Of a stretch of 33,021 bases of DNA, positions 1 through 33,021 are shown in pieces (the stretch's first letter is position 1; every line of letters begins with the position of its first letter). The notes below the pieces were generated by a model. The model searched no databases, was not told the origin of the DNA, and was given only the letters and a program-made list of their open reading frames with translations. Source of the DNA: Elusimicrobiota bacterium. Its GTDB lineage: Bacteria; Elusimicrobiota; Elusimicrobia; Elusimicrobiales; UBA9959. The translations under genes and the position numbers were made by a program. The stretch lies in contig JACQWV010000050.1 in assembly GCA_016209085.1 (NCBI GenBank), positions 1 through 33,021 of the forward strand, in the 5' to 3' direction.

Positions 1-186
1 CGCGTCAAGGGAATTGGTTTTTACTATTTCCGCGAGCGTTTCAGGCGTGAGCTCCCTCTGGTCCTGTACGTAGATAGAAGCGCGCATTTCAACAGGCAGG
101 ACGTTCGTAAGGAGAAACAAAAGCAAAGTCGCTCCTATTGCCACAAGAGGCAGCATCAACATGCGTCTTGTCAAAAAACTTGCCAT
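1..186 (-). CDS. ABC transporter permease, DppB-type, N-terminal fragment (runs off window)
   Basis: Not in the ORF track. Minus-strand ATG at 186 reads MASFLTRRMLMLPLVAIGATLLLFLLTNVLPVEMRASIYVQDQRELTPETLAEIVKTNSLDA, open to position 1; N-terminal TM plus TPETLAEI..NSLD resembles dipeptide permease N-termini; adjacent to Dpp ATPase genes. Confidence 0.6.
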   Translation of the reverse strand, partial: MASFLTRRMLMLPLVAIGATLLLFLLTNVLPVEMRASIYVQDQRELTPETLAEIVKTNSLDA

Positions 187-194
187 GAGTTATA

Positions 195-2393
195 TTATAC
201 TTTGCGTTTTTTCTTCCTTGCAATTAAATAAAGACCGGCTGCAAGTCCCAGATAAAGCGCGGTTGAAACCGCTGCTTCAAAAGTGAAATTGCCTTCAGCG
301 GGTTTGCGAAGCGCCAGGATATCCAGAGTCTTGTCTATGCGCATTAATATTACCGTTATACCTGCTAGGAGTATGCCCATCAAAGCATCGCCTGCGATGA
401 GTCCTGAAGAAAACAATGAGCCCGGGTCATGCTCTTCTTCAGGCGCTCCGCCTGAATGTTTTGTCACTATATAAGCGATAAATCCCCCTAAAAATATCAT
501 TGTCCAGTTTGTTATCGGCAGGTAAAGCCCTATTGAAAAAGCAAGGGCTGATATTGAGCACAGTTCGCAGATAAGCCCTATTGCCCCTCCAAGCAAAAGC
601 AATGTCCATGGAAGATTTCCCCCTGTCGCGCCTTCCACAAGTTTTGCCATTAACTGTGCCTGCGGGGCTTCAAGAGGATTTGGATGTCCCGGCGTAGGCG
701 CGCCGAGCCCGTATGCCCAGCAAAGAATCAGGAGAATAAATCCCGAGCGGACAGCTGAAACAAGCACTCCTGAAATCTGGGCTACCTGAACTTTCCATGG
801 GGTCGCGCCTATTAGAGCGGCTGTTTTCAAATCCTGGGACAAATCTCCTGACACTGAAATCGCTATGCACACGACCGCGCCGGCCATGATGGCCGCAACT
901 TTTGCGGTCTGAGGATTGTGTCCCATTAAAACAAAAAGAAGCGTAAGCGATAAAAGCGCGGTTATTGTCATTCCCGAGACCGGCTGATTTGTAGTGCCTA
1001 TTAATCCAACCATTCTTGCGCTCACAGCCACGAAAAACATGCAGAAAATCACCACAATCAGGGATTCAATAAAGTTCAGGTCAAACACGGGAAGCAGCCA
1101 TATAAGAAGAAACATGCCGAGAATCCCCGCGCCTACAAGAGGCAGAGGCGTGTCATGTTCTATTCTTAAAAATTTGTGGCAGATTTTTGCAGAATAAGAG
1201 GCAATGAGCCAGAATGAAAATCCGAGTATCAGAGCGCCTGCCGAGCCAGCCAGAAAGATTCTTGTGATAATTCCGGCAAAATGTCTCATTATAGGGTCCC
1301 ATGTCTGGGGTCCTAAATTCCATGGAATTTCAAATGCAAAAACTCCTATCACTGCGCCAAGTATTCCGCCGGTCCAGACTATATATTTATGTTCATAGTC
1401 TCTTTCTGCTTTGATTTGAATTCCCTCCCTGGTTTCAGACTTTACTTTGAGGGCTTCAAGGCTGTGTTTTATTGAGGAAATAATATCGGGAAGAGATTTT
1501 ATCACGCTTATAAGTCCGCCAAATGCGACTCCGCCCGCGCCTATGTATTTTACATAAGCGCCTCTTATATCAGAGGTTGTCATATCAGAAACCGGAATTG
1601 TTCCCGGCGGTATAATATTTGTGCCGGCAAAAGCGTCAATTAAAGGAATAATCACCCAGTATCCGAACATTCCGCCTGCAAACATCATTGCGGATATTCT
1701 GAGTCCTATAAGATAACCCACGCCAAGATAAAGCGGGGATATTTCATATCCGAAACCTGCTTTGTGCAGGGAGGCAAAACTCCAGCTGATGGTGTCTTTA
1801 AATAACTGAAATCCATTCATGAGGAATTTGAAAATTCCTCCCACGAAAATTCCCGCAAAAACAGGTTTTGCGGACGCCCCTCCCCTGTCGCCGGCAATCA
1901 GAACTTTTGCGCACGCGCTTCCCTCCGGGAAAGGCAGATTCTTGTGCTCTTTTACCATAAGCGACTGCCTCAGCGGAATCATCATTAAAAGTCCCATTAT
2001 CCCGCCGGTCAGCCCGAGCAAAAATACCATTGAATTCGTAATCTGTCCGCCCATGAACATTATGGCAGGCACCGTGAAAATTATGGCGGCTGCAAGGGAT
2101 TCGCCTATTGAAGCGAAAGCGTGCACCGCGTTGTTTTCAAGAATGGTCGCGTTCCTGTTGAAAAATTTAGGCAGGATTATTCTTAAAACAGTCATTGATA
2201 TTATCGCGGAAGGAATTGACGCCGAAACGGTCATTCCTATTTTCAGTCCCAGATACGCGTTCGCAGCGTTAAAAACTATTGAGAGAATAAATCCCAGAAT
2301 AGCCGCCTGAATCGTAAATTCAGCTATGTTTTGAGTCGTTTCTATATAAGGCTTAAAATGATATTCTTTTTTTTCCATAGATTTTATCTCCAC
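195..2393 (-). CDS. OPT family oligopeptide transporter
   Basis: 732 aa polytopic; NAANAYLGLKIGMTVSASIPSAI, GSACAKVLIAG and FLGGFIAY motifs of the OPT/YSL family. Confidence 0.92.
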   Translation of the reverse strand: MEIKSMEKKEYHFKPYIETTQNIAEFTIQAAILGFILSIVFNAANAYLGLKIGMTVSASIPSAIISMTVLRIILPKFFNRNATILENNAVHAFASIGESLAAAIIFTVPAIMFMGGQITNSMVFLLGLTGGIMGLLMMIPLRQSLMVKEHKNLPFPEGSACAKVLIAGDRGGASAKPVFAGIFVGGIFKFLMNGFQLFKDTISWSFASLHKAGFGYEISPLYLGVGYLIGLRISAMMFAGGMFGYWVIIPLIDAFAGTNIIPPGTIPVSDMTTSDIRGAYVKYIGAGGVAFGGLISVIKSLPDIISSIKHSLEALKVKSETREGIQIKAERDYEHKYIVWTGGILGAVIGVFAFEIPWNLGPQTWDPIMRHFAGIITRIFLAGSAGALILGFSFWLIASYSAKICHKFLRIEHDTPLPLVGAGILGMFLLIWLLPVFDLNFIESLIVVIFCMFFVAVSARMVGLIGTTNQPVSGMTITALLSLTLLFVLMGHNPQTAKVAAIMAGAVVCIAISVSGDLSQDLKTAALIGATPWKVQVAQISGVLVSAVRSGFILLILCWAYGLGAPTPGHPNPLEAPQAQLMAKLVEGATGGNLPWTLLLLGGAIGLICELCSISALAFSIGLYLPITNWTMIFLGGFIAYIVTKHSGGAPEEEHDPGSLFSSGLIAGDALMGILLAGITVILMRIDKTLDILALRKPAEGNFTFEAAVSTALYLGLAAGLYLIARKKKRKV

Positions 2394-3589
2394 GTTGTTA
2401 TTATTTTTAATGTAAGTTTTGCACAGTTAAAAAAATCTTCAAGGTCAAGATATTCCCCGGTCGTGTGAACATCCCTCATGCCGGTGCCTAAATTCGGCGC
2501 CTCTATGCCGCGTCCGTAGAATATGTTTGCGTCCGTTCCTCCGCCTGAAGCTTTTGTCTGCATCCTCATTCCCAGTTCATTCAGAGAAGATTTTATAACA
2601 TTTAATATCGGGCTGTTTCCCGGAATGCGCAGATTGGGAAAAGACCTTGAGGCGTTAAATTCGCATCTTACCCCGTGGAATGCCGCTTTGCGGCTGGCGC
2701 CGATGGCGCCAATTCCACTGGGGTGAACCCTGCCGGATCCGCCGTTTAACCGTTGTCTGGCCCTGTTGATCTCTATTCTGAAACGTTCTTCCATGTGCCT
2801 CGTCTGTTTTTCAAGTTTTTTAATGCTGTGGCTTCTTGCCTCGCCTTTGAGCTCCACCAGAGGGGTTATTATGTTCGTGGCGGTTCCGCCTTTTATTATT
2901 CCTATGTTGGCGGTTGTCTCAAAATCAATCCTGCCTAATTTCATTCCGGCAAGGGCGCCGGCCGCTATTTTTATGGCTGAAATTCCTTTTTCAGGGCATA
3001 CGCCGGCGTGCGCTTCCATGCCGTAAATTTTAATGTCCAGTTTATTGGCTGCCGGCGCGTTTGTTACGACTTCGTTTAACGGCTTTTCATTGTCAAAAAT
3101 TATGCCGTATTTTGATTTTATTTTTGAGTAATCCAGGAATTTCGCGCCGAGCAGTCCCACCTCTTCGCTTATGCTCAAAACAACTTCTATCGGCGGGCGG
3201 GGAATTTTATTTTCTTTAAGGACGCTTAAAGCTTCAATTATGATTGCTATGCCTGCTTTGCAGTCCGCGCCCAAAACAGTGGTTCCGTCTGAAACTATCC
3301 TGTCTCTTTTGACTGTTGGTTTTACGTTTTCGCAAGGCCCCACGGTGTCCAGGTGCGCTGAAAGGAGAATGGGTTTTGTCCCGGGGTCGCCGTCAAATAA
3401 AGCGAACATGTTGCCTGTTTGCGCGCTGATTTTTCTGCCTGCATTGTCAAAACAAATTTTTGCTTCTAAAGTTTTAAATACCCGCTCCGCAAGCTCGGCC
3501 GCTTTCCCCTCCCTGCCTGAAATAGAGGAGATTTTTGCAAATCTGACGAAGTTTTCAATCATTCTTTTTCTGTTTATATTGAGATTCAT
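2384..3589 (-). CDS. M20 family peptidase, tripeptidase T-like
   Basis: 401 aa; LSAHLDTVGP, ISEEVGLLGAK, GGTATNIITP, GGGTDANIF, DVHTTGEY motifs; contains an in-frame palindromic insertion near 2670-2724. Confidence 0.88.
   Translation of the reverse strand: MNLNINRKRMIENFVRFAKISSISGREGKAAELAERVFKTLEAKICFDNAGRKISAQTGNMFALFDGDPGTKPILLSAHLDTVGPCENVKPTVKRDRIVSDGTTVLGADCKAGIAIIIEALSVLKENKIPRPPIEVVLSISEEVGLLGAKFLDYSKIKSKYGIIFDNEKPLNEVVTNAPAANKLDIKIYGMEAHAGVCPEKGISAIKIAAGALAGMKLGRIDFETTANIGIIKGGTATNIITPLVELKGEARSHSIKKLEKQTRHMEERFRIEINRARQRLNGGSGRVHPSGIGAIGASRKAAFHGVRCEFNASRSFPNLRIPGNSPILNVIKSSLNELGMRMQTKASGGGTDANIFYGRGIEAPNLGTGMRDVHTTGEYLDLEDFFNCAKLTLKIITTWR
2670..2724. repeat. Palindromic element with outer stem and two internal hairpins inside the M20 peptidase gene
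   Basis: ccccgtggaat (2671-2681) pairs with attccac-t-gggg (2712-2723, one bulge); inner hairpins gccgctttgcggc (2682-2694) and tggcgccgatggcgcca (2695-2711). Confidence 0.85.
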
Positions 3590-3605
3590 TATGTAACTCC
3601 TATTC

Positions 3606-4583
3606 TTACCGGGTAGTTCGTGACTTGTGACTTGTGACCTGTGACTTGTGACTTTCCAAGTTACACCTCACATAATGGTCTTTTGAAACTTCTTTCAGTT
3701 CCTGTTCTGCCTCGGAGCATTCTTGTTTTGAAAAGCCGCGCCTTGAAAAAAAACCGCATCCAAGGAAAGATTCTTCCTTTGGCCCGAGTTCTAAGAAATC
3801 GGGTTTAAAATCAGGGTTCGCTCTCGGTATTGAGGAAATAAGAATTTTTGTGTAGGGATAGAGCGGATTCTTGAAAAGCTCTTCGGTCAAAGCCTGTTCA
3901 ACTACCTGTCCCCTGTACATCACGGCTGTAAAATCGCACAGATGATAAACTGCGGAAAGGTCGTGCGAGATGAAAATATAACTCAAATGATATTTTTCCT
4001 TGAGTTCTTTTAAGAGGTTCATTATCTGCGCCTGTATGGATATGTCCAGGCTTGAAATGGGTTCGTCGCAGATGATGATTTCAGGGTTCAGGACAAGAGC
4101 CCTTGCTATGCATATTCTCTGGCGCTGGCCGCCTGAAAATTCATGCGGATACTTTTTCAAGGCATCCGCTCCGAGCCCGACCGAATCAAGCGCGGAAAAA
4201 ACTTTGCTTTCCATTTCGTTTTTGTTTTTAAACGCTTTATGTGCGGCGAGCGGCTCGCAGACCGCGTCCCTTATGTTCATTCTCGGATTAAGGCTTGAAT
4301 AAGGGTCCTGGAATATTATCTGGATTTTCTTTCTCGTTTTTTTCAGTTCTTTTGCGGAAACAGCGTGAATGTCTGCGCCGCGGAATAGGATCTGCCCGGA
4401 GTCCGGTTTTTCAAGAGCAAGAATCAGTTTTGCCAGAGTGGTTTTTCCGCAGCCCGATTCTCCGACTATTCCCAATGCCTGGTTTTCGGCAAGTTTTACT
4501 GATACGCGGTCAACGGCTGAAAAACTTCCTTTCCCGATCGGAAATTTCTTGACCGCGTTTTTTACTTCAAGCAGAGGTTGCAT
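3606..4583 (-). CDS. Oligopeptide/dipeptide ABC transporter ATP-binding protein (DppF/OppF-like)
   Basis: Walker [16 protein letters not shown]-like FSGGQRQR, Walker B IIICDEP; start placed at MQPLLEVKNAV (4583) because the longer ORF overlaps the upstream gene. Confidence 0.9.
   Translation of the reverse strand: MQPLLEVKNAVKKFPIGKGSFSAVDRVSVKLAENQALGIVGESGCGKTTLAKLILALEKPDSGQILFRGADIHAVSAKELKKTRKKIQIIFQDPYSSLNPRMNIRDAVCEPLAAHKAFKNKNEMESKVFSALDSVGLGADALKKYPHEFSGGQRQRICIARALVLNPEIIICDEPISSLDISIQAQIMNLLKELKEKYHLSYIFISHDLSAVYHLCDFTAVMYRGQVVEQALTEELFKNPLYPYTKILISSIPRANPDFKPDFLELGPKEESFLGCGFFSRRGFSKQECSEAEQELKEVSKDHYVRCNLESHKSQVTSHKSRTTR
3620..3654. repeat. Heptanucleotide array, 5 x 7 bp
   Basis: gtgactt gtgactt gtgacct gtgactt gtgactt; encodes the DppF-like C-terminal tail SHKSQVTSHKSR on the minus strand. 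Confidence 0.9.
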
Positions 4584-4590
4584 GTTTTTT

Positions 4591-4630
4591 CCTAATCGCC
4601 TAATTGCCTTGTTGCCTAATAGCCTTTTCA
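4591..4630. repeat. Octanucleotide array, about 4-5 x 8 bp
   Basis: cctaatcg cctaattg ccttgttg cctaatag ccttttca; lies at the DppD/DppF junction and supplies the last residues of DppD. Confidence 0.75.
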
Positions 4631-5586
4631 TATAGCCAGCATTTTGAAATTCTTCCGTTCCCGGTTTCAAATTCAGGCGGCTCCTGTTTAAAGCATTTGT
4701 CAAAAGCGGACGGGCATCTCGGAGCAAAGGGACATCCCGGTAAATCTTGGTCAAAACCGGGCGGCAGGCCTTTTATCGCCGGGAGAGTCTTTTTTCTGGA
4801 GCCTATTTCAGGAAGGGATTCCAGAAGAGCTCTGGTATAAGGATGTTTTGGTTCCCTGAAAAGCTCTCTTGCAGTAGACTTCTCCATAATCATTCCTGCG
4901 TAGAATACAGCCACATCGTCGGCAGTCTGCGCCACTATGCCTAAATTGTGAGTAATGAGAATAAGCGACATCCGGTTTTCTTTCTGCAGTTTTGACATTA
5001 ACGCAAGAATCTGCGCCTGTATCGTAACATCAAGAGCGGTGGTCGGCTCGTCGGCTATAATGATATCGGGGTTGCAGGATATGGCCATTGCAATCATTAC
5101 GCGCTGGCGCATTCCTCCTGAAAAATTATGCGGGTAGTCGTTTAACCTGTTTTTTGCCCTGCCCACCGCGGCTTTTTCAAGAAGAACCGCGCTTTTTTCA
5201 AGAGCTTCCCTGTTATCCGCATCCGTATGTTCCGTGATGGCCTCTGAAATCTGTCTGCCGATTGTCATGACAGGATTCAGGGAAGTCATGGGCTCCTGAA
5301 ACACCATTGAAATTTTTCCCCCTCTGATTTTCCTGATTTCCTCATGTGAGAGTTTGAGCAAATCAATTCCTTTGTAGATTATTTTTCCGGAAGCTATTTT
5401 TGCCGAATCCGGAAGAAGTCTCAATACGGACAGGGCGCTGATTGTTTTGCCGCAGCCTGACTCGCCGACAATCGCGAGGGTTTTTGACGGAAAAAGCTCA
5501 TAGCTGATGTTTTTTAAGATTTTCAGATTTTTATCGTCGTATTTTATCTCAACGCTCAGATTCTTTACCTGTAAGATCGGTTCCAT
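4600..5586 (-). CDS. Dipeptide ABC transporter ATP-binding protein (DppD-like)
   Basis: 328 aa; [38 protein letters not shown]-terminal [14 protein letters not shown] oligopeptide/dipeptide transporter motif. Confidence 0.92.
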
Positions 5587-5610
5587 AAATAATTACAGAG
5601 ATATAGAGGT

Positions 5611-5690
5611 CAATTAAGTAATTAAGTGATTGAGTAATTTAGTGATTTAGTAACTTAATTTCTTAATAACTTACTCACTCAATCTCTTCT
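5611..5690. repeat. Octanucleotide inverted array, 5 + 5 units of 8 bp
   Basis: caattaag taattaag tgattgag taatttag tgatttag / taacttaa tttcttaa taacttac tcactcaa tctcttct; halves are approximate inverses. Confidence 0.8.
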
Positions 5691-5711
5691 CTATCCTCTC
5701 GTCTCTCGCCT

Positions 5712-6161
5712 CTATTCGCTATTTTCCGTATCTAACATTATCGTTACCGGCCCGTGATTTATTATTTCAACTTCCATTTCAGAGCCGAATTTCCCTGTTT
5801 TGACTTCAATCCCCTTGTTTTTAAGACATTGGACAAAATAAAGATACAGTTTTTCGGCAAGAGACGGCTGGGCCGCTTTTGTAAAATCAGGTCTTCTGCC
5901 TTTTTTCAAGTCAGCCATGAGGGTAAACTGGGATACTACAAGGGCTTGTCCTTTGACTTCAAGAAGAGAATAGTCAAATTTTCCTTCCTGATTTGAGAAA
6001 ATCCTCAGGTTAGCCGTTTTTTCAGCCAGAAGTTCCGCGTCTTTTTCATTGTCATCATGGCCTACTCCGAGAAGGATTACGTATCCGCTTTGGATTTCGC
6101 CGAAAACCTGACCGTTTATGCGAACTTTTCCGCTTTTTGCGCGTTGTATGAACGCTTTCAT
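5712..6161 (-). CDS. dtd: D-aminoacyl-tRNA deacylase
   Basis: MKAFIQRAKSGKVRINGQVFGEIQSGYVILLGVGHDD, VVSQFTLMADLKKGRRPDF, NHGPVTIMLDT motifs; start taken at 6161 rather than 6200. Confidence 0.94.
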   Translation of the reverse strand: MKAFIQRAKSGKVRINGQVFGEIQSGYVILLGVGHDDNEKDAELLAEKTANLRIFSNQEGKFDYSLLEVKGQALVVSQFTLMADLKKGRRPDFTKAAQPSLAEKLYLYFVQCLKNKGIEVKTGKFGSEMEVEIINHGPVTIMLDTENSE

Positions 6162-6251
6162 ATAATTGGTATACAATATTTTAATATAATAAAATGACAA
6201 ATAAAACGGGTAAATTCTAAAAGAGATTATTTAAGGAGAGACGAAAACATC

Positions 6252-6485
6252 ATGGTAACAGGACTTGTTCTGGTAAAACTAATGCCCGGAAAAGAAAAGC
6301 ACGCTCTCGGCAAACTTAAAGCGCTGAAAAACATCGTGCATATGTCTGCTGTTTTCGGCAGATGGGACCTCGTTCTTGATATGGAGACCGACGACCTGCC
6401 TGCTCTTTCAAACATCGTGGTCAGCGAAATACGCTCCATACCGGGAGTTCTTTCAACGGAAACTCTGGTTACGACGTCTATATAA
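6252..6485 (+). CDS. Stand-alone Lrp/AsnC ligand-binding (RAM) domain protein
   Basis: 77 aa ferredoxin-like; GRWDLVLDMETDDLPALSNIVVSEIRSIPGVLSTETLV; no HTH. Confidence 0.85.
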   Translation: MVTGLVLVKLMPGKEKHALGKLKALKNIVHMSAVFGRWDLVLDMETDDLPALSNIVVSEIRSIPGVLSTETLVTTSI

Positions 6486-6520
6486 AAGGCTGAAGGCGGA
6501 AGGCTTAAGGCTGAAGGCGT
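6486..6520. repeat. Heptanucleotide array, 5 x 7 bp
   Basis: aaggctg aaggcgg aaggctt aaggctg aaggcgt; fills the gap between the TAA ending at 6485 and the ATG at 6521. Confidence 0.9.
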
Positions 6521-7030
6521 ATGGAATTTTTTTTTGCGTTTGGGTTCTGGTTTTTACCGAGTTTTTTTTGCGTTTTTGTTTCAGCCGGGGAACCTGCCGA
6601 CATTCAGAACAACGGTGATTCAATTAAATCCGGGTTGAGACCTCCTGAAAACTTACCGGACAGGCCTGATATCGACCCGTTTGCGGAAGCGGTATCAGTT
6701 TATTTCAGCGCTTCCGAGCTCTATAACATATTTGAATCAACCAGACCTGAAAGAATACTCACAAATCTTCTTAGAAACGGATTTTACAGGCAGGAAATCC
6801 TGATGATGATTGAGATTTCTTCCGCGGCAGGGAAATCTTTTGCAGACATGGCAGAAGCAAGACAAAGAGGAATGTCTTTTGAAAAAATGGCGAAATCGTA
6901 CAAATTAGACCTTATGGAAATTTTCCAAAATTCCGCAAAGACGAAAAAAGACATGGAAGCGGTTTTCCCTTATGACGTGGATTTTTCTACAGATTCCCTT
7001 CAATCATGCGCCACCTGTCAGAATGAATAA
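6521..7030 (+). CDS. Hypothetical protein with N-terminal hydrophobic segment
   Basis: 169 aa ORF in the co-oriented gene string; MEFFFAFGFWFLPSFFCVFVSAGE signal-like N-terminus. Confidence 0.6.
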   Translation: MEFFFAFGFWFLPSFFCVFVSAGEPADIQNNGDSIKSGLRPPENLPDRPDIDPFAEAVSVYFSASELYNIFESTRPERILTNLLRNGFYRQEILMMIEISSAAGKSFADMAEARQRGMSFEKMAKSYKLDLMEIFQNSAKTKKDMEAVFPYDVDFSTDSLQSCATCQNE

Positions 7031-7469
7031 ACTGATATTGCTGTGTTTGAATTTAATAGTCTTTTCCGCTTGTTCCGGAAATAAGTCTGCCGAAAAGGTT
7101 CAGGTAATTTTTGCTTCTGGAGAAAAGATATGGGCTGAAGTCGCAAGAACCCCTGAGGAGCGCAGAAAAGGCCTGATGTTCAGGGAATCAATCATCGCGG
7201 CAGGAGGCATGCTGTTTGTGTTTGAAAAGGAAGAACCGCAAAATTTTTGGATGAAAAACACGTTTGTGGACCTTGACATCGTTTACATATCGGATAATTT
7301 AAAAATATCCGGAATTTTTCATAATGTTCCCAGATCCCGGCCTTCTGAGCCGGATTCATCCGTGGCAAAGGCCAGTTCAACCGGACGGTACGTTCTGGAA
7401 GTTCCGGCAGGCCTGTGTGATAAATTAAAAATAAAAGAGGGTGACAGAGTAAAATTTATTTTTCAATAA
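7023..7469 (+). CDS. DUF192 domain lipoprotein
   Basis: MNKLILLCLNLIVFSACSG lipobox; VARTPEERRKGLMFRE..GGMLFVFEKEEPQNFWMKNTFVDLDIVYI is the DUF192 signature; start at 7023. Confidence 0.9.
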   Translation: MNKLILLCLNLIVFSACSGNKSAEKVQVIFASGEKIWAEVARTPEERRKGLMFRESIIAAGGMLFVFEKEEPQNFWMKNTFVDLDIVYISDNLKISGIFHNVPRSRPSEPDSSVAKASSTGRYVLEVPAGLCDKLKIKEGDRVKFIFQ

Positions 7470-7482
7470 TGTAAAATAGAAT

Positions 7483-7779
7483 ATGGGAATCTGGAAAAAT
7501 GCGTTTAAATTACCAGACTCGGCGCCTGTAACCGACGAGCAAAAAAAAATGATTGAAGTTTTTTCCCGGAAAATAAAAGAGCGTTCAATGGGACATTTGG
7601 CGTTTTTGTTTCTTGAAAGCACAAAACCCCTTCACAACATCGGCTCGCAGTCCCTTACCTTTTTAATGCCGTTCATCAGTCTTATTTTCAAGAAGGAGGA
7701 GGCTCAGAAATTCGCGGGGATTTTTGAAAATCCGAACGCAGTTTCATTTTTAATTGAACAGCTTGAAGGTAAAGGATAA
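7483..7779 (+). CDS. Small conserved-looking hypothetical protein upstream of the GlmL-like gene
   Basis: 98 aa ORF, separated from the next gene by only a few bases. Confidence 0.65.
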   Translation: MGIWKNAFKLPDSAPVTDEQKKMIEVFSRKIKERSMGHLAFLFLESTKPLHNIGSQSLTFLMPFISLIFKKEEAQKFAGIFENPNAVSFLIEQLEGKG

Positions 7780-7782
7780 ATT

Positions 7783-9585
7783 ATGAAAGAAAAAGACTTG
7801 CAGGTTATCATAGCGACTGATTGCGGAAGCACGACGACTAAAGCGATTTTGATTGAAAAAAAGGGAGACACCTACAGGCAGACTTTCAGGGGCGAAGCTC
7901 CCACGACCGTGGAAGCGCCTTTTGAAGACGTGACAAAAGGCGTTTTAAACGCCATTACCGAAGTTGAAGAATTATCCGGCAGAAAAATACTGGACGGCGA
8001 AAAAATCATAACGCCCAACAGCGGGAATACCGGAGCCGACATTTACGTGTCAACGAGTTCGGCAGGCGGAGGCCTTCAGATGATGGTAGCTGGAGCCGTC
8101 AAAACCATGACCGGCGAATCAGCCCAGAGATGCGCCCTGGGAGCTGGAGCCATAGTAATGGACGTGCTTGCCTCAAACGACGGCAGGGCCGACCATGAAA
8201 AAATAGAAAGAATAAGACAGCTCAGGCCCGACATGATTCTGCTTTCAGGCGGAACGGACGGCGGAACCGTCACGCACGTGGTTGAGTTGGGCCAGTTCAT
8301 AAAAGCGGCCGACCCGAAACCAAGACTCGGAGCTTCCTATAAACTTCCGGTGATTTACGCCGGCAATAAGGATGCGAGAGAAAAAATCACGGAAATTCTC
8401 GGCGAAGGAACCGCTTTGATGAAGACCGATAATCTCAGGCCTATTCTTGAAAGGGAAAACCTCATGCCTGCGCGGCACAAGATACACGACATATTTCTTG
8501 AGCACGTGATGCAGCAGGCGCCGGGCTATCCGAGACTCATGAACATGGTTCACGCTCCCATAATGCCGACCCCGATGGCGGTAGGGCTCATGGTGGAAAA
8601 ATTCGCCAAGGCGAAAAATTACAACGTGCTGGCTGTTGACATAGGAGGAGCCACAACCGACGTTTTCTCCGTATTTTCCGGGGTATTTAACAGGACTGTC
8701 AGCGCGAATCTGGGAATGAGTTACTCCATTTCCAACGTTATGGCCGAGGCAGGACTGCCCAACATAATGAGATGGCTGTCTTTTGACATGGACGAGCAGG
8801 ACCTCAGGAACAGGTTAAAGAATAAAATGATAAGACCCACCACTGTTCCGCAGACGGTGGAGGATTTGCAGATAGAACACGCGGTCGCCAGAGAAGCTTT
8901 GAGGCTGGCTTTTGACCAGCATAAAATGCTTGCAGTCGGACTCAAAGGCGTTCAGCAGGAGCGTTCAATTTCAGACGCTTTTGAACAGACCGCAACAGGC
9001 CAGAGCCTCATAAGAATGATGGACCTTAATTACATAATAGGAAGCGGCGGCATACTCGCTCATTCCCCGCGCAGGATACAGTCCGCAATACTGATGACGG
9101 ACGCGTACCAGCCCGAGGGCATAACCATGCTTGCGGTGGATTCCATATTCATGATGCCTCATTTAGGCGTTCTGGCGCAGATAAGCGAGAAAGCCAGTCT
9201 TGACGTTTTTTACCATGATTGTCTTGTTAAATTAGGGGCATGCATCGCTCCCAGGGGGCTGGCAAAAGAAGGTCAGAATATAATGGAATGGGAAATAACA
9301 GAGGAAAGCGGGTCCGCCTCTGGCGGAAAACAATCCGGGGTTCTTAAATTCGGAGAATTAATACACATTCCGTTTAAAGCCAAGGGAAAGATATCTGCAA
9401 AGCCGGTCAAGGGTTTTGACATGGGTCATGGGAACGGAATCAAAATTGAAGGAGAAATAGAGGGCGGCGTAGCCGGGATTATTCTGGACGGCAGGGGAAG
9501 GCCTTTTGAGCCGCCGAAGATGCATTCAAAAAGAATAGCCGATTTGAATAAATGGTCCAAATCAGTGGAAATGTACCCAGTATAA
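7783..9585 (+). CDS. Glutamate mutase accessory protein L (MutL/GlmL)-like ASKHA-fold protein
   Basis: 600 aa; ATDCGSTTTKAILIE phosphate-1 motif, LLSGGTDGG, VDIGGATTDVFS phosphate-2 motif, YIIGSGGIL. Confidence 0.88.
   Translation: MKEKDLQVIIATDCGSTTTKAILIEKKGDTYRQTFRGEAPTTVEAPFEDVTKGVLNAITEVEELSGRKILDGEKIITPNSGNTGADIYVSTSSAGGGLQMMVAGAVKTMTGESAQRCALGAGAIVMDVLASNDGRADHEKIERIRQLRPDMILLSGGTDGGTVTHVVELGQFIKAADPKPRLGASYKLPVIYAGNKDAREKITEILGEGTALMKTDNLRPILERENLMPARHKIHDIFLEHVMQQAPGYPRLMNMVHAPIMPTPMAVGLMVEKFAKAKNYNVLAVDIGGATTDVFSVFSGVFNRTVSANLGMSYSISNVMAEAGLPNIMRWLSFDMDEQDLRNRLKNKMIRPTTVPQTVEDLQIEHAVAREALRLAFDQHKMLAVGLKGVQQERSISDAFEQTATGQSLIRMMDLNYIIGSGGILAHSPRRIQSAILMTDAYQPEGITMLAVDSIFMMPHLGVLAQISEKASLDVFYHDCLVKLGACIAPRGLAKEGQNIMEWEITEESGSASGGKQSGVLKFGELIHIPFKAKGKISAKPVKGFDMGHGNGIKIEGEIEGGVAGIILDGRGRPFEPPKMHSKRIADLNKWSKSVEMYPV
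9313..9327. repeat. Short perfect hairpin inside the GlmL-like gene
   Basis: tccgcc tct ggcgga; encodes part of SGSASGGKQSG. Confidence 0.6.
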
Positions 9586-9590
9586 CAGCA

Positions 9591-9682
9591 GGTCAAGGTT
9601 AAGATTAAGGTTAAGTTAAAGATTAAGAATGGCATAAAATTAAAATTTGGTTTTTTTCTCAATCTTAACCTCAATCTTAATC
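9591..9682. repeat. Hexanucleotide-periodic inverted repeat
   Basis: ggtcaa ggttaa gattaa ggttaa gttaaa gattaa ... ctcaat cttaac ctcaat cttaat; right half is the approximate inverse of the left. Confidence 0.8.
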
Positions 9683-9701
9683 TGCGGGTGACGGAGGTTT
9701 T

Positions 9702-10826
9702 ATGGCACATGCATACACGCCGGGATTAAAAGCAATACCGTGCACTGTTTTGAGAAAAAAAAGAATGCTTCCGATTCCGGGCAAGGTTCTCGCGGAATCC
9801 GGCAAACAGATAGACGCTCTTGACGTCGTGGCTCAGACGGAACTGCCGGGCAAAGTTTATCCTGTAAACGTGGCGAACAGGCTCGGGATATCTCCTGATG
9901 AAATCCGCGGTTACATGGTCAAGAGAGAATTAGACAAGGTGAAAAAATTAGAAACAATAGCCGAAAACAAGCCTTTTATTTCATGGTTTAAAACAAAAAT
10001 AGAATCTCCGGTTGCGGGGACAGTGGAATCGGTTTCAGAGCTTACCGGACAGGTTCTGCTGAGAGAGCCGCCGAAAATTCTGCCTCTGAAAGCCTACATT
10101 AAAGGCAGAATCGCCGAGGTTCATCCCAATTTCGGCGTCACCATTGAAACGGAAGGAACCTTCATCCAGGGAATATTCGGAATAGGCGGCGAGACGAACG
10201 GGGAAATAGCGGCAGCTGTTGAGAGTCCCGACGAGGAGCTGGTGGCGGAAGATATAAAGGAGCTTCATAAGGGTAAGATCGTGATAGGCGGCAAACACGC
10301 AAGTCTCAACACCATAAAGCGCGCGATTGAAATCGGCGTTCACGCCATTGTCGTGGGCGGAATACACGACAGGGATTTAAGGCAGATTCTCGGCTACGAC
10401 ATAGGCGTGGCAGTCACCGGCACGGAACAGATAGGCCTGACCCTGGTGGTTACCGAGGGCTTCGGAATGATACCCATGGCTGAATACACTTTCAGGCTTC
10501 TTAAATCCAGGGAAGGCGAAAAAGCCTCTGTTTCAGGAGCCACGCAGATACGGGCGGGCGTGATGAGGCCTGAAATCATAGTTCCCGGATACCCGAAAAA
10601 CGTAACGCAGTGCAAAAAAGACGAGGGAAGAGGCTGGATTGAGCCGGGAGACCCGGTGAGAATAATACGGGAGCCTCATTTCGGAGTCATCGGAACAGTC
10701 GCCTCGCTTCCTCCGGAACTTACGAAAATCCCATCTGAAAGCCGTGTCAGAGTTCTTGAAGTCACCCTGCCGGGCGGGGAGAAGCTTGTGATTCCGCGCG
10801 CCAATATAGAGGTTTTGGAGAAGTGA
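9702..10826 (+). CDS. Conserved hypothetical protein with lipoyl-like and C-terminal KOW-like segments, partner of the GlmL-like gene
   Basis: 374 aa; IESPVAGTVESVSELTGQVLLREPP barrel-sandwich-like segment; GDPVRIIREPHFGVIGTVASLP KOW-like segment. Confidence 0.75.
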   Translation: MAHAYTPGLKAIPCTVLRKKRMLPIPGKVLAESGKQIDALDVVAQTELPGKVYPVNVANRLGISPDEIRGYMVKRELDKVKKLETIAENKPFISWFKTKIESPVAGTVESVSELTGQVLLREPPKILPLKAYIKGRIAEVHPNFGVTIETEGTFIQGIFGIGGETNGEIAAAVESPDEELVAEDIKELHKGKIVIGGKHASLNTIKRAIEIGVHAIVVGGIHDRDLRQILGYDIGVAVTGTEQIGLTLVVTEGFGMIPMAEYTFRLLKSREGEKASVSGATQIRAGVMRPEIIVPGYPKNVTQCKKDEGRGWIEPGDPVRIIREPHFGVIGTVASLPPELTKIPSESRVRVLEVTLPGGEKLVIPRANIEVLEK

Positions 10827-12991
10827 AAAAACAAAAAAAAAATACTCCCGCGCATGATCAAAAACAGGCTCCTGCCGCTCCCCGCTTCCCTCCCTGGCTT
10901 GTCTGGCCCGTAATATGCGTCTGGGGTTTTATCGTTTTTAAGAGCTATTATGCCAAGTATTTGCCGGATACCCGCTTCATTTTTACCCTTTTGTCGCCCG
11001 AGCAATACCTTTCCGGAGATATAAAAATCATCGCGAGCCGTTTGATTGACCTGTTTCTGGGGTGCCTCGTTGTTTTTTCAAATTTCAGCCTGGGCAGGAT
11101 TGTTTCAGGATTTTTGAAACTTAAATACAAAAACTTTCTTGAAGAAATCGTGTTTGCGACAGGCATCGGGATGGGAATCTTTGCATATCTGCTTTTCATC
11201 CTAGGAATTTTTAAAATTCTTTATCCCGCCCTGGTTTGGCCCATGACCGCCGGACTGGCTCTTTTCGGACTCTTCAGCCTTAAAAAATCCCCTCCACATG
11301 AAAGCCTGCCGGGCCGGCAAAACAATACGCAGATGGTTTTTAAAGGCATAGACGTTTTTGCCGGCCTCATTCTCGGGGCCGCCTGCGTCTTGAATCTGAT
11401 AGGCGCGCTGAGCCCTGAAATTTTTTACGATTCTCTCGTGTATCATCTGGGGGTTCCGAATTACTACAAACTGAACCATGCGGTAACGGAAATGAGATAC
11501 AATTTTTATTCCAACATGCCTCACCTTCACAGCATGATATATCTGCAGGGCCTTTTGCTGAAGGACGAGTTTACAGCCAAAGCCGCAAATTACCTGACAG
11601 GCCTGCTCATAATGTTTTCAGCCGTCTCAATCGGAATCAGGCATTTTAGCTTCAGGACGGGACTGTGGGCGGCGCTTGTTTTTTACACCCTGGCGCACTC
11701 AATGATGGGAGCGTGGTCCTGCGGCACGGAAATGCATCTGGCTTATTTCGGAATGCTGGCAATGTATTGCGTCTTGAATTTCAAAGAGGAAGAAAACAGA
11801 TGGATTGTTCCTGCCGCTTTTTTCAGCGGGCTTGCAATGAGCGTTAAATATACGGGCATTTTCATAGAAATTTCCGTGCTCGCCGCGTATGTTTTTAAAG
11901 AAAGAAAATTTTCCGCAAGGGCGCTCAGAAACATAATAATATTCGGATTTGTCTCGGCGCTCATGGTCGCGCCGTGGCTTGTAAAAAATTATGCGTATAC
12001 CTCAAATCCCGTTTATCCCTTTCTGGGCAAGATATTCGGACTGGGAGAGCATTCAAGTTTTGAGAGAATACAGGTATTTTTAAACGACGCAAAACAGATG
12101 AATCTTACCCTCAAAAGCTGGATTGAGACTCCGTGGATGATTACAATGGGCAAAATCGCCTATTCCGAATTTTTTACTCCGATTTTCATTTTTTTCCTCC
12201 CTATTGCGTTCCTTCTCGGCAGGGGAAACCTTCATATCAAAGTTATTTTTGCGTATTTTATCGGAATCTGGCTGACCTGGTCCGTTTCTTCCACGGTAAT
12301 AAGATTCATGATGCCGGCCTATGCGGCGGGAGGGCTGATAATTTCCTATTATCTTTTCTCCTGGGGACACAATTTTCTTAAAAAGATTCTTTTGTGGCTG
12401 GTAACGGCATCCTGTCTTTCAGGTTTATACGGCGCCGCTTCCATCTGGTATATCCAGCGGAAGTGGGAGCCGGTTCTCGGCCAGATTCCCAAGCACGAAT
12501 ATCTGTCAAAAACAAAAAGCTCTTATCCCTACAGCCATTATGCCGGAATAAAATTCATAAACGAGAATCTCCCTCCCGACGCAAAGGTAATGATAATCGG
12601 AGACGGCAGAACTTATTACATGGAAAGAAAATTCGTAGCAAGCACCGTGTTTGACCTGACTCCCATGGTGGAATATTCAAAAAAATCGGGTGACGCTGAA
12701 GGACTTTACCGGAAGTTAAAATCAGAAGGAATTACCCACATTCTGCTGAACGCGGGCGAAGCTCTGCGTCTTCAGGAACAGTACAACATATTTTATTTTG
12801 ACGAAAAATCTTTTGCGGTTTTCAACGAATTCTGGGACAGAAGGGTCAGCGAGGCATTCAGTTTTGACGAGACTCAAGCCGGCCATTTCATAAACCGCAT
12901 CGTGGTTTACCTGATAAGCCCTGAAGCGAAGCAGGGAAAACCCGCTTTTAACTACATAAAGGAATTTGTTTTAAAAACAAAAAAAATATGA
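10823..12991 (+). CDS. Polytopic glycosyltransferase-like membrane protein (GT39/PMT-like)
   Basis: 722 aa, many TM segments; [17 protein letters not shown] and [12 protein letters not shown] resemble GT-C family proteins; soluble C-terminus. Confidence 0.7.
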
Positions 12992-14601
12992 ATCAGAAAA
13001 CAGCGGTGATAATCGGGGCGGGGCCGGCCGGGCTCACATCTGCGTACGAATTGATAGACAGAACCGACATATCGCCCGTAGTCCTGGAAATGACGCCTGA
13101 TATGGGAGGGATTTCAAAAACGGTCAATTACAAAGGCAACAGGATTGACATAGGAGGGCACAGGTTTTTTTCCAAATCCGACAGGGTAATGAACTGGTGG
13201 CGGAATTTGTTTCCTGTTCAGGGTTTTCCCGCAAGAGACGACATTCTTTTAGGCAGGAAAAAACAATTCCCGGCAGAATGCCTTCATAGACCCGTACGTT
13301 CCAAAGAACGTTTAAAAATACCGGCGCCGGATCCTGAAAAACAGGACGTTCTGATGCTTCTTAGGGATAGGTTTTCCAGGATATATTTCAATAAGAAGTT
13401 TTTTGATTATCCCGTGTCTCTGAGCATGGATACCGTCTTTAAAATGGGATTTGCCCGCACGCTGGCCGTGGGTTTAAGTTACCTGAAATCGCGCGCGTTT
13501 CCGGTGAAAAACGAAAAATCCCTGGAAGATTTTTTTATAAACAGGTTCGGCAGAAAGCTTTATGAAACGTTTTTCAAAGACTATACGGAAAAGGTCTGGG
13601 GAATCCCGTGCAGCCGGATAAAACCGGAGTGGGGAGCGCAAAGAGTAAAGGGCCTGTCTGTTTCAAAAGCGGTTATGCACGCGGTAAAGAAAGCGTTTGA
13701 CCGGGGTCATTCCGTTTCCCAGAAAGAAGTTGAGACAAGTCTGATAGCGAGGTTCATGTACCCCAAACTGGGGCCGGGCCAGCTCTGGGAAGAAGCCGGC
13801 CGTGTGATAAAAGAGAACGGCGGGAAAATTCTTGTAGAGCATAAGGCGGAAGGCATTGAGATTTCAGGCAAAAGAGTAACCGCCGTAATCGCAAGAAACG
13901 CAAAGACACGGGAACTTGTGAAAATCAGCGGGGATTACTTTTTTTCCTCAATGCCGGTCAAGGATTTAATACAGGCTTTCGGTTCCGGGGCGCCGCCTGA
14001 CGTAAGGAAAACGGCCGAGGGATTGAATTACAGGGAGTTCATAACAACGGGTCTCCTTCTCAGAAAACTGAACATAAAAAACGAGACAAAGATAAAAACA
14101 ATCAACGGCATTATACCGGACAACTGGATTTACGTGCAGGAAAGCGGAGTTAAAATGGGCAGAATCCAGATATTCAACAACTGGAGCCCCTACATGGTAA
14201 AAGACCCGGGCACGGTCTGGCTGGGGCTTGAATATTTCTGCGCCACAGGCGACGAGATGTGGAGAATGACGGATAAAAAAATGATTGAATTTGCGGTTGA
14301 AGAAGCGTGCAGAATAGGCATGATGAAGAAAGAGGATTTCCTTGACGCAGCCGTCATAAGAATGGAAAAGACTTATCCGGTTTACAGCGGCTCGTACGAG
14401 AATTTCGGGATAATCAGGGATTTCACCGACGGATTTGAGAATCTTTTCCTGATCGGCAGGAACGGAATGCATAGGTATAACAATTCGGACCATTCAATGC
14501 TTGCGGCGATGACTGCGGTTGACAATATTCTGGCGGGAGAGACATCAAAAGAAAACATCTGGAACATAAACACGGAAGAGGAATATCATGAAGAGAAGTA
14601 A
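12988..14601 (+). CDS. FAD/NAD(P)-binding oxidoreductase, UDP-galactopyranose mutase-like
   Basis: 537 aa; [17 protein letters not shown] dinucleotide-binding motif, [43 protein letters not shown]. Confidence 0.85.
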
Positions 14602-14649
14602 TTCTAATTCTTGTAAATATGATTTAAAAAGTGTATAGTTTGTTTATCC

Positions 14650-15927
14650 ATGAAAAACGGAAAGATTGCCGCCGCAGTTCTTGCGGCTATTTTTTTTGCT
14701 TCTGTTTCCGGAGCGTCGGCAGAGAAGAAAAAAATTGAAATCCCCCCCCTTGAAGGACTCACGGCTCGGGACATGCCTTATGACATGGGAGCAGCGGCTT
14801 TGCTTGAGTGGAAAATAAGGGACTGTGATAACCAGGACATGACTTACCGGATTTTTGTCTCAAGTCTTGCAGGAACAGGACCTGCCCTTCGTAGCTTTAC
14901 CGAAGCAGGGTGGATCAAGGTTGACGAATTCAAAGGGAACGAAAGGCTCGCAAAGGACATTGAGCTTCCTTTCTGGGCCTGGAATGCCTCCAAAAACATT
15001 CACGCGGTAAAAGTCAGTCTTGATAACTTCTTTGGGAAAATTCAAGACGGTTCTGTTTATTATTTCAAGGTGATGACTCTCAGGGGAAAACAAATTTCAG
15101 AAAGTCCTGTTGTCCCCGGCGCTGTCAAAGGAAACTGGTTCAATTTATCCCGTTTTAATAATTTGTTTTATGTGATTTTAATCTCTATGGCTTTTTTCTG
15201 GGCGGTTACGCATGCTAAAAAAGGAAATCTCTTCATAAGGAGAATAACGGGGTTGGATGCGGTTGAAGAAGCGATAGGCCGCGCCACTGAAATGGGCAAA
15301 CCCGTGTATTATCTGACCGGCCGCCTTGGAATGGGCAGCATGTCAACGATAGCGGCTACGTTCATTCTCGGAGAAATTTCAAAAAGAATTGCGACTTACG
15401 ACACACAGCTGAAGGTTCCGCATACCGAGCCCGTCACCATGACGGTGTGCCAGGAGATAGTAAAGCAGGCTTACAGCGAGGCGGGAAGGCAGGATGCTTA
15501 CAGGGAAGACATTAATTTTTACGTTACAGACGACCAGTTCGCTTATACCGCAGCCGTTGACGGGATGATGACAAGAGAAAAGCCGGCCGCGTGTTTTTAC
15601 ATGGGCTATTATTACGCCGAATCCCTTCTGCTTACCGAGATAGGCTCGCACACGGGCGCGATTCAGATTGCAGGGACCGACGCTGAGCATCAGCTTCCGT
15701 TTTTTTTCATTACCTGCGATTATACTCTGATAGGCGAGGAATTATACGCGGCAGGCGCGTATCTTTCAAAAGATCCGGTGCTGGTCGGGACTCTAAGGGG
15801 CCAGGATATAGGCAAGGTTTTTGCCATGGCCGTGATACTGCTCGGTGCAATCGGGCTTACCCTGGCGCATGTTCGCGGCTGGGATGGCCTTACCAGAGTA
15901 ATAGGAAATCTTTTTAATTCATTTTAG
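14650..15927 (+). CDS. Module A gene 1: DUF6754-like membrane protein
   Basis: 425 aa; signal peptide, FN3-like N-domain, TM, GLDAVEEAIGRATEMGKPVYYLTG...TGAIQIAGTDAEHQLPFFFITCDYTLIGEELYAAGAYLS; C-terminal TM; paralogue of 18660-19877. Confidence 0.8.
   Translation: MKNGKIAAAVLAAIFFASVSGASAEKKKIEIPPLEGLTARDMPYDMGAAALLEWKIRDCDNQDMTYRIFVSSLAGTGPALRSFTEAGWIKVDEFKGNERLAKDIELPFWAWNASKNIHAVKVSLDNFFGKIQDGSVYYFKVMTLRGKQISESPVVPGAVKGNWFNLSRFNNLFYVILISMAFFWAVTHAKKGNLFIRRITGLDAVEEAIGRATEMGKPVYYLTGRLGMGSMSTIAATFILGEISKRIATYDTQLKVPHTEPVTMTVCQEIVKQAYSEAGRQDAYREDINFYVTDDQFAYTAAVDGMMTREKPAACFYMGYYYAESLLLTEIGSHTGAIQIAGTDAEHQLPFFFITCDYTLIGEELYAAGAYLSKDPVLVGTLRGQDIGKVFAMAVILLGAIGLTLAHVRGWDGLTRVIGNLFNSF
14880..14911. 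repeat. In-frame palindrome inside module A gene 1
   Basis: cctgcccttcg tagctttac cgaagcagg; the tandem paralogue lacks this segment. Confidence 0.8.
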
Positions 15928-15974
15928 TAAAGTGAATGTAAATCCTCACTGAACACCGTTATGTCAGGCAAAAA

Positions 15975-16035
15975 TGTAGGGGCTCAATTCATTGAGCCCG
16001 AAAAATATGCGGGTCGGATGAATCCGACCCCTACA
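15975..16035. repeat. GTAGGGG/CCCCTAC palindromic element, copy 1
   Basis: tgtagggg ... cccctaca ends; inner hairpins gggctcaattcattgagccc and gggtcggatgaatccgaccc. Confidence 0.9.
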
Positions 16036-16062
16036 CCAACGGCGTTGACTGAATACTTACAA

Positions 16063-16142
16063 GTGAATAGTGAGTGAGTGATTAAGTGAGTAAGCGAGTA
16101 ATCACTCAATCACTTAATTACTTAATCGCTTAATCACTATTG
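16063..16142. repeat. Octanucleotide inverted array, 5 + 5 units of 8 bp
   Basis: gtgaatag tgagtgag tgattaag tgagtaag cgagtaat / cactcaat cacttaat tacttaat cgcttaat cactattg. Confidence 0.9.
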
Positions 16143-16144
16143 TT

Positions 16145-16816
16145 ATGATATTTAAGAAAAAATTGCCGCTTATTGTGTGTTTCATAGTCGGGATTCTGAC
16201 TCTTTTGCAGTATTATGTTCCCAACAAGGTGTCCATAGGATATCTGGAAACAATGACCCAGTGGGACATTATAATAAGCGCGTTTGCGTTTTTGTTGGGA
16301 CTTGCAAGTTTGTTCGCAATGCACTATGACAAAATTCGCAGGAAGACACAGGGCTGGGGTTACAGCCTTTTTATGTTTGGCGGAGTCATTTTGGGATTGA
16401 CATGCGGAATTATAAGCAAAGCCAATCAGACCAACCAGGAAGGTTTTATCACGGCATTCGGCTGGATATATAATTATGTGCTGAATCCTCTTCAGGGGAC
16501 AATGTTCGCATTGCTTGCGTTTTACGTGGTTTCTGCTTCTTTCAGGGCGTTCAGGGTTAAGTCGGGCCAGGCATTTATTTTGTTTCTTGCGGCTGTCATA
16601 ATTCTCTTCGGCAGGGTTCCACTTGGACAACTTATCTGGAGTAAATTTATGAGTTGGCTGCCGTTCGGAATATCCGAAGCAATTGAATGGATTATGAATT
16701 TCCCCTCCACTGCCGCAAGAAGAGGCATTATGATAGGCATTGCCTTAGGCGCGGTTGCAATGTCTCTGAAGATAATTTTCGGAATAGAAAAACAGTATTT
16801 AGGCGGAAAAGAGTAA
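16145..16816 (+). CDS. Module A gene 2: polytopic membrane protein of unknown function
   Basis: 223 aa, about six TM segments; paralogue of 20007-20678 (shared FILF.AA..I..G.VPLG, RRGIMIGIA.GA...SLKIIFGIE.QY). Confidence 0.8.
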   Translation: MIFKKKLPLIVCFIVGILTLLQYYVPNKVSIGYLETMTQWDIIISAFAFLLGLASLFAMHYDKIRRKTQGWGYSLFMFGGVILGLTCGIISKANQTNQEGFITAFGWIYNYVLNPLQGTMFALLAFYVVSASFRAFRVKSGQAFILFLAAVIILFGRVPLGQLIWSKFMSWLPFGISEAIEWIMNFPSTAARRGIMIGIALGAVAMSLKIIFGIEKQYLGGKE

Positions 16817-16827
16817 ATCAGGAAGCG

Positions 16828-16926
16828 GTGAATAGTGATTAAGTAATTAAGTGATTGAGTATGAGCGAAAGGCTGCACAAAAAATCGGACTAAATCGCTA
16901 AATCTCTTACTAACTTAATCACTAAT
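16828..16926. repeat. Octanucleotide inverted array, 5 units + ~19-bp spacer + 5 inverted units
   Basis: gtgaatag tgattaag taattaag tgattgag tatgagcg / spacer / ggactaaa tcgctaaa tctcttac taacttaa tcactaat. Confidence 0.8.
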
Positions 16927-16928
16927 TT

Positions 16929-17762
16929 ATGAAAAACTTTTTTGACAAATTGCTGAAATTAGACAGGAGAATATTATTTCTGCTTGTTGTTTTTGTGATA
17001 GTATTTCCAATTTTCAAGCCCCTGAAACTTCCGGGGATAAAGATAACGGACGCTGTGAAAGGCGTTTATAACACGATTGAAAGCCTCCCGGAAAACTCTG
17101 TGATTCTTGTCTCATTTGATTTTGACCCTGCTTCAAAGCCTGAGCTCTACCCCATGGCGGTGGCGGTTCTGCGCCACGCTTTTAAGAAAAATTTGAAGGT
17201 CATAGGAATGACCCTCTGGGCAACCGGACCGGGAATTGCAGATGAGATTATAACAATGACCGCCAGGGAATACAAGAAGGAATACGGGAAAGATTATCTG
17301 TATTTCGGCTATCAGGTGGGCGGATATGCGGTCATAACCGGGATGGGAACCGACATATACAAGATTTTCTCAAAGGATGCCAAAAAAGGCAGTCCCCTTG
17401 AGACTTTTCCCGTAATGCAGGGAATCAAGTCTTTGAAAAATTTTGCTTATGTAATTGATTTTGGGGCAGGGGACCCTGGAATAGATACATGGATTGCTTA
17501 CGGGGCTGACAAGTTTGGTTTCAAACTCGGAGCCGGCTGCACTGCCGTAAACGAGGCGCCGACAAGGCCGTATCTTCAGACAAAACAATTAACCGGCTTG
17601 ATTCCAGCCATGAAAGGGGCGTCTGAGTACGAGATACTGATAAAGGCTCCGGATAAGGCAAGCGCCGGAATGGATGCCATAGGGCTTGGGCATTTTCTGA
17701 TATTGTTTCTTGTTATTTTGGCCAATGTGGTTTTGATTGTTCAAAAATATTTATTGACATAA
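16929..17762 (+). CDS. Module A gene 3: membrane-anchored protein of unknown function (TM at both ends)
   Basis: 277 aa; SLPENSVILVSFDFDPASKPELYPMAVAVLRHAFKKNLKVIGM; paralogue of 20737-21471. Confidence 0.8.
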   Translation: MKNFFDKLLKLDRRILFLLVVFVIVFPIFKPLKLPGIKITDAVKGVYNTIESLPENSVILVSFDFDPASKPELYPMAVAVLRHAFKKNLKVIGMTLWATGPGIADEIITMTAREYKKEYGKDYLYFGYQVGGYAVITGMGTDIYKIFSKDAKKGSPLETFPVMQGIKSLKNFAYVIDFGAGDPGIDTWIAYGADKFGFKLGAGCTAVNEAPTRPYLQTKQLTGLIPAMKGASEYEILIKAPDKASAGMDAIGLGHFLILFLVILANVVLIVQKYLLT

Positions 17763-17774
17763 TTTAACGTTAAA

Positions 17775-17839
17775 TGTAGGGGTTCAATTTATTGAACCCG
17801 TAAACTCTGGTTTCGGGCTTGATAAATCAAGCCCCTACA
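17775..17839. repeat. GTAGGGG/CCCCTAC palindromic element, copy 2
   Basis: tgtagggg ... cccctaca ends; inner hairpins gggttcaatttattgaaccc and gggcttgataaatcaagccc. Confidence 0.9.
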
Positions 17840-17854
17840 ATCGGACTAATATCT

Positions 17855-18658
17855 ATGGACTTTACCGCTATTTTAGGAGCATGGATTGCCGTAGGGCTTA
17901 CTCTGTTTATATTGAGTTTTCTTTATAGAGATAATCCTTTGTTTAAAATCGCTGAAAATTTATATATAGGAATAGCCATTGGCTATATTTTTTCAATTAC
18001 GATATATAATGTCTGGATTCCCAAAATTTATCAGCCCGTTTCCAATAGGGTTTTTACGAGTCTTTCAAACTGGGTTCCCTGGGTTTCTAAATTCGTCACA
18101 CCAGCAGGCGACGCCGGCAGTTTAACTCCGCTTTTTCCGGCCATAATCGGCATAAGTCTGCTGACAAGAATATTTCCTAAAATTTCATGGATTTCAAGAT
18201 ATGGTTTTGCATTTATTGTGGGCTATGGAGCGGGTCTTGCGATTCCTGCAACGGTTGCGACCATGTTCATAGCTCAGATTGAAGGCACCATACAGCCTGT
18301 TTTTAAATTAGCCTCCGGAGGAGCGATTGATTTGTCAGGACCCGCTTTATGGACGTCTTTTTCAGCGATTTTGCTTTGTTTAGGAGTGATTGTAACGCTT
18401 TTTTATTTTTTCTTCTCGCTGGAACACGGCAAAATCTCAAAGAAGGTTACCAAAATCGGGATATATTTTTTGATGGTTTATTTCGGCGCTGCTTTCGGCA
18501 CGACAGTCATGGGAAGGTTTGCCCTTTTATACGGCAGATTTTTTGACCTTTACACTTACAGAACATCAGGTTATTACCATGCAACTCCAATACTTATCTT
18601 GCTTGTGTTGATATTTTTCTTTGTGTATTTTGGGAAATCCCGCAAAACAAGTCCTTAA
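17855..18658 (+). CDS. Module A gene 4: polytopic membrane protein of unknown function
   Basis: MDFTAILGAWIAVGLTLFILSFLYRDNPLFKIAENLYIG; start moved from TTG 17819 (inside the repeat) to ATG 17855; paralogue of 21475-22299. Confidence 0.8.
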   Translation: MDFTAILGAWIAVGLTLFILSFLYRDNPLFKIAENLYIGIAIGYIFSITIYNVWIPKIYQPVSNRVFTSLSNWVPWVSKFVTPAGDAGSLTPLFPAIIGISLLTRIFPKISWISRYGFAFIVGYGAGLAIPATVATMFIAQIEGTIQPVFKLASGGAIDLSGPALWTSFSAILLCLGVIVTLFYFFFSLEHGKISKKVTKIGIYFLMVYFGAAFGTTVMGRFALLYGRFFDLYTYRTSGYYHATPILILLVLIFFFVYFGKSRKTSP

Positions 18659-18659
18659 A

Positions 18660-19877
18660 ATGGCTTTTCAAATTCTAATTATTATTTTCTTCAGCATGAA
18701 TCTAAATGCCGCCGCAGAAATTCTCTTCCTTGACGAATTTTCCGCGGCAGACATGCCTTATGACGCGGGTGAGGAAGCTCTTCTTAAATGGAAGACGAGT
18801 CCGCTGGATTCCGCCCAGGCAACTTATCAGGTTTTTGCTTCAACCATGCAAACAGGAGGATGGATAAAAGTTGACGAATTTTCTGCGGATAAAAAATTCG
18901 CATCCGACATAAAACTCCCTTTCTGGGCGTGGAAAGCAAGAAAGGATTTACATGCCGTTGCAATACCTCTTGAAACGCATTTCGGAAAGTTGGAAAAAAA
19001 TAAAGAATATTTTTTCAAAATTATAAGTATAAAAGGCAGACAAAAATTTGAAAGCGAAATCGTCTCAACGCAGGTAAAAAGAAACTGGTTTAATTTTGCA
19101 CGTCTGAATAATCTCGTTTTTGTCCTCGTAATATTCGGCATTTTCATCTGGACCGTTTCTCACGCGAAAAGAAAAGGCCTTTTCATCAGAAGAATCGCCG
19201 GGCTTGACGCCATAGACGAGGCAATCGGCAGGGCGACCGAGATGGGCAGGCCTATTTATTACATTACGGGAATAGGATCAATGTCTTCAATTTCAACAAT
19301 CGCCTCCACCTTTATTCTCGGAGAAGTGGCGGGAAAGGTCGCCCAGTACGACAGTTACGTGAAAGTCCCGCATTACAACCCGATTGTTATGACCGTATGC
19401 AAGGAAGTGGTAAGGCAGGCCTACCTTCAGGCCGGCAGGCCGGATTCTTACAGGGAAGACATGAATTTTTTCGTAAGTTCAGACCAGTTCTCCTACGCTG
19501 CCAGCGTTGACGGAATGATAACGAGGGAAAAACCCGCCGCGTGTTTTTTAATCGGGCACTTTATGGCAGAATCCCTCCTGCTTGCCGAGGTCGGAGCCAC
19601 AGTCGGCGCCATACAAATTGCAGGCACTGATTCAGAGCATCAACTTCCTTTTTTCTTTACAACCTGCGACTATACGCTGATAGGCGAGGAGCTTTACGCT
19701 GCCGGAGCGTATCTTTCAAAAGAGCCCATGCTTTTAAGCACGTTGAGGCTTCAGGATTACGGAAAATTTTTTGTAATTGTGGCGGTTGTAATCGGAATCG
19801 CGCTTATGACGCTGTCTGTTCAATACAAGTGGGACCTGACGGATAAAATACTGGAAAATATTTTTAAAACATATTAA
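18660..19877 (+). CDS. Module B gene 1: DUF6754-like membrane protein
   Basis: Paralogue of 14650-15927 throughout; ATG at 18660 directly after the upstream stop. Confidence 0.8.
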   Translation: MAFQILIIIFFSMNLNAAAEILFLDEFSAADMPYDAGEEALLKWKTSPLDSAQATYQVFASTMQTGGWIKVDEFSADKKFASDIKLPFWAWKARKDLHAVAIPLETHFGKLEKNKEYFFKIISIKGRQKFESEIVSTQVKRNWFNFARLNNLVFVLVIFGIFIWTVSHAKRKGLFIRRIAGLDAIDEAIGRATEMGRPIYYITGIGSMSSISTIASTFILGEVAGKVAQYDSYVKVPHYNPIVMTVCKEVVRQAYLQAGRPDSYREDMNFFVSSDQFSYAASVDGMITREKPAACFLIGHFMAESLLLAEVGATVGAIQIAGTDSEHQLPFFFTTCDYTLIGEELYAAGAYLSKEPMLLSTLRLQDYGKFFVIVAVVIGIALMTLSVQYKWDLTDKILENIFKTY

Positions 19878-20000
19878 CCCCGTTAGAGATACATGGGTAG
19901 AGTTTAAATTCAAGATGCTGAAAACCAATACCTATAGAAAGTTTAAACTGAAAAACAGGGTAGTCGTCGGTCACGCAAGCGTGACCTATCTCTAACGGGG
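19878..20000 (-). mobile_element. Short inverted-repeat (MITE-like) element, copy 1
   Basis: ccccgttagagata ... tatctctaacgggg ends; internal ggtcacgcaagcgtgacc hairpin; TAA flanks both sides; divergent from copies 2 and 3. Confidence 0.8.
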
Positions 20001-20006
20001 TAAACT

Positions 20007-20678
20007 ATGATGCTGATAAAAAGATATATTCCGCTTGCGATAGTGTTCGTGTTCGGGATAATGACCCTTGCCACGTATTACATTCCCCCGAAACTGGCCC
20101 AGGACTATTATCTTGAGACAATGAACAAGTGGATAAACATCGTGGCGGCTTTTGCGTTTCTGCTGGCTCTTTTAAGTCTTTTCTATTCGCATTACAACAA
20201 GATAAAGAGAAAAGTTGACGGCTGGGGTTACAGCATTTTTGTTTATATAGGATTCCTTGTCGTCGTTGTTTGCGCAATCAAGAGCGAAGGGCAATTGATG
20301 ACAGGACCCGCTCTTACAAGCCTTGGGTGGATATTCAGGTTTCTCTATAATACTCTTTCAGCCAGCATGTTCGCGGTCCTTGCTTATTACATAGTCTCCA
20401 CTGCTTTCAGGTCTTTCAGAATAAAAACTTTGCAGGCTTTCGTTCTGTTTATGGCGGCCCTGTTTTTTATCATAGGAAAAGTCCCGCTGGGAAACGTCTT
20501 ATGGAACAAATTGTTTTTCTGGACGAATGTTTCCATCTCGCAGGTTACTGACTGGATTATAAATGTTCCGTCCGTGGCTGCTAAAAGAGGAATAATGATA
20601 GGCATAGCAGTCGGGGCCATAGTGACCTCGCTTAAAATAATATTCGGCATAGAAAGACAGTATATGGGGAAAGATTAA
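20007..20678 (+). CDS. Module B gene 2: polytopic membrane protein of unknown function
   Basis: 223 aa, paralogue of 16145-16816. Confidence 0.8.
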   Translation: MMLIKRYIPLAIVFVFGIMTLATYYIPPKLAQDYYLETMNKWINIVAAFAFLLALLSLFYSHYNKIKRKVDGWGYSIFVYIGFLVVVVCAIKSEGQLMTGPALTSLGWIFRFLYNTLSASMFAVLAYYIVSTAFRSFRIKTLQAFVLFMAALFFIIGKVPLGNVLWNKLFFWTNVSISQVTDWIINVPSVAAKRGIMIGIAVGAIVTSLKIIFGIERQYMGKD

Positions 20679-20685
20679 AGTAGTT

Positions 20686-20702
20686 GCACGCTCTTGGCGT
20701 GC
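20686..20702. repeat. Short hairpin after module B gene 2
   Basis: gcacgc tcttg gcgtgc, perfect 6-bp stem; related core at 30259-30275. Confidence 0.6.
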
Positions 20703-20736
20703 CTATTTAGGCGAGAAGGCGATTGGGTAAGAAAAT

Positions 20737-21471
20737 ATGCGGAAAGAGATGCTGGAGAAGTTTTTAAAGATTGACAGAAGGATAATATTTCTTCTGCTTA
20801 CGCTTGTTTTATTCATTCCGATAGTAAAACCTCTCAATCTTCCGATAGGAGCGGTCAGCGTTGACACAAAAAAGCAGGCAACCGCTATTGTAAGGCATTG
20901 TTTCAAGAAAGATTTAAGAGTCGGCGTCATAACTTTCATAGCGGGAGCCACGGGCTTGATTGAAGAGATTTTTGAAAAAGTTCCCCAAGAATACAGAAAG
21001 GAATACGGGAAGGATTACGTGATATTCCCGTATCAGGCCGACTATTCCGCCGTGCTTACGCAGATGGGATTTGACCTTTACCAGATTTATGACAAAGATA
21101 AATTCGGAACGCATCCTAAAAACCTCCCTGTAATGCAGGGAATTAAAAGTTATAAAGACATGGGCATGGGAATATGCATTACCGGCACCGCTCTTCTTGA
21201 CGGATGGGTCGCTTTTGCCGGAGATAAATTCAAATTTCCTCTGGGCGGCGGAGTTACGGCAGTAAGCCAGCCGGGGTACGGCCCCTATCTGCAGACGGGA
21301 CAGCTTGTGGGTCTTCTGGGCGGGATGAAAGGCGGGGCCGAATACGAATCTCTTCTCGGCATTCCCGGCAAGGGCACTTCCGGAATTGACGCCCTGAACC
21401 TGGGGCATTTTATGGTAGTCATTCTTATTTTGATTTCCAACATTATCATTATCGTAACAAGATACTTTTAA
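20737..21471 (+). CDS. Module B gene 3: membrane-anchored protein of unknown function, shortened paralogue
   Basis: 244 aa, paralogue of 16929-17762; lacks about 30 residues near the N-terminus. Confidence 0.8.
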   Translation: MRKEMLEKFLKIDRRIIFLLLTLVLFIPIVKPLNLPIGAVSVDTKKQATAIVRHCFKKDLRVGVITFIAGATGLIEEIFEKVPQEYRKEYGKDYVIFPYQADYSAVLTQMGFDLYQIYDKDKFGTHPKNLPVMQGIKSYKDMGMGICITGTALLDGWVAFAGDKFKFPLGGGVTAVSQPGYGPYLQTGQLVGLLGGMKGGAEYESLLGIPGKGTSGIDALNLGHFMVVILILISNIIIIVTRYF

Positions 21472-21474
21472 ATT

Positions 21475-22299
21475 ATGTCTGAAACATGGTTAATTATCGG
21501 CGGATGGGTTGCGGCAGGACTTACCATTTTTATTTTCAGTTTTCTTTACAAAGACAATCCGTTTTTCAAAATAGCCGAACACCTTTATCTGGGAGCCGGA
21601 ATGGGCTGGTGGTTCCAGGTGATGTTTTACAATATATGGAAGCCGAAAGTATGGGAGCCCGTAAAAATACTGGTTAACGGACTGCAGATAATACAATCCT
21701 ATCATATATGGAAGCCGGAATTCTGGAAAGCCGTCTGGACAGCGGGAGATTGGACAATATTTATTCCGACCCTGTTAGGGCTGTCGCTTATAACCCAGTT
21801 TTTCCAGAAAATTTCATGGGTTTCAAGATACGGATTTACTTTCATAATGGGATACGGGGCTGGACTTGTAATTCCGGTTTCTGTTTCCACTGATTTTATG
21901 ACCCAGATACTCGGGACCATAAAGCCCCTGTTCAAAGTCGGGACTGAGATGTCATGGGCTTCGTTTTTTTACACTTTCAACACTTTCCTGATAGCTTTCG
22001 GCCTTGTGTGCGTTTTGATTTATTTCTTTTTTTCAGCGGAGCAGAAGGGATTAGTCAAGAAGGCTTCCAACATAGGCATATATTTCCTCATGCTCTATTT
22101 CGGAGCGGCTTTCGGCAATACAGTTATGGGCAGATTTTCTCTTTTATACGGCAGGTTTGACGATTTGTACAAATATTCTTCCGTAAAGTATTTTTACGCC
22201 GCCCAGATTATAGCAGCCGCGCTCGCTGTTTATTTTATCCTCAATCATTTCATCTCTGCGAAAAAATCCCGCGCCGCCCAGGACAACAGCGGTTCATAA
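21475..22299 (+). CDS. Module B gene 4: polytopic membrane protein of unknown function
   Basis: 274 aa, paralogue of 17855-18658 (shared FSFLYKDNPFFKIAEHLYLG, ISWVSRYGFTFIMGYGAGL, YFGAAFGNTVMGRFSLLYGRF). Confidence 0.8.
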   Translation: MSETWLIIGGWVAAGLTIFIFSFLYKDNPFFKIAEHLYLGAGMGWWFQVMFYNIWKPKVWEPVKILVNGLQIIQSYHIWKPEFWKAVWTAGDWTIFIPTLLGLSLITQFFQKISWVSRYGFTFIMGYGAGLVIPVSVSTDFMTQILGTIKPLFKVGTEMSWASFFYTFNTFLIAFGLVCVLIYFFFSAEQKGLVKKASNIGIYFLMLYFGAAFGNTVMGRFSLLYGRFDDLYKYSSVKYFYAAQIIAAALAVYFILNHFISAKKSRAAQDNSGS

Positions 22300-22363
22300 G
22301 ATGAATGCCCTCTGCATCACGGATGGTCGCAATAGAAGACATGTAGAGTTTAGAGCGTAGAGA

Positions 22364-23098
22364 ATGGATATCTTATATTTGTTGATTTTCCTGGTGGCCA
22401 TGACTTATTCGTTTGTGGGACACGGAGGAGCTTCCGGCTATCTGGCAGTTCTTGCTCTTTTCGGTTTTGCTCCCCATAAAATGGCTCAAAGCGTTCTGGT
22501 CCTGAACCTTTTGGTTTCAGCAACTGCTTTATGGTCCTACAGCAGAGCGGGTTATTTCAAGCCTAAACTTTTGCGGCCTTTTGCCCTGGCTTCAGTCCCG
22601 GCCGCTTTTATCGGAGGAATGCTGAATGTCCCGTATGAATTTTATACCCGGCTTTTCTCAGGCGCTTTGATTTTTGCCGCTTTCAGGTTAGCTCTGGCAG
22701 GAACCGAAAAACCTGCGGAGAAAAATGACGCGCCGAGGCTGCCTTCTCCGGCAATATCTCTGGCTGCGGGCGCAGGGATAGGGTTTTTGTCCGGGATTAT
22801 AGGCATAGGAGGCGGAATTTTTCTGAGCCCTCTTTTAATTTTAATGCGCTGGGCGGATGTCAAAAGAACAGCCGCTGTTTCAGCCGCATTTATATTGGTA
22901 AATTCATTCGCAGGGCTTTGCGGACACGTTTTTCATAAGGGAATAGAAGTTATGGAAATCTGGCCGCTGGTTTTTATCGCTTTTTTAGGAGGTTTGGCAG
23001 GATCCTACCTCGGAGCGCATCGGGCCGGACGGACAGCCCTCTGCAGGGTTTTGGCAGGCGTTTTGGCTGTGGCTGCATTTAAAATGATTATAAAATGA
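22364..23098 (+). CDS. TSUP family (TauE/SafE) membrane protein
   Basis: 244 aa; GAGIGFLSGIIGIGGGIFLSPLLIL repeat signature. Confidence 0.88.
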   Translation: MDILYLLIFLVAMTYSFVGHGGASGYLAVLALFGFAPHKMAQSVLVLNLLVSATALWSYSRAGYFKPKLLRPFALASVPAAFIGGMLNVPYEFYTRLFSGALIFAAFRLALAGTEKPAEKNDAPRLPSPAISLAAGAGIGFLSGIIGIGGGIFLSPLLILMRWADVKRTAAVSAAFILVNSFAGLCGHVFHKGIEVMEIWPLVFIAFLGGLAGSYLGAHRAGRTALCRVLAGVLAVAAFKMIIK

Positions 23099-23182
23099 TT
23101 AGTTTCTTTTGCCGGAGCAAATTCTCTCGTGACGCTGGAACCGGGCGAGAAGCGCAAAAAAGGCGAAGAAATAAAAATTCTG

Positions 23183-24055
23183 TTACTGTAATTTATTTAT
23201 CTCTATCTTCGCTTTCTGCCGGAGTTCCGTTATAAGTTCAGTAAGTTTCGTAGATACGAGCTGATTTGTAAGCGCAAGGATTATGTCGTTTTTCACTTCT
23301 TCAAATTTTGCCGGCTGGGAAGGCTTCAAATCTTCAACTTTAAGTATGCTGAACCCGTTTCCGGTCTGAATGGGTTTTGTAAACTGTCCGGACTTGATAG
23401 AAAAGACCTCTTTTTCTATTTCGGGAATCAGGGTTCCTTTAAGGACATATCCAAGGTCTCCCGCGTTTTTTTTCAGGTTTTCGTCTGCGGATTTAAGAGT
23501 TGCCAGTTTGGAAAAATCCGCTCCTGCCGCAAGCGCCACGTGCACGTCGTCGGCTTCCTGGCTGGTTTTTACGAAAATCTGCCTGAGTTTTATTGATTCC
23601 GGCCGTCCGAGTTTGTCTTTATTCTGGTCGAAAAATGTCCTGGCGTCAGCTTCGGTTACGGCTATGTTTTTGCTTTTGATTACGGTTTCTCTTATTAAAA
23701 TCTGGCGTTTTATCTGCTCTTTCAGGTCGTCCTGGGTCAGACCCGCGTTTTTAAGGTTTTTCTCATAATCCTCTTTTGTATTGTAGGTTGAGATTATGCC
23801 GTTGAGCCTTGTTTCAAGTTCTTTCCTGTCAGGATTTATTTTAAGGGTTTTCGCTTCCTGAAGCAGCAATTTTTCGTCAATCATGTCCTGGAGCGTCCTG
23901 TCCGAATGGAGCCTCCAGACTCTTTTTGATATTTCGTCTTTTGTTATTTTCTCTCCGTTTACCAGCACGTAGGCAGATTTGTCGTTTTCCGCCTTTGCCG
24001 CGTATGCCGAAAGAACCGCAAGAATACCGGCTAAGAACAACGCTCTTTTTTTCAT
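23183..24055 (-). CDS. SurA N-domain / PpiC-type peptidyl-prolyl cis-trans isomerase, exported
   Basis: Signal peptide MKKRALFLAGILAVLSAYAAKA; IKLRQIFVKTSQEADDVHVAL..FSKLATLKSADENLKKNAGDLGYVLKGTLIPEIEKEVFSIKSGQFTKPIQTGNGFSILKVE; start set at 24055. Confidence 0.88.
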   Translation of the reverse strand: MKKRALFLAGILAVLSAYAAKAENDKSAYVLVNGEKITKDEISKRVWRLHSDRTLQDMIDEKLLLQEAKTLKINPDRKELETRLNGIISTYNTKEDYEKNLKNAGLTQDDLKEQIKRQILIRETVIKSKNIAVTEADARTFFDQNKDKLGRPESIKLRQIFVKTSQEADDVHVALAAGADFSKLATLKSADENLKKNAGDLGYVLKGTLIPEIEKEVFSIKSGQFTKPIQTGNGFSILKVEDLKPSQPAKFEEVKNDIILALTNQLVSTKLTELITELRQKAKIEINKLQ

Positions 24056-24083
24056 AATGATATTTCCTCCTGTAGCACGAATT

Positions 24084-25157
24084 TTATTCGTTTTGTTTAT
24101 GCACAAACAATGTCTGCGTGGGATATGCGAATTCTATTTTATGTTTTGCAAATTCCTCAATGATGCCGTGGTAAATCCGTTCCTGTATGTTCATGTAAAG
24201 ATTATAATCCGGGTCTGAGATGTAATATACGATTTCAAAATCAATGGAATAGTCTCCCAGATTATACAGGTTCGCTCTGTCAAACGAAACTTTCTCCATG
24301 CTGGAAATCACTGTCCGGGCTATTTGCGGAATCATCCGGAGTTTTTCAAGAGGGGTCTGATGGATTACCTGCAGTTTGAAAACCGCCCTTCTTTTCTGCA
24401 TGTGATTGTAGTTTCGTATTTTGTCTGAAAGCAGTTTTGAGTTTGAAACTATGAGCAATTCTCCGCTCAGGCTCCTTATTCTCGTAGATTTTATTCCTAT
24501 GTGTTCTATTGTGCCGAGCGTGGCGCCGGAATCGGTTTCAATAAAATCGCCGATTGCAAAAGGCCTATCAAAAAGAATCACGAAAAAATTGAAGAGGTCG
24601 CCGAGTATAGTCTGTGAGGCAAGAGCTATGGCGACTCCGCCTATGCCCAGCCCCGCCATCAGGGCCGAGACGTTCACGCCCAGATTGTCCAGCACGAATA
24701 TGGCGGCAGCTATCCAGATGATGCTGTTGAGTATTACCTTGACGCTGTTAATCACCGTTGTCTTGGAAGATTCTTCAAGCTGTCTCTGCGCCGCTATTTT
24801 TTTGAGCCAGAACGCTATAAGATAATGGATTAAAATTATTGCTCTGTAGGTGAAAACCACCAGGATAATCAGGTGCAATGCTTTGTTGAACAACGGAGAT
24901 TTATAAATGTGTCTTGTGGCAAGGTAGAGGGCTATAAGCTGGTATTCAGGAGCTTTTATTTTTGATATGAGGTCTATTATGAAATCGTCCAGGTCGGTTT
25001 TAGTTTTTAGGGCAAGTTCCCGCAGTTTTACGAACACCAGATTCCGCAGTCCGTAAATGGCAAGGAGGGAAATGACGAAGATTATGGCGGCGTAAACATA
25101 ATTCGCAACAGTATCGCCTAAAAAAGATGAGTTAAGAAAAACGCCGATTTTTTCCAT
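24084..25157 (-). CDS. MscS-family mechanosensitive ion channel
   Basis: 357 aa; GVNVSALMAGLGIGGVAIALASQTILGDLFNFFVILFDRPFAIGDFIE. Confidence 0.92.
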   Translation of the reverse strand: MEKIGVFLNSSFLGDTVANYVYAAIIFVISLLAIYGLRNLVFVKLRELALKTKTDLDDFIIDLISKIKAPEYQLIALYLATRHIYKSPLFNKALHLIILVVFTYRAIILIHYLIAFWLKKIAAQRQLEESSKTTVINSVKVILNSIIWIAAAIFVLDNLGVNVSALMAGLGIGGVAIALASQTILGDLFNFFVILFDRPFAIGDFIETDSGATLGTIEHIGIKSTRIRSLSGELLIVSNSKLLSDKIRNYNHMQKRRAVFKLQVIHQTPLEKLRMIPQIARTVISSMEKVSFDRANLYNLGDYSIDFEIVYYISDPDYNLYMNIQERIYHGIIEEFAKHKIEFAYPTQTLFVHKQNE

Positions 25158-25223
25158 GGATAAATTATATTTAATTTATCAGCCGTTGAACAAACCTGCT
25201 GTCTATTTTTTAAAATGGCGAGG

Positions 25224-25667
25224 CTATTGTTTCTGAGGAGCGGAACCGGGTTTTTTTCTTAAAGAAATGTCGTGCAGAAACTCTTTTTCCCTTATAAATT
25301 TTTCTATAAGAGCGTTAATGGCGTTTGTAAGCTCCTTCAGGTCTATCGGTTTGGTGAGGAACAAATCCGCGTGGGCGATGAGATTCGCCCTTATTTTCGC
25401 GTCGTTGGTCATGTTGGCAGTTAGAATTACGACAGGTATTTTTCTTGTGGCAGGATCGTCTTTAATCATTTGGCAAAGTTTCAGTCCGTCCATGTCAGGC
25501 AGGCCTATGTCTATGATTATCAAATCAGGTTTGCTTGATTCTTTCAGCCATGTAAGGGCGGTATTGGCGCACGCGGCCGGCTCCACCAGATAACCTTTGG
25601 CTTCAAGAGCGACTCTCAGCATTTTGACTATGTTTTCGTCGTCTTCAACTATCAGAATTTTAGCCAT
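25224..25667 (-). CDS. Stand-alone response regulator receiver protein 1
   Basis: MAKILIVEDDENIVKML..PDLIIIDIGLPDMDGLKLC..VVILTANM..FLTKPIDLKEL. Confidence 0.92.
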   Translation of the reverse strand: MAKILIVEDDENIVKMLRVALEAKGYLVEPAACANTALTWLKESSKPDLIIIDIGLPDMDGLKLCQMIKDDPATRKIPVVILTANMTNDAKIRANLIAHADLFLTKPIDLKELTNAINALIEKFIREKEFLHDISLRKKPGSAPQKQ

Positions 25668-25673
25668 ATCTTA

Positions 25674-26111
25674 TCACCTGTTATCGCTCAAAAATCTTCT
25701 TTTGAGGGAAATGTCGCTCAAAAAAGTTTTTTGTTTCAAGTATTCGTCTATCAGGGTTTTGGCGGCTCCGGTCAGCTCCTTGAGTTCTATGGGTTTGTTT
25801 AAAAACAAATCCGCATGCGCCGTTGTATTGGCTTTTATTTTGGCTTCATTCGTCATGTTGGCGGTAAGTATGATGACGGGTATCTTTCTTGTGGCCGGGT
25901 CGTCTTTAATTGTTTTGCAAAGAGTGATTCCGTCGGTATCCGGAAGCCCGATGTCCAGAATTATCAAATCAGGCTTGACCGGCTCTTTGAGCCATTGGAG
26001 GGCGGTTCTGCCGCATGATGCACACTGGATAATGTATCCTTCCTGTTCAAAGGCTTGTTGAAGCATTTCAAGAAGCGGAATATCGTCTTCGGTAATCAGA
26101 ATCTTCGGCAT
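25674..26111 (-). CDS. Stand-alone response regulator receiver protein 2
   Basis: MPKILITEDDIPLLEML..PDLIILDIGLPDTDGITLC; close paralogue of the two flanking regulators. Confidence 0.92.
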   Translation of the reverse strand: MPKILITEDDIPLLEMLQQAFEQEGYIIQCASCGRTALQWLKEPVKPDLIILDIGLPDTDGITLCKTIKDDPATRKIPVIILTANMTNEAKIKANTTAHADLFLNKPIELKELTGAAKTLIDEYLKQKTFLSDISLKRRFLSDNR

Positions 26112-26153
26112 AAATTAAAAACTTACGTTCTGCAGTAATCCCGCGGAGCTTCA

Positions 26154-26278
26154 CCCCGTTAGAGACAGGTCGTGCTTGCACGACCGTGCTTTGTTTAGAG
26201 TCTTTTGTTTGAACTTTTATAATTTCAACATTTTCAGCATCTTTAGTCAGCGCTTTCACCTGTGTGTCTCTAATGGGG
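26154..26278 (+). mobile_element. Short inverted-repeat (MITE-like) element, copy 2
   Basis: 125 bp; ccccgttagagaca ... tgtctctaatgggg ends; ggtcgtgcttgcacgacc hairpin; 4-bp direct flanks ttca (26150-26153) and ttca (26279-26282). Confidence 0.88.
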
Positions 26279-26279
26279 T

Positions 26280-26714
26280 TCATTTTTGTTCAAAGAATCT
26301 CTTTTTCAAATATAAATCCTGCATGTAGGATTTTTCCCTTAAAGCCTGGTCCATCATGTTTTTAACGGCTGACGACAATTCAGCCAGGTCTATGGGTTTG
26401 TTAAGGAATAAATCAGCCTTTGCAGTAAGTCTTGCCTTTATTTTTGACTCGTTCGTAAGGCTGGCTGTAAGAATGATAACCGGGATTTTTTTCAAAGCAG
26501 GGTCGTCTTTTATCATTCTGCAGAGAGTGACCCCGTCAATGTCGGGCAGGCCTATGTCGCTGATTATCAAATCCGGCTTGGAAGCCTCCCTGAGCCAGTT
26601 CAGGGCTGTTTTTGCCATTGAGGCTGTCTGGACAAGATACCCCTCATGTTCCAAAGCCATCTGGAGCATTTCCAGAACAGACAGATCGTCTTCAACCAAC
26701 AGAATTTTAGGCAT
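26280..26714 (-). CDS. Stand-alone response regulator receiver protein 3
   Basis: MPKILLVEDDLSVLEML..PDLIISDIGLPDIDGVTLC; close paralogue of the preceding two. Confidence 0.92.
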   Translation of the reverse strand: MPKILLVEDDLSVLEMLQMALEHEGYLVQTASMAKTALNWLREASKPDLIISDIGLPDIDGVTLCRMIKDDPALKKIPVIILTASLTNESKIKARLTAKADLFLNKPIDLAELSSAVKNMMDQALREKSYMQDLYLKKRFFEQK

Positions 26715-26734
26715 ATATTGAGTGTTGCGTTAAC

Positions 26735-26771
26735 AATGTAATAAATTCCACGACGGTGGTTAGATTACATT
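26735..26771. repeat. Imperfect palindrome upstream of receiver protein 3
   Basis: aatgtaat ... ccac gacg gtgg ... attacatt. Confidence 0.65.
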
Positions 26772-26869
26772 ACTTATGCAAACCTCAATAATTTTGTCCT
26801 TAAATACAACATCTTCCGCAGAAATTTTGCGGCAATGATTCAAATTTTAAGTAAGAAATTCCAATACTC

Positions 26870-26916
26870 CCCGCCCTGATATACATCAGGGCGCCACGGG
26901 TTTATCCCGTGGCGGG
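26870..26916. repeat. Outer-stem plus double-hairpin palindrome
   Basis: gccctgat atac atcagggc (26873-26892) and gccacggg tttat cccgtggc (26893-26913), with outer cccgcc/ggcggg. Confidence 0.85.
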
Positions 26917-26965
26917 CCTAATTTAGGCACAGATTAATTATAATATTAAATTTTTAACTATTCAA

Positions 26966-26981
26966 TGTGATTTTGGTCACA
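26966..26981. promoter_or_regulatory. CRP-like dyad
   Basis: TGTGA TTTTGG TCACA, matches the TGTGAn6TCACA consensus. Confidence 0.6.
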
Positions 26982-26983
26982 CA

Positions 26984-26997
26984 TTGATTTATATCAA
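26984..26997. promoter_or_regulatory. FNR-like box
   Basis: TTGAT TTAT ATCAA, matches the TTGATn4ATCAA consensus. Confidence 0.6.
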
Positions 26998-27104
26998 TGA
27001 GGCAGGAGGCGAATTACCATGTCGCATAATTTCGGTATTGCTTCGGAAACAGGAGCGGATAGCTTGTGCCCGCATCCAGCGCCCCGATATTATCTGGCTC
27101 TTGA

Positions 27105-27458
27105 TCATTTCTGTAATTTCTGGAGAATCGCGTCTAATTTTTCAAATTCTATGGGTTTTTTCAGAACCGCGAAATCTTTGGCCAGGCCTAATTCGGCTAA
27201 TTTCTGGTCGGAAGTGCCTGTGACAAGCACTATGGGAGCGTTTTTTATGGCATCCGGAATTTTTACGGTATTTTCAAATGCTTCCTTTATGCCGGGCATG
27301 TGCAAATCCAGGAAAACCAGGTCCGGCCGTTGTGAAGCCGCTTTTTCTTCAATATCTTTGCTGTTGTATGCATGCACTACCTTGTGTCCCGCGCTTTCAA
27401 GATAGTCCGTCAGCAAATCCACTATCAGAGTGTCGTCGTCAGCTACCATTATGTTCAT
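27105..27458 (-). CDS. Stand-alone response regulator receiver protein 4
   Basis: MNIMVADDDTLIVDLL..PDLVFLDLHMPG..APIVLVTGT..VLKKPIEFEKL. Confidence 0.9.
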   Translation of the reverse strand: MNIMVADDDTLIVDLLTDYLESAGHKVVHAYNSKDIEEKAASQRPDLVFLDLHMPGIKEAFENTVKIPDAIKNAPIVLVTGTSDQKLAELGLAKDFAVLKKPIEFEKLDAILQKLQK

Positions 27459-27478
27459 TGTTTTGTCCTCTCCAGCTC

Positions 27479-27509
27479 AAACCCGCCCCGCTCAAGCGGG
27501 ACGGGGTTT
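27479..27509. repeat. GC-rich hairpin upstream of receiver protein 4
   Basis: aaacccgccccgct ca agcgggacggggttt, imperfect stem (one bulge, one mismatch). Confidence 0.65.
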
Positions 27510-27566
27510 AATTCTTTCTTCAGCCTACAGCTTCAGCCGTTTAGTTTGAAACAGTTATCTTTACGG

Positions 27567-27770
27567 CTATTTTGCCGTCCAGATTGTGAGTGGCGCATGA
27601 GAAATATCCGATTCAATCCCTTCTAAAGGATTTGAATTTTTAACGACTCCGATTGAGCGGTATTCTTCCCACATTGCTTCTACAAGATTTAACGCCTTCT
27701 CGTAATCAAGAGTGTCGGCAGATATGAAATTTTTTTCAAATTTTTCAAAATATTCCGGATTTTTAATCAT
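27567..27770 (-). CDS. Small conserved-looking hypothetical protein
   Basis: 67 aa; NPEYFEKFEKNFISADTLDYEKALNLVEAMWEEYRSIGV; C-terminal end uncertain. Confidence 0.6.
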   Translation of the reverse strand: MIKNPEYFEKFEKNFISADTLDYEKALNLVEAMWEEYRSIGVVKNSNPLEGIESDISHAPLTIWTAK

Positions 27771-27779
27771 AAGAGTTCC

Positions 27780-29411
27780 CTACATCGGGATGTTTCCGGC
27801 GCGCTCGCTGGTTCCGGGTTTGCGTTTGTCCGCAAGGATTCTGAACGCGTTTATCAGCCTTTGTCTTGCCTCGGACGGCTCTATCACTTCGTCTATTGAG
27901 CCGGTGGACGATGTCTGGTACGGCGAGGCGAATTTGTCCGAATACTCCCTGGCAAGGCTGGCTTTCAGAGCTTCTTTTTCTTCGTCTTTTGACTCATTTA
28001 TCTGTTTTGAATAAAGAATTTCTATGGCTCCCCTGGGGCCCATGACCGCTATCTCGGCGCTCGGCAGGGCGAAATTAATGTCGCCTCTCAGGAATTTTGA
28101 ACTCATCGCGATGTAAGCCCCGCCGTAAGCTTTTCTCAGGACAAGCGTGACTTTCGGGACGTCTGCTTCGGAATAAGCGTATAAAAGCTTTGCCCCGTGC
28201 CTTATTATTCCCCCGTGCTCCTGGGCCACGCCGGGCCAGTAGCCGGGAACGTCCACAAGCGTGAGTATGGGTATGTTGAAATTGTTGAGGAACCTTACGA
28301 ATCTTGAGGCCTTGTCGGATGCGTTTATGTCAAGAGCCCCTGCCATGTGAGCGGGGTTATTGGCCACCACGCCCACGACCCGTCCGCCCAGACGGATGAA
28401 GCCGATCACTATGTTTTTTGCAAAATTATGGTGGATTTCAAGGAATTTATGGTCGTCGGCCAGCCACCAGATGATGTGGTTGATTCTGTAGGATTTTCTC
28501 GGGTCCACTTCGCAGAGCTTTTCCATTAAAGGAACCTTTCTGTCTTCCGGGTCCTTGGTTTCAATAACCGGAGGGTTTTCAAATCTGCTCTGCGGCAGGA
28601 AGCTCAGAAGCTCTTTCAACTGCCTGAAACAGTCGGGCTCGCTCTGCGCCACCAGATGGCAGACCCCGCTTTTTGAAGCGTGAACCATGCTTCCGCCCAG
28701 GGTTTCAAAATCCACTTCCTCTCCGGTAGCCGCTTTTACCACTTCCGGGCCGGTGACGAACATGTTGCTGATTCCCTGAACCATGAATACGAAATCAGTC
28801 AGAGCCGGCGAATACACCGCCCCGCCTGCGCAGGGGCCGAGGATTACGGAAATCTGCGGTATTACGCCGGAGGATTTGGTGTTCCTGTAGAAAATCTCGG
28901 CGTACCCGTCCAGACTGTCCACGCCTTCCTGTATTCTGGCTCCTCCGGAATCAAGTATTCCTATTACAGGGATTTTTGAGTGAGCCGCAAGGTCCATTAT
29001 TGAGGCTATTTTTTTTGCGTGAGCAAGCCCCAGGGAGCCGCCTAACTGGGCGAAATCCTGCGAGAAAACCGCAACGGGCCTTCCGTTTACATTTCCGAAG
29101 CCGGTTATGACGCCGTCGCCTTTTATGTGTTTGTCCTGTATCCCGAAATCAGCGCACCTTGATTCAACAAGAAGCCCCACTTCCTGAAAAGCGCCTTTGT
29201 CAATAAGATAGTCTATTCTTTCCCGCGCTGTCAGTTTTCCCTTTGCCTTCTGCGCCTCTATCTTTTCAGGCGGTCCGCCTGCCATGGCCTGCTCGTGGAT
29301 TTCCCTGAATTTTTTGAGGTTTTCAGGAACCTGTCTTACTTTTTTGGGATGGAGTTTTTTCGTGGATTCTACTCTCGCCTGTCCTATCGGATCTTCGGTT
29401 AAATCCGCCAT
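27780..29411 (-). CDS. Acyl-CoA carboxylase carboxyltransferase (beta) subunit
   Basis: 543 aa; KLTARERIDYLIDKGAFQEVG, LGPCAGGAVYSPALTDFVFMV, TLVDVPGYWPGVAQEHGGIIRHGAKLLYAYSEADVPKVTLVLRKAYGGAYIAM. Confidence 0.94.
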   Translation of the reverse strand: MADLTEDPIGQARVESTKKLHPKKVRQVPENLKKFREIHEQAMAGGPPEKIEAQKAKGKLTARERIDYLIDKGAFQEVGLLVESRCADFGIQDKHIKGDGVITGFGNVNGRPVAVFSQDFAQLGGSLGLAHAKKIASIMDLAAHSKIPVIGILDSGGARIQEGVDSLDGYAEIFYRNTKSSGVIPQISVILGPCAGGAVYSPALTDFVFMVQGISNMFVTGPEVVKAATGEEVDFETLGGSMVHASKSGVCHLVAQSEPDCFRQLKELLSFLPQSRFENPPVIETKDPEDRKVPLMEKLCEVDPRKSYRINHIIWWLADDHKFLEIHHNFAKNIVIGFIRLGGRVVGVVANNPAHMAGALDINASDKASRFVRFLNNFNIPILTLVDVPGYWPGVAQEHGGIIRHGAKLLYAYSEADVPKVTLVLRKAYGGAYIAMSSKFLRGDINFALPSAEIAVMGPRGAIEILYSKQINESKDEEKEALKASLAREYSDKFASPYQTSSTGSIDEVIEPSEARQRLINAFRILADKRKPGTSERAGNIPM

Positions 29412-30190
29412 TTTTCCTCCGTGAACGCGTGCGAAACAATGTAATTCTCAAATTTTGCGGTTTTAATTATAAAATCCGGCTCTCCCAACTCCTGATATCT
29501 TGCAAGGGCTTTATTCAAAAACTTTACCCCGTTAGAGACAGGTCGTGCTTGCACGACCGCGCTTTGTTTAGAGTCTTTTGTTTGAACTTTTATAATTTTA
29601 ACATTTTCAGCATCTTTAGTCAGCGCTTTCACCGGTGTGTCTCTAACGAGGTTTATTTTATCTCCTATTACTATGTCAAGGGGGTCTGCTTTCATGCCCA
29701 GCCCAAGCGCTTTCAGCAGGGCTTCTTTTTTGGTCCAGAGTTCTGTCAGAAACTCCGGCGCATTGCTGAGGATTTCGGTTTCATGAAAATAGTCTTTTTC
29801 CCACAAAGGATGTCTCTGCTCTGTTTTTTCAATGTCTATTCCGAGAAAATTGCAACCGCTGTTTTTTGCGGCTGCAACAGCGTATTTTCCCGAATGAGAA
29901 ATGGACAATAAAAAATTTTGAATTTTTAATTTTGAGTTTTGAGTTTGATAAATTGGTCTTCCGTATTTATCCCGGGTTATTTCTATATCTCGCAATTTCT
30001 GATCTCTGACCTCTGACTTCTGACTTCTATCCCATATTGCCGACTTCGCGGCAAATCTCCCTCCCAGCCACTCTCTTTTTCTTTTTTCAATTCTAAAAGA
30101 ATTATATTTTGCCAGTTCTTTTTCAGACAGAATTTCTTCAGCCGCAGGCAGTTCGTTTAAATTTACAATTTTATATGTTTTATTATTCAT
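29399..30190 (-). CDS. 4'-phosphopantetheinyl transferase superfamily protein
   Basis: 263 aa; LSISHSGKYAVAAA, LGIDIEKTE, LTELWTKKEALLKALGLGM; contains an in-frame copy of the 125-bp element. Confidence 0.88.
   Translation of the reverse strand: MNNKTYKIVNLNELPAAEEILSEKELAKYNSFRIEKRKREWLGGRFAAKSAIWDRSQKSEVRDQKLRDIEITRDKYGRPIYQTQNSKLKIQNFLLSISHSGKYAVAAAKNSGCNFLGIDIEKTEQRHPLWEKDYFHETEILSNAPEFLTELWTKKEALLKALGLGMKADPLDIVIGDKINLVRDTPVKALTKDAENVKIIKVQTKDSKQSAVVQARPVSNGVKFLNKALARYQELGEPDFIIKTAKFENYIVSHAFTEEKWRI
29527..29651 (+). mobile_element. Short inverted-repeat (MITE-like) element, copy 3, inside the PPTase gene
   Basis: 125 bp; 5 differences from copy 2 by eye; ttta flanks at 29523-29526 and 29652-29655; ORF stays open. 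Confidence 0.9.
29914..29948. repeat. Heptanucleotide array, 5 x 7 bp, inside the PPTase gene
   Basis: aattttg aattttt aattttg agttttg agtttga. Confidence 0.75.
29998..30032. repeat. Heptanucleotide array, 5 x 7 bp, inside the PPTase gene
   Basis: tctgatc tctgacc tctgact tctgact tctatcc. Confidence 0.85.
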
Positions 30191-30300
30191 ATCGCTGCCG
30201 TTATTTTTTTGTCGTCTTGTTATTGGTCACTGCTATTTGCCGTTGCAGTTACTCATTTGCACGCCAAGGGCGTACGACTACTGGCCACTGGTTACTGCTG

Positions 30301-33021
30301 TTATATCTGCGTGGGTATCATCGCATAGTCCTGAAGCTCAAGCCAGATATTTCCGTCAGCATCAAACACAAAAGCGTCATAAAGGCTTTTTCCGGATGGG
30401 TCCTGCCCTTTATAAACAGCGTGGATGTACAGGGTTTCAGGCGGCTGGCTGAAATTGTGAATGATTATATGTCCCAATGCGTCGGGCAGGGTCATTTTCT
30501 TCTCAAAATAGATGTCCCTGTATCCGCAGGTCTGGAAAGCCGCTTCTATAATCATGGGGTGGAACAGCAGTTCCGGATTAGCCGTTTCCCATAGGGGAGC
30601 GGATGGTTTTTTGTAAACCGCAAGGACTTCTTCCTTCTTGATGGACAGGATTCCTTCAAGCACCTGGAAACTAGGACCGTGAAAATAAGTTTTGTATATC
30701 GTGTCAGCAGTCACTTTGAATTTTTTTGTTTTCGGGACTGCGGGCTTTTCATCCGGATTCCACGAGGATTCGGGAGCGTCCTGGACGCGGGCCGAGAAAT
30801 GAGTTCTTGTAGAGCCTAATTTTATCCCTTTTGCGTTTATAAAGTTGGACTCCATTTTCATTTCCGGCTTCCCGTGTCTGGAGACGCAGATTATCCTGAC
30901 TTCAAGGGGATTATTCTTGAGAAGTTTTATCGGCATGTAAAAATGTATGTCCCCGAGGGATTTCGGGGTTTTGCCCGTGAAAACCCTTGCGGTCTCGGCG
31001 AAAGTTTCAATTCCCATCACTCCCGGCACGTACGGGGTCCCGTTTATGGAATGGTCATTCATATAAGGGTCTGTTTCAAGACTGAAAGTTTTAAGGGAAG
31101 CCGATTCCAGCCCCTTTGCCTCCTTTATCACCTTTCCTGAAAAATGGAATTCTGCAGAGCGGGTTTCCGGGAAATCCGGGTTAAACTCAAGCTGTTTGTC
31201 CCAGTCAAGGCTGCCGAGGCTGGCTGAGAGCACTATTTCAGGGATTTTTCCGTATACGATTTCGTCCAGAAGAGCGTTCATTCCTTCGTCGGGGTATAGG
31301 AATTCCAGGCGCTGGGATTTCAGAAACGCCTCAACGCCGGGTCTCATTGCCATTCCTATCTCAGCATAACCTGTCATGTCAACTGCAAGAGCTCTTATTC
31401 CCGCATTGGAAAGGCTTATTGCAAATTTTGAAATGTAGTCGCTTGCTGCAGCGTAATCGGATTGACCCAGATTTCCGTATTTTCCGGCTATTGAGGAAAT
31501 CATGACGAAGAATCCGTTGTCCTTGACCACGCCCGATTTCCAGAAGTTTATTGCGCTGTCCGCCTTTGTGTTGAAAACGGCGAAAAATTCGTCAAGAGTC
31601 TTGTCAACGATGAGTTTTGAGCGCTCAAGACCCGCGAAATGAACGAGCCCGTCAACGCGGCCGTGTTCTTTTTTTATGGCTTCAATCACGGAATTGAATA
31701 TCTCCCGGTTGTTCACGTCGCAGTAATAATAATGCGCTTTTGCCCCGCAGGATTTCAGGTTTTCAATGGTTTTGTAAAGGAGCGCTGAATCCTTTATCTT
31801 CGTGAATTCCCTTTCAAGCATTGCCGGAGTGGGTTTTTCCGTTTTTCTCTTCAACTCCTCCCACAGGACGGCCGTCTTGAAATTTTTCAGTTCTTCTTCG
31901 CTCATTGACGCCCATTCGCCGGAGTTTTCGTTTAAAGTTATTATGTCCAGAATTATTATGACGGGTCTGTATCTTCTTGCGGTTATTTCCGCGAATTTGG
32001 CGCCCAGCCCTCTGCCCCCTCCGGTCAGAACGATTTTTTTCCCCCGCAGGTCCAGATTCTCCGCAGAGGTTTCAAGCAGAGCCGGTTTGCTCATTATCGT
32101 AAAGCGTTTGTTGGAGTCGTAACTTATCATGGCCCTTTTGTCCGCGTAAAGCAGTTCGTAAAAAGTTTTGTGAGCGACTGCTTCGGGTTTTGAATCCGGC
32201 GCAAAGTCCAGAAACTTTACTATGCTTTTATCAATTTCTTTCCTTAAACACAGGTTTATTCCGTTTATCGCGCCGTAAACAGGGTCGTAAGCCTCTGAGG
32301 TTTTGTATCCGAAAGCGCCGTCAACTTTGGTGGCTGTTACGAAGAAAGTTGAATAGCCCTCTTCCATTTTGTTTAAACTCGCGTTAAAATGTTTGGCGGC
32401 AAGGAACAGGGGCATGGCCCATCGTTTAATGTCCGCAGAAGCGTTGGTATTCCTGTCTAGTTTTTTGGGAGCGGTTCCGAGAAGATAGAAAACCCCCTGC
32501 ACGTCGCCGTGCGCTCCGGCAAAGTCCGCGATAGAGCGTTCAACTCCTTCAATATCACTCCAGTCCACGACAAAAGAGTCTTTTGTTTTTGATTTTATTG
32601 TTGTAAATACGAAAGAATCTATCCTGAGCTTGTTTAATTCAAACCTGAAGGACTTTGTCAGCTCCGGGTCGTCTGAAAAAATGACAACCGGCCGTTTGCT
32701 TGACAATTTTTTTACCAGTTCGTCCTGGACAGGCATCGGAGCCGGAGCCGGAACGTGCCGTATGTGCCTCTTGGGATAGGACGAGGGTATAGGGTATAGG
32801 GTAGAGGGACTTGAGACCTGAGACTTGAGACCTGTGACTTGCCTATCCTCTATCCGCTCGCCTCTCGCCTCTAACTTTATTCCTGTTTCGTCCATGACGA
32901 ATTTTATGCAGTGCCTTATCGTCGGGTAATCCTTGAGCGAGAGGTTTTCTTTTCTGGGGATGTCGTAATGCTCGCGGATCATTGCAAAAAGCTCCGCCTG
33001 TTTGACAGTGTCAATGCCCAA
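30301..33021 (-). CDS. PfaA/PKS-like multidomain protein (ACP end, ketoreductase, hot-dog dehydratase), partial at window edge
   Basis: GIDTVKQAELFAMIREHYDIP ACP C-terminal half, KIVLTGGGRGLGAKFAEITAR SDR/KR motif, VHFAGLERSKLI, DHSINGTPYVPGVMGIETFAETARVF dehydratase motif. Confidence 0.85.
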   Translation of the reverse strand: MGIDTVKQAELFAMIREHYDIPRKENLSLKDYPTIRHCIKFVMDETGIKLEARGERIEDRQVTGLKSQVSSPSTLYPIPSSYPKRHIRHVPAPAPMPVQDELVKKLSSKRPVVIFSDDPELTKSFRFELNKLRIDSFVFTTIKSKTKDSFVVDWSDIEGVERSIADFAGAHGDVQGVFYLLGTAPKKLDRNTNASADIKRWAMPLFLAAKHFNASLNKMEEGYSTFFVTATKVDGAFGYKTSEAYDPVYGAINGINLCLRKEIDKSIVKFLDFAPDSKPEAVAHKTFYELLYADKRAMISYDSNKRFTIMSKPALLETSAENLDLRGKKIVLTGGGRGLGAKFAEITARRYRPVIIILDIITLNENSGEWASMSEEELKNFKTAVLWEELKRKTEKPTPAMLEREFTKIKDSALLYKTIENLKSCGAKAHYYYCDVNNREIFNSVIEAIKKEHGRVDGLVHFAGLERSKLIVDKTLDEFFAVFNTKADSAINFWKSGVVKDNGFFVMISSIAGKYGNLGQSDYAAASDYISKFAISLSNAGIRALAVDMTGYAEIGMAMRPGVEAFLKSQRLEFLYPDEGMNALLDEIVYGKIPEIVLSASLGSLDWDKQLEFNPDFPETRSAEFHFSGKVIKEAKGLESASLKTFSLETDPYMNDHSINGTPYVPGVMGIETFAETARVFTGKTPKSLGDIHFYMPIKLLKNNPLEVRIICVSRHGKPEMKMESNFINAKGIKLGSTRTHFSARVQDAPESSWNPDEKPAVPKTKKFKVTADTIYKTYFHGPSFQVLEGILSIKKEEVLAVYKKPSAPLWETANPELLFHPMIIEAAFQTCGYRDIYFEKKMTLPDALGHIIIHNFSQPPETLYIHAVYKGQDPSGKSLYDAFVFDADGNIWLELQDYAMIPTQI
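32774..32871. repeat. Heptanucleotide-periodic tract forming an inter-domain linker in the PKS-like gene
   Basis: ggatagg acgaggg tataggg tataggg tagaggg / acttgag acctgag acttgag acctgtg acttgcc / tatcctc tatccgc tcgcctc tcgcctc; outer arms are approximate inverses. Confidence 0.85.

Follow-up and report, generated by a model that had tools for sequence, protein, structure and literature searches.

What does an ATPase of the MutL/GlmL family, normally linked to the B12-dependent glutamate mutase, do in a string of genes for membrane proteins? The question is raised by a stretch of 33,021 nucleotides from an Elusimicrobiota bacterium, analysed here as a whole and called the window. A first-pass annotation had placed a GlmL-like protein, a 374-aa protein, a GT39-like and a UGM-like protein and two membrane modules in one co-oriented string, and had suggested an envelope-associated system in which the GlmL-like protein acts as ATPase or cofactor-loading component. 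We found every protein that it named, all on one strand with gaps that are mostly short or 4-base overlaps, and like the annotation we found no mutase subunit in the window. The genes are as follows.

7483..7779, +: small soluble protein of 98 aa, constant partner upstream of MutL, a gene of its own
7783..9585, +: GlmL-like protein (MutL, PF13941), predicted ASKHA ATPase of 600 aa with a C-terminal extension of about 130 aa
9702..10826, +: 374-aa protein; N-terminal barrel-sandwich hybrid domain (RnfC/NqrA/lipoyl-like), conserved alpha/beta middle part, C-terminal KOW
10823..12991, +: polytopic membrane protein, formerly "GT39-like"; lineage-specific neighbour outside the core
12988..14601, +: PRK07208-type FAD protein (UGM-like; NF005546, 823.6 bits); lineage-specific neighbour outside the core
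14650..15927, +: DUF6754 protein, module a (PF20539, 368.5 bits)
16145..16816, +: TM4 membrane protein, module a; HMM family whose place in the gene order is kept across phyla
16929..17762, +: "anch" protein, module a; by alignment and topology, carries the D-[YF]-x-P-x-S motif
17819..18658, +: TM8 polytopic membrane protein, module a; position conserved across phyla
18651..19877, +: DUF6754 protein, module b (PF20539, 376.4 bits; tree)
20007..20678, +: TM4 membrane protein, module b; 63-68% identical to its single-copy orthologues
20737..21471, +: "anch" protein, module b; about 34 residues missing
21475..22299, +: TM8 polytopic membrane protein, module b; 61-70% identical to its single-copy orthologues

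The MutL protein and its distance from GlmL

The 600-aa protein matches the Pfam family MutL (PF13941) with 412.6 bits (cut-off 27) over profile positions 1-449 of 450. It carries the ASKHA motifs DCGSTTTK (phosphate-1), DIGGATTD (phosphate-2) and GSGG (adenosine), which are conserved throughout its clade, and the family assignment made at first pass is thereby confirmed. Against the GlmL equivalog NF040745 it reaches 229.2 bits, under the curated cut-off of 475. Against OR-4 (NF040744), a GlmL-related ornithine degradation protein of the same ASKHA family, it reaches 202.1 bits, far under the cut-off of 600, and no ornithine degradation genes were seen in the window. Genuine GlmL is the closest named protein and shares the Pfam family and the ASKHA motifs, but its identity to the protein described here is 28-30%. 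It is 461-467 aa long and lacks the roughly 130 additional C-terminal residues, and it has neither the cysteine in the phosphate-1 loop nor the second cysteine that are conserved here. In the control genomes of Peptoclostridium, Prevotella and Rhizobium genuine GlmL is encoded between glmS and glmE, whereas the window holds neither gene. The MutL proteins form a clade apart from GlmL, with 61-67% identity across phyla. From its sequence we assign the protein to an ASKHA ATPase subfamily distinct from canonical GlmL, with ATP hydrolysis predicted, and the standard label of B12-enzyme helper or glutamate mutase L is probably wrong for it. Many genomes probably have a gene of this clade annotated as glutamate mutase L or GlmL although they encode no glutamate mutase, and the name then points to the wrong pathway.

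The match to the BcrAD/HgdC iron-sulphur activases (PF01869) is 16.7 bits at a cut-off of 31.5; two conserved cluster-binding cysteines per subunit mark these activases, and in MutL the only invariant cysteines are Cys480 and Cys14, the latter in the phosphate-1 loop. A weak match to Hydantoinase_A was also obtained in the Pfam search. Sequence searches of the PDB with MutL, the 374-aa protein, DUF6754 and "anch" returned nothing convincing, and in the literature searched we found no paper naming the GlmL accessory protein or DUF6754.

A conserved set of seven genes

The core of the locus consists of the genes for the 98-aa protein, MutL, the 374-aa protein, DUF6754, TM4, "anch" and TM8. In genomes of the same Elusimicrobiota family the first three form a string, with the membrane module close by in most. 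The full co-oriented cassette recurs in Planctomycetota, Nitrospirota, Eisenbacteria, Coatesbacteria, Latescibacterota and the SDB and SY70 genomes; Bdellovibrionota have it in rearranged form. Linkage to the 374-aa gene was assessed at 40 Planctomycetota loci: MutL adjoins it in 34, the DUF6754 gene lies downstream in 30, and the 98-aa gene stands beside MutL in 32. A synteny search for GlmL, the 374-aa partner and DUF6754 had been proposed at first pass, and their linkage is indeed conserved across phyla. The 98-aa gene adjoins MutL in the Elusimicrobiota loci that reach far enough and, by HMM, in many other phyla; its product has no Pfam or NCBIfam match. A fusion of the two proteins, suggested by ORF extension in one genome (G012), was rejected, as a stop lies between them; the false fusion ORF accounts for a spurious 98aa-MutL profile match.

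Presence and absence follow the same pattern. Among 199 Elusimicrobiota genomes, MutL, the 374-aa gene and DUF6754 occur together in 18 and are all missing from 180, and a single genome (G153) has DUF6754 alone. MutL and DUF6754 are both missing from the 24 sampled genomes of the sister family, while the whole set is present in an order-mate (G157). Outside Elusimicrobiota, the 374-aa gene is accompanied by MutL in 17 of 18 genomes and by DUF6754 in 20 of 21. The arrangement differs in WOR-3 and related genomes, where MutL follows glycine cleavage genes and is separated from both the 374-aa gene and DUF6754.

Two genes of the string are lineage-specific neighbours outside this core. The polytopic protein has no Pfam match and only a weak LIC_10190 match under the cut-off, which does not sustain the label GT39; a similar gene occupies the same place in many genomes of the family. 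The second was rightly called a flavoprotein, but it is of the PRK07208 type, and true UDP-galactopyranose mutase scores 33 bits only. It lies close to the cluster in few relatives and is rare even within Elusimicrobiota. Both had been counted as parts of the system, yet neither was found in the loci examined outside Elusimicrobiota.

The 374-aa protein and the membrane module

Within the 374-aa family, RnfC_N is matched by 21 of 26 members (best E 7.1e-6; the member in the window matches weakly, E 0.091), Biotin_lipoyl by 15 and KOW by 7, so that the earlier description "lipoyl/KOW-like" holds at family level. The N-terminal domain matches the barrel-sandwich models RnfC_N and NQRA_N, a feature shared with RnfC and NqrA, which are peripheral parts of respiratory complexes that pump sodium. 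Where those proteins have FMN/SLBB or iron-sulphur parts, the 374-aa protein has a C-terminal KOW domain; the family shows no iron-sulphur or SLBB/FMN Pfam match and no invariant cysteine, and no Rnf or Nqr membrane subunits were recognised in the cluster. A first AlphaFold model, made from close homologues only, had a pLDDT of 74, and a fold search with the predicted model matched KOW/NusG/SPT5 only. Weak matches to phosphate-binding TIM barrels were also seen. Identity across phyla is 50-57%. A carboxyltransferase link, suggested by neighbours in WOR-3, was rejected as group-specific synteny.

Both DUF6754 proteins are full members of PF20539 (cut-off 27), a family of unassigned function, and the two modules reported at first pass are therefore real. 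A recent duplication is not what they reflect, since the copies are 47-55% identical and their divergence is old. In the tree, DUF6754 copy b is the orthologue of the family's usual copy. In addition to the usual membrane module, the organism has a second one that has diverged. TM prediction and a model of copy b suggest a signal peptide or TM helix, an FN3/Ig-like domain, a TM helix, a conserved alpha/beta domain and a further TM helix, and a fold search with the model returned FN3/Ig folds only. The start of copy b lies at 18651 or within a few codons downstream of it; at its longest the ORF begins at 18621. In "anch", two TM helices flank a domain of about 220 aa that contains the conserved motif D-[YF]-x-P-x-S. 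The motif is present in 43 of 44 relatives and is among the residues missing from "anch" b.

The alpha/beta domains contain many invariant polar residues, but the 374-aa protein, "anch" and DUF6754 fall in no recognised catalytic family. No homology was detected by hhalign among DUF6754, "anch", TM4, TM8 and the 374-aa protein, and the PADLOC anti-phage defence models gave no match for ten core proteins. The four-gene module has no recurrent neighbours and stands by itself. We describe here the partners of DUF6754 and their constant gene order; since the conserved set gives this family fixed partners, a cultured bacterium could now serve to test what it does.

A possible service unit for a membrane complex

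As the best explanation we infer that DUF6754, TM4, "anch" and TM8 assemble as a four-subunit inner-membrane complex, which would expose the FN3-like domain on the extracytoplasmic side and turn the conserved DUF6754 alpha/beta domain to the cytosol. Cytosolic MutL and two companions, the 98-aa protein and the barrel-sandwich/KOW adaptor of 374 aa, would most likely dock on this complex, and the predicted ATP binding and hydrolysis of MutL would assemble, activate or energise it. By analogy, GlmL is thought to serve a client enzyme, and the MutL described here might serve a different client. We rate the chances of this reading as about even. The linkage, the co-inheritance and the intact ASKHA motifs described above speak for it. 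So does copy number, as a genome has from one to seven membrane modules but mostly one core MutL, which fits a shared service unit; and the solitary module is as expected of a self-contained complex. The RnfC/NqrA-like domain favours a peripheral-subunit role for the 374-aa protein, and the high identities of MutL and the 374-aa protein between phyla indicate strong constraint. On the other side, the invariant polar residues of the alpha/beta domains are equally compatible with enzymes, and both the separate MutL genes of WOR-3 and relatives and the genome with DUF6754 alone count against a service unit. Judging by its high conservation, MutL may serve a basic function of the cell in uncultured groups, WOR-3 among them, and also in anammox bacteria. 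More tentatively, the genes could encode an undescribed and widespread ATP-powered inner-membrane machine of diderms, built on a GlmL-derived ASKHA ATPase and a barrel-sandwich/KOW adaptor and mislabelled "glutamate mutase L". Of the original proposal, the link of a GlmL-like ATPase to the DUF6754 module has stood, while nothing was found in favour of cofactor loading and the GT39-like and UGM-like genes have dropped out.

Alternative readings

MutL and the 374-aa protein might instead be soluble ATP-dependent metabolic enzymes, hydantoinase/oxoprolinase-like and perhaps acting in amino-acid or one-carbon metabolism, with the membrane module handling substrate or product as transporter or enzyme. 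The Hydantoinase_A and TIM-barrel matches, weak as they are, and the invariant polar residues point this way. So does the position of 98aa-MutL behind gcvT-gcvH-gcvPA-gcvPB in WOR-3, Fermentibacteria and SY70, a context found by gene cluster also in Cloacimonadota, Eisenbacteria and Edwardsbacteria, and in one case with a lipoate ligase-like gene beside it. However, 159 of the 199 Elusimicrobiota genomes encode the glycine cleavage P-protein and 141 of these lack MutL, so that the link is local synteny and an obligate one was rejected. Given also the lack of a recognised catalytic family for three of the proteins, we regard this reading as rather unlikely. Less probable still, MutL could be a cytosolic scaffold of the actin or PilM/FtsA kind that forms polymers or clamps onto the membrane complex and is switched by the binding of nucleotide, not by its turnover. 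The ASKHA fold, as judged from family and motifs, and the tight linkage to the membrane module would suit such a role, but MutL matches the MutL/hydantoinase branch and not the Pfam families of PilM, FtsA or MreB, and the 374-aa adaptor does not resemble PilN/O/P.

MutL could still be an accessory of a B12 mutase, IcmF or one not seen, and stand beside the membrane module incidentally. Its family name and PF13941 membership would agree with this. The genome does encode the N-terminal part of IcmF, with B12-binding domain and MeaB-type GTPase (497 bits), truncated at the end of contig C103. The first-pass phrase "without a B12 mutase" therefore holds for glutamate mutase and not for B12 mutases in general; a PF01642 search of the genome was empty, which is no proof of total absence because IcmF is cut by the contig end. 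The annotation had advised looking for glutamate mutase elsewhere in the genome, where an operon needing this protein, together with a lack of conserved linkage, would have spoken against the proposed system. Glutamate mutase E (PF06368) was found in none of 61 genomes, this one and 60 relatives, of which 35 have MutL; the Haloferax volcanii control gave a match, yet under the cut-off. MutL presence tracks DUF6754 and the 374-aa gene instead, and MutL stays under the GlmL and OR-4 cut-offs. IcmF, moreover, has a GTPase domain of its own, with a chaperone role. We consider a B12 accessory very improbable. Further B12-binding domains exist in the genome, which would be in keeping with such an accessory; a lone B12-binding ORF on contig C69 proved to be a radical SAM protein truncated by the contig end. 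A chance neighbourhood frozen by descent, with no functional coupling, is hardly credible: gene order can persist within families, but here it is kept across several phyla, and within one phylum the genes are jointly present, as in the order-mate, or jointly absent.

A conserved cassette of soluble and membrane proteins

The window's Elusimicrobiota genome (2.35 Mb, 98% complete) carries thirteen genes on the plus strand of 7483-22299. A 98-aa protein, a 600-aa MutL-type ATPase and a 374-aa protein are followed by GT39-like and UGM-like genes and then by two membrane modules, each containing DUF6754, TM4, anch and TM8. The first-pass annotation had tied the ATPase, the 374-aa protein and DUF6754 together, and this cassette indeed recurs in several phyla. 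With ORFs called mechanically at each locus, 98aa-MutL-374 is contiguous in all of 20 loci of the window's family, usually with a single module downstream within some kilobases; the module is inverted in one genome (G012) and in others lies farther off or on a separate contig. A scan of genome contigs for the 374-aa family, retaining the best 80 of 517 relatives, found the cassette also in Planctomycetota, Brocadiales, Nitrospirota, Eisenbacteria, Coatesbacteria, Latescibacterota and unassigned genomes. It is rearranged in Bdellovibrionota, and in Methylomirabilota the contig stops within the DUF6754 gene. An independent set of 40 further Planctomycetota loci confirmed the linkage in the same order: MutL beside 374 in 34/40, 98aa in 32/40 and DUF6754 downstream in 30/40. 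Three Planctomycetota loci (L205, L221, L222) have tandem DUF6754 modules directly 3' of the 374-aa gene, as in the window.

The genes are also inherited together. A survey of 199 Elusimicrobiota genomes placed DUF6754, 374 and an above-cut-off MutL in the same 18, and 180 have none; one genome (G153) has only DUF6754 and a 98aa-like gene of the set. We compared 61 relatives, 37 from the window's family and 24 from a sister family. MutL occurs in 35/37 and DUF6754 in 33/37 of the former, the missing cases being incomplete genomes, and both are absent from all 24 sampled sister-family genomes. Other-phylum genomes picked for the 374 gene have MutL in 17/18 and DUF6754, at 1 to 7 copies, in 20/21; surplus modules are isolated among unrelated genes. 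Most of the data come from draft metagenome assemblies; absence from a single genome counts for little, and distant stand-alone members of the small families may have been missed because the HMMs were built from same-cassette matches.

The GT39-like protein lies within the cluster in many family genomes and was not found in cassette loci of other phyla, and even family genomes seldom have the UGM-like FAD protein; we count neither as part of the system. Glycine cleavage genes stand 5' of 98aa-MutL in several phyla (immediately so in L139, L141, L146, L126 and L101, the last with a lipoate ligase-like gene in between). As the P-protein is common in genomes without MutL, we take the link for local synteny that may nonetheless be a hint.

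The MutL protein and B12 mutases

The 600-aa protein matches the Pfam MutL profile (PF13941) over its full length with intact ASKHA motifs, so this part of its earlier description as GlmL-like stands. It is not GlmL, reaching 229 bits against the GlmL profile (cut-off 475) and 202 bits against OR-4 (cut-off 600). Genuine GlmL proteins, retrieved as controls and encoded between glmS and glmE adjoining methylaspartate ammonia-lyase, have 461-467 aa and share 28-30% identity with it. They lie across a long branch from the window clade (support 100/100), although the long branches make placement within the GlmL side of the tree unsure. Unlike GlmL, the window clade has a cysteine in its TDCGSTTTK motif, a further invariant cysteine and an extension of ~130 aa; its members are 61-67% identical between phyla. 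A third, longer MutL type (700-945 aa) accompanies the core MutL in some genomes:

L140, 8056-10857: longer MutL type
L143, 7733-9835: longer MutL type
L147, 6826-9663: longer MutL type

No glutamate mutase was found: a profile search detected PF06368 in 0/61 genomes, the window's and 60 relatives. PF01642 had zero matches in the window's genome. One of its 20 B12-binding matches, adjoining a 3-hydroxyacyl-CoA dehydrogenase-like gene, escapes PF01642 searches:

Contig C103 (L245), 3-1076, minus strand: fused IcmF N-terminal part (497 bits; B12-binding and MeaB-type GTPase), cut by the contig end

The genome therefore probably has a B12-dependent acyl-CoA mutase.

Proposed function of the soluble set

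Taken alone, the sequence of the 374-aa protein is an orphan; across its family, members match RnfC_N (21/26), Biotin_lipoyl (15), NQRA_N (10) and KOW (7), in agreement with the lipoyl/KOW-like segments noticed at first pass. Its AlphaFold model, of moderate confidence, matches the KOW domains of NusG and SPT5. DUF6754 starts with a signal or TM helix and an FN3/Ig-like domain; a second TM helix then leads into a conserved alpha/beta domain (~200 aa), and a TM helix closes the protein. By simple hydropathy, the basic residues that follow helix two would place the alpha/beta domain in the cytosol; the anch domain is probably exposed outside. MutL, 374 and 98aa are soluble proteins. The presence of one soluble unit with several membrane modules, under strict co-inheritance, suggests that the soluble set may serve the membrane complex, by assembling it, activating it or energising it with ATP. 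The main alternative takes MutL and 374 as enzymes and the membrane module as a transporter.

The duplicated module and other window features

The module copies (a, 14650-18658; b, 18651-22299) share 47-55% identity. Copy b, 57-70% identical to the single copy carried by the family, is its orthologue; copy a is further removed (42-58%) and forms an outside branch in the DUF6754 tree. The anch of copy b (20737-21471) has lost ~34 residues, including a D-[YF]-x-P-x-S motif present in 43/44 relatives. The gap between DUF6754a and TM4a holds, at 15980-16030, two 20-base palindromes ~12 bases apart; behind them, repetitive sequence (GTGAGTAA, ATCACTTAAT) reaches the TM4a start. Elsewhere, the minus strand carries three consecutive single-domain response regulators (25224-26714), and a carboxyltransferase, a phosphopantetheinyl transferase and a PKS-type KR/DH protein (27780-33021, running past the window end) form a probable polyketide or fatty-acid synthase cluster.

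Follow-up and report, generated by a model that had tools for sequence, protein, structure and literature searches.

A conserved four-protein membrane module associated with a GlmL-type ATPase, carried as two non-sister cassettes in an Elusimicrobiota genome

Introduction

GlmL reactivates a B12-dependent mutase by cofactor exchange, and the family to which it belongs (GlmL/MutL; PF13941, NF040745, TIGR01319) comprises reactivase-type ATPases of B12-dependent glutamate mutase. RnfC and NqrA are barrel-sandwich subunits of the Rnf and Na+-NQR complexes, respectively. DUF6754 (PF20539) is a catalogued domain without an assigned function, and its entry does not extend to the B, C and D proteins described below or to an association with an ATPase; a literature search found no paper on DUF6754 or on this module.

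The window analyzed here, a stretch of 33,021 nt from an Elusimicrobiota bacterium (UBA9959), holds two cassettes of four membrane protein genes, A-B-C-D, at 14650-18658 and 18660-22299, with an ATPase gene and a gene designated G97 upstream (Table 1). Both A proteins are strong members of DUF6754 (about 370-378 bits against a cut-off of 27). The ATPase shares with the GlmL/MutL family a full-length PF13941 match and the ASKHA motifs, but it falls below all NCBIfam GlmL cut-offs, has a longer C-terminus, and is linked to a membrane module in a genome without glutamate mutase. G97 has a weak N-terminal resemblance to RnfC and NqrA, although its match in the window lies under the cut-off, it carries a C-terminal KOW-like stretch, and the remaining Rnf and Nqr subunits were not found in the module. 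The tools used here matched the module to no characterized type of system, DUF6754 itself being already catalogued.

Organization of the locus and its membrane proteins

All eight cassette genes were found in the order given by a first-pass annotation of the sequence, and its description of two cassettes with gene-by-gene paralogy is upheld by protein identities of 47-55% (A1/A2 55%, B1/B2 51%, C1/C2 47%, D1/D2 48%). The start codon of A2 lies one base past the stop of D1, and the starts used for D1 (17855) and A2 (18660) agree with the homologues more closely than do those of the longer ORFs called mechanically.

Table 1. Features of the window, with positions counted from its first nucleotide
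Feature	Position	Strand	Size	Remarks
GlmL/MutL-like ASKHA ATPase	7783..9585	+	600 aa	PF13941; C-terminal extension of ~120 aa
G97	9702..10826	+	374 aa	predicted soluble; weak RnfC_N/NqrA_N-type barrel-sandwich stretch, C-terminal KOW-like stretch
Large polytopic protein	10823..12991	+		accessory, not core; weakly LIC_10190-like, read as glycosyltransferase-like
Amine-oxidase-like FAD/NAD-binding protein	12988..14601	+		neighbor, not core; PRK07208 type
A1, cassette 1	14650..15927	+	425 aa	DUF6754 protein
B1, cassette 1	16145..16816	+	223 aa	6 predicted TM
C1, cassette 1	16929..17762	+	277 aa	complete; Rossmann-like domain between two TM helices
D1, cassette 1	17855..18658	+		polytopic
A2, cassette 2	18660..19877	+	405 aa	DUF6754 protein
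B2, cassette 2	20007..20678	+	223 aa	6 predicted TM
C2, cassette 2	20737..21471	+	244 aa	in-frame loss of ~30 residues
D2, cassette 2	21475..22299	+	274 aa	polytopic
PPIC-type peptidyl-prolyl isomerase	23183..24106	-		SurA/PrsA-like; conserved neighbor
MscS-type mechanosensitive channel	24084..25157	-		conserved neighbor

A is the sole member of the module with a named domain, as B, C and D gave no match to curated Pfam and NCBIfam profiles. The DUF6754 assignment of the first-pass annotation is confirmed for A1 and A2 (368.5 and 376.4 bits, E 1.8e-110 and 7.3e-113, covering positions 2-248 and 2-252 of the 257 in the profile), and the topologies it proposed also hold, with six predicted TM segments in B, a TM segment at each end of C, and a polytopic D with five clear segments and probably seven. 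A is predicted to begin with a signal-like sequence and an Ig/FN3-like domain, followed by a TM segment in its center, the DUF6754 domain and a second TM segment at the C-terminus. C is confidently predicted to adopt a Rossmann-like fold (pLDDT 92, pTM 0.88), and the C family carries a near-invariant D-x-D-P...P-E-L-x-P motif. Homology of A to C, or of B to D, was not detectable.

The earlier statement that no characterized system could be recognized also stands after profile searches and Foldseek comparisons of A and C. Profiles of A, B and D had no match in the PDB at E<=10, and that of C had chance-level matches only. Foldseek matches of A in the PDB were mostly Ig-like hits to the N-terminal domain, uninformative for DUF6754; those of C were generic Rossmann folds, and among viral proteins C found nothing convincing. 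A PHROG search gave no match, nor did scans of viral contigs or a tblastn of C against phages. Against plasmids, tblastn was likewise empty for A, G97 and C, while the ATPase retrieved nothing beyond typical GlmL genes (27-30% identity). No anti-phage defense system was recognized, PADLOC having assigned 0 families to the six proteins.

Conservation among relatives and the extent of the unit

Among 101 relatives the six genes occur at nearly the same frequency (A in 55, B in 54, C in 54, D in 55, the MutL-like ATPase in 57 and G97 in 56), and most mismatches in presence are accounted for by contig edges or incomplete genomes. The agreement of the profiles comes mainly from one family, and its Fisher p of 1e-23 ignores relatedness. 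The A-B-C-D order is identical in all loci of sufficient length, and the evolutionary distances of the four proteins are congruent (Spearman 0.87-0.94). The expectation that the four families are kept together is thus borne out by shared order, a single profile and congruent evolution. A scan of genome contigs returned Elusimicrobia only, and in two phylum samples of about 200 genomes the DUF6754 domain was present in 19 genomes each, so the distribution described here covers this phylum.

Judged from sequence comparison, the conserved unit is larger than four genes and comprises A-D, the MutL-like ATPase and G97, because the latter two share the phylogenetic profile of A-D and usually lie upstream of it. 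In 38 of 55 genomes G97 precedes A-D on one contig and in the same orientation, whereas in 3 it shares the contig but lies downstream or on the opposite strand. The A-D block of the first-pass annotation therefore stands, while the ATPase and G97 upstream were missed. Their link to A-D is not absolute, since one genome of 94% completeness (G093) keeps A-D without either. Even genomes with two cassettes have a single ATPase-G97 pair.

The ATPase matches PF13941 over its full length (412.6 bits, cut-off 27) with the motifs DxGSTxTK, DxGGATTD and GSGG intact, and its ATP-binding motifs are invariant; against the GlmL model NF040745 it reaches 229.2 bits, under the cut-off of 475. It seems tied to the membrane module rather than to the two B12 enzymes tested, because glutamate mutase E (PF06368) was found by profile search in none of the 101 genomes and methylmalonyl-CoA mutase (PF01642) in only 9. 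PF01642 was not found in the present genome, which is 98% complete.

Origin of the two cassettes

The first-pass annotation had called the module tandemly duplicated, and this part of its account fails. In the gene trees of A, B, C and D the cassettes are not sisters in any: cassette 2 groups with the normal lineage of the Elusimicrobiota family, and cassette 1, in every one of the four trees, with two distant Elusimicrobia. Local duplication followed by divergence inside this genus could be read into the head-to-tail arrangement with its one-base junction, and into the raw identity of cassette 1 to cassette 2, which for A, B and D is about that to other homologues. It is nevertheless very improbable, as cassette 2 is closer to single-copy relatives (63-69% identity) than to cassette 1 (only 46-55%) and, under the model used, AU tests reject a clade of the two cassettes for each of the four genes (p-AU 1.3e-5, 7e-5, 6.9e-7 and 0.0095) and for the concatenation (8e-62). 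As far as phylogeny can indicate, cassette 1 is an ancient variant or one gained by horizontal transfer, and it travelled as a single block, because all four of its genes branch with the same two distant Elusimicrobia. Retention in two versions applies to this genome and to one other genus, which has two dispersed copies; other genomes have one.

C2 lacks about 30 residues found in every other complete C protein, a loss that takes out the near-invariant motif along with the first strand, leaves the reading frame intact, and is unique among complete C family proteins, albeit in one MAG assembly. This shortening was absent from the first-pass annotation. That cassette 2 is decaying, with C2 a broken subunit replaced by cassette 1, is a real possibility, if short of an even chance: C2 alone has lost these elements, yet the other three proteins of the cassette (A2, B2 and D2) have their full length, C2 keeps an open frame, the cassettes are tightly joined, and C2 may instead reflect an assembly error or be a subunit specialized to work in a mixed complex.

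A possible ATPase-coupled membrane complex

The reading we favor, at a probability of roughly 0.5, is that A-D form the membrane sector of one multi-protein, ATPase-coupled inner-membrane machine. A would place its Ig/FN3-like domain outside the cell and its Rossmann-like DUF6754 domain inside, and B and D would form the intramembrane core. C would contribute a second Rossmann-like domain, probably outside, although its charge bias is weak and its topology ambiguous, and may bind a ligand through the D-x-D-P...P-E-L-x-P motif. The cytosolic ATPase, by way of the adaptor-like G97, would act on the cytosolic face presented by the DUF6754 domain, and an ATP-driven conformational change might then load, exchange or move a small ligand or cofactor. 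A cofactor is a low-confidence first guess at the substrate, suggested by the cofactor exchange known for GlmL. Here the native cassette is preceded by one of foreign or ancient origin and, the native C having lost its motif, cassette 1 would either have taken over or share with cassette 2 a mixed complex that runs on the single ATPase. A bolder formulation, in which a GlmL-type ATPase recruited from B12 enzymes powers an undescribed six-component machine whose membrane sectors are exchangeable cassettes, two of them run here on one ATPase, is offered only tentatively.

Two other readings bear on the coupling. A-D could be a self-standing complex such as a transporter or ion channel, the ATPase and G97 being syntenic neighbors with an independent soluble role, for example reactivating some B12 enzyme. 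This would accommodate the genome that has A-D alone, the incomplete genomes with the ATPase and no A-D (G001, G006 and G023), the several genomes in which the two halves lie several kb apart or on separate contigs, and the homology of the ATPase to GlmL over some 450 residues. We consider it unlikely, since the six-gene profile match is otherwise near complete, all six genes are directly adjacent in two distant loci (L034 and L035), and the mutases searched for are missing from all 101 relatives (GlmE) or from 92 (methylmalonyl-CoA mutase). An energy-coupled redox or ion-translocating complex is more improbable still. It would draw on RnfC_N matches, present in 13 of 13 G97 proteins with a best value of 8.9e-6, on NQRA_N matches in 9 of them, and on a complex-I-like operon (49 kDa subunit, NuoH, ferredoxin and Mrp-type antiporter) beside MscS-PPIase-ABCD in L056, L060, L061 and L065; the operon was seen, however, at just these four among the loci examined, the barrel-sandwich is a widespread type of domain, and G97 of the window scores 13.2 bits against RnfC_N, below its curated cut-off of 25.6. 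Flavin, Fe-S and quinone motifs were not recognized in A-D, and no B or D member had a Pfam match to the 6-TM subunits of the RnfA/E or NqrD/E type or to any other Rnf or Nqr family.

If the ATPase-coupled machine is the right reading, it would represent a new type of membrane complex in bacteria, carried by almost every member of an uncultured Elusimicrobiota family and equipped with a dedicated ATPase whose own protein family has to date been known only for reactivating B12 enzymes. Exact gene boundaries, a conserved motif in C that can be mutated and a natural motif-less variant, C2, are now defined, and the two diverged cassettes provide a ready test of subunit exchange.

Additional features of the loci

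An Rfam scan of the window found no family. In one locus (L053) C and D are called as overlapping ORFs. The LIC_10190-like polytopic gene is often, though not always, found between G97 and A in relatives.

Two cassettes set apart by their gene trees

The window, which belongs to a 2.35-Mb genome bin that is 98% complete (G000, in which it is contig C131), carries two four-gene cassettes arranged head to tail, and the closest named matches of its DUF6754 genes in a scan of genome contigs are Elusimicrobia MAGs. The equal gene order and gene-by-gene paralogy described by the first-pass annotation are borne out, with identities between cassettes of 55% for A, 51% for B, 47% for C and 48% for D, and its naming of A as a DUF6754-like protein agrees with the profile match. 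The curated-family search matched none for the membrane proteins B, C and D. Because the A2 start lies one base past the D1 stop, both cassettes are likely to be co-transcribed.

Coordinates of the module and adjoining genes (window positions unless a locus from another genome is named)
Feature	Position	Location
A1	14650-15927	cassette 1
B1	16145-16816	cassette 1
C1	16929-17762	cassette 1
D1	17855-18658	cassette 1
A2	18660-19877	cassette 2
B2	20007-20678	cassette 2
C2	20737-21471	cassette 2
D2	21475-22299	cassette 2
Parvulin-type PPIase	23183-24106	adjoins module
MscS-type channel	24084-25157	adjoins module
Complex-I-like operon	L056:816-3986; L060:12793-18862; L061:2-7385; L065:629-3695	

The paralogy had been read as tandem duplication, and this did not survive tree analysis. 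In concatenated and single-gene trees cassette 2 falls among the single cassettes that most of the family carries, and cassette 1 groups with two distant Elusimicrobia loci (L034 and L035) with support of 99-100 in each gene, joined in a larger set by locus L053. The AU test rejects a clade of the two cassettes for A (1.3e-5), B (7.0e-5), C (6.9e-7), D (0.0095) and the concatenation (8e-62). The ATPase and G97 of the window fall with their own family. On these trees cassette 1 either came in by horizontal transfer or is an ancient parallel copy that other genomes have lost. It is about equally similar to every comparison group (raw identities of 46-58%), so a donor cannot be named. The agreement among the four genes supports their inheritance as one unit. 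Retention of two versions holds for the window genome; otherwise two copies occur only in one genus (genomes G005 and G016), on separate contigs.

C2 alone skips positions 46-72 of the C profile, which all other complete C proteins span whole. The missing part comprises the first beta strand and D64, D66, P67, P71, E72, L73 and P75 (C1 numbering), residues nearly invariant across the rest of the set, and the reading frame is intact. C2 may have decayed once cassette 1 had arrived, or become specialised, or the loss may be an error of MAG assembly.

A palindromic repeat, GTAGGGGNTCAATTNATTGANCCC, stands in the A1-B1 gap (15976-15999) and the C1-D1 gap (17776-17799), with 0 copies expected by chance and none in any locus fetched from another genome; it may be REP-like or a small mobile element. 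Intergenic gaps inside cassette 1 exceed those of most relatives. Arrays of 8-base units like AGTGATTA / AGTAATTA (10 matches against 0 expected) lie in both orientations around B1 (16063-16139, 16828-16924) and near 5.6 kb (5617-5679).

A conserved six-gene unit

The order A-B-C-D is invariant in loci fetched from many genera, in keeping with the expectation that the four families co-occur elsewhere; in one locus, L053, C and D are called as overlapping ORFs. Usually found upstream are a GlmL/MutL-like ATPase (600 aa) and G97, a 374-aa barrel-sandwich/KOW protein, and in L034 and L035 the six genes are directly adjacent. Among the same 101 relatives A is present in 55, B in 54, C in 54, D in 55, the ATPase in 57 and G97 in 56, counts that come largely from one family and are not independent events. 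Most mismatches trace to genes truncated by a contig end or to genomes of 60-81% completeness; the one genuine exception, G093 (94% complete), has A-D and lacks the ATPase and G97. In 38 of 55 genomes G97 lies upstream of A on one contig, both on the same strand, and in 3 it is placed elsewhere on that contig; in the other 14, G97 and A sit on separate contigs, or G97 is absent or divided between contigs (G038). Within the phylum, and apart from a few other genomes, DUF6754 was seen in that one family only.

The ATPase matches the MutL/GlmL family PF13941 (412 bits) with its ATP-binding motifs invariant, and G97 has a weak RnfC_N/NqrA_N barrel-sandwich stretch and a KOW-like stretch. GlmL is the ATP-dependent partner of AdoCbl-dependent glutamate mutase; the window ATPase scores 229 bits, below the 475-bit cut-off of the GlmL equivalog. 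Of the B12 enzymes checked, glutamate mutase E was found in 0/101 genomes and methylmalonyl-CoA mutase in only 9/101, the window genome being without it. The presence profile of the ATPase matches that of A-D, and the simplest reading is therefore that it serves the membrane module.

Protein anatomy and a proposed mechanism

The A2 model (AlphaFold2, alignment of 49 sequences; mean pLDDT 84, pTM 0.55) comprises an N-terminal beta-sandwich that Foldseek shows to be Ig/FN3-like, a TM helix (146-171), the alpha/beta DUF6754 domain and a long C-terminal helix. Immediately C-terminal of the central TM of A is the positive stretch HAKRKGLFIRR, which by the positive-inside rule would put DUF6754 in the cytosol. 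The C1 model (alignment of 45 sequences; pLDDT 92, pTM 0.88) is a single Rossmann-like domain with a TM helix at either end, in line with the soluble domain anchored at both ends of the first-pass annotation, and its Foldseek matches are all generic Rossmann folds. B has six predicted TM segments, its positive loops alternating as expected of an N-in/C-in protein, and in D five segments are clear and seven are probable. Against PDB sequences, the profiles of A, B and D gave no match at E<=10 and that of C chance-level matches only.

The favoured explanation, to which we assign a probability of about 0.5, is that the ATPase, G97 and A-D form a six-part, ATPase-coupled membrane complex. In such a machine the ATPase and G97 would act on the DUF6754 domain of A in the cytosol, with B and D as the core, and C would bind a ligand via its conserved motif. 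By the precedent of GlmL the process may be cofactor loading or exchange, transport being no less likely, and any named substrate would merit much lower confidence than the machine itself. As first supposed, no characterised complex of this kind was matched in the sequence searches, in the fold comparisons of A and C or in the literature searched, the genomes surveyed being those of Elusimicrobiota.

Neighbouring genes

In the window, as in roughly half the long loci, the PPIase and MscS genes adjoin the module, and they are conserved beside it, in both relative orientations, in L033, L051, L056, L058, L060, L061, L063, L065, L066 and L067. In four genera a complex-I-like operon (49-kDa subunit, NuoH, ferredoxin, Mrp-type antiporter) adjoins the MscS-PPIase-ABCD block, its genes sharing a strand with A-D in L060 and L061. 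These neighbours are weak hints of envelope or energy functions.

Further along the window are four stand-alone response-regulator-like receiver proteins in series (25224-27458, minus strand). The region 27780-33021 encodes a carboxyl-transferase (mmdA-like), a short phosphopantetheinyl transferase-like protein and a long ketoreductase/dehydratase-type protein that runs past the window end, the latter two domain readings being from sequence only; the region resembles a synthase locus of the polyketide or PUFA type.
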